Shown here: positions 1-49,994 of the stretch, piece by piece | Numbering within the stretch: position 1 is the first letter of the stretch | Layout: the number at the start of each line of letters is the position of its first letter | IMG/VR virus record: IMGVR_UViG_3300048591_000787 | Location: 1-49,994 of that record | Length of the DNA stretch: 49,994 bases | From: a virus | Strand: one strand, 5' to 3' | The notes under the pieces: generated by a model | Seen by the model: only the letters and a program-made list of their open reading frames with translations | Told to the model about the DNA's origin: nothing | Databases searched by the model: none | Position numbers and translations under genes: made by a program

Positions 1-23
1 GAGGCTGCGGTACTCGCGCAGGG

Positions 24-233
24 TTGACGGCCCGGCCACCGCCGACAGGGACCCCGGAGGGTATTCCTGTCGGCGGTTGGCCGGACCTGGACTTCATTGC
101 CAGGCACAGACTTACAGAGACGGCCACTGAATTGTTCGGGTTTTTCGATTCCATAGTGTTCCGATTGGGCACGCCATGCGTACCGCAGACAGTACTGACA
201 AGTGCCGTGTTTCCTGAGAACGTGGAATTTTAG
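24..233 (+). CDS. Hypothetical protein or C-terminal end of a gene entering the window
   Basis: The frame is open from the window edge, so this may be the tail of a gene that begins upstream; the first internal start is a TTG. The first 100 bases are GC-rich and the encoded residues (GGWPDLDFIARH, then FGFFDSIVFRLG) match no family I recognise. No Shine-Dalgarno sequence precedes the TTG. The promoter of the next operon follows the stop codon within about 40 bases. Whether it is coding at all is uncertain. Confidence 0.3.
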   Translation: MTARPPPTGTPEGIPVGGWPDLDFIARHRLTETATELFGFFDSIVFRLGTPCVPQTVLTSAVFPENVEF

Positions 234-268
234 CACAGTAAAACGATTTCCGTAATTGAAACCCCGAG

Positions 269-297
269 TTGACAGTCGCGTTATGTAGGTGTATGTT
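269..297 (+). promoter_or_regulatory. Sigma-70-type promoter for the leftmost + strand operon
   Basis: TTGACA at 269-274 is separated by exactly 17 bases from TATGTT at 292-297. This is a near-consensus vegetative promoter with no gene between it and the ATG at 430. The -10 hexamer lies inside a tandem 12-bp repeat. A small hairpin (CGGCG-ATA-CGCCG, 317-329) lies just downstream in the predicted leader. Confidence 0.6.
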
Positions 298-309
298 TAG
301 GTGTATGTT
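286..309 (+). repeat. Tandem 12-bp repeat overlapping the -10 element
   Basis: TAGGTGTATGTT occurs twice back to back (286-297 and 298-309), perfectly conserved. The first copy contains the predicted -10 hexamer TATGTT and the second copy supplies another one 12 bases downstream. It could be an operator for a regulator or a pair of alternative -10 elements. Confidence 0.6.
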
Positions 310-429
310 TTCGAAACGGCGATACGCCGGTCAGTCAATAGGGCAAACCTCCGAAAAGTGCGATTATGTCATGTCATACCACCAACTTAGTGTCATTGCG
401 ATGGAATTAACTCTGGGAAGGAAATACTT

Positions 430-573
430 ATGGCACGATTGACACCTGAACAGAAAGCTCTTCTCGTTGCCGCCATTGAAGAAGCTGAAAGACGAATAGA
501 AGAAGACCGTTCATATGAAGACGCTATTTCAGCCGAAGAGTTCGAAGAAAAGTATTTAAAGGATGCGGAATGA
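430..573 (+). CDS. Small acidic helical protein, 47 aa
   Basis: ATG at 430 follows a good ribosome binding site (GGAAGGA, 6-8 bases upstream). The product starts MARLTPEQKALL and is rich in Glu (EEAERRIEED, EEFEEKY), so it should be an alpha-helical, strongly acidic peptide. The stop overlaps the next start in an ATGA junction at 570-573, indicating translational coupling. It is the first gene downstream of the promoter at 269-297, which places it among early, dispensable-type phage genes. No family is recognised. Confidence 0.7.
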   Translation: MARLTPEQKALLVAAIEEAERRIEEDRSYEDAISAEEFEEKYLKDAE

Positions 574-758
574 ATCACTATTTCACAGACAATACCAACC
601 TTACATTTAAATATGGTGACAACTTTACCATTACATGGGATGCTAAAGAGATTTTTACCTTTGAGCCAAAAGAGCCCGCAGGCTACACTAAACTACAAGA
701 CATACTGAATGCGGCTGCCATAGATCTCGTTCAATCGTTGGATGAATTAAGTGATTGA
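570..758 (+). CDS. Hypothetical protein, 62 aa
   Basis: Starts at the ATG of an ATGA overlap with the preceding 47-aa gene, with AAAGGA upstream. It ends inside the GTG start region of the next gene (8-base overlap GTGATTGA). The product is acidic, with a beta-rich first half (NLTFKYGDNFTITWD) and a helical end (AAAIDLVQSLDELSD). There is no recognisable domain. The coupling on both sides supports it as a real member of the early operon. Confidence 0.65.
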   Translation: MNHYFTDNTNLTFKYGDNFTITWDAKEIFTFEPKEPAGYTKLQDILNAAAIDLVQSLDELSD

Positions 759-1689
759 TCGAGTAGTAGCCAAGAGATATATATCTTATGGTGGTGGAGT
801 ACAGTCGACTGCCATGATCGTACTAGCAGCTCAAGGAAAGCTGGATAGCATTGTTGGCGGTCCTATAGATGAGGCACTGTTTGCCAATGTGGGAGATAAT
901 GCAGAACATCCAGACACTATTGCATATGTTCATGATGTGATGATTCCATGGAGTAAGTCTAATGGGATTACCATCAACGAATTGAGACAGCCTCATAATC
1001 GAGATTTATATGATGAATTGATGAACCCAGACAACAAGTATACCGGCATTCCTTTCAGGTTCCCATCAGGAGCACCGGCTAAACGTAGTTGTACAGTAAA
1101 GTACAAGATTGAGACTGTGGGAAAATATATTAAATCTCAATGTAATTGTCGAAATACACACCACACTAATAGTGGCAGTAAATTGACAATTGAAGATGTC
1201 CATAACATACGATTTTTGTCAGAACAGGGGTTCTCAATCAGAGCTATAGCCAAAGAGTGTGCAGTTACCAAATCGCAGGTTCATAATATTGTCAACAATC
1301 AAAGCTGGCTACCAAATAGAGCCCCAGAAGCCGCAATAGTGTGTATTGGTATTTCTACAGATGAGATTCAGCGAATAAATACTAAACGTGCCCAGCACTG
1401 GGAAAAGCCCATCTATCCATTGATAGAGCTAAATCTATCGCGTGATGATTGTAAGAAAGTTATTACTGAAGCCGGATTGCCAGTCCCACCAAAATCGGCT
1501 TGTTGGTTTTGCCCTTTTCACCGAAAGTCGTATTTTGAAGATTTACAAAAGAACCGTCCAGAACTTTGGTCAAGACATATAGCTCTTGAAAATACTTTGC
1601 GCATTAAAACTGGGATTAATATTTCAATAACAGATCCAAGGTTTGGATTCAATGATGGTAAATGTGACGAGGGGTACTGTTGGACGTAA
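751..1689 (+). CDS. PAPS-reductase-like (adenine nucleotide alpha-hydrolase) protein with inserted HTH, 312 aa
   Basis: The N-terminus has the PP-loop-like motif SYGGGVQSTAM (residues ~12-22), typical of the phage PAPS-reductase/DndC-like family that binds ATP and activates a substrate by adenylation. The family pattern continues with LFANVGD, RSCT, GISTDEI and the C-terminal cysteine signatures PPKSACWFCPFH and CDEGYCWT. Between RSCTVKYKIETVGKYIK and the GISTDEI motif, where relatives have a short linker, about 50 residues are inserted (roughly 133-184). This insert resembles the HTH found in homing endonucleases (LTIEDVHNIR, IRAIAKECAVTKSQVHNIV). The start is GTG at 751. It is followed by a methyltransferase remnant, a neighbourhood that suggests DNA or nucleotide modification, but the substrate is unknown. 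Confidence 0.75.
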   Translation: MIDRVVAKRYISYGGGVQSTAMIVLAAQGKLDSIVGGPIDEALFANVGDNAEHPDTIAYVHDVMIPWSKSNGITINELRQPHNRDLYDELMNPDNKYTGIPFRFPSGAPAKRSCTVKYKIETVGKYIKSQCNCRNTHHTNSGSKLTIEDVHNIRFLSEQGFSIRAIAKECAVTKSQVHNIVNNQSWLPNRAPEAAIVCIGISTDEIQRINTKRAQHWEKPIYPLIELNLSRDDCKKVITEAGLPVPPKSACWFCPFHRKSYFEDLQKNRPELWSRHIALENTLRIKTGINISITDPRFGFNDGKCDEGYCWT

Positions 1690-1865
1690 TATCGTTATTC
1701 TCAGGTATTGGTGGATTCGATCTTGGATTAGAAGCCGCTGGGATGCATGTTGTGTCACAGGTAGAGGTTGATCCACTATGTCAATCTATTTTGAATCGCC
1801 ATTGGCCACATGTCCCACTATTGGGCGATATTTGCGAGGTTATCGGCACTGATTGTCTTCAGTAG
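1680..1865 (+). pseudogene. Truncated DNA (cytosine-5) methyltransferase, N-terminal fragment
   Basis: The 61-residue frame begins (TTG, overlapping the upstream stop) with the C5-methyltransferase AdoMet motif I (SLFSGIGGFDLGLEAAG) and motif II region (VEVDPLCQSIL), then GDICEV. It stops before the catalytic PCQ motif IV. Intact enzymes are usually over 300 residues, so target recognition and catalysis are absent. No continuation was found in other frames downstream to 2087. It is best read as a decayed methyltransferase, although a short AdoMet-binding peptide cannot be excluded. Confidence 0.75.
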
Positions 1866-1996
1866 AATTCATTCTTATCCTCACTTTCAGTTGAAGCGAC
1901 ACTATATCACACCGAGCCAATAAAGCAACCCTCTTTCTAAGGCCCCCAGAAGCCCTTATAAGAGTAGTGAGATGATTCTCGACTCCCTATAGCCAG

Positions 1997-2054
1997 AACC
2001 GGCTTGTGTTGCTTACACGGCCATATGGCCACCTTAGAAGTGCATAAGCCGGTT
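1997..2054 (+). other. Cloverleaf-like nested inverted repeats in a 5' leader
   Basis: AACCGGCTT (1997-2005) pairs perfectly with AAGCCGGTT (2046-2054). Inside it lie a GTGT-TGCTT-ACAC hairpin, a GGCC-ATAT-GGCC hairpin and a weaker CAC..GTG hairpin, which together fold as a multibranch junction. It sits in the 220-base gap 1866-2087, in front of the gene at 2115. It is too short and lacks a normal anticodon arm and acceptor arrangement, so it is not called a tRNA. The remainder of the gap (1866-1996) shows nothing convincing. Confidence 0.5.
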
Positions 2055-2081
2055 GACGCCATGTCAGTGATGTGATAGACA
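2053..2081 (+). promoter_or_regulatory. Possible promoter
   Basis: TTGACG at 2053-2058 begins at the last bases of the cloverleaf-like element and is followed after 17 bases by a weak -10 (TAGACA, 2076-2081). Position is right for transcribing the gene at 2115, but the -10 is poor. Confidence 0.3.
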
Positions 2082-2114
2082 TGTCATATGTCTTTAAGAA
2101 AGGTACTTGTCAGC

Positions 2115-2534
2115 ATGGCCCCCAATCAAATCACGCCACCCACCACGCCAAACGAGAGCGAGCTGGTGGCCGCTCTGCGAAAACGAGATGTGCCTAAGGG
2201 TAAAGATTCCCTTGCTACCCAAGCCGCCAATGAAATTATTAGATTGAATATGATCATCCGTCAATGTTTACAGTCCATCGACAGGGAAAGCGTAAGAGCT
2301 AGGGCCGCAGAAGATAGGGTGAATGAATTGATGGGGACAGACGAGCCTCGTGAGGTTTTTGATACAGGAACGATGAAGCGTCCTGGAAGCCCTCGGCGCA
2401 AAACTTCTTTGGAAGAACAGTTGACGGCATTTAAGGAGCGAGAGACAAATATGACACAGGAGGAGTTGATGCAACGATGGGATGACGGGACTCCTACGAT
2501 GTGTCAAGCACGACACAGGAGTCCTGTATCATGA
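2115..2534 (+). CDS. Hypothetical protein, 139 aa
   Basis: The ATG at 2115 is preferred over the upstream ATG at 2088 because AAGAAAGG lies upstream of 2115 and nothing resembling a ribosome binding site precedes 2088. The protein has a Pro/Thr-rich start (ITPPTTP), a charged helical centre (NEIIRLNMIIRQCLQSIDRESVRA in two helices) and a basic patch (RPGSPRRK). The stop overlaps the next start by ATGA at 2531-2534, so the lipoprotein gene is coupled to it. No family is recognised. Confidence 0.6.
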   Translation: MAPNQITPPTTPNESELVAALRKRDVPKGKDSLATQAANEIIRLNMIIRQCLQSIDRESVRARAAEDRVNELMGTDEPREVFDTGTMKRPGSPRRKTSLEEQLTAFKERETNMTQEELMQRWDDGTPTMCQARHRSPVS

Positions 2535-2911
2535 AAGGATTGTTATTACTGCCACTAATAGTGACAGGATGTGGTGCCATGCCATATTATAGCACCCCTA
2601 GCACCATTGTGCCAAAACCTACCCTAGAACAAGTGGTAGAAGAAGTGTGGGATGTCAATGAAGAACCTCGTCAAGAAAATGTGACATGGGTCATGGATTA
2701 CCCGGAGAATCCTGATTTTGCTGCTGTTACTTGGGCAGGGTGCTCAGATGTTCGTTGTGAATTCGTTATTACCGTACATCCAGACTACGTGAATCACGCA
2801 GTCATTGCCCACGAAGGTGGACACGTTGTATGTAATACCCGGTGGTGGGACTTCACAGAAGAATGTGCTAATCGTATTGCTGAGGAGAAGGGTTACCAAC
2901 AGCCAGGATAA
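2531..2911 (+). CDS. Lipoprotein with HExxH-type metallopeptidase motif, 126 aa
   Basis: The chosen ATG at 2531 follows AGGAG by about 9 bases. The product begins MKGLLLLPLIVTGCGA, a signal peptide with a lipobox (LIVTGC) that would be cleaved and lipidated at Cys14. Near residues 94-103 the sequence VIAHEGGHVVC contains HEGGH, an HExxH zinc-protease signature, followed later by an acidic residue pair (EECANRI). Two possible disulphides (AGCSDVRCEF; VCNTRW..EECAN) fit an exported protein. A cell-surface peptidase or a superinfection-exclusion lipoprotein are both possible; activity is inferred from the motif only. Confidence 0.7.
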   Translation: MKGLLLLPLIVTGCGAMPYYSTPSTIVPKPTLEQVVEEVWDVNEEPRQENVTWVMDYPENPDFAAVTWAGCSDVRCEFVITVHPDYVNHAVIAHEGGHVVCNTRWWDFTEECANRIAEEKGYQQPG

Positions 2912-2967
2912 TAGCAATTTGCTTTTGAATATGCCGTCATCTTGATACGTGCATTATAGGCGGCATT

Positions 2968-3609
2968 ATGATTCTAGGGTTTCAGATTAGTCTTCCCGAG
3001 CTTGCAATTATGTTTGCAGCCTTTTTTGTGTTCCTTGGACTATCTATGACCAAACCCGCAAAATGGGCGTTCAAACAAATCTTCCTTGAACCCTTTATGC
3101 AATCTGTAGACATGCAGCTAGACCAAAGGCTGACACCCATTCTCTATGAATTACGGCCTAACGGCGGATCGTCTATGAGAGATCGTATTGATGGAATATC
3201 TGACCAACTAGGTCATGTTGCATCTAGACAGGATCGTTTAGAAAAGTCTATGGATATGTTCCATGAAATGTCAATCTTTCCAACCTTCATGACAGATGAT
3301 GCAGGTGTAGTAATTGAATGCAATCAGGCATACCTAGATTTTTGGGGATTCACGGGTATTGGAGATTCTCATGATGGCAGGTGGTTACATCAAATAGTGC
3401 CAGAACACCAGCAGTTGGCTATGGATCGCATCATTTCAGTGTTCGAACATCCAAGATCTTTTGTCTTTGACTACTTGTTGGTAGATGGCCGCAAAATTCG
3501 CATCATGGGAGAACCATATTGCGATGCCAAGGGGCAGTTCGCTGGCTATACTGGTGCGCTCGCCAAGCTAGATGCCAACTATTCGCTTAATATCCCAGAT
3601 GTTTCATAG
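2968..3609 (+). CDS. Membrane-anchored PAS-domain protein, 213 aa
   Basis: An N-terminal transmembrane helix (LAIMFAAFFVFLGL, residues ~12-26) is followed by an amphipathic linker and a short charged helix (RDRIDGISDQLGHVASRQDRLEKS). A PAS-like domain fills residues ~95-205: FMTDDAGVVIECNQAYLDFWGF, a PEHQQLAMDRI helix, then YLLVDGRKIRIMGEPYCD and a closing GYTGAL strand. PAS domains sense ligands or pair with other domains; no kinase, cyclase or output domain is attached. RELATED small phage membrane proteins share the LRPNGGSSMRD-type linker, but a PAS domain is unusual. It precedes another single-span membrane protein. Confidence 0.65.
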   Translation: MILGFQISLPELAIMFAAFFVFLGLSMTKPAKWAFKQIFLEPFMQSVDMQLDQRLTPILYELRPNGGSSMRDRIDGISDQLGHVASRQDRLEKSMDMFHEMSIFPTFMTDDAGVVIECNQAYLDFWGFTGIGDSHDGRWLHQIVPEHQQLAMDRIISVFEHPRSFVFDYLLVDGRKIRIMGEPYCDAKGQFAGYTGALAKLDANYSLNIPDVS

Positions 3610-3618
3610 GAGCCTACA

Positions 3619-3912
3619 GTGGAATACTTGCCATTAATCGTTGCCGTTATTTCATCTGGAACTTTTACTGCTGTTATAGTATCCATGTTTAATCGCAAGA
3701 GAACAACCGCTGAGACAACCGACCTCATCATTTCTTCGGCAGATAAAATCATAGCCAGATTAGAGAATATCGTATCTGAACTAAAATCAGAAAAAGAAAT
3801 GCTCTTATTAGAAAGAGCGGCTCATGTGGAAGAAATTCAGAAATTGCGACAAGAAATCGAGTTGTTGCAAGAAGAAGTCAAGCGATTGAATATCATCCTT
3901 TCTTACCGATAG
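3619..3912 (+). CDS. Single-span membrane protein with coiled coil, 97 aa
   Basis: GTG at 3619 follows AGGAG. The N-terminus holds one membrane helix (LPLIVAVISSGTFTAVIVSMF) followed by basic residues (NRKR), which predicts an N-out, C-in topology. Residues ~40-95 form a long heptad-like coiled coil rich in Leu, Glu and Lys (LENIVSELKSEKEMLL, RQEIELLQEEVKRL). Its architecture resembles spanin or holin-accessory proteins, but the endolysin is 5.6 kb away, so the role remains open. Confidence 0.6.
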   Translation: MEYLPLIVAVISSGTFTAVIVSMFNRKRTTAETTDLIISSADKIIARLENIVSELKSEKEMLLLERAAHVEEIQKLRQEIELLQEEVKRLNIILSYR

Positions 3913-3918
3913 ATTATC

Positions 3919-3987
3919 ATGGCTGATTCAGGAACTGTAACTATCACATTCCAAGTACGTGAAGTGACTATTGAGGTTATGGAATGA
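3919..3987 (+). CDS. Tiny coupled ORF, 22 aa
   Basis: ATG at 3919 opens a 22-codon frame (MADSGTVTITFQVREVTIEVME) whose TGA overlaps the ATG of the next gene (ATGA, 3984-3987). The alternating hydrophobic pattern suggests a beta hairpin. It may be a real microprotein or a leader peptide that couples translation of the downstream gene. No clear ribosome binding site is visible. Confidence 0.4.
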   Translation: MADSGTVTITFQVREVTIEVME

Positions 3988-4295
3988 GTGACTTAATCTT
4001 CAACACTGGAGATACTGTACGCATCATGGGTACCTTCAATGATTGGGGTACTCCTGGTGGGGATCTTGGTGACTTGATTGATCCCGACACCATTACCATA
4101 AATATAAGACAGTCTAAGGCAGTCGCTCCAACTATCACCGCCACCCCAACTAGAGATAGTTTGGGTGTTTACTACTATGACTGGGACACTCCCGCTGAAA
4201 ATGGGTATTGGGTCATAGAGTTTGTCGGGGTGTTGGATGGGCACACCATGGTGTCTCGACAAAAGGTATCTGTCAAGTATCTCAATACGGAGTGA
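3984..4295 (+). CDS. Beta-sandwich structural-type protein, 103 aa
   Basis: The protein is beta-rich with a pattern seen in phage baseplate/BppU-like N-terminal domains: NTGDTVRIMGTF, DTITINIRQSK, DSLGVYYYDWDTP, GYWVIEFVG, HTMVSRQKVSV. The gene at 36152 in the tail region has a comparable layout (ligand-like strands describing a property then a modification), although I cannot measure similarity. It starts in an ATGA overlap with the 22-aa ORF and is followed closely by the gene at 4298. A virion or adhesin-decorating role is plausible but unproven. Confidence 0.55.
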   Translation: MSDLIFNTGDTVRIMGTFNDWGTPGGDLGDLIDPDTITINIRQSKAVAPTITATPTRDSLGVYYYDWDTPAENGYWVIEFVGVLDGHTMVSRQKVSVKYLNTE

Positions 4296-4297
4296 TC

Positions 4298-4852
4298 ATG
4301 CCGGTTACAGTGCCTGAAATAGATGCTCGGTATAGAACGGATTGGGCTGGCTGGCCCGTCCCCACCATGCCCGATATCGACTGGGAGCCATGGTTCCAAT
4401 TCAATCGTCCATGGACTACTGTCATCGAACAAGCTAGCGTTGACCAACAAAGAACCTCAGCACTTCAGCAATGGAACCACTTTATTCAGACGAACGCTGG
4501 CAAACCTGCCTTCAACGGAGTAACCAGAGGAATGCCATTTCAGGTTGTTGACAGTAATAAGGGTTCAACTGCTGTATGGCAAGACCAAATCCCTGTAAAA
4601 TGGAATTGGTTTCGCCCAACTTTTCCTACGATAAATACCCCCTTGCCTACTATTGTGCAACGACAGGGAGATCCTGGTGGCTTTGCCACAGACGATACTC
4701 ATTGGATCGGCTTAGAACCTGGACACCATGAGCCTTCAGTTGAATCCCGCCTCTCCTCCTGGTGCTATGAGGATGACCATGGATGCAAGATGGCAAAACG
4801 GAGAGTTTCTGCCGCCTATGGGAACCTTTGCAGTGCAGCTAACAGATTTTGA
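4298..4852 (+). CDS. Trp-rich hypothetical protein, 184 aa (C-terminus possibly frameshifted)
   Basis: ATG at 4298 is preferred over 4208 because GGAG lies 5-8 bases upstream and the stop of the previous gene is at 4295. The protein is unusually rich in Trp and Pro (DWAGWPVPTMPDIDWEPWFQF, split by a Gln/Phe-rich stretch; PVKWNWFRPTFPT). After DDTHWIGLEPGHH the reading becomes basic and unnatural (KMAKRRVSAAYGN). The +1 frame there encodes a more protein-like sequence, reported as the ORF at 4728-4868. Function unknown. Confidence 0.55.
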   Translation: MPVTVPEIDARYRTDWAGWPVPTMPDIDWEPWFQFNRPWTTVIEQASVDQQRTSALQQWNHFIQTNAGKPAFNGVTRGMPFQVVDSNKGSTAVWQDQIPVKWNWFRPTFPTINTPLPTIVQRQGDPGGFATDDTHWIGLEPGHHEPSVESRLSSWCYEDDHGCKMAKRRVSAAYGNLCSAANRF

Positions 4853-4868
4853 AGTCATCGACCAATAA
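4728..4868 (+). CDS. Overlapping ORF or frameshifted C-terminus, 46 aa
   Basis: In the +1 frame relative to the gene at 4298, an ATG at 4728 opens 46 codons ending just before the phoH-like gene. The sequence MDARWQNGEFLPPMGTF and AVQLTDFEVIDQ looks more like a real protein end than the 4298 frame at the same place. Either the upstream gene is read through by a +1 shift (opening from about 4716), or this is an independent small gene. The ribosome binding site is poor. Confidence 0.4.
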   Translation: MSLQLNPASPPGAMRMTMDARWQNGEFLPPMGTFAVQLTDFEVIDQ

Positions 4869-4886
4869 CATCACATAGGGGCTTGT

Positions 4887-5717
4887 ATGGACCTTTCCCT
4901 TCCCCCGACTCACTTGTTCGTTGAACATGAATGGTTAGAGCGGCTCTATAGAGAGGGGGTGGTTGATGACTCGCTAAATCGCAAGTGCAATGAAGCGCTG
5001 GTTCTTAAAAGTGGAACCGGATCTGCGCTGGCGATCAGAAAAGTAGACGGCAAAATTCACTTGCTAAAAGATCGCAAGGCGTTCGGAGTCCAGGGTCGTA
5101 ATGCTGAGCAACGCTTGGCTTTACACCTACTTCTTGAAGATTCAATTGACATTGTATCCCTGGGCGGACTGGCTGGCACAGGGAAGTCCATTATCGCTTT
5201 AGCAGCGGCAATGGAGTCTGTGGTAGAACAGCGTAAATACAAAAGAATCGTTGTCTTCAGACCATTATACCCAGTGAGCGGACAAGACTTGGGTTACATG
5301 CCTGGAGACTTCGATGAAAAAATGTTCCCATGGACACAAGCCACATGGGACGCCATAGACGCCTTTTGTGACACGAGAGTCCAAGATTATCTCGTAAATG
5401 AAGAGATTATTGAAATACTTCCCCTCACCCACCTACGAGGTCGAACTTTGAGCGATTCATTCATCATCATTGATGAAGCGCAGAACTTGGACTGTATGGC
5501 GCTCGTGACGGCACTAACACGAGTGGGAGAAGGCTCAAAGGTGGTACTAACACATGATATCAATCAACGTGATAACGCAAGCGTTGGAAGAGCTGATGGT
5601 GTTATAGCTGTCATTGAGAGATTGATGGGGCACGAAATCTTTGCTCATATCAACTTACACAAAGTGGAACGGTCACAAGTGGCCAAGGTTGTCTCTGAGC
5701 TGTTCAGAGATTTGTAA
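4887..5717 (+). CDS. phoH: PhoH-like ATPase, 276 aa
   Basis: The P-loop GLAGTGKS (about residues 94-101) and Walker B FIIIDEAQN (about 190-199) place it in the PhoH family, RNA-associated helicase-like ATPases common in phages. FRPLYPVSGQDLGYMPGD is the family's conserved post-Walker-A segment. The first 60 residues (LYREGVVDDSLN, VLKSGTGSALAI) look like the linker that follows a PIN nuclease domain in PhoH2 proteins, but no PIN domain precedes the ATG, which has AGGGG upstream. Its 3' end overlaps the converging minus-strand gene by 45 bases. Precise role in infection is unknown. Confidence 0.88.
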   Translation: MDLSLPPTHLFVEHEWLERLYREGVVDDSLNRKCNEALVLKSGTGSALAIRKVDGKIHLLKDRKAFGVQGRNAEQRLALHLLLEDSIDIVSLGGLAGTGKSIIALAAAMESVVEQRKYKRIVVFRPLYPVSGQDLGYMPGDFDEKMFPWTQATWDAIDAFCDTRVQDYLVNEEIIEILPLTHLRGRTLSDSFIIIDEAQNLDCMALVTALTRVGEGSKVVLTHDINQRDNASVGRADGVIAVIERLMGHEIFAHINLHKVERSQVAKVVSELFRDL

Positions 5718-5903
5718 TTCATTCTCACTTTTCCTCATACCAGTGCCATTGCATACAGGACACGGGTTCTCTTCCGCCATCTGCGCTTGGCAACAGATGC
5801 AGGGAATCTGCTCATAGCACCATTCACCGCATTGGCACCACGCCCGCCTACCGCAGCACCGATGCCAGTTTGGGTTGCGATGACCATACCAATGATCATC
5901 CAT
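5673..5903 (-). CDS. Cys-rich putative zinc-binding protein, 76 aa
   Basis: Last gene of the minus-strand nucleotide operon. It is packed with Cys/His pairs (HRCCGRRAWCQCGEWCYEQ, IPCICCQ, ENPCPVCNGTG), the last resembling the DnaJ-type CxxCxGxG zinc repeat. Its start overlaps the end of a 33-aa membrane ORF (5896-5903), and there is no strong ribosome binding site, so coupled translation is likely. The C-terminal 15 codons overlap the end of phoH on the other strand. Confidence 0.5.
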   Translation of the reverse strand: MDDHWYGHRNPNWHRCCGRRAWCQCGEWCYEQIPCICCQAQMAEENPCPVCNGTGMRKSENELQISEQLRDNLGHL

Positions 5904-5997
5904 TTATCGCACCAATGAGGGGCACAAATATCATTATCAACCCCCATACAAGTATGAAGATCATAATCATATCAACAACCCTTTTCCGTGAAATCAT
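5896..5997 (-). CDS. Membrane microprotein, 33 aa
   Basis: The ATG at 5997 overlaps the stop of the pyrE-like gene (ATGA) and is preceded by AGGA at a 6-7 base distance. The product has a basic start (MISRKRV) and one long hydrophobic helix (VDMIMIFILVWGLIMIFVPL), then a short polar end. It overlaps the next gene by 8 bases (ATGGATGA). The perfect nesting between two coding frames supports it as a real gene. Function unknown. Confidence 0.6.
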   Translation of the reverse strand: MISRKRVVDMIMIFILVWGLIMIFVPLIGAING

Positions 5998-6734
5998 TGG
6001 TTTTCCTGTTCAATAGATGGAATATCAAAGTCAAGATACTTGAATACTGGATAATAAGGTATTCCTAAATCACCAAGCAACCTAGAAGCTTTTGTTCCCC
6101 TATCAACGATAGCAACGGCACCAATTACCTCAGCTCCAGTTGCAACAACAGCATCATAAGCGAAACGTAAAGAGTTGCCGGTAGTTGCAACATCGTCTAT
6201 CAATACCACTCGTGATTGAGGGGTTAAATTAGACCCTTCGATCAAGCTATTGGTGCCCCTCCCTTTGGGGTGTTTGCGTACGACAAACCACTCGACATCA
6301 TCCTGATACATTGCAACACTGTAAGCTAGTGGATCTGCTCCCATCGTCAATCCACCAATAGCGGTGTATTCCACTCCAAATAGATTGAGCATTTCTGTGA
6401 TGGCTTGTGCTGCCACTTTGAGATCAGTGCCATTAGAAAGCGCCTTTTTGATGTCAATAAACCATTGACTTTGGTGTCCAGAAGATAACACAATTCCTTT
6501 TGGAACGTACTGTATACCACGAGCCACAAGACGCCATAGTTCATTTACAGCAGATCCATTAAAAGCAGCTTGAGCAACTGCTTTGCTGGGGTATGGTTGA
6601 GGATTCATGGGCCATCCACACTTACCACATCTGCCTTTTGGATCTAAAACTGAACATGGATATACACTACATTTGCAGTAATAGTATCCAATAAGGAAAT
6701 CTTGCCCGTCCAGTAATACAACCTCATTAGCCAT
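5994..6734 (-). CDS. pyrE: Orotate phosphoribosyltransferase-like protein with N-terminal Cys-rich segment, 246 aa
   Basis: The PRPP-binding signature VVLIDDVATTGNSL (about residues 175-188) and the preceding KHPKGRGTNSLIEG loop define a type I phosphoribosyltransferase of the OPRT kind, which joins orotate to PRPP in UMP synthesis. VLSSGHQSQWFIDIK is the family's substrate-entry segment. The first 45 residues carry CKCSVYPC and CGKCG, a possible zinc ribbon not found in standard PyrE. Start ATG follows GGAG by 8 bases. It overlaps the 33-aa ORF and lies downstream of ThyX and dCMP deaminase, fitting pyrimidine supply during infection. Confidence 0.8.
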   Translation of the reverse strand: MANEVVLLDGQDFLIGYYYCKCSVYPCSVLDPKGRCGKCGWPMNPQPYPSKAVAQAAFNGSAVNELWRLVARGIQYVPKGIVLSSGHQSQWFIDIKKALSNGTDLKVAAQAITEMLNLFGVEYTAIGGLTMGADPLAYSVAMYQDDVEWFVVRKHPKGRGTNSLIEGSNLTPQSRVVLIDDVATTGNSLRFAYDAVVATGAEVIGAVAIVDRGTKASRLLGDLGIPYYPVFKYLDFDIPSIEQENQ

Positions 6735-6787
6735 CAGTCATCTCCGTAGCGATCTCGACGGTTCAATATCTCGGGTAGCGGCTTCAA

Positions 6788-6886
6788 TCACATTGAGCCT
6801 ACCCAATTTAACAATAGTCCAGTAGAAATACCAAACAACAAGCCTACTACAAAGTAGATCATTAAACGAAAAGAACGATAATTCAT
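6788..6886 (-). CDS. Membrane microprotein, 32 aa
   Basis: ATG at 6886 has a strong AAGGAG ribosome binding site 6 bases upstream (inside the preceding gene) and overlaps its stop as ATGA. The product MNYRSFRLMIYFVVGLLFGI then STGLLLNWVGSM is a single hydrophobic helix with a basic N-terminus. It is the second membrane microprotein in this operon. Function unknown; it could be a small toxin-like or antiholin-like peptide. Confidence 0.6.
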   Translation of the reverse strand: MNYRSFRLMIYFVVGLLFGISTGLLLNWVGSM

Positions 6887-7194
6887 GCTAACTCCTTCAT
6901 GGCCGATTCAACAGAACACTCCCAAGCCTTCATCTCACCCAAAAACTCAACCCAATTTCGATTGATTGAGGCGGGAATACTTAATGGTATATTTGGTTTA
7001 GGCAATGCATCTAACACAAACCTCAGGGGTTCAATCCACACTGCTACATACCCAACAGTCCCTGCAACGAATGGCCGTTCGCTAACCTCTATCAACCTTG
7101 TCGACGTTCTCCTGTAAGACTGAACTTTCAGTGGGAATAAATATTCTTTCCGGTCATCTGTATAAACTTCCAAATATCCAACAATTTTGTCCAT
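6883..7194 (-). CDS. Hypothetical protein, 103 aa
   Basis: Start chosen at ATG 7194, which overlaps the ThyX stop as TGATG, rather than the longer frame beginning inside thyX. The protein is mixed alpha/beta (MDKIVGYLEVYTDD, VGYVAVWIEPLRFVLD, then a helical end EMKAWECSVESAMKEL). No family is recognised. Coupling to thyX and to the 32-aa membrane peptide shows it is part of the operon. Confidence 0.65.
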   Translation of the reverse strand: MDKIVGYLEVYTDDRKEYLFPLKVQSYRRTSTRLIEVSERPFVAGTVGYVAVWIEPLRFVLDALPKPNIPLSIPASINRNWVEFLGEMKAWECSVESAMKELA

Positions 7195-8018
7195 CAGAAA
7201 CCCAAATCCATTTGAATGCCGGAGTGGCGCAACTGCATCCAACCAGTAAAATTACCTATTTTTGGTAATCTAAGACTAGAGCAATTCTCGTCACTTGGTG
7301 TTGCCACATGTTCAAAAGGGCTATGATGGTTGCCATGAACAAGTTTATTATGCAACTTAAGATCATCCTCGATCGACTTCTGTCCACCATGGTTCAAGTA
7401 CGACACTCTAGCACACCGTGCTACAGAAACCTTTAACAAGGTTTCTAGGGAAAACTCATTCAATTCTTCGATAGAAATAAACGGAAGGTGCCAATCACCC
7501 TCCTTCACCAAAATGGGTTCTGATTGAGTGTAGGCTTGTTGTATAGCCAACGCCAATAAATGCATCTCAGGTTGAGCAGAATTAGATATTCTTTGAGCAA
7601 AGAAATTATCCCATTCAGTAGCTGAGACAATGGCTGTATGCCATTGAAATGGCTCTAGCAACCTATTAGTGACTTGCTTATGCACCCCCAGGTCGGCCAA
7701 CTTGCGAGCAGTCGCAATAGCGTTGTCCATTGCTTCAATCCAACACTCTAACGCAGCATCATATGCTTGTCCCTTTAAAATATCAGATGCAAACATTCCA
7801 GGCTGATTGATGCCAAATTCTACAGGAAACGCAGGGTCAGCAATAAGATCCTCAATACGCCTTGCTATTGGAATGGCACGAGATGAAGCACTATTTCTAG
7901 ACCATGCACGATGGGTATTCACCTCTGCTAATATAAAACGATGGAATGTCACTTCCATCGTTGTTAGCCTGTGTCCAGCCTGGCTAATACTGTCAGACAG
8001 GATAGTTGCTGAGATCAT
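7194..8018 (-). CDS. thyX: FAD-dependent thymidylate synthase ThyX-like, 274 aa
   Basis: The segment FHRFILAEVNTHRAWSRNSASSRAIP resembles the ThyX signature RHRxxSxNExSxRY in a variant form common in phages, followed by helical GQAYDAALECW and a C-terminal RHSGIQMDLGF. ThyX methylates dUMP to dTMP with methylene-tetrahydrofolate, FAD and NADPH. Several signature positions are altered (Asn-Ser instead of Asn-Glu; Ala-Ile instead of Arg-Tyr), so activity is probable rather than certain. The start lies within the 3' end of the dCMP deaminase gene (26-base overlap), which supplies dUMP. Confidence 0.8.
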   Translation of the reverse strand: MISATILSDSISQAGHRLTTMEVTFHRFILAEVNTHRAWSRNSASSRAIPIARRIEDLIADPAFPVEFGINQPGMFASDILKGQAYDAALECWIEAMDNAIATARKLADLGVHKQVTNRLLEPFQWHTAIVSATEWDNFFAQRISNSAQPEMHLLALAIQQAYTQSEPILVKEGDWHLPFISIEELNEFSLETLLKVSVARCARVSYLNHGGQKSIEDDLKLHNKLVHGNHHSPFEHVATPSDENCSSLRLPKIGNFTGWMQLRHSGIQMDLGF

Positions 8019-8475
8019 CTACAACCTCTACTTTAACTTGGGCACTGTCAAGAAAGTTGACAGTTACCGCATCACACACTCGATCGCCCCGCTGCAAATA
8101 CACTATTCGACGAATCCCCGCCCCTGCCATTTGACGAGCGCAAGCAAAACATGGTGCCATGTTGACATACAATGTTGATTGAGTAAATCGAGTACCATCT
8201 CCATGTGCTAACGCATTTTGTTCAGCATGGGCAGCCATGCACAACCCAGGACCATGATCGTATGGAGCATTTGGTTCTACGTCGTTGAGAAACCTTGGGC
8301 ATCCTCCGGCAGAACAATGCAACATCCCTGACGGAACTCCATTGTATCCTTGTCCAACTACATGATTGTTTTGATCTATAATCAAAGCAAAGCACTTTGA
8401 TCTACCACATGTTGAAAAAATGTGGGCACCGGCCTCACAGAAAGATAGCCATTGATAGTCTTTCCTAGTCAACAT
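7993..8475 (-). CDS. dcd: Deoxycytidylate (dCMP) deaminase, 160 aa
   Basis: Zinc-binding motifs are complete: HAEQNA with its catalytic Glu and PCFACARQMAGAGI giving the CxxC pair. Upstream Cys/His residues (MLHCSAGGCPRF) resemble the extra zinc site of phage T4-type dCMP deaminase. The enzyme converts dCMP to dUMP, substrate of the ThyX encoded next. It overlaps the upstream gene by 11 bases and thyX by 26, so the operon is translationally coupled. The symbol dcd is used loosely; T4 calls this gene cd. Confidence 0.88.
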   Translation of the reverse strand: MLTRKDYQWLSFCEAGAHIFSTCGRSKCFALIIDQNNHVVGQGYNGVPSGMLHCSAGGCPRFLNDVEPNAPYDHGPGLCMAAHAEQNALAHGDGTRFTQSTLYVNMAPCFACARQMAGAGIRRIVYLQRGDRVCDAVTVNFLDSAQVKVEVVDDLSNYPV

Positions 8476-8839
8476 TATCTAACACTGTTTCTATTTGACA
8501 GAGAAAGTCGTGAGCTTCGCTAGTTCCATGGCTGAATCCATACCGCTCTAGCACATTTCTCACATCAGATAACTTCTTTATTTGTCGTGCAAACAGTCGA
8601 TGCATGATTTTTACACTATCTTTCAATGATTCAATCTGCCATACAGGATCAGAACAACATCCATCGCAACCGTGTATACCCCATGAAGCAGCACAATCTT
8701 CATGAGATACCCCCTCTTCCATGAACCGATGTGCCATCCAATCTGTCGATGCCCAGGCTGGATGCCCTATGCCATGTTCACAAACGTGTTCGATCAATCC
8801 AGTTTCTCTACGAATCGTTTTAACCCATGAAGTCGACAT
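8465..8839 (-). CDS. Conserved actinophage-type Cys/His protein, 124 aa
   Basis: Start at ATG 8839 (MSTSWVKTIRRETG) is preferred: GAAAGGA lies upstream, and the longer frame would overlap the adjacent gene. The middle has VCEHGIGHPAW and CAASWGIHGCDGCC, Cys/His clusters I have seen in small proteins of actinobacteriophages and that probably bind zinc. The C-terminal half is helical (IMHRLFARQIKKLSDVRNVL). It overlaps the dCMP deaminase start. Function is unknown. Confidence 0.65.
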   Translation of the reverse strand: MSTSWVKTIRRETGLIEHVCEHGIGHPAWASTDWMAHRFMEEGVSHEDCAASWGIHGCDGCCSDPVWQIESLKDSVKIMHRLFARQIKKLSDVRNVLERYGFSHGTSEAHDFLCQIETVLDNVD

Positions 8840-8873
8840 TATTTTAATCTCTTTCCTTTCAAGAAATTCATTC

Positions 8874-9086
8874 CTATATCGGAAACTCATCCCAGGTGAG
8901 TTCAAAACTTTTCCAATTAGAATTGATGCGCGGACGCACCCCACTCTCTTCACTAACTACAAGCTCTACGGCATCCTCTATTCCCTCCTTCGTTTCAACC
9001 GTAAGGAGCACAGAATGATAATCTGGTCCCTTTGCAGTATAAATACCTATTGGCCCAAAGAAGCTGACTCTATGTTGGTGTGACAT
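8874..9086 (-). CDS. Hypothetical protein, 70 aa
   Basis: Starts inside the end of the 94-aa gene (17-base overlap). The product (MSHQHRVSFFGPIGIYTA, YHSVLLTVETKEGIEDAVEL, FELTWDEFPI) is beta-rich and acidic. No family recognised. Its tight overlap in the operon supports it. Confidence 0.6.
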   Translation of the reverse strand: MSHQHRVSFFGPIGIYTAKGPDYHSVLLTVETKEGIEDAVELVVSEESGVRPRINSNWKSFELTWDEFPI

Positions 9087-9354
9087 TTACCAACCTTTCC
9101 ACAATACGAGAAATGTTTGCATCCATTATAGAATGCATAGTGGGAAAAATATCTTGCAATTCCTTGATGACCCTACCATTAGAAGCCTCGTTTATCTCAA
9201 TAGCAATGTCAAAAAATGATTCATCTGTGGTCTTGATATGATGGGTTTTGCCTCTCAAGTCGAAAAGATAAGCCCAATTCCCTTTATCACACAAGACTAG
9301 TCTCTTTACTTCACCCGAAGGCTGAAACGGAGCTTCCTTCTTCTTGATTGCCAT
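9070..9354 (-). CDS. Hypothetical protein, 94 aa, first gene of the minus-strand nucleotide operon
   Basis: ATG at 9354 is preceded by AAGGGAAGG. The protein begins with a basic tail (MAIKKKE) then VLCDKGNWAYLFDLRGKTH strands and a C-terminal helix (HSIMDANISRIVERL). No family is recognised. It heads the minus-strand operon, so the promoter should lie at or beyond 9360; a TATAAT on the minus strand (9396-9401) is the visible candidate. Confidence 0.6.
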   Translation of the reverse strand: MAIKKKEAPFQPSGEVKRLVLCDKGNWAYLFDLRGKTHHIKTTDESFFDIAIEINEASNGRVIKELQDIFPTMHSIMDANISRIVERLVNVTPT

Positions 9355-9395
9355 TTTGATGGCCTTCCCTTCATGTCGTTATCTTGATTAGGAGG

Positions 9396-9401
9396 ATTAT
9401 A
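9396..9401 (-). promoter_or_regulatory. Possible -10 element of the minus-strand operon
   Basis: Perfect TATAAT read on the minus strand in the 47-base divergent gap between the operon starting at 9354 and the + strand ORF at 9402. No good -35 is seen at 17 bases. It overlaps the AGGAGG ribosome binding site of the + strand ORF, so it could be chance. Confidence 0.3.
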
Positions 9402-9551
9402 ATGGATACAGCAGATGACCTTGATGGGTGTGAGTTAGATTTCACCGAAAACCCAACGGACGACGACCTTATCACATGGCTGGTTCTCTTTCAAGATGCC
9501 GACGATGAAATTTTCCTAGCCGATCAGTGGAACGAGTTGTTCAATGCGTGA
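9402..9551 (+). CDS. Acidic small protein, 49 aa
   Basis: ATG at 9402 follows a perfect AGGAGG. The product is very acidic (DDLDGCELDFTE, PTDDDLITWLVLFQDADDE) and could act as a nucleic-acid mimic or an inhibitor, but this is only a composition-based idea. It overlaps the endolysin start by 8 bases (ATGCGTGA), so it is coupled to lysis gene expression. Confidence 0.65.
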   Translation: MDTADDLDGCELDFTENPTDDDLITWLVLFQDADDEIFLADQWNELFNA

Positions 9552-10383
9552 TATTGGAATAGCTAATCGTTTGCGTGCATATGGTTTGAGTGTTGTAGAG
9601 GTTAATGGATGGCAGTCTAGAGGTTCTTCTGCTTTCGATCCCAAGGGGTCTCTTGACCACCATACCGCAGGGGCCGCATCAGGAAACGCCCCATCGTTGG
9701 GGGTTTGTATCAATGGCCGCAAAGATCTACCGGGACCATTGTGCCATGTTCTGTTGGCTCGCGACAACACATGCTATGTTATAGCTAGCGGTAAAGCAAA
9801 TCATGCTGGAAGCGGTGGATGGCGGGGCTTGTCGGGCAATTCCAGCGTGTATGGTCTTGAGCGAGAAAATACTGGTACAGAACCATGGCGCCCAGATCAG
9901 CATTTGGTTGCTGCCACAGTCCATGCTGCTTTGTTAGACAATCCAGCACTTGTTCCTAATATATGCCGTCACGCTGAGTGGACACGCAGGAAGCCAGACT
10001 CCCATTCTGTTAATGGCAATGATTTGCGTGCATTGGTGAATGCAGTGTATGAACGTAGATTGCACACACCACCACCACCACCACCACCACCACCACCACC
10101 ACCACCAGCACCACCACCAGTACCAGGCGCATCATTCCTAGCTGGCATTGCAGCAGCGGCACGAAGCAAACAAACCCTACGCATTGGAGATAGTGGTGCT
10201 GCTGTTAAGGATTTGCAAAGCCATCTAAACCGCGAGATGAACAATGCTCTCAGCGTAGATGGTTCTTTCGGCACAAGGACTGAAAATGTACTACGACTAT
10301 ACCAAAAGTCGCGTGGGCTTGAGGCTGATGGTGTTGCTGGCTTCCTTACTTGGAGTCATTTACTGGCTGAAGCGTTCAATTGA
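9544..10383 (+). CDS. lysA: Endolysin: N-acetylmuramoyl-L-alanine amidase with peptidoglycan-binding domain, 279 aa
   Basis: The amidase_2 (type 2) fold is marked by SLDHHTAG (zinc His about residue 39-40), a central ENTG segment and a late CRHAEWTRRKPDSH block that supplies further zinc/catalytic residues. It would cut the amide between MurNAc and L-alanine. A run of prolines from CCA repeats (about residues 175-192) joins it to a C-terminal PG_binding_1 domain (RIGDSGAAVKDLQSHL, VDGSFGTRTENVLRLYQ). No signal peptide, so it depends on a holin; holin-like membrane proteins occur at 18757. Overlaps the 49-aa ORF upstream. Confidence 0.9.
   Translation: MRDIGIANRLRAYGLSVVEVNGWQSRGSSAFDPKGSLDHHTAGAASGNAPSLGVCINGRKDLPGPLCHVLLARDNTCYVIASGKANHAGSGGWRGLSGNSSVYGLERENTGTEPWRPDQHLVAATVHAALLDNPALVPNICRHAEWTRRKPDSHSVNGNDLRALVNAVYERRLHTPPPPPPPPPPPPPAPPPVPGASFLAGIAAAARSKQTLRIGDSGAAVKDLQSHLNREMNNALSVDGSFGTRTENVLRLYQKSRGLEADGVAGFLTWSHLLAEAFN
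10065..10125 (+). repeat. CCA trinucleotide repeat encoding a polyproline linker
   Basis: An almost unbroken run of CCA codons (interrupted only by GCA) encodes the linker between amidase and wall-binding domains of the endolysin. Such a run is prone to slippage and length variation. Confidence 0.85.
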
Positions 10384-10393
10384 TGGGACTAAC

Positions 10394-10687
10394 GTGGAAC
10401 TTTATTGTTGGCGGTGTGGTCAAGGAAGCCCAACCGCTATGTCTGTATGCTCGTGTCCCCTTGGGTATTACATGATCAAAATGAACAAGCCATCACTCAG
10501 CTCCAGTACATATCAACCAGCATTAAAAGTAGTATACTCTTATGACAACCAGGCACTCTTTTGGCACTTTGGAATAAGTCAAAAGAAGTATGTACAGTCA
10601 ATGCTGCCACGCAATGTATATCCAATCCCCAGACGAATAATCTCGGAAGGATTATTGCCAGATCTTATCGGGGAGGAAGTACTTTAA
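10394..10687 (+). CDS. Cys-rich hypothetical protein, ~97 aa
   Basis: Chosen frame starts at GTG 10394 (GGGA about 6 bases upstream) and begins VELYCWRCGQG with a CxxC and later CSCP, like the zinc-ribbon proteins encoded nearby on the minus strand (FCWQCGED, IECGET). The rest (YYMIKMNKPS, ALFWHFGISQKKYV) is unremarkable. The 300-base stretch 10384-10687 has open short ORFs in all three + frames, so the assignment rests on the Cys motif. Its end overlaps the converging gene at 10665. Confidence 0.45.
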   Translation: MELYCWRCGQGSPTAMSVCSCPLGYYMIKMNKPSLSSSTYQPALKVVYSYDNQALFWHFGISQKKYVQSMLPRNVYPIPRRIISEGLLPDLIGEEVL

Positions 10688-10847
10688 TCCCAGGAGTGCC
10701 CATTTTATTGCGTGATTTAAGCGACATTTTGTTTATGTCGGCAAAACAGTCTTGGCAAAGACCTTGAACTTTAGATTCCCGCATCAAGGTTTCACCGCAC
10801 TCGATGCAAGCATCATCTTCATCCCATCGCTCTTCTTCAAATTTCAT
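10665..10847 (-). CDS. Zinc-ribbon-like small protein, 60 aa
   Basis: Carries CIECGETLMRESKVQG then LCQDCFAD, two CxxC knuckles about 20 residues apart, typical of a small zinc ribbon. ATG at 10847 overlaps the end of the preceding gene by 11 bases. Acidic N-terminus, basic C-terminus (KSRNKMGTPGIKV). It is the last gene of the minus-strand operon that starts near 13 kb. Confidence 0.65.
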   Translation of the reverse strand: MKFEEERWDEDDACIECGETLMRESKVQGLCQDCFADINKMSLKSRNKMGTPGIKVLPPR

Positions 10848-11196
10848 TCCATGAACCCAACGTAAATCCAGTATTAATACAACAAGTTGTTTCTATTAAA
10901 AATGAATACGGATAACTAGCGTATTGCGTTCCCTGTACACCAGCCCGAACATCCAACAATGAGCCGTCAACCGCAAACCATGCCAGATTGGATTGTCTAA
11001 CCCCCAATGTCACTGGGACATATGATGCCACGTCTTTGCAGTGAAGAAATCCATCAAAAATGAGATTTGGTGGGGCCTCTGCCATTGCTTCATCTACCGC
11101 ATTGAATAAACAGACCAACTCCAAAAGAACCCCATTGGCAAAGCATACATCAATAGTGTTATGATGTTGAAAGTTCATAGAAAGACAACGGTTCAC
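10837..11196 (-). CDS. Hypothetical protein, ~113-119 aa
   Basis: GTG at 11196 or ATG at 11178 could start it; neither has a strong ribosome binding site and both overlap the upstream gene. The product is beta-rich (NTIDVCFANGVLLEL, FAVDGSLLDVRAGV, SFLIETTCCINTG). The neighbour at 11657 has a similar layout. No family is recognised. Confidence 0.55.
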   Translation of the reverse strand: MNRCLSMNFQHHNTIDVCFANGVLLELVCLFNAVDEAMAEAPPNLIFDGFLHCKDVASYVPVTLGVRQSNLAWFAVDGSLLDVRAGVQGTQYASYPYSFLIETTCCINTGFTLGSWNEI

Positions 11197-11431
11197 CTGA
11201 GTGAAAAGATGAAGGTGATTCCTGAAAGAGAACGATATTGCTGTTCATATCACAAAGGACGATGTTAGAAGGGGCTCTCTCTAAAGAGAGGAATAGATCT
11301 GTGGCGTCGTCTCCGGCACCAGATGGATCTAAAAACCAGCAATCTATACCACACATCGTATGGTCTTGACTATTGCGTGGCGACACATCTTCACCGCACT
11401 GCCAGCAAAACGCTATCGTTTCATCACTCAT
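11159..11431 (-). CDS. Zinc-ribbon-like protein, ~90 aa
   Basis: Start taken at the ATG (11431) whose ATGAGTGA overlaps the upstream stop by 8 bases. Begins MSDETIAFCWQCGEDV, then CGIDCWFLDP, giving a CxxC..CxxxC zinc-binding pattern. The C-terminal part (NIVLCDMNSNIVLFQES) is beta-like. Fits the operon's trend of small Cys-rich proteins. Confidence 0.6.
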   Translation of the reverse strand: MSDETIAFCWQCGEDVSPRNSQDHTMCGIDCWFLDPSGAGDDATDLFLSLERAPSNIVLCDMNSNIVLFQESPSSFHSGEPLSFYELSTS

Positions 11432-11657
11432 CATCATCAATGAAATCCACCACTGACACCACTTCTTGCCCATTAGCAAATACATTGCAATGAGGAACTA
11501 ACATATTAAGAGTTTCAATTGCATTGCCAAATATAGCCAATGCCAACAATGGTGAGACCCCTCCCAAATCTATACTCAGTAGCTCTTCTTCACTGGAAAG
11601 AGTGATGGTGATTATTTGAAACCCAAAATCAAATTCTTCTGTTTCAGTATTACTCAT
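11424..11657 (-). CDS. Hypothetical acidic protein, 77 aa
   Basis: ATG at 11657 overlaps the metallophosphoesterase stop (ATGAGTAA), with GGAAGG just upstream, so the longer upstream frame was rejected. Acidic beta protein (TETEEFDFGFQIITITLSSE, split here; ANGQEVVSVVDFIDDDE). The pattern NVFANGQEV resembles CFANGVLLEL in the next gene, hinting at paralogy. Function unknown. Confidence 0.6.
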   Translation of the reverse strand: MSNTETEEFDFGFQIITITLSSEEELLSIDLGGVSPLLALAIFGNAIETLNMLVPHCNVFANGQEVVSVVDFIDDDE

Positions 11658-12996
11658 CACATGGCCTTCCGTTGGGATCAACTGTTGAACGAAATGATTC
11701 ACCCCTAAAAAGAGCGTGTCCCTTGTTGATAAGAACGGGTTCAACATGAACCCTTTGAAGATTTTCTGGTTCATACCAAATAATGAAAACACCTTGTTGC
11801 CATTTCTCTCGACTTACAGGTTTACCGGTAGATCCAATTCCCCCGTGAGACGAAGGAACCAACCCATCAACACGGCACAAGCAGCCAGGAGACCCCGAAT
11901 ACACAATCTTGTGTTCTGATCCCACATCTACGGTTGCACACGCTAGGGACTGTTTATGATCATGTCCAAAAATGGTAGAAGTGAATTGCAACGCTTGATG
12001 GTTTTTGGTTGCGGCGACGCCTGGAGCACCTGAAGCTACTCCGTGGATAAAACGTAGCGATGGAGATGCCCAGTACACCCCATGTGGATACGGATCTGTA
12101 GTTTCTATACCATAGTCTTCATATCTGCATAAGTGTGATAATGCTAAAACAGGCTCTGATTCAAATGCTCTAGTAATTCCTAGTAAGTCGCTAGCCTTAT
12201 CTGTTAGATACTTTTCCAGACGAGCTTCGTGGTTGCCGTGTAGTTGCACAATGGTTGCGTTTGGAGCAATTTCACGTTCAATTGCCAGGTGTGTGGCGTA
12301 GCGATTGATGTTGAGCTGTAGAAGCCCCTTATAGCCCCCTAGAGAACGATGTGACGAGAATTCAGCTAGGTCAAGGTCATCCCCATGGTTGACGATGAGA
12401 TCTACGCTGTAAAGGGCTTCTAGGCGCCCTAGAAGCTGATAGGCGATATCCAGCGCAGCTTCATCATGAATTGTGTGCAACTCGCCTTGAGGATCTTGGA
12501 AATAACCAGTCTGTGTGTCGGGAAGGCTTACTGCTAGATGCCAACCCTTTGGCTTCTTCGCTTTCTCGGTTTTGGGTATTTTTATTTTGAATGGCCCAAT
12601 ATCTGCCTGAACCAATTTTGGGCCAAGATGTGAAGTTGGTGCAACTTCAACAGTATGTGTTGTTGCTTCTTTCTCAACTTGTACATTTACACCATCAATC
12701 TTTTCCCACCCTGGATAACGCTTGGTGGTTATAGCAACTTTGCGTATGTTCCCAATCTCCACAGCAGAATTCAACACTTCAGCCAACTGTTCCATTTCTG
12801 GGTTATCTGAAGTGAACTGGAATTTGGTAGCGCAGTCCCAATATCGTTGACCATATCTAGCCAACGTACTGTAAGATACAAGTGGCAATCCTTGATCTTC
12901 CAGAATATCTAGGATTTCACTAGCCCTTTTACCTTCTTCCCACAATGTTTGCATCAACTCTTTGTTGGGATGATCAGCAACACCACGTATTGTCAT
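11650..12996 (-). CDS. Calcineurin-like metallophosphoesterase with N-terminal HTH, ~448 aa
   Basis: Motifs in order: LPDTQTGY, NHGDDLD (GD-like metal ligand), LHGNHEARLEK (GNHE), a later FIHG, and FGHDHKQ (GHxH). These define a calcineurin-like phosphoesterase, probably a nuclease or nucleotidase using two metals. The first ~60 residues contain an HTH-like pair (TLWEEGKRASEILDIL, YSTLARYGQRYW), which could give DNA binding. Start at ATG 12996 has AGGA 6 bases upstream; a TTG at 13071 gives a longer option. It is large and heads the minus operon. Confidence 0.8.
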   Translation of the reverse strand: MTIRGVADHPNKELMQTLWEEGKRASEILDILEDQGLPLVSYSTLARYGQRYWDCATKFQFTSDNPEMEQLAEVLNSAVEIGNIRKVAITTKRYPGWEKIDGVNVQVEKEATTHTVEVAPTSHLGPKLVQADIGPFKIKIPKTEKAKKPKGWHLAVSLPDTQTGYFQDPQGELHTIHDEAALDIAYQLLGRLEALYSVDLIVNHGDDLDLAEFSSHRSLGGYKGLLQLNINRYATHLAIEREIAPNATIVQLHGNHEARLEKYLTDKASDLLGITRAFESEPVLALSHLCRYEDYGIETTDPYPHGVYWASPSLRFIHGVASGAPGVAATKNHQALQFTSTIFGHDHKQSLACATVDVGSEHKIVYSGSPGCLCRVDGLVPSSHGGIGSTGKPVSREKWQQGVFIIWYEPENLQRVHVEPVLINKGHALFRGESFRSTVDPNGRPCDE

Positions 12997-13071
12997 ACAC
13001 TGTCCTGGTGATAGGCGTATTGATATATCTTTGCAATTGGGCAGGTCGCGAGCCGGTCCGCTGTAGTTCAA

Positions 13072-13085
13072 CGTCGTTGACGACG
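13072..13085. promoter_or_regulatory. Perfect 14-bp palindrome-with-spacer at the divergent start
   Basis: CGTCGT-TG-ACGACG (13072-13085) ends directly at the ATG of the + strand ORF at 13086 and lies 75 bases upstream of the phosphoesterase ATG at 12996. It has the shape of a dimeric regulator's operator for both directions. Confidence 0.4.
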
Positions 13086-13184
13086 ATGTTTTTGATTATA
13101 CCCGACGAAATCCGTAAAACAATCAAGACGCTACGGCGTAGGTTTCGGAACCCCAAGCGACGGGGCGAAGGTGGTGATGGATGA
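13086..13184 (+). CDS. Small basic protein, 32 aa
   Basis: ATG at 13086, no Shine-Dalgarno, immediately after the palindrome, so it may be a leaderless gene. The product (MFLIIPDEIRKTIKTLRRRF then RNPKRRGEGGDG) is very basic. Its stop overlaps the next small ORF by 8 bases (ATGGATGA). Confidence 0.4.
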   Translation: MFLIIPDEIRKTIKTLRRRFRNPKRRGEGGDG

Positions 13185-13269
13185 TCTGATTTTCCTTGAA
13201 GAGGTGCCGTGTTACGGTTTCAGGACAGATGATCCATGCGGTCACGAGCCGCCCTCCCCCACCGGGTGA
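13177..13269 (+). CDS. Small protein, 30 aa
   Basis: ATG at 13177 follows AAGGTGG. Product MDDLIFLEEVPCYGFRTDD then PCGHEPPSPTG. It overlaps the 32-aa ORF, a spacing seen throughout this genome, but 30 codons are too few to be sure. Confidence 0.4.
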   Translation: MDDLIFLEEVPCYGFRTDDPCGHEPPSPTG

Positions 13270-13319
13270 AGTGGGTACGGTGTGAACCCCGCGACCTTAG
13301 TAGTCCATGAGGTTGACGC

Positions 13320-13700
13320 AGATGCCGTAAGAGGGCGAGGGCCACCACGCGGGAGAGGACGCTTCCCACCACAAGGGGCCAGGGGAGAGGACCCCTATAA
13401 CGCTAGCTATGCGATAATAGCGATCAGGCAGTAGGCGGTATACACGGGCAGCCGTGCCGCCACATATTGTTGTTACTGCTCTGAACATTGCGCTGTCGGC
13501 GCTGCACAGTCCATGTTGTGCTGGTTGGGACAAGGTGCTACAACAACACCCCCAACACAGGACATCGGCTGTTACAGCATTGCCCTGTAGGAAACCTCGA
13601 CACGAGAAATACTACTACTGCTTAGGGGCTTTACACACTGTGTAGGGTCGCCTAAGCAGAAAGTGTTCCTGACACGATACGGTAAGTTGGCGGGTTGGTT
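13320..13700 (+). ncRNA. Structured non-coding region (candidate ncRNA), ~380 nt
   Basis: No convincing ORF exists between 13270 and 13753. Several stable stems are visible: AGGGG-AGAGGA-CCCCT (13381-13396), CGCTA..TAGCG (13401-13422), a bulged 10-bp GC stem GGCGG-tata-CACGG-GCAG-CCGTG-CCGCC (13434-13461), and a 9-bp stem CTGCTTAGG/CCTAAGCAG (13618-13626/13651-13659) enclosing TACACA-C-TGTGTA. Its base composition is GC-richer than flanking genes. It could be a phage-encoded structured RNA, a long leader, or an origin; the exact ends are guesses. Confidence 0.4.
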
Positions 13701-13712
13701 CTTCAAGGCATC

Positions 13713-13718
13713 TATAAA
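13713..13718 (+). promoter_or_regulatory. Possible -10 element before the 13754 gene
   Basis: TATAAA at 13713-13718, about 36 bases before the ATG at 13754; a TTGGCG at 13687 is 20 bases upstream, longer than ideal. Weak support for a promoter of the sigma factor operon. Confidence 0.25.
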
Positions 13719-13753
13719 AAAATGAAGTGGTAGTAGTGAGTTGGGAGTGTACC

Positions 13754-13984
13754 ATGACAGTAATATCTTCTTCTGGCAAGAATGGACCTAGGCGTCCCAA
13801 ACGCCAATGGTTGGCGCCAGCGCCTGTTTTTGAGACTGGCAATGAACGGAAACGTAAAGAAATTGATGAGGAGATGCGGGAGCGTGGTGTGAAGCCTTAC
13901 GCTTCTACTCGTGATTTTCGTAGAAGGCAGGGAATTGCTAGACACTTGGCTTTGAGGCCGGGGAATAAGGATTTGGATTTCTGA
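13754..13984 (+). CDS. Basic hypothetical protein, 76 aa
   Basis: ATG at 13754 follows GGGAG. The product is strongly charged and basic (GKNGPRRPKRQWLAP, NERKRKEIDEEMRERG, RDFRRRQGIARH), consistent with binding nucleic acid or RNA polymerase. It directly precedes the sigma factor gene (44-base gap), so it may be a partner or regulator, which is inferred from position only. Confidence 0.65.
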   Translation: MTVISSSGKNGPRRPKRQWLAPAPVFETGNERKRKEIDEEMRERGVKPYASTRDFRRRQGIARHLALRPGNKDLDF

Positions 13985-14028
13985 TGTTATGGCCAGTGAT
14001 ACGATAGCCAAAAATATTTGGAGTTATA

Positions 14029-14775
14029 GTGGCTAAACGAAAGAATGCTGACGATTTGTGGGAAAGATTCTATTCAGGTGATGATCGTGCGCTGAATGAT
14101 CTTGTTAAACATTATTCTTATCTTGTTGACAAGATCGTGAATATCATGGCGGCTGGTTTGCCAACATATGTTGACAAAGATGATTTGTATTCCGAAGGCA
14201 TGATTGGCCTTATGGATGCTATTATGAAGTTTACTGACAAAGGATATCAGTTCTCTACATATGCCCCATTTAGAATTCGTGGGGCGATTCTAGATTTCTT
14301 GAGAAAGAACGATTGGGCCACTCGTGCCCTGCGGTCGAAGCATCGTCAATTGGAACAGGTCATTGATGATCTTTCAGCCAAAAATGGCGAAGTGCCCCAC
14401 ATAAATGATGTTGCTGAATACTTGGAAGTTGATGTTGAGTCATTGCATCAGATCATGGCAGAGTCTTCGTGGGCCTCCCATATTTACCTTGATGAAATGG
14501 TTTCTGAAGATTCTGGTGAAATGTTTTCTGCGTGGGATCTTATTGAAGATGTCCAGGTGACAGATACATCCTTAGATTATGAAGATCTTATGGAACGTTT
14601 GAGTGATACTATGTATGAGTTGAGTGAGCAAGAGCGCAGCGTGTTTGCCATGTACTACATGAAGGGCGTTTCTCTGAAAGAGATCGGAGATATTTTAGGA
14701 GTCACTGAGTCTCGTGCTTGCCAGATCCACACTAGGACTTTGGACAAAATCAGATCCTCCTGGTCTGTCGTTTGA
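14029..14775 (+). CDS. RNA polymerase sigma factor, FliA/WhiG-like, 248 aa
   Basis: GTG at 14029 follows GGAG. Region 2 is complete (LVKHYSYLVDKIV, DLYSEGMIGLMDAIMKF, QFSTYAPFRIRGAILDFLR with the basic -10-binding end WATRALR), a region 3 helix set follows (EVPHINDVAEYLEV) and region 4 ends it (LSEQERSVFAMYYMKGVSLKEIGDILGVTESRACQ, split across two helices). The lack of region 1.1 and its length match FliA/WhiG-type group 3 sigma factors. It probably redirects host RNA polymerase to phage late promoters; which promoters is unknown. Confidence 0.92.
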   Translation: MAKRKNADDLWERFYSGDDRALNDLVKHYSYLVDKIVNIMAAGLPTYVDKDDLYSEGMIGLMDAIMKFTDKGYQFSTYAPFRIRGAILDFLRKNDWATRALRSKHRQLEQVIDDLSAKNGEVPHINDVAEYLEVDVESLHQIMAESSWASHIYLDEMVSEDSGEMFSAWDLIEDVQVTDTSLDYEDLMERLSDTMYELSEQERSVFAMYYMKGVSLKEIGDILGVTESRACQIHTRTLDKIRSSWSVV

Positions 14776-14785
14776 TTTGATTCAC

Positions 14786-14817
14786 AAGAGAGGTGTGGTT
14801 GAATGAAGACCTCTCTT
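14786..14817 (+). terminator. Stem-loop between sigma factor and RNR
   Basis: AAGAGAGGT (14786-14794) pairs perfectly with ACCTCTCTT (14809-14817), loop 14 bases. There is only a weak T run afterwards, so it may be a transcription-attenuating or RNA-processing hairpin rather than a full terminator. Confidence 0.5.
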
Positions 14818-14863
14818 AGTCGATGTTGTTGAAGCCGTTGAAGTTGCTTCCCGAGGAGTCCGA

Positions 14864-17800
14864 ATGTCTGAGTTTCTGTCCTTCACATTGCCCGATTCAT
14901 TTGTAGATGAATACAAAGATCGTCACATCGAATGGGGTTTCGATATTGGTGGAGGCAATTCTCTTGCAGAACTCATCTATGTCGACAAGTATTCTGCTCT
15001 AAGAGAAGATGGCACCAAGGAACGATGGTATGAAACTGTTCGACGTGTAGTTGAAGGGTACTATTCGATCCTCAAAGATCATTGTATTCGCAATCGTACC
15101 CCATGGAATGACTTCAAAGCTCTTGCTTCAGCCAAAGATGCTTACGAGCGGATCTTCACGTTTAAGTGGTGTCCTCCTGGTCGTGGGCTACAACATATGG
15201 GTAGAGACATTATTCATGAAACGCAAGACTCGTCCCCATTACAGTCCTGTGCATTTCTTTCAACATCTAAGTTGTCTCATCATTCAGCCAAAGAGGCCAC
15301 GGGTCCGTTTGTATTGATGATGGAAATGTCGATGACTGGGATTGGAGTGGGATATGATCTATTAGGAGCAGGTCGCCTTACTATTCATCAGCCCTTAGAT
15401 GACACAGAGCGGTTTGTGGTTCCCGATACCAGAGAGGGGTGGGCTCAGTCGGTCGGAAAGTTACTGGAGACATTCTTCTTCAAGAATCGTTCTCGTTTAG
15501 AATTCGATTATTCTGAAATTCGTCCTTCAGGAGCATTGCTGAAGACATTTGGTGGGCGTGCTTCTGGTCCAGGTCCGTTAATAACTCTTCATGAATCATT
15601 GGTTGAGCAGTTCAGCGGAAGAGCCGGTGAGTTAATCACGTCGCGAGACATTCTAGATGTGATGAACAAGATCGGTAGCGCAGTTGTCGCTGGTGGAGCG
15701 AGGCGCTCTGCTCAGCTAGCTCTTGGTCTTAGTGATGACGAAGACTTTATTTCAGCTAAAGACTGGAATCTTGAAGTTAACAAGGCACGGACCGATCCCA
15801 AAACTGGTTGGGCGCATAATTCCAACAATTCAGTATGTCTAGATATTAATCATAGTACAAATGACTATATTGATAATATCGTAGTTAATGGTGAGCCTGG
15901 GTTTGTGTGGTTGGATGTGATACGAGCGCACAGCAGATTGATCGACCCACCAGATGATAAAGACTATCGAGCGATGGGGGTGAATCCATGTTTTAGTGGA
16001 GATACATTCATTGCTGTCGCTGATGGACGCAATGCTGTATCCATTCGGGAACTTGCTGAATCTGGCGATGATATTCCTGTATATTCTCTGAACACTGTCA
16101 ATGGTGATGTAGAGATTAAATGGGCCAGAAATCCACGTAAGACGCGCGAGAACGCTGCAATGGTAGAAATTCATCTACAGGACGGTACTTCTCTTAAAGT
16201 GACCCCAGACCACAAGTTTGTATTGCGAGATGGTACTATGAAGAAGGCCATGAACTTGGAGCCTGGGGATTCCTTGCCCGCCTTTTCTAAACGACTAGAG
16301 CCAATCAAGCCGGGATCTAGCGACTACTATCGTTTGCACACTAATGTAGTTGATCCCACTCAACGCACGTTTGAACACAGGCTAATTGCTCAGTTCCATA
16401 ATCCAGATGGTTGGGATGCGCTATATAATGTGAATAAAACATCTGGATGGATCAATGGCGGATTGATTGTTCATCATAAGGATTATGATCCTTTGAACAA
16501 TAGGCCAGACAATTTAGAGGTCATGACACATTCTGCCCATGCTAAGCTGCATGGCAGTCACGATAATCGTGGTGCTAATAACCCTATGTATGGCAAGAGG
16601 CATAGCCCAGCAACCAAAGCAAAGATTGGTGCTAAAACTGCTGAGCGATTCAGTACAGAAGATCAGCGTCGGGCTCATGGTTGTGCAGTGAAAGCTGGAT
16701 TGACTGATGAGTCGCGTCGTGCCATGAGTGAGGCTCGTAAGCGTGCCAATACTAAGTATTATCTAGAGCAAGAAGCAAAAACTGATCTTGATACAATGTG
16801 GATTGATGGGACCCTTCGTGCTGTAAAGTCTTGTATTATTTGCGAGAAGGAAATGGTTTTAGCATGGAGATTTCGACATGCTGTATTTTGCTCACATTCC
16901 TGTCACAATAAACATGAGGTAGCAATACAGAAGCGTAATATTGGATTGCGTGCTGCACATGAAAAAAAGTCTGCTGACAATTTAACATTACAAATTGAAT
17001 GCTATTTGGATCTTGTAGACTCATTGGGGCGGAACCCATTACGCAAAGAGTGGGAAGGTGAATGTAGGAGTCGTAAAGTCCCTCACCGATTCCAAAAAAA
17101 TACATCTAATCCCAATATTCCAAAATGCTTTTCTCATCTAAAAGAGATGGCTTTGTCCTACAATCATCGCGTTGTAAGCGTTACACATCTTGATGAATGC
17201 GAGGATGTTTACAACCTAACTGTTGATGACTATTCAACTGTTGGGGTTGTTACAAGTGTTGAGCATGGCTTTAGTGGAATATTTACATTCCAATGCAGCG
17301 AGCAGGCACTTGAGCATACAGAATGTTGTACGTTGGTTGAAACTTTTCCTCATAAGCATGAAACTTATGAGGATTACCGTGAGACGTTGAAGCACGCTTA
17401 CCTGTATGGAAAGGCTGTTACCTTACTTCCTACACGTTGGCCTGAAACTAACGAAGTCATGGCGCGCAATCGTCGTATTGGATGTTCTATTAGTGGATTG
17501 GCTGAATTTGTGGAAAGTCGTGGGTGGGATGAATTGCGCCAGTGGATGGATGATGGCTACTCTTTTCTAGAGCATCGTGATCGTAAGTATTCAGAATGGC
17601 TTGCGGTACGTGAGTCTATCAAGCGAACAAGCGTGAAGCCTTCTGGTACAACATCTTTGTTGACGCATTCTACTCCTGGAGTACACTGGCCCGTGGCTAC
17701 TGGTCACTATATTCGCAGAGTACGATTCAACCGCACTAATCCGCTGGTAGAGCGTTTGATCGAAGCTGGGTATGAAGCCGAGCCTGCTGATGGAGATCCA

Positions 17801-18184
17801 GATTATACAGTTGTAGTTACATTTATCACTAGTGGTCCAGATATTCGCAACGAGCGACAGGTAAGTATTTGGGAAAAGGCGGAATTGGCTGCCATGGCAC
17901 AACGCTGGTGGTCAGATAACTGTGTGTCTGCCACAATAACGTTCACTCCAGAAGAACGCTATCAGATTGAACCTCTGTTGTCTTCCAAAAAAGGCCAATT
18001 CAAGACCCTCTCCTTCTTGCCGCTGTACGAAGAGGCCACTTACTCTCAACAACCTTTTGAGAAGATTGCTGAGAATGGTGTGGTAGAATCATACCTTGCA
18101 AACAAGCAGCGCCTTGATCTGTATACAACTGGCATTGCAGCGGCTGGTGACAAGTTTTGTGACAACGATACTTGTACTATATAG
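14864..18184 (+). CDS. nrdJ: Adenosylcobalamin-dependent ribonucleotide reductase (class II, monomeric RTPR type) with intein, 1106 aa precursor
   Basis: ATG follows AGGAG. The host protein is residues 1-375 plus 811-1106 (671 aa when spliced), the size of Lactobacillus-type triphosphate reductase. Conserved features: early Cys129 (LQSCAFLS), GVGYDLLGAG, GGARRSAQLALG, then after splicing NP-CSEQALEHTECC, and the C-terminal shuttle pair CDNDTC (Cys1099, Cys1104). The spacing of 11 between Cys811 and the second Cys of HTECC and 5 between the terminal Cys fits the Cys408/Cys419 and Cys731/Cys736 pattern of the L. leichmannii enzyme. Needs host-supplied B12, no oxygen, so works aerobically or not. 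Supplies dNTPs. Confidence 0.93.
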   Translation: MSEFLSFTLPDSFVDEYKDRHIEWGFDIGGGNSLAELIYVDKYSALREDGTKERWYETVRRVVEGYYSILKDHCIRNRTPWNDFKALASAKDAYERIFTFKWCPPGRGLQHMGRDIIHETQDSSPLQSCAFLSTSKLSHHSAKEATGPFVLMMEMSMTGIGVGYDLLGAGRLTIHQPLDDTERFVVPDTREGWAQSVGKLLETFFFKNRSRLEFDYSEIRPSGALLKTFGGRASGPGPLITLHESLVEQFSGRAGELITSRDILDVMNKIGSAVVAGGARRSAQLALGLSDDEDFISAKDWNLEVNKARTDPKTGWAHNSNNSVCLDINHSTNDYIDNIVVNGEPGFVWLDVIRAHSRLIDPPDDKDYRAMGVNPCFSGDTFIAVADGRNAVSIRELAESGDDIPVYSLNTVNGDVEIKWARNPRKTRENAAMVEIHLQDGTSLKVTPDHKFVLRDGTMKKAMNLEPGDSLPAFSKRLEPIKPGSSDYYRLHTNVVDPTQRTFEHRLIAQFHNPDGWDALYNVNKTSGWINGGLIVHHKDYDPLNNRPDNLEVMTHSAHAKLHGSHDNRGANNPMYGKRHSPATKAKIGAKTAERFSTEDQRRAHGCAVKAGLTDESRRAMSEARKRANTKYYLEQEAKTDLDTMWIDGTLRAVKSCIICEKEMVLAWRFRHAVFCSHSCHNKHEVAIQKRNIGLRAAHEKKSADNLTLQIECYLDLVDSLGRNPLRKEWEGECRSRKVPHRFQKNTSNPNIPKCFSHLKEMALSYNHRVVSVTHLDECEDVYNLTVDDYSTVGVVTSVEHGFSGIFTFQCSEQALEHTECCTLVETFPHKHETYEDYRETLKHAYLYGKAVTLLPTRWPETNEVMARNRRIGCSISGLAEFVESRGWDELRQWMDDGYSFLEHRDRKYSEWLAVRESIKRTSVKPSGTTSLLTHSTPGVHWPVATGHYIRRVRFNRTNPLVERLIEAGYEAEPADGDPDYTVVVTFITSGPDIRNERQVSIWEKAELAAMAQRWWSDNCVSATITFTPEERYQIEPLLSSKKGQFKTLSFLPLYEEATYSQQPFEKIAENGVVESYLANKQRLDLYTTGIAAAGDKFCDNDTCTI
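15989..17293 (+). mobile_element. Intein with HNH homing endonuclease inside nrdJ, 435 aa
   Basis: It begins at Cys376 (CFSGDTF, block A) and has the TxxH block B motif (TPDHKFV, Thr447-His450). The centre carries an HNH nuclease (HHKDYDPLNNRPDNLEV, from residue ~536) and NUMOD3-like segments (NNPMYGKRHSPATKAKIG). The C-terminal end is CEDVYNLTVDDYSTV followed by GIFTFQ, then Cys811 of the extein. The last two residues are Phe-Gln instead of His-Asn, so splicing would need Gln cyclisation. Insertion is directly before the extein cysteine equivalent to the thiyl-radical residue. Confidence 0.9.
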
Positions 18185-18192
18185 GAAATATC

Positions 18193-18498
18193 ATGAGTGA
18201 TGATGTAAGTGATCTTTTGAAAATTGGGTTGTTGTATCTAGTATCTGAAGTGATGCGCATTCAGGGGGGAGAAATATACTGGAATTCAGCCATTTTCCAA
18301 ATGCGTCCATACCTTGAACATGAATCTGTTGAACCCAATTTTACATATGGTGACTTAGAAGTGTCTTGGCATAAGGTTCCTGGTCACTCTATGAGAGCTA
18401 ATCGAATATACCCGGATCGTTTTGTTATTGATATGATGATCAACTGCTTGAAAGACCTTCGCTTGGAAGGCACTTATGCTATCCAATTGTCTGCGTGA
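18193..18498 (+). CDS. Hypothetical protein, 101 aa
   Basis: ATG at 18193 follows AGGA, just after the RNR stop. Mixed alpha/beta (DLLKIGLLYLVSEVMRIQGG, VDLEV-like strands and a KDLRLEGTYAIQLSA end). It is linked to the next gene by a TGATG overlap. No family recognised. Confidence 0.6.
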   Translation: MSDDVSDLLKIGLLYLVSEVMRIQGGEIYWNSAIFQMRPYLEHESVEPNFTYGDLEVSWHKVPGHSMRANRIYPDRFVIDMMINCLKDLRLEGTYAIQLSA

Positions 18499-18779
18499 TG
18501 AAGAATCGTGAGATAATCTACCGTTGTCTATGGGGTTGCACTAATAGAGATGGTCAGATCATTGTATCGCAGCAGGACTTATCTAAGGTTCTGAATATCT
18601 CATACCAAAAGCTATCTCAGTTATTTACAGAATTCACAGACCTCGGCATGTTTCGCAAGGATGGCTGGACATTTACAATACTTTACCATCCAGACAAAAT
18701 CCCTTGGGAGAAATACGAAGATCTACGTGCCGCTTATTCACAACATAGGAGAGACAATGAGCGATTTACCCGAGAATGA
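18498..18779 (+). CDS. Winged-helix-like DNA-binding protein, 93 aa
   Basis: ATG at 18498 overlaps the upstream stop (TGATG); a GTG at 18495 is an alternative. It looks like a winged HTH: IVSQQDLSKVLNISYQKLSQLFTEF as recognition helices and GMFRKDGWTFTILYHP as wing strands. May regulate transcription or act in replication; this is inferred. Confidence 0.55.
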   Translation: MKNREIIYRCLWGCTNRDGQIIVSQQDLSKVLNISYQKLSQLFTEFTDLGMFRKDGWTFTILYHPDKIPWEKYEDLRAAYSQHRRDNERFTRE

Positions 18780-19038
18780 TGATTTTGATGAGTATGACGT
18801 TCAAGAAGTTGCGCCTTCGATTAGTCGGAGCATTTTACGAACAGTCGTGCCATATGTGGTTGCATGGGTATTAGCAGTATTGGCAAAGATTGGTTTCGAT
18901 ACTGATAGCGAACAAGTTACTTTAGCAGTGACACCAATTATTGGCACAATCTATTACGCTTTGGTTCGTTGGCTAGAGGAACATGTTGACAGTCGGTTTG
19001 GTTGGTTACTAGGTTCCGCTACATCTCCATCTTACTGA
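18757..19038 (+). CDS. Holin-like membrane protein, 93 aa
   Basis: ATG at 18757 follows AGGAGAG. An acidic N-terminus (ENDDFDEYD) is followed by two transmembrane segments (VVPYVVAWVLAVLAKIGF, LAVTPIIGTIYYALVRW) and an end RFGWLLGSATSPSY. The pattern of an RTVVP..VLA, then YY.LVR.LE and FGWLLG.. matches a membrane protein common in actinobacteriophages and often called a holin. It would release the endolysin; the endolysin lies 9 kb away, so this is family inference. Confidence 0.6.
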   Translation: MSDLPENDDFDEYDVQEVAPSISRSILRTVVPYVVAWVLAVLAKIGFDTDSEQVTLAVTPIIGTIYYALVRWLEEHVDSRFGWLLGSATSPSY

Positions 19039-19079
19039 TTTCTGCTTGACACGAGGGAATCTGTCTGTAGGATGTGGGT

Positions 19080-19424
19080 ATGGAATTTCAAGAGAAGGTA
19101 GATTCAGCGGTCCGAGGACTCTTGGAGCGATTCGAGAAGATTGGACTAGTTCCCCTAGCGGCTGATCTCGCCCTGTCGGTAGATCCTACTCAGCCGCCGA
19201 TTGAGCCAACTTCAGAGATTGTCCAGCAAAGATTTGAGAGTGGAGAATCTCGTTTAGTTGCACAAGTTGTGTTGAGGCCAACACATGTGGCTTTTACTGA
19301 ACGAGTGCTTGATCCTGAAGCACACGAGATGACACAGGCTTTTCGTAAGGAGCTTCCTACAGAGGAAGAGGTTGGTATTGATATGATGGTTGAAGAATTG
19401 TCTTCATGGGATGAAGATTTGTGA
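19080..19424 (+). CDS. Hypothetical protein, 114 aa
   Basis: ATG at 19080 has AGGATG upstream. Helical first part (SAVRGLLERFEKIGL), central beta part (RLVAQVVLRPTHVAFTERV), and acidic helical end (EEVGIDMMVEELSSWDEDL). Its stop overlaps the GTG of the glycosyltransferase gene. No family recognised. Confidence 0.6.
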   Translation: MEFQEKVDSAVRGLLERFEKIGLVPLAADLALSVDPTQPPIEPTSEIVQQRFESGESRLVAQVVLRPTHVAFTERVLDPEAHEMTQAFRKELPTEEEVGIDMMVEELSSWDEDL

Positions 19425-20089
19425 CTAGCATTGCTATTATTACTGCTGTTACTGGCGATTATGATCACGAGATCCAGCATGATGCTTTAGATCATCGTTC
19501 TGATATTCATCGTTACTTTTTTACCGATGGACAAAGTTCTAGACGTGGTTGGCGTCGCGTTGAGTTGCCAGCTAATGCTGGGTTGGATAATAGGCGACTT
19601 TCTAAGTTGCCAAAACTCAATCCTCATGCGTATGATTTCTTACGAGAATATGAGTATGTAATTTGGATTGATGGAGATATGGGAGTTCTAAACTCTAAGT
19701 TCCCAGAACAGATTATTTCTTATCTATCGTATGGATTATTACTATCTCCACACTTTGATAACCGTCACTGTGCTTACGGGGAGGCTACAATTCGTCCTCC
19801 TAAGTATGCCAATGAACCATTAGATAAACAAGTTGCTTTTTACCGGTCTGAAGGATTTCCAGAAAATTTTGGGCTTTTTGAGGCAGGTGTTCAAGTAAGG
19901 CGCATGAATTCACATGGATTAATTGAGTTTGAACGATTGTGGCTTGAACAGAATATGACGTTCTCATACCAAGATCAAATCAGTCTTCCGTATTCCTTAT
20001 GGAAGACTGGGCTTCAGTATAGCGCTTTGCCGAAGTCATTCCGAGAATATGAATGGATTCACATAAATGCTCATAAGAGGGAAGATTGA
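19421..20089 (+). CDS. DUF616 (TOD1/MUCI70)-like glycosyltransferase, 222 aa
   Basis: GTG start overlaps the previous stop. The N-terminus MTSIAIITAVTGDYD, then LSKLPKLNPHAYDFLREYEYVIWIDGDM (split), with the DxD-like metal/sugar-binding WIDGDM, resembles the TOD1/MUCI70 glycosyltransferase family. It would transfer a sugar from a nucleotide-sugar donor; donor and acceptor unknown. First gene of the sugar island (19.4-26.2 kb). Confidence 0.65.
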   Translation: MTSIAIITAVTGDYDHEIQHDALDHRSDIHRYFFTDGQSSRRGWRRVELPANAGLDNRRLSKLPKLNPHAYDFLREYEYVIWIDGDMGVLNSKFPEQIISYLSYGLLLSPHFDNRHCAYGEATIRPPKYANEPLDKQVAFYRSEGFPENFGLFEAGVQVRRMNSHGLIEFERLWLEQNMTFSYQDQISLPYSLWKTGLQYSALPKSFREYEWIHINAHKRED

Positions 20090-20904
20090 TGAGAGTTACG
20101 GTAACTGGTGCTGATGGGTTCATTGGTAAAAACGTGGTTCGTAGTTTACGTGATTTCAGTGATGTCCAGTGCATAGATCTACCATATGATATTAGAAGCT
20201 CAGAAACTGTTGGTGTTATAGTACAATGGCAACCAGATATAATCGTACATATTGCTGGTAGTTGTTCTACCACAAAGGGTATTGCTAACCCAGTTGATGA
20301 TATGTCTGTAAATGCTCTTGGTACTGTTGCCATGTTGGATGCAGCGAATCATAGTGGGGCAAGATTTATTTATACTTCTACATTAAAAGCTGAACCCACT
20401 CTGCACGGTCTTAGAACGCCATATGGTCTTAGTAAGTATGTTGGAGAGTTGTATTGTAAAGAGTTTCATAGTGTATATGGAGTACCATATATAATCAATC
20501 GCCCAGGTACAGTTTATGGAGCAGGTCAACAGGGGAGTCCAGAATCTGGATGGATTGCATGGTTTATTGAAGCTCATCAAAAACATCTTCCGGTAGTTGT
20601 AAACGGTGACGGACTCCAGCGTCGAGAGCTGCTACATGTTAGTGACTACGCAGCCCTTGTAACCACTCAGGCATTGAACTTTGAGCAATGGGAATCTAAT
20701 CAGCCATATAGAGTGGCTGGTGGTCCAAATAATGATGTGAGCGTTTTGGATGTAGTGGCAGCATTAAAACTACAACACTCTTTTGGGCCTGCAAGAATTG
20801 GTGATCACATTCAAATGAATGGTGATTCTGGGGTGTTTGATTGGGATTTGGTGAAATGGAGTGATTGGCTTGATCATTATCTGAATACAGGGGTGGAATT
20901 ATGA
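20089..20904 (+). CDS. NAD-dependent sugar epimerase/dehydratase (extended SDR), 271 aa
   Basis: ATG overlaps the upstream stop (TGATG). Rossmann GADGFIGKNV at residues ~7-16, catalytic YGLSK (Tyr-x-x-x-Lys), then NRPGTVYGAG and a late WDLVKWSDWL segment fit nucleotide-sugar modifying SDR enzymes. It likely makes or changes a UDP/GDP-sugar used by the neighbouring glycosyltransferases; exact activity cannot be named. Overlaps the methyltransferase gene by ATGA. Confidence 0.8.
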   Translation: MRVTVTGADGFIGKNVVRSLRDFSDVQCIDLPYDIRSSETVGVIVQWQPDIIVHIAGSCSTTKGIANPVDDMSVNALGTVAMLDAANHSGARFIYTSTLKAEPTLHGLRTPYGLSKYVGELYCKEFHSVYGVPYIINRPGTVYGAGQQGSPESGWIAWFIEAHQKHLPVVVNGDGLQRRELLHVSDYAALVTTQALNFEQWESNQPYRVAGGPNNDVSVLDVVAALKLQHSFGPARIGDHIQMNGDSGVFDWDLVKWSDWLDHYLNTGVEL

Positions 20905-21428
20905 ATCATCATGATAATCGTACAGACAAAGGGTCATGGGCTCATAACTATCTTATGATTTATGATCGCATAATCAGCAACCCTCCTGATAGAGTATTAG
21001 AGATTGGTATATACCAAGGAGGGTCTCTGAGGGTTTGGGCGGATGAGTGGCCTGATGCAGAATTGCACGGTGTTGATATTGATGCTGCTTTTATACGTGA
21101 TGACATACCGGCAAATATCCATCTCGCAGATGCATATCAACCATCTATATTACTTGAGCCATGGGCACTGCCTGGATTTGATCTTATTATTGACGATGGT
21201 CCTCATACAATAGAGTCACAATTATTTACCATAACTAAATGGGTAACATTATTGCGCTCTGGCGGTGTGCTTGTTGTTGAAGATATTCGGGATGAGTTGA
21301 CTTTACAAGAACTGGCCTCCAACCTGCCGCTGGAAATGAAAAGGCGATCCTTCGGTGTTGTTTTAGATGGCTGTTCGTCTCAATTCTCTGATTCACATTG
21401 GAGTAGGATGTTGGTGGTCTTGGGATGA
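20901..21428 (+). CDS. Sugar O-methyltransferase-like, SAM dependent, 175 aa
   Basis: TDKGSWAHNYLMIYD is the lead motif of the MycE/TylF-type sugar O-methyltransferase group; LEIGIYQGGSLRVW is the SAM-binding motif I, and LIIDDGPHTIESQ the acidic metal/SAM motif. About 100 residues shorter than the usual members. It would methylate a hydroxyl on a sugar, capping or protecting it. Overlaps both neighbours by four bases. Confidence 0.75.
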   Translation: MNHHDNRTDKGSWAHNYLMIYDRIISNPPDRVLEIGIYQGGSLRVWADEWPDAELHGVDIDAAFIRDDIPANIHLADAYQPSILLEPWALPGFDLIIDDGPHTIESQLFTITKWVTLLRSGGVLVVEDIRDELTLQELASNLPLEMKRRSFGVVLDGCSSQFSDSHWSRMLVVLG

Positions 21429-22090
21429 CTACAACTATTATTATTCCAAGCTTAAACAGACCTCAATATATTAAAGATACTGTGGAAAATATTCGTAGCG
21501 TAACAGAAGACTTTTTTCTTCTGTATTGTGTAAGTGATGCTGCATCAGCAAACGAACTTATTGCCTTAGGTGTACCCTTTATATATGACTGTGCATGTAT
21601 TCAAGTGCCGTGTGTTTGTGACACTAGATATGTTACTCGTATGAATAAACTGGGGAGGTTGGTTGAAACAGAATTTCTGTTTACTGGTACAGATGATTCG
21701 TTATTTCATCCTAATTGGCTTGAAGAGCTACTACGAGTAGCTAGTAAGGGGTTTGATGTGATTGTCCCTGATGATATGTTAAATCCATCTGGAACTCTTG
21801 CACTTATCCGTACTAGTTATATACATGATCCTGGGGCCGTTTTGGATGCTCCGGGGTTATTATTCCATCCTGACTACTGGCATAATGGTGCAGATGTTGA
21901 GCAATTCGCAACAGCCATTTTCCATGGACGATTTGCTAGAGCTATGGAATCTAAAGTGCAGCATCTTCATGCGTCTAGTACAAATCGTCCGATGGACGAT
22001 ACATATGAAAGATTTGCATACAGTGCAGAGGGTAATCAACGAGACCAGGCTCTGTTAGAGCGGCGCAAGATTTTATGGGAAGGAAATTGA
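21425..22090 (+). CDS. Glycosyltransferase family 2-like, 221 aa
   Basis: MTTTIIIPSLNRPQYIKDTV is a GT2 nucleotide-sugar-binding start; the DxD-like region FTGTDDSLFHPNW (metal binding) and a C-terminal HLHAS fit a GT-A fold. Cys-rich loop CACIQVPCVCD is unusual. Donor and target unknown. Overlapping ATGA with upstream gene and TGATG with downstream epimerase. Confidence 0.7.
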   Translation: MTTTIIIPSLNRPQYIKDTVENIRSVTEDFFLLYCVSDAASANELIALGVPFIYDCACIQVPCVCDTRYVTRMNKLGRLVETEFLFTGTDDSLFHPNWLEELLRVASKGFDVIVPDDMLNPSGTLALIRTSYIHDPGAVLDAPGLLFHPDYWHNGADVEQFATAIFHGRFARAMESKVQHLHASSTNRPMDDTYERFAYSAEGNQRDQALLERRKILWEGN

Positions 22091-23016
22091 TGAGGTTCTT
22101 AGTTACGGGTGCTCAGGGTTTTATTGGAAGCTATGTGGTTGATCAATTGATCGAGCTAGGTCATGATCCTATTATTTTTGATAGGCATCGTAGATACTCG
22201 ACTGATGTTGAATTTTGGTTAGGTGATTTAACTGATTATGCTTCGGTAACGGAAGCGGTTGGAAACTCTGATAGAGTTATTCATTGTGCTGGAGTGCTGG
22301 GGACTAGTGAAACCATTAACAATCCAACACCGGCTGTGGAAACCAATATTATTGGTGGCCTGAATATTTTTCAGGCCATGCGACAGCATAATGTCCCTGG
22401 TACATATGTTACTGTAGGTAATTATTGGATGAACAATAGTTATTCGATTACTAAAACAACTGCTGAACGATTCGCTTGGATGTTTAACAGCGAGCATGGT
22501 ACTAGAATTGCTGTTGTTAGGGCATTGAACGCATACGGTCCTCGTCAAAAAATTGGTCCAGTTCGTAAGATAATGCCCAACTTTATTGTGCCCGCTCTCA
22601 AGGGAGAACCCATAACAATTTATGGGGATGGTCGACAGATTATGGACATGATTTACGTTGGTGATGTGGCTCATATTCTTATTGAGGCGGCTATGCGTAT
22701 TGAATTAGATCATTACAGGTGGTCACCTCAGCGAGATCAAGACTCTCCTTGCAAGTATGAAGCTGGTACTGGTCGAATTACAACAGTGAACGATATTGCA
22801 AGTATTGTACTTGCTGAACTTGGGCTTGAGTTCATAGAGGGAGAAACGGTGCAGCATGTTCCGATGCGTGGTGGAGAGCCTGTTGGAAGTGTTGTTGTTG
22901 GGAATCCAGATACGTTAGTTCCACTATATGATGGATCAGTTAATTTGAAATCTTTGGAAGATGGCGTGCGAGAAACCATTATTTATTACCAAGAGGTTTT
23001 AAATCCATTGATTTAA
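22090..23016 (+). CDS. NAD-dependent epimerase/dehydratase (extended SDR), 308 aa
   Basis: ATG at 22090 in a TGATG overlap, with AAGGA just upstream, is preferred over 22075. Rossmann GAQGFIGSYV, active-site YSITK, RALNAYGPRQKIGPV, and IYGDGRQIMDMIYVGDV are typical of UDP-glucose 4-epimerase-type enzymes. C-terminal part includes AGTGRITTVNDIA. A paralogue-class partner of the first epimerase (20089), but the two proteins are not close. Followed by an 11-bp inverted repeat that sequesters the next start. Confidence 0.8.
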   Translation: MRFLVTGAQGFIGSYVVDQLIELGHDPIIFDRHRRYSTDVEFWLGDLTDYASVTEAVGNSDRVIHCAGVLGTSETINNPTPAVETNIIGGLNIFQAMRQHNVPGTYVTVGNYWMNNSYSITKTTAERFAWMFNSEHGTRIAVVRALNAYGPRQKIGPVRKIMPNFIVPALKGEPITIYGDGRQIMDMIYVGDVAHILIEAAMRIELDHYRWSPQRDQDSPCKYEAGTGRITTVNDIASIVLAELGLEFIEGETVQHVPMRGGEPVGSVVVGNPDTLVPLYDGSVNLKSLEDGVRETIIYYQEVLNPLI

Positions 23017-23023
23017 CCGTCAG

Positions 23024-23065
23024 AAACTCCATAGTATCCTCTAATCGGAGGTCGCTATGGAGTTT
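23024..23065 (+). promoter_or_regulatory. Hairpin that occludes the start and ribosome binding site of the next gene / T-tailed terminator
   Basis: AAACTCCATAG (23024-23034) pairs perfectly with CTATGGAGTTT (23055-23065). The latter contains the start codon ATG (23057) of the 123-aa gene and is followed by a T6 run. Within the loop, CCTC (23038-23041) can pair with GAGG (23048-23051), masking the Shine-Dalgarno. So one stem could terminate transcription and block translation. Confidence 0.65.
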
Positions 23066-23428
23066 TTTGGTGTTCGCGCAGATATCTCTGTTACAGAGAT
23101 TACTCCAGATTCACACTGGGAATCTCGTCATGATCTCTACAAGAAGGTGAAGCGATCTAGGGGTTGGTACATGTCACTTGATCCAGAGCAGCGGGCAGCT
23201 TTAGCGGAGAAGGTTCGTGGTTCCCTGGCTGTAATGGTTGATAAGGTTGATGAGTGGTTGCCAGATGCTTTTGTGGGCGACTTAGTGGGAGAAACTATCA
23301 GAATTGAATTACAGCTTGTTTTGGCTGACATTGATTCCGCCGTTGCCAAACAACGACACTCCTCATCTTATAATCTCAACAAGATGGCTGCTAAGGTTGA
23401 AGCGATGTTGGAAGAGATGGACGAATGA
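23057..23428 (+). CDS. Hypothetical protein, 123 aa
   Basis: ATG 23057 follows CGGAGG, both located in the predicted hairpin. Product is helical (DLYKKVKRSRGWYMSLDPEQ, DEWLPDAFVGDLVGETIRIELQLVLADI in two parts). ATGA overlap with the RuvC-like gene suggests they work together; may be a partner or regulator of the resolvase, which is speculation. Confidence 0.6.
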   Translation: MEFFGVRADISVTEITPDSHWESRHDLYKKVKRSRGWYMSLDPEQRAALAEKVRGSLAVMVDKVDEWLPDAFVGDLVGETIRIELQLVLADIDSAVAKQRHSSSYNLNKMAAKVEAMLEEMDE

Positions 23429-23871
23429 TAGTTCTAGGGGTCGATCCCGGATTGTCTGGGGCATTGGCTCTGCTTGATAATCGTGTTTTGGTGGCAGTTT
23501 GTGATATGCCTGTTATGGACAGTAGGGTCGATTCCGTTACTTTGAGTGATGTTATCAAATCTTGGAATCCCGATGAGGCAGTGGTTGAAAAAGTGGCTTC
23601 AATGCCTGGACAGGGCGTTGCATCTACCTTCAAATTTGGAATGTCTTATGGTGCTGTGCTTGGGGTTTTGGGTGCGCTTCAGATTCCGGTTCGCCACATT
23701 CGTCCTACGCAATGGAAAACGGCTGCCCATATCGGCTCCGACAAAGAGAAGGCTCGTGCGTTGGCTATCGACATCTGGCCCCACATGGCCACAGAGATGG
23801 CTCGCAAGAAAGATCATGGTCGAGCTGAAGCAGCCTTGATTGCATTATGGGGAGATGGAATTGGGATCTAA
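23425..23871 (+). CDS. ruvC: RuvC-like Holliday junction resolvase, 148 aa
   Basis: MIVLGVDPGLSGALALLDN carries the first catalytic Asp; VVEKVASMPGQGVASTFKFG the Glu and Lys; and KDHGRAEAALIALWG the last Asp residues of the RNase H-like RuvC fold. Length is a bit short of bacterial RuvC (~170 aa), normal for phage versions. It would cut four-way or branched DNA before packaging. It interrupts the sugar island, which suggests island insertion around an older gene or the reverse. Confidence 0.85.
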   Translation: MIVLGVDPGLSGALALLDNRVLVAVCDMPVMDSRVDSVTLSDVIKSWNPDEAVVEKVASMPGQGVASTFKFGMSYGAVLGVLGALQIPVRHIRPTQWKTAAHIGSDKEKARALAIDIWPHMATEMARKKDHGRAEAALIALWGDGIGI

Positions 23872-24541
23872 TTTGATTGTAGGATGTCCGATCTCTAGCA
23901 GAGAATGGATTATTGAGCGGTGGCGTGATCACGTTGATAAATACATTAGCGTAGACAAAACTTTTCTTTTCGTCAGCGGTCCTAATGATCCAACTCTTGA
24001 TATTGTGAAATCCTGGAATGATGCAGAAATTGTTCTAGTCAACGACCCACTGCGTGATGATGAGCGTAGTTGGACCAAGCCACGGTATCATGTGATGGTT
24101 GAGTTGCGGAATACCCTCTTGAAAAGAGTGCGTGAATTACAGCCTGCTTATTTCTTCAGCCTAGATTCAGATATATTATTGCATCCACATGGGTATTCAG
24201 ATGCAATGAAATTTTTTGAAGATGATAAAGTTTGGGCGGTTGGTTTAAAGGCATACATGCATCCGACCAGTATTGTTTATACATCTGCCATGAATCATAC
24301 TAGATATGGATGGAAGCGTGGGACGAGGACTGGTTCTGTAGAAGTGATTATGGCTGCGAAGATTATGGACCCAAGAGCCTATTCTATTGATTACGAGTTC
24401 TCTCCAATGGGAGAAGATATAGGATGGTCTGAAGCTGTACGGCGTGCTGGTGGGGTTTTGATGTGGGATGGGAGACATGCGTCCAAGCATGTTATGAATA
24501 GAGACATGTTGGATGCTATAGATGAAAGGGTGAGCTATTGA
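23855..24541 (+). CDS. Putative glycosyltransferase, 228 aa
   Basis: Start taken at ATG 23855 (MELGSNLIVGCPI), overlapping the ruvC end; TTG 23840 is possible. Features: LIVGCPISSREWIIERW, FFSLDSDILLHP (DxD), GEDIGWSEAVRRAG and HVMNRDML. These fit a GT-A-like glycosyltransferase. Donor unknown. Followed by a TTG-started small gene. Confidence 0.6.
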   Translation: MELGSNLIVGCPISSREWIIERWRDHVDKYISVDKTFLFVSGPNDPTLDIVKSWNDAEIVLVNDPLRDDERSWTKPRYHVMVELRNTLLKRVRELQPAYFFSLDSDILLHPHGYSDAMKFFEDDKVWAVGLKAYMHPTSIVYTSAMNHTRYGWKRGTRTGSVEVIMAAKIMDPRAYSIDYEFSPMGEDIGWSEAVRRAGGVLMWDGRHASKHVMNRDMLDAIDERVSY

Positions 24542-24717
24542 TTGATTGTTTGGGTAACGAACTGTTACCGGAAGATAGTGTTGTAGTTCATACGAGCGAT
24601 GGTTTGCGTGTTGGATATATTGCTCAAACATATCCAGAAGCTTGTAGAGTGATGGTGGTGGATAAAGACGTGACATGTAGATTCTTTGTGAATCCAGATC
24701 ATATTGTCAAGGTATAA
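24538..24717 (+). CDS. Small beta protein with TTG start, 59 aa
   Basis: Frame starts at TTG 24538 (overlapping the upstream stop as TTGA) or TTG 24550. It encodes LGNELLPEDSVVVHTSDGL then RVGYIAQTYPEACRVMVVD and VNPDHIVKV, a compact beta-barrel-like (SH3-like) pattern. Not long enough for a family call. The next start (24719) follows directly. It fills what would otherwise be a 180-base gap. Confidence 0.55.
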   Translation: MIDCLGNELLPEDSVVVHTSDGLRVGYIAQTYPEACRVMVVDKDVTCRFFVNPDHIVKV

Positions 24718-24718
24718 C

Positions 24719-25468
24719 ATGGACCTACAATTAATAGTGGTAAATTATAAAACTCCAGATCTCTTAAATAGATTTATTGGTTCTGTCGAAAGGTACTACC
24801 CAACATTGACTGCCAATCTATGGATTGGCGATGTTGCGGTACCTCAAAGTGATCCTCTTTATCGAAGTTATCATTATAAGTCATATCCCGATAATTGTGG
24901 GTATGCTTATGCATGTAATGATTTGGCTTCTTATTCTGATAGTGAGTATTTAGCATTCTTCAATGCAGATACAGCATTTACAAATTCTGAATGCATTCCT
25001 TTATGTCTTGGTGTCTTGAGTGAGTCTGGCGTAGGAGCGGTTGGTCCTGCACAGGTTGATGTCAAAGGGTTTGTAACTCATGGAGGGATTACGGGGACGA
25101 ACTCTTCTCCTCAGCATAGAGCTTGGAAACAGCGAGGTGTCCCTGGAGTTATTGATGAGTGTGTGTCAGTATCTGGGTCGGCTTATTTTACTAAGCGTTT
25201 TGTGTGGAAGGAGATGACTCAGTGTTCTGTTTATCAAAACACTTTCCCTAATACTATTGGAGGGTTTCTTCCAACACCGCTGTACTACGAAGAAACAGGA
25301 TATTCATATCATTTACGTAGCCATGGTTATAAAGTAATGTATTGTGGCGAAGCTGTGATGTTACATCATTGGAATTCTTCTCCCGCCAGCAACCAGTCTC
25401 AGAAGATGCGACAAAGTAGGGAACTATTTCGCAGTTTTTGTGATACTCACCATATAGAACACGATTGA
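24719..25468 (+). CDS. Glycosyltransferase family 2, 249 aa
   Basis: Start at ATG 24719. MDLQLIVVNYKTPDLLNRFI is the GT2 start; DNCGYAYACNDL, FFNADTAF (DxD), GPAQVDVKGF, and late HHWNSS match rhamnosyltransferase-like GT2 enzymes. Role: adds a sugar to a growing glycan or protein. Ends 7 bases before the next GT gene. Confidence 0.8.
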   Translation: MDLQLIVVNYKTPDLLNRFIGSVERYYPTLTANLWIGDVAVPQSDPLYRSYHYKSYPDNCGYAYACNDLASYSDSEYLAFFNADTAFTNSECIPLCLGVLSESGVGAVGPAQVDVKGFVTHGGITGTNSSPQHRAWKQRGVPGVIDECVSVSGSAYFTKRFVWKEMTQCSVYQNTFPNTIGGFLPTPLYYEETGYSYHLRSHGYKVMYCGEAVMLHHWNSSPASNQSQKMRQSRELFRSFCDTHHIEHD

Positions 25469-25475
25469 GGTACTG

Positions 25476-26198
25476 ATGATTATTGGATCTATGGTTGTGA
25501 AGAATGAAGAAGATCGTTATTTGGAAAGATGTTTAGCATGGAACTCACGTTTTGTAGATAAGCTATTTGTCTATGATGATCAATCTAGTGACAACACTGC
25601 TGGGATAGCTGAGCAATTTGGTACCGTGGTCATACGTGATAATGAGGTGCCATCCTTCATCGAACATGAAGGACGTTTTCGACAGGCTGCATGGTTATCT
25701 ATGCGTTCTCATATGAACCCAGTTCCTGGTGATTTTATTCTATCATTTGACGCAGACGAGTTTCTGGTAGCCGATACCGAAGATGTGCGATTTGCTATGG
25801 ACAGAAGCATAGATGCCATGCGGCCAATGCATTCTGGGGTTTTGATTAACTTCAAAGAAGTTTTTAATATTACAGATGATGGTACTCTTATGTATCGAAC
25901 GGATGGGTTTTGGAATAGGATTAATGGATCTAGGTTATTTAGGTTTTTAGATGATAATGAATTCCGAGATGCATCCATGGGATGTGGTTCTGAACCTTTG
26001 TATGTATCTAGAGGAAAACACTTGGAGGCTGTGGGTGGATTGAGATTTCTTCACTTTGGATATGCTAAAAAGGAAGACAGAATTTCTAAGCACAAGCGAT
26101 ACTCTTCTCTTGCTGATTCTGGGCACAATGATCGGCATGTAGCATCTATTGTTAAACCTTCTCAATTGTCGGCTTGGAGTGGTGTAATTCCATTGTGA
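25476..26198 (+). CDS. Glycosyltransferase family 2 (DUF4422/WsbD-like), 240 aa
   Basis: Starts MIIGSMVVKNEEDRYL, a family 2 form with the early MVVKNE motif; DDQSSDNTAGIAEQFG, FILSFDADEFL (DxD) and a C-terminal LHFGYAK complete it. Last gene of the sugar island; a small gap (43 bases) leads to the packaging genes. Substrate unknown. Confidence 0.8.
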   Translation: MIIGSMVVKNEEDRYLERCLAWNSRFVDKLFVYDDQSSDNTAGIAEQFGTVVIRDNEVPSFIEHEGRFRQAAWLSMRSHMNPVPGDFILSFDADEFLVADTEDVRFAMDRSIDAMRPMHSGVLINFKEVFNITDDGTLMYRTDGFWNRINGSRLFRFLDDNEFRDASMGCGSEPLYVSRGKHLEAVGGLRFLHFGYAKKEDRISKHKRYSSLADSGHNDRHVASIVKPSQLSAWSGVIPL

Positions 26199-26241
26199 TT
26201 TATGCGTTATATAATAACTGTTCACTATTAGGAAACGGTAA

Positions 26242-26889
26242 ATGGCAGAATTTAGCATAGATTCCATCATTGACGATAGTGTGGATGATTCTGGATTCAT
26301 TGAAGTAATGGCTCCATCTGGTACACCTGTACAGGTTATGACTGAGCCAGAGGCTCAGTTTTATAATCAAATGGCACAAAGATACCAGTTGGATAATTCG
26401 TTCAAGAACATTTCGGATATCCTTGAGCTTGACAGAATCCTTATCATGGAAGTTATGTGTTATCGTTGGAGCAATTGGATTCTCATGGAATCCGATTATC
26501 GTGGGAGAAGCATTGATCCAACCAATTTGCAAAAATACATTGAGTCTTATTCTAAGGAAATTCGTGGAATTAAGCGAGACCTGGGAATGGATAAGTCGAG
26601 CCGTGACAAGGGGAGAGAGGCATCTGTTGCAGACTACATCCACAATTTAGGTTTGCGCGCTAAGGAGTTCGGTGTAGTTAGAAACAAACAGGCCATTGAA
26701 GCTATTACCATTTTGATGGAACTGCGTGGATTGATCACTTTGTGGGAGAATTCAGATGAAGATGAGCGTCGAGAATTCGATGCTAATTTAGAAGATGTGA
26801 TCGAGTGGATCAAACAACAGTTTGACAGGTTCTCTGAACTTGATCATGAATTGCGTGAAAATCAGCGCATTTGGATACGAGAAATCTAG
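26242..26889 (+). CDS. Hypothetical helical protein, possibly packaging-related, 215 aa
   Basis: Mostly alpha-helical and charged (EAQFYNQMAQRYQL, DILELDRILIMEVMCYRW, KEIRGIKRDLGMDKSS, IEWIKQQFDRFSELD). It directly precedes the HTH protein and the large terminase, so it may take part in packaging, but no motif proves it. Confidence 0.6.
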   Translation: MAEFSIDSIIDDSVDDSGFIEVMAPSGTPVQVMTEPEAQFYNQMAQRYQLDNSFKNISDILELDRILIMEVMCYRWSNWILMESDYRGRSIDPTNLQKYIESYSKEIRGIKRDLGMDKSSRDKGREASVADYIHNLGLRAKEFGVVRNKQAIEAITILMELRGLITLWENSDEDERREFDANLEDVIEWIKQQFDRFSELDHELRENQRIWIREI

Positions 26890-26896
26890 GAGTCGT

Positions 26897-27409
26897 ATGG
26901 CGACAGCTTCATGGGAAGAAAAGGAAAAGCGAATTAAAGAACGTCATCCAGATGCCTTAGACGTGTCTTGGAGTCGAGCAATGCAAGTTGATCCTGATTT
27001 ATTCGCTCGTATTGTTGGAGATGTAGTTAAATCAACCGCATCAGGGGCAAGACCAGGGAAGCGTCCCAGTCTTGAACCAAATGATGCGTTTGCTGCTTAT
27101 TCAAAATTGGCCGGGCAGGATTTTTCTGACAAAGACTTTCATTCATCATTTCGGGCATTAACCCATGGACATTCCATCAGAGCCGTTTCGCGTAAAACAA
27201 GCCTAGCTCCTTCATATATCTTTAAGTTGTTAAATGATAAAGCCACTCCAAGCTATGAAACAATGGCTAAGATTGCGTCAGCGTTCAAAAAGGACCCTTC
27301 ATATTTTTTGGAATACAGAGTGGGTTTTGTATTATCTACAATAGATACGTTTCTTTGTGACAGCCCCGAGACAGCTTCAGCATGGTTTTTGAAGATGAAG
27401 GGGAAGTGA
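26897..27409 (+). CDS. HTH protein, candidate terminase small subunit, 170 aa
   Basis: ATG at 26897 follows AGGAG. The C-terminal half contains an XRE/Cro-type HTH (SIRAVSRKTSLAPSYIFKLL then SYETMAKIASAFKKDPSYF). Position next to the large terminase suggests the small subunit that recognises the phage DNA end, or a packaging regulator. Family match is not certain. Confidence 0.6.
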   Translation: MATASWEEKEKRIKERHPDALDVSWSRAMQVDPDLFARIVGDVVKSTASGARPGKRPSLEPNDAFAAYSKLAGQDFSDKDFHSSFRALTHGHSIRAVSRKTSLAPSYIFKLLNDKATPSYETMAKIASAFKKDPSYFLEYRVGFVLSTIDTFLCDSPETASAWFLKMKGK

Positions 27410-27417
27410 GATAGCGG

Positions 27418-29034
27418 ATGGCAGTTTATGAAAACCTGTCCGAAGAAGAGTGTTATCTGTATGCCATTCTCCAAGATGAGAGTGGATTAGACCAAGCTGA
27501 GTTCGCTTACGTTGATGAGACCTCTGACGATGGAATCTTTCGGGCTTGGCCCTTTCAATGGCCCTGGTGGAGGTGTGATGATGAGTTGCAGATTGATGCA
27601 GGAAGTCGTAGTGCTGGGAAAAGTTTGTCCATCAAATTTAGGGCTTTTGCATTTCCTTTTGTGATCCCCGGTGGTGAAATGGTTGTGACTGCTCCAGAGG
27701 GGGTGCATCTAGATGCAGTGACCGATAATATTGAAACCCTTTATCTCAACAATCGGCTAGCAAATGCCATGTTGGCAAGTGGCCGCAGTGCCATTAAGCA
27801 TCGCCCATTCCAAATGTCATTTCATAACGGAAGCCGCATCCTCGGGCGCATCCCTCAACATGATGGGTCGGGAGTTAAGGGCGTCCACCCGGATTGGTTA
27901 GAGCAGGATGAGGGGAGCGATTACCCAGAGTCTGGGTGGGTTGAATTATTTGAGACTCTAAAGCAAACCGACGCTAAAACAAGTCGGTGGCGGTGTCATG
28001 GTGTTACGCGTGGGGTCGGTGGTACGTTTGATGACAAATGTAAACCCGATAGCGGTTGGATTGTACATCGTTTGCCTGCAATGTATCGCCCAACTTGGAG
28101 CGATGAAGAACGAGCCTCAAAAGTCAAGCAGTATGGGCATAAGGATAATGTTGACTATAGGCGCAATATTTTGGGGCTTCCTGGGGATCAAAGTTCTCCC
28201 ATTTTTGTTCTAGCGCGCTTGATGCAATGTGCAGATGTAGATGCTTCGTCTTCATACAACACAGATGAATATGTTTTAATTGAAATGGACGACGCCAAAG
28301 TTTCTTCTGTTGGGGACATCCGCGAATTGATTGATCTGCCGCGTAACCATCTTGAATGCAAGAGGTTCTGGATAGGAGCCGACCTTGGGTGGACTCAGGC
28401 GCCTACAGTAGCTGTTGTCTTTGGAGAGGTTGAGACAAAGGGTGTTTCTAAGTTAAAGCTGTTGAGCAGACTGATTCTTAAGCGCATTTCGGCAGAGAAT
28501 CAAGTGAAGGTGTTTTTGTATTTGTTGGAATTTTATTCCCCACAGGCACTTGCATTAGATGCTACTGGAGCTGGGTTCCCTTTGCTGGACAATATGCAAG
28601 AGAAGGTACGCGATGATCCCACTTTGCGCCATTTGTTGGATCGTGTAAAGGGATATAACTTTTCTGAAAAAATCATTGCCGGGTTTGATGATACTATTGA
28701 GTATGATGAAGATGATCCAGAGGGGTGGAAAGAAACTGCAATCAAGCGCAATGTTCTTGAGTGGTCAACCGACATTTTACGTGGGTTAGTCGATGGGAAG
28801 AGATTGCTTTTGCCATTCGATAAAATGTTGTTGGCTGAGTTTCAGGGACAGACGTGGACTTATGCCAGAGGTGCAATAGATGCCTATGGTCGGAAAAAGG
28901 TGTTTTCCAGTGGACAGTATCACTCTCTTGATGCAGCTCGAATGGCAGTTTTGGCGCAGCAGCAAGAGGGGATAGAAGCATTTATCGCTGCTCAAGAAGA
29001 CCAATGGGAAGCTCCTGATATTTATTTTCTGTGA
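27418..29034 (+). CDS. terL: Terminase large subunit (TerL), 538 aa
   Basis: An ATPase domain has Walker A DAGSRSAGKS (about residues 60-69) and Walker B DWLEQDEG; the nuclease domain has WIGADLGWT (about 317-325), then ALALDATGAGFPLL and a late SLDAARMA block. It would translocate and cut phage DNA into the procapsid. Walker A is atypical (SRSAGKS) as in many phage terminases. It is 8 bases from the next gene and heads the late module. Confidence 0.9.
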   Translation: MAVYENLSEEECYLYAILQDESGLDQAEFAYVDETSDDGIFRAWPFQWPWWRCDDELQIDAGSRSAGKSLSIKFRAFAFPFVIPGGEMVVTAPEGVHLDAVTDNIETLYLNNRLANAMLASGRSAIKHRPFQMSFHNGSRILGRIPQHDGSGVKGVHPDWLEQDEGSDYPESGWVELFETLKQTDAKTSRWRCHGVTRGVGGTFDDKCKPDSGWIVHRLPAMYRPTWSDEERASKVKQYGHKDNVDYRRNILGLPGDQSSPIFVLARLMQCADVDASSSYNTDEYVLIEMDDAKVSSVGDIRELIDLPRNHLECKRFWIGADLGWTQAPTVAVVFGEVETKGVSKLKLLSRLILKRISAENQVKVFLYLLEFYSPQALALDATGAGFPLLDNMQEKVRDDPTLRHLLDRVKGYNFSEKIIAGFDDTIEYDEDDPEGWKETAIKRNVLEWSTDILRGLVDGKRLLLPFDKMLLAEFQGQTWTYARGAIDAYGRKKVFSSGQYHSLDAARMAVLAQQQEGIEAFIAAQEDQWEAPDIYFL

Positions 29035-29041
29035 GGGTTGG

Positions 29042-29356
29042 ATGTCCGAAAAATCTGCTAATGAGACGCTTTATGATACACTTTTTAAGTGGCGAGAAGA
29101 ATTAACTGGGTTTTTGAAGGAAATCTATCTATTTAATGATGCCGATGATCCGTTAAATGCCATGAAGAGACTTTCCGCTATGTCAGCTCGGGCCTCTTTT
29201 ATGCGCAGTGTGACTGTGCGCCAAACAAATCGACAACTTACAATCTTTCGGCAAGATGAACTAGATCCATTTCTTAAAGAAGTGGAACTTCAATTTCGCA
29301 TTTGGTCACGCATTGCGGCAATCACGAATGCTGAATGGGGTATGAGCCGGTATTAA
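29042..29356 (+). CDS. Hypothetical protein, 104 aa
   Basis: ATG at 29042. Helical (LYDTLFKWREELTGFLKEIY, NAMKRLSAMSARASFMRSVT). It lies between terminase and portal, a common place for small, poorly known head genes. Overlaps no other gene after the portal start is set at 29371. Confidence 0.6.
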   Translation: MSEKSANETLYDTLFKWREELTGFLKEIYLFNDADDPLNAMKRLSAMSARASFMRSVTVRQTNRQLTIFRQDELDPFLKEVELQFRIWSRIAAITNAEWGMSRY

Positions 29357-29370
29357 TTAGAGGTGGTACT

Positions 29371-30969
29371 GTGGCATCAGAAACTGAGATCTCTCCGCTC
29401 AATGGGGCTTTAACTGTTCTCAATGATACAGAATTTGCTGACGAAGATGTTTTGCGAGCCCTTTATGAGCAGTATCCAGAAGTTGCGACATTAGAGAATT
29501 GGGCCAACAAATCCACCCGTCAAGGTAAAGGACTCTTCCAAAGAGATCAATATGTAAATCCTGTTACCATATTTGATAAGATGCGAGTCGCCTACCAAGC
29601 TGTTGAACAAGATGACATTGTTTCAGGTATTGCAGACACAACTGAACAGTTAGCTTACAAGCGCATTACCCTAGAAACCGATGATCTTGACGAGGCGTAT
29701 GTTTGGCAGCAAATGGCCGACGAATTGGACCTGGTTAATTTCATGCGTCAGATTTGGCGGGACCTTTTTATTGCTAGCCAAGCCTATCCGGCTGTTATGT
29801 TTGGGCGCAGAGACTTCAAGGTGCGAGGGCGAACAACTGCTGGCAATCGTAAGAAGAAGTTGATGACTGGGGTCTACACTCCCATCGGGTTAACTCTTTT
29901 AGACCCCCTAAGGGTAGTGCCTGTGGGTAGCTTTATGTTTGGACAAGAGCAGCTCGCTTATATAGCGAGTCCCGCTGAAGTTGATATATTTTCAACCAAA
30001 TTGGGCGAGGGTAGTGATCCGATCCTTAATCAATTAATTGTCGAGAAATATAATCCCAGTAGAGCAGAAGCTAGAGAGTTGAATAAGCTATGCGGCGAAT
30101 CTGTGTCTAATCGCCTCTTCCTGTTGGACCCAGATCACTGTTGGCGCATTACTGCTACACGTCCAGATTATCAGCGTTTTGCTTCTGTGCGTATGGAATC
30201 TGTTTTTGAGTTGTTGGATATCAAGCACCAGCTTCGCGAGATGGATCGAGCAGCTTTGATTGGTAGCACTAACGCAATAATCCTGGTTAAAAAGGGCACT
30301 GATGCAATGCCTGCCAAGGATGCTGAGGTTAAGAAGTTGGCGTCCCAGGTGCGCACAGGTTCGCGAATGCCAGTTATTGTTGGGGATCATCGCATTGACA
30401 TTGAGATTATCACTCCCAAAACAGATAAGACCTTAGCCCCAGAACGGTATAATGGTATTGATTCTCGCCTAACCGCCAGACTATTTCAGGTGCTGTCAAC
30501 TGGCAGCTATAGCACAGGAACTGCTGTAGACGACTCTCTGAAGCTATTGCGCGTTGTTGCCGCCTCAATGGAGGCTAGGCGTGATGTTGTTAGAGATTCT
30601 ATGGTGGCCAAAGTGTTTATGCCAACCTGGGAAAGAAATGATAAGTTGATTGATATTCCCTCCATGCAATTTTATCCGCGCAGAATTGCCCTGGACTTCG
30701 ATCCGAACATTGCGCGGTTTATGCAAGACTTGCGTGATCGAGGCGATATCTCTCGTGAAACTATTTTGGCTGAATTGGACATCTTGGAGGAGTCCGAATC
30801 AGTTAAGCGTCAGCGTGAGGCAGAACTCTATGATCACGTCTTTACTCCTACCGTAGTGCCGTATTCGGCAAATCAAGACAATCCAGATCTTGACACTCGC
30901 ACAGCCGGGCGTCGAAGGGGTGGGGCGCGTAACGGCGGGGGGCGTCCTGCTGGGATGCCCAACCCCTAA
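29371..30969 (+). CDS. Portal protein, 532 aa
   Basis: GTG at 29371 follows GAGGTGG; an in-frame ATG at 29335 overlaps the prior gene and is less likely. The residues LRALYEQYPEVATLENWAN, FDKMRVAYQAVEQDDIVSG, a central LDPLRVVPVGSF, and a helical LRVVAASMEARRDVVRDSM match phage portal architecture, with a basic Gly-rich end (AGRRRGGARNGGG). The dodecamer would form the DNA channel at the capsid vertex. Confidence 0.8.
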   Translation: MASETEISPLNGALTVLNDTEFADEDVLRALYEQYPEVATLENWANKSTRQGKGLFQRDQYVNPVTIFDKMRVAYQAVEQDDIVSGIADTTEQLAYKRITLETDDLDEAYVWQQMADELDLVNFMRQIWRDLFIASQAYPAVMFGRRDFKVRGRTTAGNRKKKLMTGVYTPIGLTLLDPLRVVPVGSFMFGQEQLAYIASPAEVDIFSTKLGEGSDPILNQLIVEKYNPSRAEARELNKLCGESVSNRLFLLDPDHCWRITATRPDYQRFASVRMESVFELLDIKHQLREMDRAALIGSTNAIILVKKGTDAMPAKDAEVKKLASQVRTGSRMPVIVGDHRIDIEIITPKTDKTLAPERYNGIDSRLTARLFQVLSTGSYSTGTAVDDSLKLLRVVAASMEARRDVVRDSMVAKVFMPTWERNDKLIDIPSMQFYPRRIALDFDPNIARFMQDLRDRGDISRETILAELDILEESESVKRQREAELYDHVFTPTVVPYSANQDNPDLDTRTAGRRRGGARNGGGRPAGMPNP

Positions 30970-31020
30970 GAAGCGTCTAATTTTGGCCTAGAGCGTCGTT
31001 TAGGTAATACGGAGGCCGCT

Positions 31021-31845
31021 ATGACTATTCTCTCAGCTTCGGATTCTTCCGATATCTTAACTGCGCCTGCGTGGTTGGTGGATGAAGATTATGACACTGC
31101 CTCAACTTGGGCGTCTAAGTATATCAAGACAAGCCCATACTTGAAGTGGATTGTCGGAAATTATGTTGAGGCCGATTCAGCAAATCGCAATAACCAATAT
31201 TGGACATTGGATGACTTAAAGCTCAGTCACGTTTCTGTTCACAATGCTCCAATGAGTTTGGCTCATGGCACCCATCCCATTGGCACATATGTTGCTTCAG
31301 AATTGATTTTCCCGATAGATGCGGCGCAACATCCATTTGTTGAGTCGCTGTCGACTATGTGGAAATATCGCTATCCAGACCAGTTCAAGTTGGTGGAAGA
31401 ATCTTTTCGCAATGGCACTTTGTATCAGTCGATGGAATGTGTTGCTGATTCAATAACCTGTGTTGGGACAGACGTTGCTTGCAATGAGACCTTTGAGTAT
31501 AAGGGGCCATTTAGCGACACCTATTGTGAGCACATCAAAAGTAGGGCAGCTTACCGTCAGTTCAACAACACATCATTTACAGGAGGGGCTTTAATCATCC
31601 CCCCAGATCGCCCTGGTTGGAAGGGGGCAGACATCAAAGAGGTCGCATCGCTCATCAACTCTGATGTTGCAGATGACATCTATGGTCAGGTTGCGGCTGA
31701 GTCTCCATCATTGAATTCCAGCCAATGGGAAAGCTTGATGCAAATGATTGTGTTGCATGGCGCCTCAAAGGCTGTCGATCAGACCACTTCCTCGACTGCT
31801 GGACGCCTAATAGGCATTCAAATGTCAGCAATGTTTTATTCATAA
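31021..31845 (+). CDS. Prohead/capsid maturation protease-like, 274 aa
   Basis: ATG follows CGGAGG. Patterns SANRNNQYWTLDDLK, APMSLAHGTHPIGTYVASE and GTLYQSMECVADSI resemble phage head maturation proteases, with a candidate catalytic His (in HGTH) and Ser (in QSMEC). It sits between portal and scaffold, where such proteases are found. Likely cleaves scaffold and capsid during maturation. Confidence 0.65.
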   Translation: MTILSASDSSDILTAPAWLVDEDYDTASTWASKYIKTSPYLKWIVGNYVEADSANRNNQYWTLDDLKLSHVSVHNAPMSLAHGTHPIGTYVASELIFPIDAAQHPFVESLSTMWKYRYPDQFKLVEESFRNGTLYQSMECVADSITCVGTDVACNETFEYKGPFSDTYCEHIKSRAAYRQFNNTSFTGGALIIPPDRPGWKGADIKEVASLINSDVADDIYGQVAAESPSLNSSQWESLMQMIVLHGASKAVDQTTSSTAGRLIGIQMSAMFYS

Positions 31846-31887
31846 TATAGCAATCCGTTATAGGTTGTGTGTCCGAAAGGTGTCTGT

Positions 31888-32586
31888 ATGAGTGATGCAC
31901 TTACGCCTAAGCAAATGCATGATCAACTACTTGCAGCAATGCCAGAGGGCTCAGCCCACGAAGAGGCAGAGTGCCCCTTCTGTAACGACGTTAGCTCCGT
32001 TGGAGGGGGTGACATGAAGACTTACACTGAGACTGAATTTACCGAGGCCGTACAAGAAGCTGTCGCTCCCGTAAAGGCTGCGGCTGACCAGGAAATTGCA
32101 CAGCTTAAGTCTGAATTGGACGAACTGCGTAACGCCCAGGAGGCCGAGGCCGCTCAGGGTGAGCTTGATGCGATTCGCACCCAGCTTGACGCCGCTGAAG
32201 CTCGTGCTTCTGAGGCTGAGGCTCGGGTGGCAGAGATTCTTGCATGGCTAGATACAGAGTCCGCTGCTGCGGAAGCTGCTGCTGTGCTAGAGACTCTAAA
32301 GACTGAGCGTCGTGCTGCCGTTGCGGAGTCCGCTTCATTCAGCGATGAGTATATCGACAGCAACATTGATCGTTGGGCTGCACTGTCTGATGAAGACTTT
32401 GCTGCTTTGGTTGAAGATTGGAAGGCTATTTCAGCCTCATCCAAAGCTTCAGTGGAGGGGGAGACTGGAACCAAGATTCCGGCCGAAACCGCCATGTCCC
32501 ATACCCGTGAAACCAACACAACCACTTCTGCCGCCTCCACTATTTGGGGTGCTGCTCGGCGTGGCGTTGACATTCGCAGTCTATAA
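31888..32586 (+). CDS. Scaffolding protein, 232 aa
   Basis: ATG 31888 preferred to 31867 (AAAGG upstream). It has a short Cys/His head (HEEAECPFC), a long Ala/Glu-rich coiled coil (QLKSELDELRNAQEAEAAQG, ARASEAEARVAEILAWL) and an Ala/Ser/Thr-rich C-terminus, typical of phage scaffolds. It would guide capsid assembly and be removed by the protease. Confidence 0.75.
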   Translation: MSDALTPKQMHDQLLAAMPEGSAHEEAECPFCNDVSSVGGGDMKTYTETEFTEAVQEAVAPVKAAADQEIAQLKSELDELRNAQEAEAAQGELDAIRTQLDAAEARASEAEARVAEILAWLDTESAAAEAAAVLETLKTERRAAVAESASFSDEYIDSNIDRWAALSDEDFAALVEDWKAISASSKASVEGETGTKIPAETAMSHTRETNTTTSAASTIWGAARRGVDIRSL

Positions 32587-32600
32587 AGGAGGATTGAAGA

Positions 32601-33110
32601 ATGTCTCGAAACTTTGAATTTCTCGTAGCGCCTCGTAGCGGTCATCGTGCAGGTCGTTATACCTGTGGTGCGGCTGTTCCGATTGGTGCTCCCGTGATGG
32701 TGGCTGGTGAGTCTGCTACTGTTGATGGCGCTCTTGCGGTTGAGGTGGTTGATGGTGCTACCGCCATTCCCACTGCTGGATGGGGCGGCATCTTGGTCTA
32801 CGAAGAGCTTTTCGTGGACTCAGCAGGAGAATCCCCCTCTGATGTCCTCAAGTGCCCCGCTGGCGCCATGGTACAGGTTGTGAATGGTACTGATGTCAAG
32901 GTGAAGTTCACCAACGACGCTGTTCTCACCATGGTTGATGAGACTGGTGCTACTCCTGGTGTTGTTGTGGGTGACTACCTGACTCCAATGTCGTCACCAG
33001 GCGATGCCGATGGCTACTGGGCCAAGACCGCAACTGCCGCAAATGCGTGGCTTGTCGTAACCGCTGTCGATCACTCTGCCGGTGTGGTAGAGGCTCGCGT
33101 CAACTTCTAA
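32601..33110 (+). CDS. Capsid decoration/head-stabilising protein, 169 aa
   Basis: ATG follows GGAGG. Beta-rich and Gly/Ala/Val-rich, no helices predicted (APVMVAGESATVDGALAVEV, VNGTDVKVKFTNDAVLTMV). Its place directly before the major capsid gene, and length, match decoration proteins of tailed phages. No cysteine-rich feature. Confidence 0.65.
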   Translation: MSRNFEFLVAPRSGHRAGRYTCGAAVPIGAPVMVAGESATVDGALAVEVVDGATAIPTAGWGGILVYEELFVDSAGESPSDVLKCPAGAMVQVVNGTDVKVKFTNDAVLTMVDETGATPGVVVGDYLTPMSSPGDADGYWAKTATAANAWLVVTAVDHSAGVVEARVNF

Positions 33111-33123
33111 GAAGGGACTTGCA

Positions 33124-34050
33124 ATGTCTACTACAGTACAAGATCCCGCCGAGATTCGTGAAGCCGCTCGTAGGCTGAATGAGGAAGCCAAGGCTAACTG
33201 GCATAATCCCCAGTGGCGTGCCGAGCGTGCGGCGGAGATGACCGAATCCATCTACGAGAACTTCCGCTATGAGAATATTCTCGACTACTTCGGGGCTGTT
33301 GAGTACCTCAACACCGAAGATCGGGCATATGTTCGTGAGACCCAGGGCCTGAAGGCTTACTGGATCGCTCGTGGTGGTTACATCGAGCAGAGCACTGTTC
33401 GCACTGATGTCGTGGAAATTCCTCGCGACACTGTTGGGTTCCATGTGTCTGAGTTTGAGGACAAGATGCTGACCGGCTTTGCCGAAGCTAGTTCCACCAT
33501 GGTTGATCTTGGGATTCAGCGCCTTGGTGCTGCTGTCAACCTTCGTGCCCTCAAGCTCTTCGAAGCCGCAATCCCGGCCAACAACTCCGGTAATTCAATC
33601 ACTGGCACTTCCATTTCTCTCGCTTCTGTTCATACAGCTCTTCGTGAGGTTCGTGACGAAACCCGCAGTGGTCAGGTTGCTATCCTCGGTCGAGCCACTG
33701 TTACCGAACAGTTGATGGACAGTCTGTTGGGTAACAGCTATAACGGCTCAGGGTTCTTGCCTGCCAGCAACGAAGAGATGGTTCGTCAGGGAAAGCTTGG
33801 CACATACCGTGGGGCTCCTGTCATCACTGTTCCCAACTACCTTGATGAAGATGGCAATTCATACTGGCCCGCTGGCGACCTGTGGGTGGTTGCCAACGAT
33901 GCTGCTAAGTTTGCTTTCTTCGGTGGGCTGAAGAGCAAGGAATTCACCGAGCAAGATAACTGGTACTGGCATTACCTTGCCAAGCAGGAGTTCGGTGGTC
34001 TTGTAAATCATCCTGAGCGTGCTTTCCGCATCACAGACACTAACGCCTGA
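33124..34050 (+). CDS. Major capsid protein, 308 aa
   Basis: ATG at 33124. The fold is suggested by an N-arm (DPAEIREAARRLNEEAKANW), a central FHVSEFEDKMLTGFAEASST, the A-domain-like VHTALREVRDETRSGQVAIL and RQGKLGTYRGAPVITVPNY, and a final FGGLVNHPERAFRIT. Followed directly by a strong terminator, fitting high-level expression. Confidence 0.85.
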   Translation: MSTTVQDPAEIREAARRLNEEAKANWHNPQWRAERAAEMTESIYENFRYENILDYFGAVEYLNTEDRAYVRETQGLKAYWIARGGYIEQSTVRTDVVEIPRDTVGFHVSEFEDKMLTGFAEASSTMVDLGIQRLGAAVNLRALKLFEAAIPANNSGNSITGTSISLASVHTALREVRDETRSGQVAILGRATVTEQLMDSLLGNSYNGSGFLPASNEEMVRQGKLGTYRGAPVITVPNYLDEDGNSYWPAGDLWVVANDAAKFAFFGGLKSKEFTEQDNWYWHYLAKQEFGGLVNHPERAFRITDTNA

Positions 34051-34071
34051 TATTAGCCCCTAAGCTAATCC

Positions 34072-34104
34072 AAGGGTCCGACTGGCATTGCTGGTCGGAC
34101 CTTT
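34072..34104 (+). terminator. Intrinsic terminator after the major capsid gene
   Basis: AAGGGTCCGAC (34072-34082) pairs with GTCGGACCTTT (34094-34104) with a single G-T wobble and an 11-base loop, followed by GTTGTT. Strong and well placed. Confidence 0.75.
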
Positions 34105-34165
34105 GTTGTTGGTTTCTTCATCAAGAAGTCGTGATATGATTATAGGATCGGACAAGGAGTTATTT

Positions 34166-34639
34166 ATGGCTGATTTCGAGACTTGGGAAAATGTTGCAAA
34201 GGGCCGTATCCAGATCTGGAAGATGGGCCGTCAGGGGCAGCCAGAGGCATTCGTCTTGCCCCCTGGTGGGAAGGTGACGTTGACACCAGAAGACCGTTTG
34301 TACAACCAGGATATTGCTTTGACAGAATTTGGTGATTTTTTTAGAAATGGAACACTTATGCCAGTGCGTCTTGTGGATACTGCTGTGGATTACGCAGAGG
34401 TAGCAGATAATCCCAATCACTTGGCGCAGTCTGATATCGAAGACCTGATCAAGGCTAAGGTTGCGGATCTTAGGGTTAAGCTGGCTGAGATCACTAATCC
34501 AGTAACGATGGCTCGCATCCATGAAATTGCTGACGAGATGGATCTTACCGCCTCCAAGCGTGCTGCTGTTGAAGAGCGATATGCGGAGTTGTGTGTTCCC
34601 AAGAACGAGGGCATCAGCGCCGGGGTAGAAGACTTCTGA
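34166..34639 (+). CDS. Head protein, hypothetical, 157 aa
   Basis: ATG at 34166 follows AAGGAG, making it the start rather than 34088. Sequence: a PPGGKVTLTPEDRLY segment then helical RLVDTAVDYAEVAD, a LIKAKVADLRVKLAEI helix and AVEERYAELCVPKN. Its role after MCP could be a connector or internal protein. No family recognised. Confidence 0.6.
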   Translation: MADFETWENVAKGRIQIWKMGRQGQPEAFVLPPGGKVTLTPEDRLYNQDIALTEFGDFFRNGTLMPVRLVDTAVDYAEVADNPNHLAQSDIEDLIKAKVADLRVKLAEITNPVTMARIHEIADEMDLTASKRAAVEERYAELCVPKNEGISAGVEDF

Positions 34640-34691
34640 TTTCACCTCATTTCTGGCCGTAGTAATCCTGTGATCTGCGCAGGAGGCTTGC

Positions 34692-35195
34692 ATGGCTAGT
34701 GTTGATATTACCGAGTTAATTCCTAGCCTTGAGGCTGCTTTAACTATTCCTGGGCAAACTTCTCCGTATAGCTCAGCAACAGAGTCTGAGTGGACATTAA
34801 AGCTTACCAATGCTTTTTGGCGCGCTGTTCTTGATGGGATTATCACAGGTTTCGTTATTGATGAGGATGGCATTATTGCACCTGAATCTGGGACAGAGAC
34901 GCTCTCTCGGTCATACCAGCAAATTGTTGTTATCTATGCTGCAATGAACATTGTTCAGAACACGCTACTCCAGCTTAAGACCACCTTTAGAGCCAAAGCT
35001 GGTCCTGTAGAGTATGAAACACAGCAAGCATCACAGGTTTTAACCACACTTCTCAAAACATATGAGAATGAAAAGAATCTGATTTTGTCACGGCTTAGTG
35101 ACGTAGGCAGTAGTGATGAGTCATATTATTACGATATGCCATGGGAGCGTCGTGATTCCCAACACAGTGGGCTTGCATATTGGGTAGGTAATTAA
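34692..35195 (+). CDS. Head-tail connector-like protein, 167 aa
   Basis: ATG at 34692 follows AGGAGG. It begins with helices (VDITELIPSLEAALTI), then SRSYQQIVVIYAAMNIVQNTLLQ, and a tail rich in Tyr/Asp (DESYYYDMPWERRD). Position after capsid matches adaptor (HK97 gp6-like) proteins; the family is inferred from order. Its stop overlaps the next start (TAATG). Confidence 0.6.
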   Translation: MASVDITELIPSLEAALTIPGQTSPYSSATESEWTLKLTNAFWRAVLDGIITGFVIDEDGIIAPESGTETLSRSYQQIVVIYAAMNIVQNTLLQLKTTFRAKAGPVEYETQQASQVLTTLLKTYENEKNLILSRLSDVGSSDESYYYDMPWERRDSQHSGLAYWVGN

Positions 35196-35656
35196 TGGGG
35201 GCTGTTACTAATCCAGCATTTGGAAGCGATTTTGATGGTGATGCTTTTCGTGCTGCCATAGTTTCTACTATGCAAATGGGGATGGCAAATGGGGACCAGG
35301 TTGCCACCTTCTATTGGGAAGAGGAGTATGAATATGAGTATGCAAGTGATGACCGCACTCCATATGACCTCTCAGCGACCCCTACAGAGGTCATACAGGC
35401 GCCTAAGACTGCGACAATCCCTGTAGCCGTTGAATTCGTTTCGCGGGCTACAGGAGGCCTAGGGGGGGCTGTGGGGCACATTGAGAACCCCAGGGTCGTA
35501 TTGACTGTTGTAGATACCTATATAAGCGACATTGCTGGAGCTACCGGGGTTATTTTTGACGATGCAAAGTATATGATTAACTATATGGCTCCCACTTTGG
35601 GACTGTTTGATGTAAATATTTACGAAATTCACTGTACAGCATTTGACGAGGCTTAA
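35195..35656 (+). CDS. Head-tail connector/neck protein, hypothetical, 153 aa
   Basis: TAATG overlap with the previous gene. The protein is beta-rich in its second half (TIPVAVEFVSRATGGLGG, RVVLTVVDTYISDI, FDVNIYEIHCTAF). Order adaptor, this gene, tail terminator matches neck proteins such as the stopper; not proven. Confidence 0.6.
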   Translation: MGAVTNPAFGSDFDGDAFRAAIVSTMQMGMANGDQVATFYWEEEYEYEYASDDRTPYDLSATPTEVIQAPKTATIPVAVEFVSRATGGLGGAVGHIENPRVVLTVVDTYISDIAGATGVIFDDAKYMINYMAPTLGLFDVNIYEIHCTAFDEA

Positions 35657-35657
35657 G

Positions 35658-36152
35658 ATGGATACCGGTCTAAATCTTCGTCTCTTAAATGACAACCTTT
35701 TGCTGTTAGTTGAAGAGTACCTGAACACCACTCAGGGTTGGAATGATCTTGGTAGGGCTAACCAACCAGTTACAATTCGTTCTACTGAGGTTGTAAATGA
35801 TGAAGTGGTTGAACCAAACCTTGTGACCGTATGCTTAGAAGACATCAACTTTGCGGATGTTGAACTTGGGTCAACAATGGTTGAGCAAAGTGTTGTTGCG
35901 GTCGTTGACATTATTGCCGAAAACCACTCCATTGGGCTTCATTTGGCGGGAGATTTGTTGGGCTGGGCTCAGGATCTATATGCATTTCCAGTATATGACC
36001 TTACTCAAGCAACACCTAATTCTGTTTTATTTTACTGTGAGATAGATGGCGTTACTTTAGAGCGCAATAGATGGTTTGAAAATCCCAGCCAACAGTGGTG
36101 GTGGGTGCTGTCTTTTTCCGTTGGCCGAAGTGCCTTTTCTGGAGATTTGTGA
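35658..36152 (+). CDS. Tail terminator-like protein, 164 aa
   Basis: ATG at 35658 (two bases past the previous stop), preferred over 35643. Begins MDTGLNLRLLNDNLLLLVEEY and ends QQWWWVLSFSVGRSAFSGD. Length and position between neck and tail genes fit a tail terminator. Overlaps the next start by TGATG. Confidence 0.6.
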   Translation: MDTGLNLRLLNDNLLLLVEEYLNTTQGWNDLGRANQPVTIRSTEVVNDEVVEPNLVTVCLEDINFADVELGSTMVEQSVVAVVDIIAENHSIGLHLAGDLLGWAQDLYAFPVYDLTQATPNSVLFYCEIDGVTLERNRWFENPSQQWWWVLSFSVGRSAFSGDL

Positions 36153-36505
36153 TGGATGCAAATAATCCACTAAAACAAAAGCTGGTTGTTCGGAGGGGAA
36201 TTTCTTTTACTGAAACAATTTTTTTGTTTGATAAAAACGATGAACCCATCATCCTTACGGGATACACGGGGCTGATGCAGGTGCGTTCTGATTATGGGGC
36301 CTCGGTTATTATTGAGCTGAGTACATCAAATGGGCGCATAACATTAGATAATAATTGCGTCTTGCTTTATATTGCAGACGAGGACACTGCTGATTTTACT
36401 GCTGGAAGTTATCGTTACGATTTACAACTTACAGATGCGGCAGGAGATGCTTATGCCATTCTTTATGGTACTTTTGCCGTTAAAGATATGGTTACGCAGG
36501 TATAA
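36152..36505 (+). CDS. BppU-like tail/baseplate domain protein, 117 aa
   Basis: TGATG start. The sequence VVRRGISFTETIFLFDKNDE, LTGYTGLMQVRSD, RITLDNNCVLLYIADEDT and AGSYRYDLQLTDAAGD follows the BppU N-terminal fold, which links receptor-binding proteins to the tail. No receptor-binding portion attached; probably docks other fibre proteins. Confidence 0.65.
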   Translation: MDANNPLKQKLVVRRGISFTETIFLFDKNDEPIILTGYTGLMQVRSDYGASVIIELSTSNGRITLDNNCVLLYIADEDTADFTAGSYRYDLQLTDAAGDAYAILYGTFAVKDMVTQV

Positions 36506-36514
36506 GGGGTTTCC

Positions 36515-36901
36515 ATGACCACACTAGACGAAATCAAGGTCGTTTTATCGGGATCTCAAGGCCCACAAGGGCCTCGTGGCGACTATCCCCAAGATCCTGT
36601 AGATGTTGCCTGCGACACGACTGTGACAGTTGATGCCACAGAGTCTTCTTACTTCCGCATTGAAGCCGATCAGGCGTTTACTTTAGAGGCCCCAACTGGA
36701 GGAGTGGACGGACAGCGAGTGTTGTTTGAAATCACCCAAGATGCAACTGGGGCGCGAGCAATGACCTTGGGGGCTGGGTTGGTGAATGGCCCCATTAGTG
36801 TTTCTTTATCTTCAGATCCAAATGCCGTTGATTTTCTAGGTATTGCATATCATGAACAGCGCGATGAATGGTTTGTTCTAGCGTTCTCGCGAGGTTATTG
36901 A
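36515..36901 (+). CDS. Tail protein with collagen-like start, 128 aa
   Basis: ATG at 36515. A short Gly-Pro-x segment (GSQGPQGPRGDYP) is followed by a beta domain (VTVDATESSYFRIEADQAFTL, GGVDGQRVLFEITQDATG). Short collagen-like runs often trimerise or shape fibres. Next gene is 55 bases away; no terminator seen. Confidence 0.65.
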   Translation: MTTLDEIKVVLSGSQGPQGPRGDYPQDPVDVACDTTVTVDATESSYFRIEADQAFTLEAPTGGVDGQRVLFEITQDATGARAMTLGAGLVNGPISVSLSSDPNAVDFLGIAYHEQRDEWFVLAFSRGY

Positions 36902-36955
36902 TTGCAACAAACTGTCGTCGTTATGTAAAGGCACTGCAACGCACTGGAGAACAAT

Positions 36956-37408
36956 ATGGCTTCCTTCTTGTACAATAACTTTAAAGAATATCTTTTAGAT
37001 GGCACTTGGAACCCGGCCGATGGGACGATTACTTGTGTACTAGCCGACTCGGCCACTGCTACCATTCCAGCACAGAATGCTGCTACTCCAGTATATAGCG
37101 ATCTTGCGAGTGCTGGGCTTGGCAAGAACTCCAGTGATGTTGTGGTTACTGCCACTTTAGGTACTCCTACATACACTGATGGTGTGCTAGATGCATCCAC
37201 AGATGCCAGTACATTTACTGCTGTAGATGGTGGCGGTGCTCGTGTGGATTCGTGTAACAGGATAGTGATCTATCAGGCTACGACCAACATCCTCATGGGA
37301 GTTATCGAACTTGGTTCTGCTGTTACATTTACTGGTGGGGACGTCATTGTTGATTGGGATGACACCACTTCCATGAATGGACAGACTGGTGGCGTGTTTG
37401 CCATCTAA
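36956..37408 (+). CDS. Tail/fibre protein, 150 aa
   Basis: ATG 36956. N-terminal FLYNNFKEYLLDGTWNPADG, then Asp/Thr-rich strands ending in GVIELGSAVTFTGGDVIV, DWDDTTSMNGQTGGVFAI. The C-terminal pattern T-G-G-x-hh-V-x-W-x-x-x-x-G-h-F-x-h is shared with the real end of the gene at 37607 and with 45729. Probably a shared phage tail fold. Confidence 0.6.
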   Translation: MASFLYNNFKEYLLDGTWNPADGTITCVLADSATATIPAQNAATPVYSDLASAGLGKNSSDVVVTATLGTPTYTDGVLDASTDASTFTAVDGGGARVDSCNRIVIYQATTNILMGVIELGSAVTFTGGDVIVDWDDTTSMNGQTGGVFAI

Positions 37409-37427
37409 ATAACATTGGATTATTCCT

Positions 37428-37610
37428 ATGTCATGGGCTATTCCCAACAAAGTTACGGCCAACTATCAAGAACAGGCTCGACTTATGGTGGCGTTGTTTA
37501 CTGAGTCGATTACAGGGGCTAATAAGAATGCTTCTGAATCCTACAACTCTGGGACGTGGGCTTCCAATGAAGTAGGTAGTCAAACTGCCGTTGACTGGGC
37601 CACGCTGTGA
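37428..37610 (+). CDS. Tail protein, N-terminal fragment-like, 60 aa
   Basis: Starts MSWAIPNKVTANYQEQARLM, matching the opening pattern of the two next proteins (IPNE..A.Y..QA). It then ends early (STGTWAS..VDWATL). It could be a full small protein or the remains of a resident fibre gene cut where the GC-rich block begins; its stop overlaps the next GTG (37607). Confidence 0.55.
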   Translation: MSWAIPNKVTANYQEQARLMVALFTESITGANKNASESYNSGTWASNEVGSQTAVDWATL

Positions 37611-38341
37611 GCTACACGATCCCCAACGAGGCAGATGCCCCCACCTACCCGGCTCAAGCGGAGCCGGACGCCGGAGACTTCCGCTCGCTCGGGCACGCCG
37701 CCTCGGGGTCGGGTGTGCTGTACGGGCTGCAAGTGGCGCCCGGCAACTCGGGGGTCGACCGGTCGGTGGTGATCGGGTACGGCCGTCTCGTGTATTTCGG
37801 GTGGGACCATGTCGCGCACCCGAAGACGACGATCGCATCCGGTGCGATCGTCGCTGATGGCACCCATCCTCGGTGGGCGCTGATCCACTCGACGGACTCT
37901 GGTCGGACGCTGACTGTGTCGTTGGGGACTGCCGCGGCTAACCCGGTGTTCCCCGCAGTCGCCGAGCTGGAGGTGGTGCTGGCAGCGATCTACCTCCCGG
38001 CCGCTGCGACATCGATCACTGCGGCGAACATCGTCGACAAGCGGGTGCTACAGACGGGGTCTCTGGTGTCCACAGCGACGTATCAGCCTCGGGCGCTCCC
38101 GCCATCTGCCCCGAAGCGGGCCTCGTACGCCCGATTTGGTGCCCCCGGATACGACGGCACCAACAATCTCGCGGCGAACACGGCCTACACGCTGTACGAC
38201 TCGTCGGACACCAACTATGGACCGGTGCGGCGGCCACATCTCAGCTCGTCGCTTACATCGACGGGCTCAGTATTACGCCTAACGGTGGGACCATCACCGT
38301 GGATTGGCACCCTAGCGGCATTTTCACATTGTGACGAGTGA
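37607..38341 (+). CDS. Tail-fibre protein with N-terminal attachment module; likely frameshifted C-terminus, 244 aa as read
   Basis: GTG 37607 overlaps the previous stop. First ~150 residues (IPNEADAPTYPAQAEPDAGDF, then GLQVAPGNSGVDRSVV, GTHPRWALIHSTD) match the start of the next protein, a probable tail-attachment module. From 38219 the reading becomes implausible (RRPHLSSSLTSTGS). Reading on in the -1 frame gives TGAAATSQLVAYIDGLSITP, NGGTITVDWHPSGIFTL and a TGA at 38332, resembling the C-termini of other tail proteins here. So one base (an A after TATGGA) seems lost, or a programmed shift occurs. Confidence 0.7.
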   Translation: MSYTIPNEADAPTYPAQAEPDAGDFRSLGHAASGSGVLYGLQVAPGNSGVDRSVVIGYGRLVYFGWDHVAHPKTTIASGAIVADGTHPRWALIHSTDSGRTLTVSLGTAAANPVFPAVAELEVVLAAIYLPAAATSITAANIVDKRVLQTGSLVSTATYQPRALPPSAPKRASYARFGAPGYDGTNNLAANTAYTLYDSSDTNYGPVRRPHLSSSLTSTGSVLRLTVGPSPWIGTLAAFSHCDE

Positions 38342-38359
38342 CGACGAGAGGATAAGTCG

Positions 38360-40207
38360 ATGACCGTGTTCACAGTGCCGAACGAGGCGTCTGCCACATA
38401 CGGGCCCCAAGCCGAATTAGACGCGCAGGATTTCGCAGCGTTGTCCTATGCGCTGTCCGGCTCGAGTGTGGTGGGTATCGGCTGTCAGGTGACTCCTGGG
38501 AACACCGGCGTGGACCGGTCACTTGTTGTGAGCGCCGGGCGGGTGTCGATCGGGGGGGCGGGTGCGGTCGAGATTTCTAAGACCACGTTCGCGTCCGGAT
38601 CGGTGACTGCAGATGGCACACATCCGCGGTGGGTGCTTGTCGTGTCTGACGGTACGACCGTGGCACTGAATGTGGGGACTGCCGCAGCGGCGCCCGTGTT
38701 TCCCACCATCACAGCGTTCACGGTGCTGCTCGCTGCCGTGTACGTCCCTGCCAACGCTGCTTCGATCACATCAGCGAACATCATCGACAAAACAGCGATG
38801 GCATCGTTGACTTGGCAGATGCCGGCCCAGGCTCGTGTTCCTGCACGCCAAACGTCCGCAACGTTCCGGCGTGGCACGTTCGCAGCTCACGGCCCGCCAG
38901 GATCGAACGGTGCCGTGCTCACGAATGGCGTGGAATCGACACTTTTCGATTCAGGTGACACGGCCAAGGGCGGGTTCAGTGGCCTCACATCCTCGCCCGG
39001 CCAGGTGAAGCGTATAGCGCTATTCGTGCTGACATCCGGGGCGAACGACGAATGGACCGCCATCGAACTCCCCCGGCTGAAGATCTACTACGACGGGAAC
39101 ACGACGGCTGATATTGATATGCCGCTTCGCCGGTGGTGCGGGACGACAGGCCTGACTTCGACCGATGTGGTCCCGGATGTCCGGCACCCACTGTGGACGG
39201 TGTACAGCAAGAACGACAGTGGGTTTGGGGGCCGGTTGCTCTCGTTCACCCTGCACCTGCCGATCCCTTTCTCCACGCGCTGCAAGGTGACCTTTACCCC
39301 GATCACGGGAGTTGACCCACTCATGTGCTGGTCGTTGGTCGATTACGTCGTTGGCGACAGCGAAGGGTTCGGGGATCGCAAACTGCGTACCATCTGGTGG
39401 GATCACGGTTCCGAGTCATCTTCGGGGGACCGCGCCGGGACGAACGACACGACGGGTCGCAACGATCAGACAGAGGTGTCCGTCGGTGAATATCACTGGT
39501 GGGATTCCGGGTGGGGGTCCCGTTTGTATGGCTCGCTCACAAGTGGTGCTACGACGGTTGAGGTCTACAACGGCCCCGCGTTCACGCGCAACCTGCCCGT
39601 CGGCGTGAAAGATCCGCGGACGGGCACGGCGATCACAAACACGACGACGGCGCTCGCCCCCGATTGCTACGCCATGATCGACTCCGAGGTCGTGAAGATC
39701 ACTGCAATCTCGGGTAACACTCTGACGGTCCAACGGGGCCAGACTCATCCGATTACGGGTGCGGCCACGACGGCGACATCTCACGCCGATCAGGCGATGC
39801 TGAAGCGGATCGTCGGGCCAACCAAGGTTGAGCTGTGGCAACTCGGCCTCTCATCTGTCGGATCTACCGCGTCGTTCATGGAGGGTCCGATCGGCCTGTT
39901 TTGCGACGCGGATTCGGCGCCCCTTTCCGGTGGGCAGCTCCCGACGCTTGGGTCTGGTGGTACCGAAGACTTCTTTGGGGTCGGCTGGTACGCTCTTTCG
40001 GCCAACAACGCGTCCGATACGGGTAACCCCGAGCACGGATGCCACCATCAGAGACCGTGGACCGCCTGCTTCTACCGATGGTTCAACCGTGTGTGGGCTG
40101 ACGATTGCCTAGCACTAACGTCCCAGAACGGCGAGTCGGGGCAAGGGTCAGGCCCCCCGGGGTCCACGTATACGGGCTCCACGTTGTGGGTCTACACGCC
40201 TCACTGA
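38360..40207 (+). CDS. Tail-fibre protein with DUF2961/GH172-like glycoside hydrolase domain, 615 aa
   Basis: N-terminal ~155 residues repeat the attachment module of the preceding gene (VPNEASATYGPQAELDAQDF, QVTPGNTGVDRSLVV). Residues ~200-300 and ~490-600 resemble DUF2961/GH172: LKIYYDGNTTADIDMPL, LSFTLHLPIPFSTRCKVTF, SFMEGPIGLFCD, GGTEDFFGVGWYAL and a late PWTACFYRWF. Glu508 and Glu536 are candidate catalytic residues. A beta domain (about 395-480, IDSEVVKITAISGNTLTVQRG in part) is inserted. Some GH172 enzymes cleave D-arabinofuranosides of the mycobacterial wall. A wall-polysaccharide depolymerase on the tail is a strong hypothesis. Confidence 0.65.
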   Translation: MTVFTVPNEASATYGPQAELDAQDFAALSYALSGSSVVGIGCQVTPGNTGVDRSLVVSAGRVSIGGAGAVEISKTTFASGSVTADGTHPRWVLVVSDGTTVALNVGTAAAAPVFPTITAFTVLLAAVYVPANAASITSANIIDKTAMASLTWQMPAQARVPARQTSATFRRGTFAAHGPPGSNGAVLTNGVESTLFDSGDTAKGGFSGLTSSPGQVKRIALFVLTSGANDEWTAIELPRLKIYYDGNTTADIDMPLRRWCGTTGLTSTDVVPDVRHPLWTVYSKNDSGFGGRLLSFTLHLPIPFSTRCKVTFTPITGVDPLMCWSLVDYVVGDSEGFGDRKLRTIWWDHGSESSSGDRAGTNDTTGRNDQTEVSVGEYHWWDSGWGSRLYGSLTSGATTVEVYNGPAFTRNLPVGVKDPRTGTAITNTTTALAPDCYAMIDSEVVKITAISGNTLTVQRGQTHPITGAATTATSHADQAMLKRIVGPTKVELWQLGLSSVGSTASFMEGPIGLFCDADSAPLSGGQLPTLGSGGTEDFFGVGWYALSANNASDTGNPEHGCHHQRPWTACFYRWFNRVWADDCLALTSQNGESGQGSGPPGSTYTGSTLWVYTPH

Positions 40208-40219
40208 AAGGATCATCCC

Positions 40220-40690
40220 TTGGCAGCGATCAGCTACACGACACCGGGCACGCCATCCACAATACTGTCGTCGGCGTCGACCGGCCTGGCGAACAACGCC
40301 TACGCCGGGTCCGGGACTGCGTCCGTGACCGTCACGGCGTCCAACAACAAAACAACTCCGAAGCTGTTCGGCTGGTTCGAATTGTACGTGCACGACTTTG
40401 GGGGGACCCCCACCGACGGCGGATTTGTGACGCTGTTCCTCGCCACGTCCAACGATGGCACGACGTACGCTGACGGGCACGACGGATCTGTGGCGCCAGC
40501 GCTGGAACTGGCCGTGGGCACGTTCACGCTCCGTAACGTTGACGCGCCGCAGCGGCTGCATTTGTGGAACATTCCGCTACCGCCATTGCACTTCAAGCCG
40601 GTGTTGCTGAATAAGGCGGGCCAAACTCTAGTCGGGAATGGGACAGCCACCACGCTAGCCGTGGCGACTTACGACTATCAGGTGATCTAG
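40220..40690 (+). CDS. Tail/fibre accessory protein, 156 aa
   Basis: TTG at 40220 follows AAGGA. Ser/Thr/Ala-rich and beta-rich: STILSSASTGLANNAYAGSG, KLFGWFELYVHDFGGTP, GTTYADGHDGSVAPALELAV. Ends in a TAGTG overlap with the giant gene. It could form a capping or coat layer of the fibre; function unknown. Confidence 0.6.
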   Translation: MAAISYTTPGTPSTILSSASTGLANNAYAGSGTASVTVTASNNKTTPKLFGWFELYVHDFGGTPTDGGFVTLFLATSNDGTTYADGHDGSVAPALELAVGTFTLRNVDAPQRLHLWNIPLPPLHFKPVLLNKAGQTLVGNGTATTLAVATYDYQVI

Positions 40691-43600
40691 TGCTGCTGGA
40701 CCCGTCTAGGCGGTATGTCTCGCCGGGGGTGCTTCTCCGGCCCGACTGGGCCTCCAGTCTTACCGCCGATCTGGTCTTTGCGCTCGTCGGTAAGCGCGAG
40801 CTACTGACTGGCGCGTGTCTACTTCCGGCGCCTAACTCGCCAGGTCGCACAGCCGACCGCAATTTGGGGTACCCGCAGCACAGGGGCCACGTCATCGCCG
40901 ACGGTACGTCATCCCCGGCAACGACCAATTCGGGGTGGTTCCTGCCGGGGTATATGCGCGGCACGACGCTGAGTACTACCCCGTTCCGGCGACTTGCCGG
41001 GTCGACCGACTACACCGTGTTCGTGTCTGCGCGGTTTGGGACCGCCGCCAGTTACGGCAAAGTGCTGTCGTTCTGGCACGACCAATCAGACACGTCGGCG
41101 CAGCCTTACGTGACATTCTCCCTAGGTTCCGGCGGCTCCAATCTGGGCGACTTTGAACATAGTTGGTCTGACACGACGGGCAATATCCAGTCGTCGTATT
41201 CCCCATGGGGGACCCCGATCGTATGGGACCAAGGTGTACGGGCGGACACGACCTACGCCTTCACGCGATCATCTGGCACTTTCAAGTGGTTCCGTAACGG
41301 CGTCCAATTCGGGGCGGACATTACTGGGCAGTCCACGACCCCGGTGGGGTTTCGTGCGCTGACAGAGAACCCCGCCATCGGCATCCGCTCGCCTAATGCG
41401 GGCAGTGAGATGGTGTCGGGCGAGATGCCGGTAATTCTCGTGTGGAATCGGGTACTAACACCCGCCGAGATCCAGAGACTACACATCGACCCGCTGGCAT
41501 TCGTGGACACGCGGCCGCGGTTCCTTGGCCAGAATATGGCCGGGGTGCCGGTGACCATTTCGCCTAGTCTGTTCGTCAGCGCCACGGCCACATTCCCGAC
41601 GCCGGTGGTTCGTTTTGGCGGTTTCGCCGCGCCGTTCACTGTGCGTGTCTCGGCCGTGCGCGGCGGTCATCGGCTGCGCGGGGAGGGGTCCACCCCCGCG
41701 ACCCCTTCAGCGTTCACCTCGACCGCAACCTTCCCGACACCGACCGTCGCGCAGACCGTCACCCCCGCGGCGTTCGCGAACGGGTCGAGTTTCCCGACAC
41801 CGACTGTCGCGCAGACGATCACCCCCGCGGCGTTCACCTCGACCGCAACCTTCCCGACACCGACCGTCGCGCAGACGATCACCCCCGCGGCGTTCGCGAA
41901 CGGGTCGAGTTTCCCGACACCGACCGTGACCGTCGCGGGAGACACGTCGGTCGGCGTGTGGGAGATGCTGCCCATCCGCACCGAAGCCGAGCGTGCGGGC
42001 GGTGTGATCGGCGGTGAAGGGAAGCAGCATCCCCGCTCGATCGCTGTCGCACCATCCGACTCGGATGTCATCTGGCTTACCCATGACATCGGCGGTGTGT
42101 GGCGGTCCGCTGACGCCGGACGGTCATGGCAGAAGTGCCCGTGTCGGGGCATGCCGTTGTTGGCGATGGCGTCGATCGCTGTCGACCCGACCGACCCTGA
42201 CATCGCCCTCGTCATAGCGAACCACACCGTGCAGACACTCATGCCCGACAACCTCCAGGGCATCTATCGCACCGTCGACGGTGGCGACACATGGGCGCTG
42301 GTGCAGGCCACGATCGCTGACGCCGCCCAGTCGGAGACAGGCACCGGGTTCTCGCGCGAGGCCCAGTCGAACATCATCTGGGCAGACAGCAAGTGGTGGG
42401 CGTTCATCGACGGCTCCTCCGGTACGGTCTGGTCGTCGACGAACGGCACCTCTTGGACGGAACACACGGCGACGGGTATCACGGGCTGGGGGAACGTGTA
42501 CACGGTCGTGCCCGGGAGCACGAACGAGCTGCTTGTCGCGACCGGTGGCGGGCTGAAGAAGTGGAACACGTCCACCACCTCCTTTTCGTCTGTGGCCTCC
42601 CCGGGCGGGTCGCTGTGCTTGTGGATCGCTCGCGACCCGAACACTGCGGGCCGCTATTGGGTGGTGAAAGCCGCCGGGGAGAACAACTCGATCAACTCCG
42701 CGGTGTACCGCACTGACGATTACGGGTCGTCCTGGTCCTCTGCGGTGACGACCGCTCACGGCACAGGCACCCGATCCGTGCACGCGATCGATACCGGGAC
42801 GTCCACACGGCTCCTTACCCTCGCGAACGACGACGTGACCGGATCGGCTAAGTACGCCAGATGGTCTGACGATGTTGGTTCGACGTCGCCGACGTGGACG
42901 CAATGTAATGTGCGGGGTCGTCTCGGGACGGTCGAGGGCGACTTCGGAAAAGGCTGGCTGCTGTCCGGCGGCGCTGCTGCCACGTCGCATCCCGGGTCGG
43001 CGGTGTTCACCGGTACGACAGGCGTAGCGTTTTCTGAGGCAACGATCCTCCGCTCGACGGACGGCGGGAAATCATGGCGCTGGTCTGCTACCGGCTGGGG
43101 TGGGATGGCAGGCACCGGCTACGCCGGATCTGGTCTGCACTTCGACGGTGACACCGTGTCGCTCATGTTGCAGGACACCGGGTGGATCCGCTCAACGGAT
43201 GGCGGGGCGTCGTGGCGCGAGTATGACAAGCCTGCGGCCACTTACGGCGGAGCGAATCTGTACTCGGCGCTGTTCGATTCGGTGGGGGTGGTCGCAACCT
43301 CCGGCGAGAACTCAAAGGGTGTGTTCCGTCAGACGTGGACCACCGAGCCGGATGAGAACGCCTGGGTGGACATCACTCCAGGGTCGACCGCCCGCAACTA
43401 CCACCATCTGACGTTGCGAGGCGGCAGATGGTTCGTCGGCGGGTTCCGCACCCCGACAGCCGGGAAGACGTCGGCGACGTTGACGTCTGGTGACTGGTCG
43501 GGGATGCCCGTCGGCAGCTCCCCCTACTACGGGGAGCTGGTCGACTCGACCGACACCGAATTGTGGGCGCTTCGCACCTACGACGCGGGGACGGAACCGG

Positions 43601-45729
43601 CCACCCTGTACCGCAAGGTGTGGTGCACGACGACGATGGACGGCTCGACGTGGTCTGCTGCTTCTGCTTTCAACGTGATCGAGCGTGACGCCTACTTCCG
43701 GTCCCGGCCGGTGTTCGCCGCCACCGGAGCGTCCACGTTCATCGCTCCCTGCAACCGTGCGGGTGATTCGGGGAGCCTTCCCGCCGATCTCGGCGTCTAC
43801 ACGTTCACCGGTTCCGCTGGGGCGATCACCCCAACTACCCGACTCGGAGTCATCGAGGCGTTCGAGGCGGACAATGGCGCTCTGCCGTGGAACTACCCGA
43901 CGTACATCGCGATCGATCCCTCTGACACGGACGTGATCTATGTGGCGTTCGACGCCGTGAACGTCGACGTCATCTACCGCTCCGTGAACGGCGGGGCGTC
44001 ATGGGAGAATGTGTCGTCCGGATACCCGATCGGCGCGGTGCGAATGATGCGGGTGCACCCCGACACCGGCGATCTGTGGGTGTCAGGGATGCACGGCAAC
44101 TGGATCCTCCCCGGTCCGGTACCGGTCGGGTCGCTCACCGAGGCATCCACCGTGTCCGGCCCGGTGACGGTCGGCTACGCCGATGTGATCGACCAGCCCA
44201 CCGTGCTGCAAACCGCGTCCTCTCAGGGGGGTGTGAGCCCGGCGGCGATCACTCTGACGGACACGACGGTAGGGTCAACGCTGATCGCTGTGGTGCGGGC
44301 GTCGTCGACGGTGACGGTCGGTGCCCCGGCGGGGTGGACGGAGGGCGGGGCGTACTCCCCATCGAACCCTCAGCTCAAAGTGTTCTACCGGACCGCTACC
44401 GGAGACGGCTCCGACAACTTCTCGGCGACGCTGTCGGGTGCCGGGCAGTGGAACGTGCAGGTGATCGAAGCGACCGGGATCGCCGCCGCACCTTCCGACA
44501 CGGAGAACTCCACATCGTCCGGTGAAGTCGCATCCCCGGTGGATGTGACCAGGGCGGGCACCACTTCCGCCGGACTGGTCGTGATCGCAGCCGCCACGAA
44601 CGTCGGCAGCAACCCGACGATGGAAGGGTGTGCCGTCTCTGCCCTCGACGGCAACGGAGTTTACGGGCTCGCCTCCCAGGCCGGGATGGGGTCAGCGGTC
44701 TACTCGATGGTCGCCTACCGGGTGCAGACCGATGCCGTCGGCGCAGGCGAGGTGTCGGCCCGTCTGTCGTGGACGAACGCGGACACTTACCAGGTGAACG
44801 CGATGGCGTTGATCTGGCCGTTGTCGTCGGCCCCGGTTCAGGCAACCGTTCTTGCTAACGTCAATGTGTTTGGCTCCGCAACTGTACATCAAGCGATGCC
44901 AGCAAGTTCCACTACATCCATCAATACATTTGGTATACTCGCCGTTCATCAAATTGTTGATGTTGTTGCCATTACGCCTACAAATGCATTAGGGACCGTT
45001 GATTCTCATCAAGATGTGTCTGTCAACGCATTAGTCAATGCAACGTCATTTGGTTCTGTAATCGTCAACCAAACAATCCCGATTACAGTAATTACTTCGG
45101 ACGTTACCATTCCCATCCCAACAGTAGATGGTACTATTGTTCGCAGTGCAGATGCCATTACACATTCTAATACTCTAGGAGTACCAACTGTTCACCAAAC
45201 CGTGGAGATAACGGCTGTTACATCATCTGGTGCCTTCGGTGTTGCAAGCATTGGACAGATCATTGCAACAGATGGCGTTATTGCATCCCACACCCTTCCA
45301 GAGCCCATCGTTCATCAACAGGTATCGGTTGTTGGTGTTGTCAATAGCACTGTGTTTGGTACACATGATCTAGACGTGTCTGGGGTAGTTGAACCAACCG
45401 GGGTGGCAAATACTAATACTGTTGGCACTCCTACAATCCATCAAACTGTTCCGGTGATGGGCTTGGATAATGAGAATACTGTTGGGGCTCCTGCCTTTAA
45501 TCAGCAGATTTCCGTTACAGGAACATCTTCCAGCAATACATTTGGGACTGCAATCATTGGCCTAGGGGTAAGTGTTATTGGGGGGCCTTCCGTAAATGCC
45601 ATAGGAACAGTTCTGATTCACCAATCATTGCCGATTGGTGGGGTGGTTGGAAGTAATGTGTTTGGACTTCCCTATATTCCTGATGACCAAACAGAAAACT
45701 TCTTTTTCTTCTTCTTGGCAGGGTACTAA
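40690..45729 (+). CDS. Giant chimeric tail protein: LamG-like + Asp-box propeller + carbohydrate-binding-like + repeats, 1679 aa
   Basis: Residues ~1-275 look like a LamG/concanavalin-like domain (ADTTYAFTRSSGTFKWFRNG, VLVWNRVLTPAEIQRL without the first V). ~338-417 are 20-aa repeats (TPAAFANGSSFPTPTVAQTI). ~437-1150 hold many Asp-box (BNR) motifs such as SADAGRSW, TVDGGDTW, STDGGKSW, STDGGASW, SVNGGASW, i.e. a sialidase-like beta-propeller. ~1174-1380 is another beta domain (VGAPAGWTEGG, VFYRTATGDGSDNF). ~1384-1667 is about 14 repeats near 20 aa (NTFGT..VHQTV) and the end is FFFFFLAGY. Base composition turns from GC-rich to AT-rich near residue 1383. Confidence 0.75.
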   Translation: MLLDPSRRYVSPGVLLRPDWASSLTADLVFALVGKRELLTGACLLPAPNSPGRTADRNLGYPQHRGHVIADGTSSPATTNSGWFLPGYMRGTTLSTTPFRRLAGSTDYTVFVSARFGTAASYGKVLSFWHDQSDTSAQPYVTFSLGSGGSNLGDFEHSWSDTTGNIQSSYSPWGTPIVWDQGVRADTTYAFTRSSGTFKWFRNGVQFGADITGQSTTPVGFRALTENPAIGIRSPNAGSEMVSGEMPVILVWNRVLTPAEIQRLHIDPLAFVDTRPRFLGQNMAGVPVTISPSLFVSATATFPTPVVRFGGFAAPFTVRVSAVRGGHRLRGEGSTPATPSAFTSTATFPTPTVAQTVTPAAFANGSSFPTPTVAQTITPAAFTSTATFPTPTVAQTITPAAFANGSSFPTPTVTVAGDTSVGVWEMLPIRTEAERAGGVIGGEGKQHPRSIAVAPSDSDVIWLTHDIGGVWRSADAGRSWQKCPCRGMPLLAMASIAVDPTDPDIALVIANHTVQTLMPDNLQGIYRTVDGGDTWALVQATIADAAQSETGTGFSREAQSNIIWADSKWWAFIDGSSGTVWSSTNGTSWTEHTATGITGWGNVYTVVPGSTNELLVATGGGLKKWNTSTTSFSSVASPGGSLCLWIARDPNTAGRYWVVKAAGENNSINSAVYRTDDYGSSWSSAVTTAHGTGTRSVHAIDTGTSTRLLTLANDDVTGSAKYARWSDDVGSTSPTWTQCNVRGRLGTVEGDFGKGWLLSGGAAATSHPGSAVFTGTTGVAFSEATILRSTDGGKSWRWSATGWGGMAGTGYAGSGLHFDGDTVSLMLQDTGWIRSTDGGASWREYDKPAATYGGANLYSALFDSVGVVATSGENSKGVFRQTWTTEPDENAWVDITPGSTARNYHHLTLRGGRWFVGGFRTPTAGKTSATLTSGDWSGMPVGSSPYYGELVDSTDTELWALRTYDAGTEPATLYRKVWCTTTMDGSTWSAASAFNVIERDAYFRSRPVFAATGASTFIAPCNRAGDSGSLPADLGVYTFTGSAGAITPTTRLGVIEAFEADNGALPWNYPTYIAIDPSDTDVIYVAFDAVNVDVIYRSVNGGASWENVSSGYPIGAVRMMRVHPDTGDLWVSGMHGNWILPGPVPVGSLTEASTVSGPVTVGYADVIDQPTVLQTASSQGGVSPAAITLTDTTVGSTLIAVVRASSTVTVGAPAGWTEGGAYSPSNPQLKVFYRTATGDGSDNFSATLSGAGQWNVQVIEATGIAAAPSDTENSTSSGEVASPVDVTRAGTTSAGLVVIAAATNVGSNPTMEGCAVSALDGNGVYGLASQAGMGSAVYSMVAYRVQTDAVGAGEVSARLSWTNADTYQVNAMALIWPLSSAPVQATVLANVNVFGSATVHQAMPASSTTSINTFGILAVHQIVDVVAITPTNALGTVDSHQDVSVNALVNATSFGSVIVNQTIPITVITSDVTIPIPTVDGTIVRSADAITHSNTLGVPTVHQTVEITAVTSSGAFGVASIGQIIATDGVIASHTLPEPIVHQQVSVVGVVNSTVFGTHDLDVSGVVEPTGVANTNTVGTPTIHQTVPVMGLDNENTVGAPAFNQQISVTGTSSSNTFGTAIIGLGVSVIGGPSVNAIGTVLIHQSLPIGGVVGSNVFGLPYIPDDQTENFFFFFLAGY
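41701..41940 (+). repeat. Four 60-bp direct repeats in an A-B-A-B order
   Basis: Four consecutive 60-base units (41701, 41761, 41821, 41881) share TTCCCGACACCGAC and flanks; units 1 and 3 (CGTTCACCTCGACCGCAACC) alternate with 2 and 4 (CGTTCGCGAACGGGTCGAGT). Together they form two near-identical 120-bp blocks that encode the 20-aa repeats. Confidence 0.9.
44839..45690 (+). repeat. AT-rich 20-aa coding repeats (about 14 copies)
   Basis: Degenerate ~60-bp units encode the pattern N-T-h-G-x-x-x-h-H-Q-x-h (examples INTFGILAVHQIV, NTVGTPTIHQTV, NTFGTAIIGLGV). They resemble the GC-rich repeats upstream (FPTPTVAQTI) at protein level but not in base composition. Confidence 0.7.
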
Positions 45730-46142
45730 TGGCAAATCACGTTTATCCAAATGGGAAAAAGTACCTAATTGATAATGCAGATGTATGGGGCAGTGATGAT
45801 TGCTGCTTATCGCTGATGACTTCTGGATACACATATAGTCGCACACATACCTCTATGAGTCCAGTAGTTGGACACCGTTTGACAAATGGTAAATCTGGCA
45901 TCCTGCAAAATACTGTTGTGACATACGACGAGAACAATGATCGTTGCATCTTTGAGTCAGATGAAATTGAGATTTCTGGTGTATCTAGTGGACAAACCAT
46001 TATATCTGTAGTGTTGCACACCTATCATGCATCTGATCCAGCACAAGAAGTGCCTCTTGCCTTCTTTGATGGGTTCAACATCACTACAGATGGTGGTAAT
46101 ATTACAGTAACATGTCCGAATAATGAATGGTTTTATATCTGA
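45729..46142 (+). CDS. Tail protein, 137 aa
   Basis: TAATG overlap with the giant gene. Its sequence CLSLMTSGYTYSRTHTS, EISGVSSGQTIISVVLH and GFNITTDGGNITVTCP, NNEWFYI parallels the 36956 protein in the order of strands. AT-rich like the resident genes, so the foreign block ends before it. Function: virion/tail. Confidence 0.6.
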   Translation: MANHVYPNGKKYLIDNADVWGSDDCCLSLMTSGYTYSRTHTSMSPVVGHRLTNGKSGILQNTVVTYDENNDRCIFESDEIEISGVSSGQTIISVVLHTYHASDPAQEVPLAFFDGFNITTDGGNITVTCPNNEWFYI

Positions 46143-46381
46143 TGAGCGCCTCACATATTGTGGCAAAGCGTCGTGACCGTTGTTTGGCGACCATCCTTTC
46201 ATTCAAAGAGGATGAGGTTGATGAATACTTGGATCGGGAACTATCCAACGATCTACGTAAAGTCATACTCGATTCGGTCAATGATGTATGTAGCTTGGCA
46301 ATAGATTTGCTTGATGATGCAAGTATTGTCAACGAAACCTTCTTTGAACGATTAGAAGATTTGTTCAATGGCGAGAGTTAA
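46142..46381 (+). CDS. Hypothetical helical protein, 79 aa
   Basis: ATG at 46142 overlaps the previous stop (TGATG) and is preferred over 46127. Acidic helical (ILSFKEDEVDEYLDRELSND, LRKVILDSVNDVCSLAIDLL). Its end overlaps the next start by 14 bases. Possibly a small tail assembly protein. Confidence 0.55.
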   Translation: MSASHIVAKRRDRCLATILSFKEDEVDEYLDRELSNDLRKVILDSVNDVCSLAIDLLDDASIVNETFFERLEDLFNGES

Positions 46382-47138
46382 CGCCAATCAGCTCTTGGCG
46401 CCAGGTTGGGATCGTGCCATATATGCAGAAATAGTTGCAAATTCAAACAAGGCATTAGCCAAAGAGCTTGGGGGGTACCTCAAATCTCGCGGGCGCCCAA
46501 GTAATGCTATGGCGCCAAAGTTAAAGAGAATTAACGTTAATGTTGGACAGCGCGCTCAAGAGGTTATGGTACAGTCATACTTGGCTCGACCAAGAAAGCG
46601 TCAAGTACCTTCATATCGCCCTGGTACTCGATATTCGTTTGGGCAACTAGAGCGGGCATTGAGATCTGAGTCTAATGTAAGCGCTACATCTACAACTTTG
46701 GGTTTGTTAAATATTTCACATATGGATGAAGCTGCTCCACAGTGGTACAGAATGTCGTTTGGTGTGGGCAAATCTAAGAATTATCATATCCAACCAATGA
46801 AGCACCCAATCAACGGTCGCATTCTAAACACTAGAAATACCAATGTTGGGTGGGGTCCTCGTCCTACGTCCACCTTCAGTCTTCCAGGGAACCGCAAAGG
46901 TCGTTGGTTTGTCTTAGGCAACCCTGGTAGCTGGGGTGCAATTTTTGTTTCCAAAAAGAATGGGATGCCTCCAAGGATAAATCTTAAGATGGATGCTACA
47001 AATTTCGTACAAAAGGGCGTTTCTGAAATAAACAGACTCTATCCCTCTTATTTGATGTCAACAGTTGTTGATTATTTGAAGCCCGGAAAGTCTAGAGACG
47101 CTCTGGCGACCAGGTTGATTGCCAACATTGTGGACTAA
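46368..47138 (+). CDS. Tail completion-like/hypothetical structural protein, 256 aa
   Basis: ATG at 46368. Very basic, with helical N-terminus (WDRAIYAEIVANSNKALAKE), a RKRQVPSYRPGTRYSF segment, a KHPINGRILNTRNTNV loop and C-terminal helices (VQKGVSEINRLYPSYL). Place and basic character resemble HK97 gp10-like neck/tail-completion proteins, but similarity is only of type. Confidence 0.5.
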   Translation: MARVNANQLLAPGWDRAIYAEIVANSNKALAKELGGYLKSRGRPSNAMAPKLKRINVNVGQRAQEVMVQSYLARPRKRQVPSYRPGTRYSFGQLERALRSESNVSATSTTLGLLNISHMDEAAPQWYRMSFGVGKSKNYHIQPMKHPINGRILNTRNTNVGWGPRPTSTFSLPGNRKGRWFVLGNPGSWGAIFVSKKNGMPPRINLKMDATNFVQKGVSEINRLYPSYLMSTVVDYLKPGKSRDALATRLIANIVD

Positions 47139-47187
47139 TATTCAATCATTTTTTGGCAATACCGTTATACCAAGGTACGCATGGCCT

Positions 47188-47222
47188 AGCTACCTGCTGG
47201 GCAAACATCTGCTCTGGTAGCT
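47188..47222 (+). other. Inverted repeat before the tail tube gene
   Basis: AGCTACC (47188-47194) pairs with GGTAGCT (47216-47222), just before the GGAGGT ribosome binding site. May be a leader hairpin or mRNA stabiliser for a highly expressed gene. Confidence 0.4.
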
Positions 47223-47234
47223 CTGGAGGTTCTA

Positions 47235-48515
47235 ATGAGCATTAAGGCTGGCGCTATTTTGTTCGACGCCAATGGCTATGTGCTAGACCGTATTCAGTCT
47301 GGTGGCCCTGGTTCGCTTAACATCCCTGAAGAGAAGATCTACGAAGTAGGCAACTGGCAATCTGTTGGGACCGTATACGATATCCCAGACTTGTCATTTG
47401 ATCTTGAATCGTTCGACGTTACTCCTGAGTTTGAATACGTTCTGTTGCGCCGCAATCCGCTCAGTCCTTCTAGTCCGATCATTGATTTTCAGGACGCATA
47501 TGCTCTTGATGTGATCTCCCCCTTCAAGTCAGCTCGTAACCAGTACGATATTATCGCTGGTGTGGCCGTGCCGTACTTGACTTTGGAGAGGGTTTCATAC
47601 CGATTTGGTGTGGGTCAGTCGGCTAGCCAGACCTTCACTCTTCGTGGTGATTCGGTGTATTACTGCCCTGGACAGCCCATAATCGAAGTCAATACCATTT
47701 CTGGGAACGGTTCAGCGTCTAAGACATGCACCTATACTTATGGCCCTGCTGCTGAGTATGTGAAGGATGGGTCTTCACAATACGTGCTAAATGCAACGCT
47801 GTACAACGAGACCACAAATGCGCAAAAGCGCATCTACGTTGGGGAAGAGATTACCTCCAACAGCACCACCCAATTTGTGCTTGCTGCTGCGTACAACGAT
47901 GCATCTTTGTGGACACACATTCAGTTTGTGTACTCGTCTGAAACTGGTGAATTCAACTATCCGCAGTCATGGCACGCTGGGGCAGGCACTGCAACCGTTG
48001 CTCCTTCCCCTGGGGGCGTTAAGCCAGCGGCTGTTCGTGCTAAGGATATCGACGTATATACCGCTGCTGTAGGTGATGCTCCAGAGAACACCGGTAACTG
48101 GACTCGCCTTACTGGTGTTCAGAGCGCAGAGGCTACATGGTCTGTATCCCTAGAGAATGACGAAGAGTTGGGCAATAGCCGTTATGTTGCGCAGGAATAC
48201 GATGTGCCTGAAGTCAATGGCTCTCTCACCATCAAGGCGTTCGATGTGGCAGACCTCTTCGACAAGATTCGTCTTGTGACTGGGATTACTGACTCCGAGC
48301 AGGTGCTTGGTCCAGACATCACCGATCCCATTCAGCTCAAGGTGGGCATCAACGATCCTGTGACCGGCAGTCGCATTAAGACTATCTATGTACCCGAGGC
48401 TCGATTCACCGTGCCTGGCATGAATGCTCAAGTGCAGACCAAGCTTGAGTCTCAGTTCGATTTTACCGCAGATACCGGTGAAATGCTTGTGTACGGTGGT
48501 GATATTTCCGTCTGA
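47235..48515 (+). CDS. Major tail (tube) protein, 426 aa
   Basis: ATG follows GGAGG. A central and C-terminal beta-rich portion (SFDLESFDVTPEFEYVLLRR, EATWSVSLENDEELGNS, YDVPEVNGSLTIKAFDVADLF, PEARFTVPGMNAQVQTKLE) is typical of phage tail tubes. Longer than usual (often 200-300 residues), so it probably has added surface domains (TCTYTYGPAAEYVKDGS). Followed by a strong terminator. Confidence 0.75.
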   Translation: MSIKAGAILFDANGYVLDRIQSGGPGSLNIPEEKIYEVGNWQSVGTVYDIPDLSFDLESFDVTPEFEYVLLRRNPLSPSSPIIDFQDAYALDVISPFKSARNQYDIIAGVAVPYLTLERVSYRFGVGQSASQTFTLRGDSVYYCPGQPIIEVNTISGNGSASKTCTYTYGPAAEYVKDGSSQYVLNATLYNETTNAQKRIYVGEEITSNSTTQFVLAAAYNDASLWTHIQFVYSSETGEFNYPQSWHAGAGTATVAPSPGGVKPAAVRAKDIDVYTAAVGDAPENTGNWTRLTGVQSAEATWSVSLENDEELGNSRYVAQEYDVPEVNGSLTIKAFDVADLFDKIRLVTGITDSEQVLGPDITDPIQLKVGINDPVTGSRIKTIYVPEARFTVPGMNAQVQTKLESQFDFTADTGEMLVYGGDISV

Positions 48516-48538
48516 TCATAGAAACAACAAATCTGTTG

Positions 48539-48568
48539 CACAACCCGGTTCCATTGAGCCGGGTTGTG
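48539..48568 (+). terminator. Intrinsic-type terminator after the tail tube gene
   Basis: CACAACCCGG (48539-48548) pairs perfectly with CCGGGTTGTG (48559-48568), loop 10 bases. T tract is short, so efficiency is uncertain. Fits a strong promoter/terminator unit for tube protein. Confidence 0.65.
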
Positions 48569-48626
48569 TGCATTTAGGCAATCGGATTCCGTTATGTGAA
48601 CAGGTTCGGTTTTGCAAGGAGTGGTT

Positions 48627-49400
48627 ATGGCTGAAGTTAAGGTGCCCCAGCGGCGTCGTCTTATCGACCTGTATACGACTGGGCGTGAAGTTACTATTGC
48701 TGATGATAGTGATGGAGATCCTATTGTTATCTATTTGGCGAAGTTGAATGATCTCGAACAAAAGAAATGTGTCGAAAAGTCTGCTTCTGCTCGGGCTAAG
48801 CTTCTGCTGGTTCAAAGAAATCATGCAGATCCTGGGCGAGACATGTACCGCGAACAGCTTGAGGCATTTGAGGTTTCAGATACAGAATCTCTTATTAAGA
48901 TGATCGTTGCGCCTAAGATGGCTGAAGTAGAGCAGTCCATAGAATCGCGGATTGCACACGATGCAGACACTTGGGCAAAGAATGGTCTGTTAGATGCTTT
49001 GCGGGAGGCATGGACTGGGGGACTGGAAGATGAATTCCTTAAGGACCCTGAGCATGAAGATGCCAAACGTGTTCATAGTGAACTGCTGAAGTTTGCACAA
49101 GAGGTTGAAGAAGAAGTTGAGGCTGCGTATGAAGACATGGCCCATGCTTTGAGGGATCGGCCATATGAAGAGCTTCTTGAAGATGCCGTTGATCGGCTGT
49201 TAGAGGTTGAGAGCAACGCTCGTTGGATTGAAGAATATGTGAGATGGCGGCTTTTCTATGCTGTGCGTGACCCTCAAGACCATCGCTCTAAGTATTTTGA
49301 ATCTCGCGAAGAAGTAGATCTTCTTGATAGTCGAGTAGTTGAATATCTGAACGAAATGTACGAATCAGTCAATGTGGCGGGACTTGAGGGAAAAGGCTAG
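48627..49400 (+). CDS. Tail assembly chaperone (G-like), 257 aa
   Basis: ATG 48627 follows AAGGAG. Helical and acidic (LNDLEQKKCVEKSASARAKLL, KDPEHEDAKRVHSELLKFAQE). Position before the tape measure and a slippery site at its end (49388-49394) identify it as the first of the tail chaperone pair. Confidence 0.8.
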   Translation: MAEVKVPQRRRLIDLYTTGREVTIADDSDGDPIVIYLAKLNDLEQKKCVEKSASARAKLLLVQRNHADPGRDMYREQLEAFEVSDTESLIKMIVAPKMAEVEQSIESRIAHDADTWAKNGLLDALREAWTGGLEDEFLKDPEHEDAKRVHSELLKFAQEVEEEVEAAYEDMAHALRDRPYEELLEDAVDRLLEVESNARWIEEYVRWRLFYAVRDPQDHRSKYFESREEVDLLDSRVVEYLNEMYESVNVAGLEGKG

Positions 49401-49720
49401 GGGGCGACCCGGAGTTCTTACGCCTTGTGATGGCCGCTCGTGCCACGGGTTCAGGTCATTTGTTGTGGCCTCAAGGGACAACCATTGAAAGCGCCCCCGC
49501 CGACTTCATTGTGGCTCTAGATCAAGCAATTACCATCACCAACTGGCTCGACAACCTTTCATCAGATGAGCTGCCCCCTAGATGGATGTGGCATCTTGAT
49601 TGGGAACTGGAGATTCATTTTGAGAAAGTAAAGGCTGAGCGGGATAAGAAATACGGGCTGAATACTACTCAGGGTGATGATTGGGTCGAGAATGAATATG
49701 CTGCTAGATTCCGCAAGTAG
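48627..49720 (+). CDS. Tail assembly chaperone GT-like fusion, ~364 aa by -1 frameshift
   Basis: The 0 frame through 49394 continues in the -1 frame (starting AGG at 49394) to 49720. The fused segment begins RLGGDPEFLRLVMAARATG, followed by TTIESAPADFIVALDQAI, and a DWELEIHFEKVKAE end. The second half lacks its own good start. The T part binds tape measure in well-studied phages; the fusion is a minor product. Confidence 0.8.
49388..49394 (+). other. Programmed -1 ribosomal frameshift site
   Basis: G GGA AAA lies in frame (GAG GGA AAA GGC TAG), two codons before the stop at 49398. It fits the X-XXY-YYZ slippery rule. A -1 slip would read AGG CTA GGG GGC GAC CCG and join the chaperone to the frame ending at 49720. 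Confidence 0.85.
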
Positions 49721-49762
49721 CTCCACCGTTATACATGTAAATGTGTCTTGGAACGGAGTGCG

Positions 49763-49994
49763 ATGAGCGGCGAAGACTTCATTATCAAAGTTGGTGCAAA
49801 CTTTACTGGAGTTGAAGCCGGAATTGCCAAGCTGCGCCGTTCGTTAGCTGAGCTTGAGCGCAATGCGCGGTCTCCTGAAAAAGTTGCGCGTGTACAAGAA
49901 GCACGTAAATCTCTGGTCAATATTGAGGGTGCTGGTCGTGCCGTATCTGAAAAGTCGAGGGCTACAGGACAGGTTGATCTTGCTTCACAGCGAA
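49763..49994 (+). CDS. Tape measure protein, N-terminal part (runs off the window)
   Basis: ATG at 49763 follows GGAG. First ~77 residues: MSGEDFIIKVGANFTGVEAG, then AKLRRSLAELERNARSP and EARKSLVNIEGAG, with a helical repeat typical of tape measure starts (VGA.FTG.EAGI). It follows the frameshifted chaperones, its usual place. The rest lies outside the window. Confidence 0.8.
   Translation, partial: MSGEDFIIKVGANFTGVEAGIAKLRRSLAELERNARSPEKVARVQEARKSLVNIEGAGRAVSEKSRATGQVDLASQR

Follow-up and report, generated by a model that had tools for sequence, protein, structure and literature searches.

The window analysed here is the complete 49,994-base record of an uncultured virus, and it contains about 650 bases of DNA without genes but rich in hairpins, directly ahead of a sigma-factor gene. 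The stretch is bounded on the left by a divergent metallophosphoesterase gene (11650-12996, minus strand), which was assigned by a match to PHROG 20266 (E = 1.6e-44) and by alignment. Alignment with related contigs placed the start of this gene at ATG 12996 and not at TTG 13071, and the gene-free gap therefore extends from 12997 to 13753. On the right lies p76, a 76-residue open reading frame (13754-13984, plus strand; codon score 0.25) with GGGAG at 13743-13747. p76 had no family match in Pfam or PHROGs; it was absent from the relatives and was seen only in this phage. Two plus-strand genes follow, one for an RNA polymerase sigma factor (14029-14775; Pfam Sigma70_r2 and r4, PHROG 351) and one for a B12-dependent (class II) ribonucleotide reductase (RNR; 14864-18184) with an HNH-bearing intein. 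The intein interruption carries HNH and NUMOD3 motifs and is absent from the relative L002.

We delimited the plus-strand gene-free stretch by codon usage, alignment, folding and GC content. Its boundaries, from approximately 12997 or 13105 to 13753, are wider than those of the initial annotation, and the proposed RNA part runs from about 13105 to either 13660 or 13753. All stop-to-stop frames of at least 40 codons within the stretch were scored against the phage's own codon usage, with 29 genes for training. The frames scored no higher than 0.05 bits per codon and were mostly negative, compared with 0.05-0.27 for the 29 reference genes. Pfam and PHROGs gave no convincing match in the stretch; the best PHROG match was a 40-residue minus-strand frame to a PHROG of unknown function (E = 0.0023), with a negative codon score. 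GC content in 60-base windows rose to 0.60-0.68 at 13200-13380, whereas the flank had 0.40-0.47. The initial annotation had described the stretch as lacking a gene and as differing in composition from its flanks, and both descriptions held.

At the left end, a promoter-like sequence (TTGTTT-16-TATAAT, 13095-13122, minus strand; consensus match only) points toward the phosphoesterase gene. Beside it is an inverted repeat of nine pairs, AACGTCGTTGACGACGATGTT (13070-13090, strand not assigned), which is a possible operator at the leftward promoter. In the relatives L043-L047, L049, L050 and L052, recurring GCGAC(A/C)GT / ACGGTCGC motifs ahead of the phosphoesterase gene overlap the leftward promoter-like site and are possibly operator or phage-sigma sites. 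No convincing plus-strand promoter was found in the stretch, where there were only weak candidates, including those for TTTACA-16-TAnnnT.

The folding energy of 13072-13740 was compared with dinucleotide shuffles and gave z-scores of -4.85 and -4.29 on the plus strand in two runs, and -3.34 on the minus strand. The interval 13270-13740, which is close to the one initially annotated, reached only z = -2.1. For calibration, 51 stretches of 500 nt from the same phage were folded on both strands (mean z -0.77, sd 1.39). On this scale 13110-13609 on the plus strand scored z = -3.2 and ranked 5 of 102. Similar values occur in other parts of the phage, coding parts included; the structure of the stretch is real, but it is not unique in this respect.

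Two GC-rich hairpins had been singled out by the initial annotation, and both are present on the plus strand. The hairpin at 13434-13461 has 10 bp (-15.4 kcal/mol), and the one at 13618-13659, initially described as shorter, has 19 bp with one bulge. The latter has a predicted energy of -26.4 kcal/mol on the plus strand and -17.0 kcal/mol on the minus strand, a difference of about 9 kcal/mol that arises because its G-U pairs form only in the plus-strand transcript. Among plus-strand 48-nt structures with GC below 0.56, it is the most stable in the window. The next-ranked plus-strand hairpins under the same GC limit (48523, 34060 and 23020) all sit at gene ends, with a U-run after that at 23020. 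No U-run follows the hairpin at 13618-13659. The location of similarly strong hairpins at gene ends suggests that it forms the 3' end of a transcript, and we propose it as a 3' end or terminator.

Two small plus-strand hairpins (13351-13367 and 13381-13397) each contain the repeat GGGAGAGGAC. A long-range helix was also predicted on the plus strand between 13611-13623 and 13725-13737, the arms being 85% complementary and the 3' arm lying just ahead of the p76 ribosome-binding site; the 161-nt fold surrounding this helix scored only z = -1.3. Elsewhere in the window, terminator-like strong long hairpins lie immediately past gene ends at 23024-23068, 34073-34104 and 48540-48568, two of the three without a clear U-run. 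No 48-nt hairpin in the window is more stable than the one at its extreme left end (34-81), with -36 kcal/mol on both strands.

The covariance-model search that the initial annotation had proposed was run with Rfam 15. No family matched in 12900-13900, even at E ≤ 10, and none matched anywhere in the window at gathering scores. The known large phage RNAs offer a partial comparison, with ROOL RNAs about 580 nt long. GOLLD members are often longer than 800 nt, and tRNA islands are frequent neighbours of both GOLLD and ROOL (PMC12286853). The stretch resembles these RNAs as a large, structured, gene-free phage region of comparable length, but it differs from them in having no covariance-model match at E ≤ 10 and in lying in a window without tRNA genes. 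Neither a tRNA nor a tmRNA was found in the gap, and the tRNA of the relative L048 sits outside its gap. No Rfam family matched within the gaps of the relatives. Cobalamin riboswitches lead many genes for B12-dependent enzymes, including class II RNR, and the operon here, which encodes a B12-dependent RNR, shares that context. However, the cobalamin riboswitch models of Rfam matched neither the stretch nor the gaps of the relatives. A known leader for class II RNR, as the initial annotation's structured leader for the RNR gene might have been, is therefore excluded at the level of Rfam models.

We searched IMG/VR for relatives with the sigma, phosphoesterase, RNR and terminase proteins and obtained ten records with the sigma gene. 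Two further IMG/VR scans added only contigs with a different arrangement or without such a gap. The order of a minus-strand phosphoesterase gene, a gene-free stretch and a plus-strand sigma gene was kept in eight of the ten. The remaining two were L052, with the same gene order and a longer, ORF-containing gap, and L051, which is cut at the contig end. None of the relatives' sigma genes had p76 beside it. Six of the eight gaps hold one element, which we call type A, and the other two hold a second element, type B. The window's stretch occupies the same position as type A, between the minus-strand phosphoesterase gene and the plus-strand sigma gene.

Type A is 261-276 nt long and lies on the plus strand in six contigs (L037:1160-1450, and the same gap in L034, L035, L036, L038 and L039), five of them with distinct sequences and the sixth a near copy. 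The distinct sequences share 81-91% identity. In 10 of 10 pairs this identity exceeded that of the neighbouring genes, by 7-13 points for the phosphoesterase gene, 2-13 for sigma and 0.4-5.5 for RNR. Single-base insertions and deletions argue that the element is not coding. A sigma-70-like promoter sequence (TTTACA/TTAACA-16-TAnnnT) stands at a fixed position ahead of it, and the sequence of the spacer varies.

Compensatory changes were found at six pairs in three stems of type A: three in H5, one of them with three pair types, two in H4 and one in H3. The outermost H3 pair is broken in two sequences. The arms of H5 were read directly from the alignment as TGAT-TGAGAT-ATCA in G005 and TGCG-TGAGATT-CGCA in G010, an automatic pattern check having matched an overlapping or unrelated place in these two. 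The stems were picked by eye where MAFFT had misplaced gaps. With stems chosen in this way and only five distinct sequences, the evidence that type A is a structured RNA, undescribed and absent from Rfam, is good but not overwhelming. Folding and RNAalifold on the alignment gave no excess thermodynamic stability for the element, and Rfam gave no match. Searches of the phage collection returned short chance matches only. A 16-base core pattern found no IMG/VR contigs beyond the same six, and in bacterial genomes the core had four 19-base matches, none extending into the element. We rejected type A as RNase P RNA, to which it has a by-eye likeness (GGAACGUCCGGGC, UAGAUGAA), and as SRP RNA, as the order and spacing of the motifs did not fit and no covariance model matched.

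Type B (L048:1764-2121, plus strand; L050:3114-3439, minus strand) is alignable over about 360 nt between L048 and L050 and has a near-identical core, TTAATGTCATCSGGCCTTGCCSGG; either strand of it may be the transcribed one. Its Smith-Waterman score was 254, whereas shuffled sequences averaged 153 and reached at most 204. These two contigs are the nearest to the window by RNR, with 68% and 74% identity. In L050 the element is followed by a free-standing HNH ORF, and this ORF and a second one lie between the gene-free part and sigma.

The window's stretch shares with type A the slot between phosphoesterase and sigma, the absence of a gene and the proposed direction toward sigma. However, type A is much shorter (261-276 nt against about 550-650) and has no sequence similarity to it, and type B, in the same slot, also has no similarity to it beyond the shuffled expectation. 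Smith-Waterman scores of the stretch against both types lay at the shuffled mean, and nhmmer recovered only the stretch itself. blastn against relatives, phages and plasmids returned only short chance matches. With neither sequence similarity nor a homologue, the stretch is tied to types A and B by position only.

Taking these results together, we put at about an even chance the reading that the stretch is a non-coding RNA on the plus strand, about 550-650 nt long, that occupies a conserved slot for RNAs. The reading draws on the missing coding signal, the stems, the plus-strand bias of the main hairpin, the conserved synteny and the covarying RNA of six relatives. The plus strand is favoured by its larger folding excess and by the G-U gain at 13618-13659. 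Against it stand the lack of a sequence tie to types A and B or of any homologue in the collections searched, z-scores matched elsewhere, and the want of a convincing plus-strand promoter or a U-run. Transcription would run along the plus strand, beginning near 13105 in the gap that separates the phosphoesterase gene from the divergent p76-sigma-RNR operon, and most transcripts would end at the 19-bp hairpin, perhaps with some read-through into the operon. In the relatives this slot is occupied by a shorter RNA that has covarying stems and a sigma-70-like promoter of its own; we therefore propose that the slot is a locus for small RNAs next to the phage sigma gene, in which the window's RNA may have diverged or been replaced. 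Probably, then, the stretch is a gene for a small RNA, or an RNA leader, whose sequence has diverged past recognition. We infer that the stretch is transcribed, where its transcript begins and ends, and that it shares a role with the RNA of the relatives. Its most likely role would be that of a regulatory RNA, made before the phage sigma factor takes over or while it does so, with transcripts of the host or the phage as its targets. The initial suggestion of a non-coding RNA or structured leader gains indirect support: in eight relatives the slot lacks coding sequence, and in six of these it contains a covarying RNA with a promoter-like sequence of its own, but the window's own sequence has no homologue in the collections searched.

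It is possible, though we think it unlikely, that the stretch acts only in cis as the untranslated 5' leader of p76-sigma-RNR, with the long-range helix tuning translation or elongation. The helix arm ends six bases ahead of the ribosome-binding site at 13743-13747, and the stretch lies immediately upstream of the operon with no U-run terminator in between. However, the RNA of the relatives has its own promoter-like site and precedes a sigma gene without p76, and no known riboswitch or leader matched; the weak z-score of the helix region also argues against a leader. Slightly less probable is a region of transcription control, made up of divergent promoters, operators and spacer in GC-rich DNA of foreign origin, its hairpins being incidental. 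A divergent gap is a likely place for promoters and operators, the left end carries the TATAAT promoter-like site and the inverted repeat, and comparable z-scores occur elsewhere in the window. Yet 650 nt is more than such a region needs, the 19-bp hairpin with its plus-strand-specific G-U pairs is exceptional in the window, and a covarying RNA occupies the same slot in the relatives.

A replication origin, which the initial annotation had offered together with a GC-skew check, is very improbable. The cumulative GC skew has its minimum at about 11.9 kb, and skew at 4-fold sites in the window switches from negative on the left of the stretch (~13 kb) to positive on its right whatever the gene strand, although only 226-300 sites per class are available on the left. 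In the relatives G005, G006 and G011, however, 4-fold-site skew follows gene strand and not side, tracking transcription, and the skew is suggestive in the window only. There are no iterons, DnaA boxes are at chance level with none in the stretch, and the stretch is GC-rich. The same GC content of 0.60-0.68, together with chained minus-strand frames (13300-13611 and 13126-13296) and the one weak PHROG match, could also indicate a protein gene from a GC-rich source that has decayed. Those frames have negative codon scores and no Pfam match, however, and on codon usage and the family searches we reject both a coding stretch and such a remnant, to which we assign almost no probability.

Beyond the plus-strand non-coding RNA itself, a broader proposal can be made tentatively. 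The slot may be dedicated to RNA in this phage lineage and hold at least three unrelated-looking structured RNAs (types A and B and that of the window) with a common job at the phage-sigma switch, forming a new class of phage RNA by position and mechanism and not by sequence. To our knowledge, phages have few known classes of structured RNA, and still fewer of these occupy a constant position next to a regulatory gene. Should the slot prove to be an RNA locus, type A, with its compensatory changes among five distinct sequences, would be an undescribed RNA family, and this would be a phage lineage in which an RNA changes in sequence but stays in place. Of the new findings, the firmest is type A of the relatives, not the window's own stretch.

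Two other features of the window were recorded. A 7.5-kb block at 37500-45000 has 60-70% GC, compared with about 43-45% for the phage, and gave DUF2961 and Sortilin/Vps10-type matches; a 60-base tandem repeat lies inside it at 41731-41927. The block looks acquired and perhaps encodes tail or host-contact proteins. At 9544-10383 there is an amidase/peptidoglycan-binding lysin, the linker of which is encoded by about 18 CAC repeats (a proline run).

Follow-up and report, generated by a model that had tools for sequence, protein, structure and literature searches.

A sharply bounded, GC-rich set of tail-fibre genes in the variable fibre slot of an AT-richer phage: a probable recent import with a predicted GH172 fibre

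In all probability, the uncultivated tailed phage described here recently imported a host-recognition cassette from a high-GC tailed phage, which now occupies the fibre slot of a genome of 45% GC. The window, by which we mean the whole stretch of DNA that was analysed, spans a whole virus record (49,994 bases) that is classed as linear and has no end repeats. The imported block codes for two anchored fibre proteins (P0001 and P0002), a small protein (P0003) and a fibre with a LamG-like lectin and a VPS10-type propeller (P0004). We also lean, with rather less assurance, towards a further reading in which one fibre protein has a predicted GH172 trimeric, glycan-cutting tip and belongs to a fibre set that recently crossed between phages of distant base composition. 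The features to which the text refers are as follows.

36095 to 36505, plus strand: gene similar to an L-shaped fibre assembly gene (phrog_1084, E 1.6e-20)
36515 to 36901, plus strand: 128-aa protein of the AT-rich flank, containing a collagen-like stretch (GPQGPRG)
36956 to 37408, plus strand: phrog_644 protein, AT-rich flank (E 7.7e-07)
37428 to 37610, plus strand: 60-aa AT-rich anchor-like stub (MSWAIPNK...; anchor HMM)
37583 to 37610, no strand: left compositional edge (GC3 changepoint 37,595)
37607 to 38341, plus strand: P0001, anchored fibre protein, 244 aa, GC3 0.76 (phrog_20556, baseplate, E 2.9e-06)
38360 to 40207, plus strand: P0002, 615 aa, with the anchor at residues 1-150 and a predicted GH172/DUF2961 domain at ~165-615 (PF11175, E 8e-08)
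40220 to 40690, plus strand: P0003, 156 aa, GC3 0.78 (GC3 computed per gene)
40690 to 45729, plus strand: P0004, chimeric fibre, 1679 aa (PF15902, E 1e-14; PF13385, E 7e-05)
44830 to 44848, no strand: right compositional edge, in frame (GC3 changepoint 44,836)
44842 to 45726, plus strand: AT-rich C-terminal repeat segment of ~20-aa units (local alignment)
45729 to 46142, plus strand: second phrog_644 protein, AT-rich flank (E 2.9e-10)
46127 to 46381, plus strand: core tail gene that closes the slot (homologue in phage GX15bay, 32559-32882)

Within the block, at about 37,595-44,836 (7.2 kb), GC is 64.3% compared to 45.2% outside, and GC3 is 0.78 compared to 0.42 in the rest of the genome. Windowed GC is 62-67% over ~37.6-44.8 kb and ~40-50% on both sides, and per-gene GC3 is 0.73-0.80 for the block genes and 0.33-0.45 for their immediate neighbours. 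For 7-kb windows placed outside the block, GC has a mean of 0.447 (sd 0.018) and a maximum of 0.489. Over 300 bp, the block edges give GC steps of 0.25 and 0.24, and no step elsewhere in the window is above 0.16. For 4-kb GC, the largest deviation is 0.19 with the block present and falls to 0.07 once the block is removed; eight contigs, taken as relatives or for comparison, give 0.02-0.06, with the top value (0.064) at the fibre gene of the AT-rich relative G001. Edge positions were determined from a maximum-likelihood GC3 changepoint, with ranges corresponding to 2 log units, and both edges were resolved to about 20 bases. The initial annotation had placed the block at 37607-44840 and proposed a windowed GC and codon-usage plot as a check; its coordinates agree with our changepoints, and the step is present at both edges. 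The difference between block and rest is strongest at third codon positions, and the high GC is therefore not chiefly due to amino-acid content.

At the left edge, GC3 rises from 0.39 to 0.74 (changepoint 37,595, range 37,583-37,604; delta lnL 91), less than ~25 bases from a GTGA stop/start overlap at 37,607-37,610, through which the 60-aa stub overlaps the start of P0001. This AT-rich ORF resembles the fibre anchor and may be a truncated form of it, as it scored 14.0 bits against the anchor HMM, next-best after P0001 and P0002, where 999 shuffles reached at most 7.7 bits. A phrog_644 gene precedes it, and the same arrangement recurs in independent contigs: in L016, L019 and L020 a phrog_644 gene lies directly before an anchor gene, and in L012 the two are no more than two genes apart. 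This indicates that the GC-rich side continues the gene order begun on the AT-rich side, giving a canonical order across the left edge. The edge itself coincides with the end of the truncated anchor-like ORF and the stop/start overlap, and has no repeat.

The right edge differs in that it falls inside a gene. GC3 drops from 0.82 to 0.35 (changepoint 44,836, range 44,830-44,848; delta lnL 107) at approximately codon 1382 of ORF 40690-45729, and the ORF stays open across the edge. The initial annotation had put the transition at codon ~1383 of 1679, and the left junction at the GTGA, and was accurate in both respects. The repeat tail of P0004 after codon ~1382 is AT-rich, and the fibre is thus chimeric. 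The AT-rich repeats have a period and motif similar to those of the GC-rich repeats at 41.7-41.9 kb, and the alignment between the two scores 92, a value reached by none of 1000 shuffles (mean 39, sd 6.9). The right edge lies where the AT-rich repeats begin, and we read it as a probable domain boundary; a homologue search with the region found none. The earlier proposal that the block was joined at repeat-encoding DNA therefore fits the right edge, which lies between like repeats, but not the repeat-free left edge. Two related ideas were rejected. The two phrog_644 genes that flank the block have minimal pairwise similarity, contrary to a recent duplication, and direct repeats as insertion sites for the block are not borne out, the longest edge-to-edge match being 7 bp, about what chance would give.

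The place of the block in the genome is best seen from relatives of its backbone, which were found by a terminase search that gave three IMG/VR contigs and one phage record. The contigs are L002/G001 (41% GC), L003/G002 (45.5%) and L004/G003 (56%), and the nearest phage-record relative is Caudovirales GX15bay (MK557849, mangrove soil; 63% GC). These relatives are collinear with the window over the terminase and then the head and tail genes. In GX15bay, the homologues of the window genes at 35643-36152 and 46127-46381 are neighbours, and ~10 kb of the window is without a counterpart. The slot is opened by the native, AT-rich phrog_1084 gene, which has a homologue at the equal place in G001. There, the slot holds a single gene for a 1395-aa collagen-like fibre (GC3 0.31), and an 89-aa gene stands where the window has its core tail gene at 46127-46381. 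In G002, the contig ends within a fibre-like gene in the slot, of which at least 780 aa are present (GC3 0.40). The interval between the core tail genes is a variable fibre slot.

Codon usage in the block correlates closely with that of high-GC genomes (r 0.95 with GX15bay, 0.94 with L012 and 0.92-0.94 with several high-GC contigs) and poorly with that of the window's own flanks (r 0.21). The flanks, in turn, resemble the AT-rich relatives L003 (r 0.89) and L002 (r 0.88). Because the block has the composition of a settled high-GC genome, its import was probably recent. The anchor has its closest homologues in uncultivated viral contigs of high GC and in two MAG contigs from Alphaproteobacteria. 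The initial annotation looked to actinophages for the source, but no actinophage was among the phage-record matches for DNA or protein, which leaves that origin unsupported. Phage records gave no match to the block DNA, nor any at E<=1e-5 to the P0002 and P0004 proteins. Beyond the anchor, no donor for P0002 or P0004 was found in IMG/VR, GTDB contigs or phage records, in scans by exact peptides or single-sequence BLAST that may miss distant relatives. In its broader claim of a horizontally acquired host-recognition cassette, the initial annotation is well supported: base composition and codon usage bear it out, as do the synteny of the slot and the fibre-type domains.

Other histories could give a record of this kind. 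The 7.2-kb block might be a piece of an unrelated high-GC phage that was misjoined into the contig during assembly; the edges are very sharp, and the junctions are seen in a single virus record with no independent copy. However, such a chimera needs two independent misjoins, both in the slot that holds fibres in relatives and both correctly oriented. One of them would have to keep a 1679-aa ORF open between like repeats, and the other to create a GTGA overlap directly behind a stub that itself belongs to the anchor family. The longest stretch common to the edge regions is 7 bp, so a loop through a single shared k-mer is not indicated. Given two joins constrained in this way, we regard an assembly chimera as improbable. 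Less probable again is an exchange in the opposite direction, in which the block was already part of a high-GC phage and the AT-rich replication and structural genome came in from outside. Composition alone does not give the direction of transfer, but the flanks form a coherent module (terminase, head and tail) that is syntenic with AT-rich G001 and G002 and has the codon usage of these relatives, while the block is the minority segment.

We give the least credence, very little indeed, to a history with no transfer at all, in which amino-acid composition or local selection turned the fibre genes GC-rich in place. An abundance of Ala, Gly, Pro and Thr in fibre proteins does raise GC at codon positions 1 and 2. 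It is the third positions that shift most, however, with GC3 going from 0.82 to 0.35 over ~10 codons of one gene, and this jump in composition falls between like repeats. Codon choice in the block is that of high-GC genomes, and the fibres that occupy the same slot in relatives have GC3 of 0.31 (G001) and 0.40 (G002). Import of a donor cassette remains our preferred explanation.

On this preferred explanation, donor fibre genes would have been joined to the recipient by illegitimate or short-similarity recombination. At the left join, they would have been placed after the native anchor stub, and at the right join a donor gene would have been fused in frame with the repeat-bearing tail of a native fibre. 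P0001 and P0002 share an N-terminal anchor of 150 aa, by which both may attach to the tail tip. The same anchor is found in eight IMG/VR contigs of 56-69% GC (L010-L017), fused to varied C-termini, and in two Alphaproteobacteria MAG contigs. The initial annotation took all genes in the block for fibre or depolymerase genes, which is essentially right; the exception is P0003, for which family searches gave no match.

P0004 comprises, in order, a LamG-like lectin, GC-rich 20-aa repeats (41731-41927, period 60 by TRF), a Sortilin/VPS10-BNR propeller, a segment without a match and the AT-rich repeats. The match to PF15902 (the Sortilin/VPS10 propeller region) is over the cut-off (54.7 bits vs 33), and that to PF13385 (LamG-like) is below it. 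The lectin and propeller would be expected to bind a surface polymer, and possibly to cut it.

The C-terminal part of P0002 matches PF11175 with 32.5-33.4 bits, and with 34.1 bits in another scan, over a cut-off of 27. This family, DUF2961, has been renamed GH172 (PMC8605356, PMC10115798). An HMM of six cellular GH172 proteins, drawn from the carriers (8 of 398 genomes) in the phylum of one Alphaproteobacteria MAG, matches both halves of the predicted GH172 domain of P0002 in order (E 1.9e-6), and the best of 999 shuffles gave E 2.9. In the reference enzyme BBDE_2040, E270 and E291 are the catalytic acid/base and nucleophile glutamates (PMC8605356). P0002 residues E508, E536, D537 and W543 align with BBDE_2040 E270, E291, D292 and W298. 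A further residue, W267 of the -1/+1 subsite, is not conserved, with a serine three residues before E508 in P0002; this comparison is by sequence alignment only, and W267 is a subsite residue, not one that defines the family. Its loss means that the activity and substrate of P0002 may differ from those of the reference GH172. An AlphaFold model of P0002 (pLDDT 37) was too poor to use for the fold. The idea that an extra segment inside the GH172 region is a phage virion module was set aside, since 44 of 1000 shuffles reached its score. Characterised GH172 enzymes are exo-alpha-D-arabinofuranosidases or alpha-fructofuranosidases, and some act on mycobacterial arabinogalactan (PMC8605356, PMC10115798). 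P0002 is most likely a glycan-trimming fibre, and its putative GH172-type glycosidase would trim a furanosidic surface glycan.

GH172 is related, on the cellular side, to the double jelly-roll capsid fold, and is itself reported as absent from viruses. In a 2022 survey, DUF2961 turned up in every cellular domain 'but not viruses' and showed no link to proviruses; its absence from viruses served there in an argument on the origin of double jelly-roll capsids (PMC8812541). Scanning IMG/VR with two GH172 alignments gave no viral relative, and a literature search found no paper linking GH172 to phage tails. Three UNVERIFIED 'Bacteriophage sp.' fecal records matched by cellular GH172 were rejected, as their ORFs do not look phage-like; by eye, two of them resemble Bacteroidetes polysaccharide-utilisation loci. 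The collections searched thus held no convincing viral GH172 member. If our assignment is true, GH172 in a virion-type protein is the first virus-borne member in the literature searched. As 2023 work showed that GH172 enzymes cut mycobacterial arabinan (PMC10115798), the domain in P0002 hints at a glycan that the donor's host may display. Tail-fibre swaps, moreover, have mostly been deduced from mosaics that are old and blurred, and here the joins are placed to ~20 bases. With both located, and one of them an in-frame fusion, the exchange and its effect on host choice can be tested directly.

Finally, the cassette can be compared with known systems. GX15bay is like the window in its terminase (42% identical) and its collinear head and tail genes, but has 63% GC throughout and an empty slot. 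Contigs L010-L017, with their phrog_20556-like N-terminus, have the 150-aa anchor of the window, and L012 and L016 also have a phrog_644 gene near it; their C-termini differ, however, and none matches the GH172 part of P0002, P0003 or P0004. The characterised GH172 enzymes (BBDE_2040, PMC8605356; D. gadei and Nocardia, PMC10115798) have the catalytic Glu pair, the Asp and the Trp298 equivalent also found in P0002. P0002 differs from them in being a fibre protein of a phage, with an anchor at its N-terminus and a large insertion. The Alteromonas phages A5, V22 and P24 have a common host-recognition module (PMC10579305). As is probable for our block, a set of receptor-binding genes has been swapped between tailed phages that are unrelated in other respects, and the set keeps its synteny in the structural region. 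The Alteromonas module is homologous in several phages and its binding was tested (PMC10579305), whereas the searches found no donor for the window block, which is recognised instead by an unameliorated composition step that includes an in-frame junction. In short, the mosaic host-recognition module is of a known kind, here unusually fresh and sharply bounded, and what is new in the cassette is the predicted GH172 fibre.

The variable slot between two core tail genes that holds the GC-rich cassette in the window is occupied in G001, a related IMG/VR contig, by a single collagen-like fibre gene (reverse complement, 12373-16560), which encodes 1395 aa with GPTGP repeats. A single ORF of at least 5759 aa, also on the G001 reverse complement (20789-38067), reaches the contig end and probably encodes a giant tape-measure protein; the window stops short of its counterpart.

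The glycosidase family GH172, represented in cassette protein P0002, is encoded in three records titled 'Bacteriophage sp.' and flagged UNVERIFIED (MT835583.1, MT836379.1 and MT838830.1). Judged by eye, two of the three resemble bacterial polysaccharide-utilisation loci and none contains phage-like ORFs, and their designation as phage therefore seems to be a mislabelling.

Within the window, a CAC/CACCAG repeat tract (10067-10126) lies in an ORF encoding an amidase with a peptidoglycan-binding domain (9544-10383). An intein splits the class II ribonucleotide reductase (14864-18184) and carries an HNH endonuclease; the family matches are to Intein_splicing (E 5e-14) and HNH_3 (E 2e-09). In two further related contigs, the large terminase genes (L003, 7196-9862; L004, 8540-12190) appear as separated matches rather than one stretch, with a break near residues 139-156 in both and another near 450 in L004. 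These broken, separated matches suggest inteins or introns. In the mangrove soil phage GX15bay, the counterparts of window genes 29335-30969 (homologue labelled PhoH in the record) and 31021-31845, located at 22403-27130, are each split by ~1 kb, which likewise suggests that insertions interrupt conserved phage genes.

Follow-up and report, generated by a model that had tools for sequence, protein, structure and literature searches.

What a glycosidase-like domain does in the tail-fibre block of a phage is the question raised by an open reading frame in IMG/VR virus record IMGVR_UViG_3300048591_000787, of which positions 1 to 49,994 (49,994 nucleotides) form the window analysed here. An initial annotation had taken its product for a tail protein resembling the DUF2961/GH172 family, a possible D-arabinan depolymerase from a phage of mycolic-acid bacteria. 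The frame and the predicted parts of its product are as follows:

38360..40207, + strand: putative tail-fibre protein with a DUF2961/GH172 domain, 615 amino acids (ATG at 38360, stop at 40207)
38360..38821, + strand: N-terminal anchor domain, residues 1–154, common to ORF 37607–38341 and to tail-region genes of phage contigs L029 and L030
38996..39349, + strand: jelly roll 1 of DUF2961, residues 213–330 (profile match and alignments), containing PIPFSTRCKV
39359..39790, + strand: insert between the jelly rolls, residues about 334–477
39791..40204, + strand: jelly roll 2, the catalytic half, residues 478–615 (best PF11175 stretch and alignments), containing MEGPIGLF and GGTEDFFG
39881..39883, + strand: Glu508, equivalent of the acid/base Glu270 of αFFase1 (invariant column, 7v1v alignment)
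39965..39970, + strand: Glu536-Asp537, equivalents of Glu291 (nucleophile) and Asp292 of αFFase1 (invariant columns, 7v1v alignment)

The Pfam profile PF11175 matched the 615 amino acid protein with an E value of 8e-8 (32.5 bits; curated cut-off 27) and its best stretch at residues 505–575, and a six-frame search of the whole record found the same locus with 34.1 bits for the frame. An independent profile, for which 12 cellular DUF2961 proteins were used and the phage sequence left out, scored 36.6 bits (E 1.3e-10) over two collinear segments, residues 213–330 in jelly roll 1 and 502–574 in the catalytic half, against a top score of 3.8 bits among 1000 shuffled copies. All three motifs on which the annotation had relied (PIPFSTRCKV, MEGPIGLF and GGTEDFFG) are present in the frame, the first aligning with the PMPF of cellular members, and the family likeness it had proposed was borne out by these HMM searches. 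Identity to any DUF2961 member is only about 20%. A chance likeness of short motifs, with no true DUF2961 domain behind it, is very improbable: pairwise BLASTP to one cellular member was marginal, at 25 bits with an E of 0.005 calculated for this one pair, but the two independent profile tests, the shuffled controls, the collinear segments in jelly rolls 1 and 2 and the clean alignment of the relatives' jelly roll 1 pieces with the corresponding half of the phage protein all speak against it. Judged by its sequence, the domain is real.

The protein is predicted to run from a phage anchor domain through jelly roll 1 and the insert to the catalytic jelly roll 2. Residues 6–154 of the anchor share 34–41% identity with tail-region genes of IMG/VR contigs L029 and L030, and the anchor also matches the baseplate protein phrog_20556 (5.7e-6). 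The insert, of about 120–140 amino acids, is missing from the other 13 members of a 14-member DUF2961 alignment; it includes a phage-type β segment (CYAMIDSEVVKITAISGNTLTVQRGQ) and its region gave weak matches to phrog_4406 and phrog_1101. Both halves of the relatives could not be placed around this insert in a single MAFFT alignment, and AlphaFold was given shallow alignments holding either their jelly roll 2 rows or their jelly roll 1 rows. The two resulting models of the domain were of low confidence (pLDDT 37.7 and 43.8). In the second of them, the jelly roll 1 part resembled jelly roll 1 of 8ic8 (Z 7.7 over 132 residues) and 7v1v (Z 7.5 over 146 residues), followed by 8ah3 (Z 6.0) and 4kq7 (Z 5.8), the matches to GH172 structures being limited to jelly roll 1 and their Z scores of 5.8–7.7 lying below the level that stands out. 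This resemblance lends weak support, since other jelly rolls score equally and the alignment rows were themselves DUF2961 pieces; Foldseek with the second model returned no match at E < 0.001.

Residues E508, D516, E536, D537 and R573 are invariant across the 14 aligned members, and the profile of this alignment recovers the known structures 8IC8, 7V1V, 4KQ7 and 8AH3. Glu508 and Glu536, already named in the initial annotation, align with the proven catalytic pair E270/E291 of αFFase1, an enzyme in which mutants of E270, E291 and D292 lost activity (PMC8605356); activity was likewise lost in E233A and E254A of DgGH172c (PMC10115798). W543 of the phage protein falls on W298 of αFFase1, and the Tyr187′ supplied there by the neighbouring protomer aligns with Trp324. 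Trp267 of αFFase1 (-1/+1 subsite) is replaced by Ser505, and its equivalent is also missing in the LEG-type cellular members L083, L084 and L086. The retention of E508, E536, D537 and R573 in a domain that has otherwise drifted to about 20% identity suggests selection on the active site.

The genes around the frame place it among tail-fibre genes. Those upstream match phrog_3304 (L-shaped tail fibre assembly) and phrog_19976 and phrog_4549 (tail assembly, tail fibre), and this location, together with the virion-anchor domain, agrees with the tail protein of the initial annotation. The frame also lies in a stretch of deviating composition, whose limits and remaining genes are these:

37587..44848, strand not applicable: high-GC cassette of 7.3 kb (change-point fit; 64.3% GC, the remainder of the record having 45.2%)
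37607..38341, + strand: paralogous anchor protein, 244 amino acids, 46% identical to residues 4–221 of the DUF2961 protein
40220..40690, + strand: cassette protein of unknown family, 156 amino acids, between two fibre genes
40690..45729, + strand: putative fibre protein, 1679 amino acids, with a LamG-like segment, a Sortilin/BNR-type propeller and C-terminal repeats

The 1679 amino acid protein matches PF15902 (6.7e-13) and, under the curated cut-off of that profile, Laminin_G_3 (7.9e-5). The product of ORF 37607–38341 ends inside jelly roll 1 and is a truncated duplicate that lacks the catalytic half. GC3 is 0.72–0.78 in the four cassette genes, as opposed to 0.27–0.56 elsewhere in the window. 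The 3′ break in GC (44848) falls inside the uninterrupted 1679 amino acid frame and the 5′ break (37587) at a gene junction, positions that make real recombination more likely than an assembly chimera at the cassette edges. Small phrog_644-like genes flank the cassette on both sides (36956–37408 and 45729–46142) and are possible cassette-exchange sites.

By its capsid and terminase, the phage is related to GX15bay (from mangrove soil) and to 22 IMG/VR records. In those 22 records (0/22), no protein matched DUF2961 or was related to the 615 amino acid protein. At the position of the cassette, the nearest relatives of the phage, L006 and L007, have three other genes in a comparable arrangement (226–227, 153–159 and 1210–1312 amino acids), with a backbone-like GC3 of 0.36–0.56. 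The stretch 37587–44848 is apparently a recent import, an adhesion cassette swapped in from a high-GC phage lineage, which would have brought the gene in and replaced the resident fibre genes. In related phages, the terminase (L008, L026 and L027) or the portal (L009 and L028) is split by about 0.9–1 kb, the protein match resuming in place, and these interruptions of late genes are possibly inteins or introns. The record itself also carries a glycosyltransferase cluster at 19421–26198 with two NAD-dependent epimerases and a methyltransferase.

In a published survey covering about 6,000 DUF2961 homologues, every domain of life was represented, viruses were not, and no viral genes lay near the homologues (PMC8812541). 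Our exact-motif scans of IMG/VR (GGTED[FY]FG and GTGTED) yielded one further true phage member, a DUF2961 protein encoded at 8550–9905 on the minus strand, in the tail region of a Mu-like contig (L002, IMGVR_UViG_3300050034_000546) that also carries terminase, Mu portal, major head and transposition genes. Contigs L003 and L004 contain the motif but had no PF11175 match. With the 615 amino acid protein as query, tblastn found nothing among 50,697 phage records and a pattern scan found no relative in IMG/VR, while cellular GH172 proteins produced only four tblastn matches, all to unannotated faecal records; these were not counted as phage members, and both of those inspected (MT835628 and MT835583) are marked UNVERIFIED. 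The exact-motif scans are insensitive and do not prove that phage DUF2961 proteins are rare. In a tree, the phage protein groups with the L002 protein and those of Granulicella (support 0.94, long branches). By eye, the L002 protein seems to begin with a signal peptide. Granulicella L036, with two genes about 2 kb apart (924–2357 and 4584–5728), encodes a DUF2961 protein with collagen-like repeats, and the N-terminus of the second gene product resembles, again by eye, a GH51 α-L-arabinofuranosidase. The recognition of DUF2961 domains among the tail genes of two tailed phages that are not related to each other corrects the absence from viruses given in the survey. No phage GH172 was described in the literature searched, within the limits of which the present case is the first for the enzyme family.

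An actinobacterial host is likely, because the best matches of the endolysin and the ribonucleotide reductase (RNR) are in actinophages. The endolysin (9544–10383; Amidase_2 and PG_binding_1) has matches in 454 phage records, most of them from phages of Streptomyces, Gordonia and Arthrobacter. The class II RNR finds its closest matches in Mycobacterium phages Gaia and Nebkiss (47.6%) and in a lake Actinomycetia phage. The RNR gene (14864–18184) has an intein inside, with an HNH endonuclease and a NUMOD3 motif. Contig L029, which encodes a relative of the anchor, looks actinophage-like by its major capsid protein, which matches 848 phage records, mostly of Mycobacterium, Gordonia and Microbacterium phages. 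A terminase search of 296 Actinomycetota genomes found nothing and is uninformative for the host. The narrower proposal of a mycolic-acid host was not upheld: the signal is only actinobacterial, the backbone is 45% GC, and the record, which may be a fragment, gave no match to PF01083 (cutinase/LysB-type; the control worked) or to PF13810 (GH183; a search that had no positive control). GH172 itself occurs in 25 of 396 Actinomycetota genomes and in other phyla, many of the carriers being non-mycolata.

Phage fibres are usually trimeric. In the described structures of GH172 enzymes, which are anomer-retaining, a basal trimer is likewise seen, with the active site formed where two protomers meet (PMC8605356, PMC10509167, PMC10115798), so the double jelly roll of the phage protein is probably trimeric too, and a trimeric fibre would be a natural mount for such a trimer-interface enzyme. 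We favour, as somewhat the better supported account, that ORF 38360–40207 encodes a receptor-binding protein of the tail fibre, headed by a retaining exo-furanosidase of GH172 type, and that the gene came in a high-GC adhesion cassette. The N-terminal 150 or so residues would dock the protein on the virion, Glu508 would act as acid/base and Glu536 as nucleophile, and terminal α-D-arabinofuranosyl (or α-D-fructofuranosyl-like) residues would be removed from an actinobacterial envelope glycan during adsorption. We infer that such terminal furanosyl trimming of a host glycan is the most likely role. The term D-arabinan depolymerase goes too far, since the characterized GH172 members are exo-enzymes releasing terminal α-D-arabinofuranose or α-D-fructofuranose (PMC10115798, PMC10509167, PMC8605356) and the known endo-D-arabinanases belong to GH183; being presumably exo-acting, the phage enzyme would be unlikely to depolymerize arabinan alone.

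Among the alternatives, the one that survives best keeps the furanosidase active and changes its substrate, for example to an α-D-fructofuranoside or a different furanoside carried by the exopolysaccharide of a non-mycolata actinobacterium. This is a fair minority possibility, given that the few GH172 members characterized already act on two sugars (PMC8605356, PMC10509167) and that the host signal is generally actinobacterial, tempered by α-D-arabinofuranose being the substrate of most of those members. Rather unlikely is a head that has lost catalysis and serves as a trimeric, lectin-like receptor-binding double jelly roll with its catalytic residues kept by descent only. The strong divergence of the protein, the loss of Trp267, the large insert separating the two halves and the doubtful use of an exo-enzyme for digging through a glycan layer would all suit such a head, but both Glu residues, the adjacent Asp and the Arg have been kept in spite of that divergence. 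More doubtful still is the version of the initial annotation, an enzyme against mycobacterial-type arabinogalactan in a phage of a mycolic-acid bacterium. GH172 enzymes of Nocardia and Microbacterium do remove α-D-arabinofuranose from arabinogalactan (PMC10115798, PMC10509167), a Gordonia phage encodes an endo-acting GH183 enzyme (PMC10115798), and the affinity of the RNR to Gaia and Nebkiss and of the anchor to an actinophage-type contig point the same way; against this stand the backbone GC content, the missing GH183 (in a search lacking a positive control) and cutinase/LysB matches, the fructofuranosidases within GH172 and its many non-mycolata carriers.

Returning to the favoured exo-furanosidase head, a wider evolutionary reading strikes us as evenly balanced: on at least two occasions, tailed phages not related to each other would have taken up a cellular double jelly-roll enzyme family, one suggested to be kin to the double jelly-roll capsid proteins, and put it to use as an active trimeric enzyme of the fibre; in the present phage it would be interrupted by an inserted phage β-domain and travel between phages in a high-GC adhesion cassette. 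The presence of the family in these tail blocks adds one more glycoside hydrolase family to those seen on phage tails, offers a test case for the mounting of a trimer-interface enzyme on a fibre, and may provide a means of attacking the D-arabinan or fructan glycans of actinobacteria.

Compared by sequence with the GH172 structures of αFFase1 (7V1V), ExoMA1 (8IC8), DgGH172c (8AH3) and BACUNI_00161 (4KQ7), the phage protein has the same double jelly-roll layout, the equivalents of E270, E291, D292 and W298 and the invariant Arg, but differs in its low identity to the aligned members (about 20%), the fused N-terminal phage anchor, the insert of 120–140 amino acids, the Ser in place of Trp267 and the position of its gene in a phage tail block. 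The proteins of the Mu-like phage L002 and of Granulicella (L031 and L036) share with it a distal DUF2961 domain, GGTEDFFG and both Glu residues, and that of L002 also its origin in the tail region of a tailed phage; they have other N-terminal carriers (collagen-like in Granulicella) and no insert, and the L002 phage is unrelated, with its Mu portal and transposition genes. The GH183 (DUF4185) endo-D-arabinanase of Gordonia phage GMA6 is likewise a phage-encoded furanosidase domain, but of a different, endo-acting family that was not detected in the present record (by a search without positive control). The better-known families of phage tail depolymerases are mostly β-helix lyases and hydrolases. 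With these tail-spike and tail-fibre enzymes the protein described here apparently shares one plan, an anchor followed by a distal glycan-active domain, encoded in the fibre block and exchanged by cassette swap.
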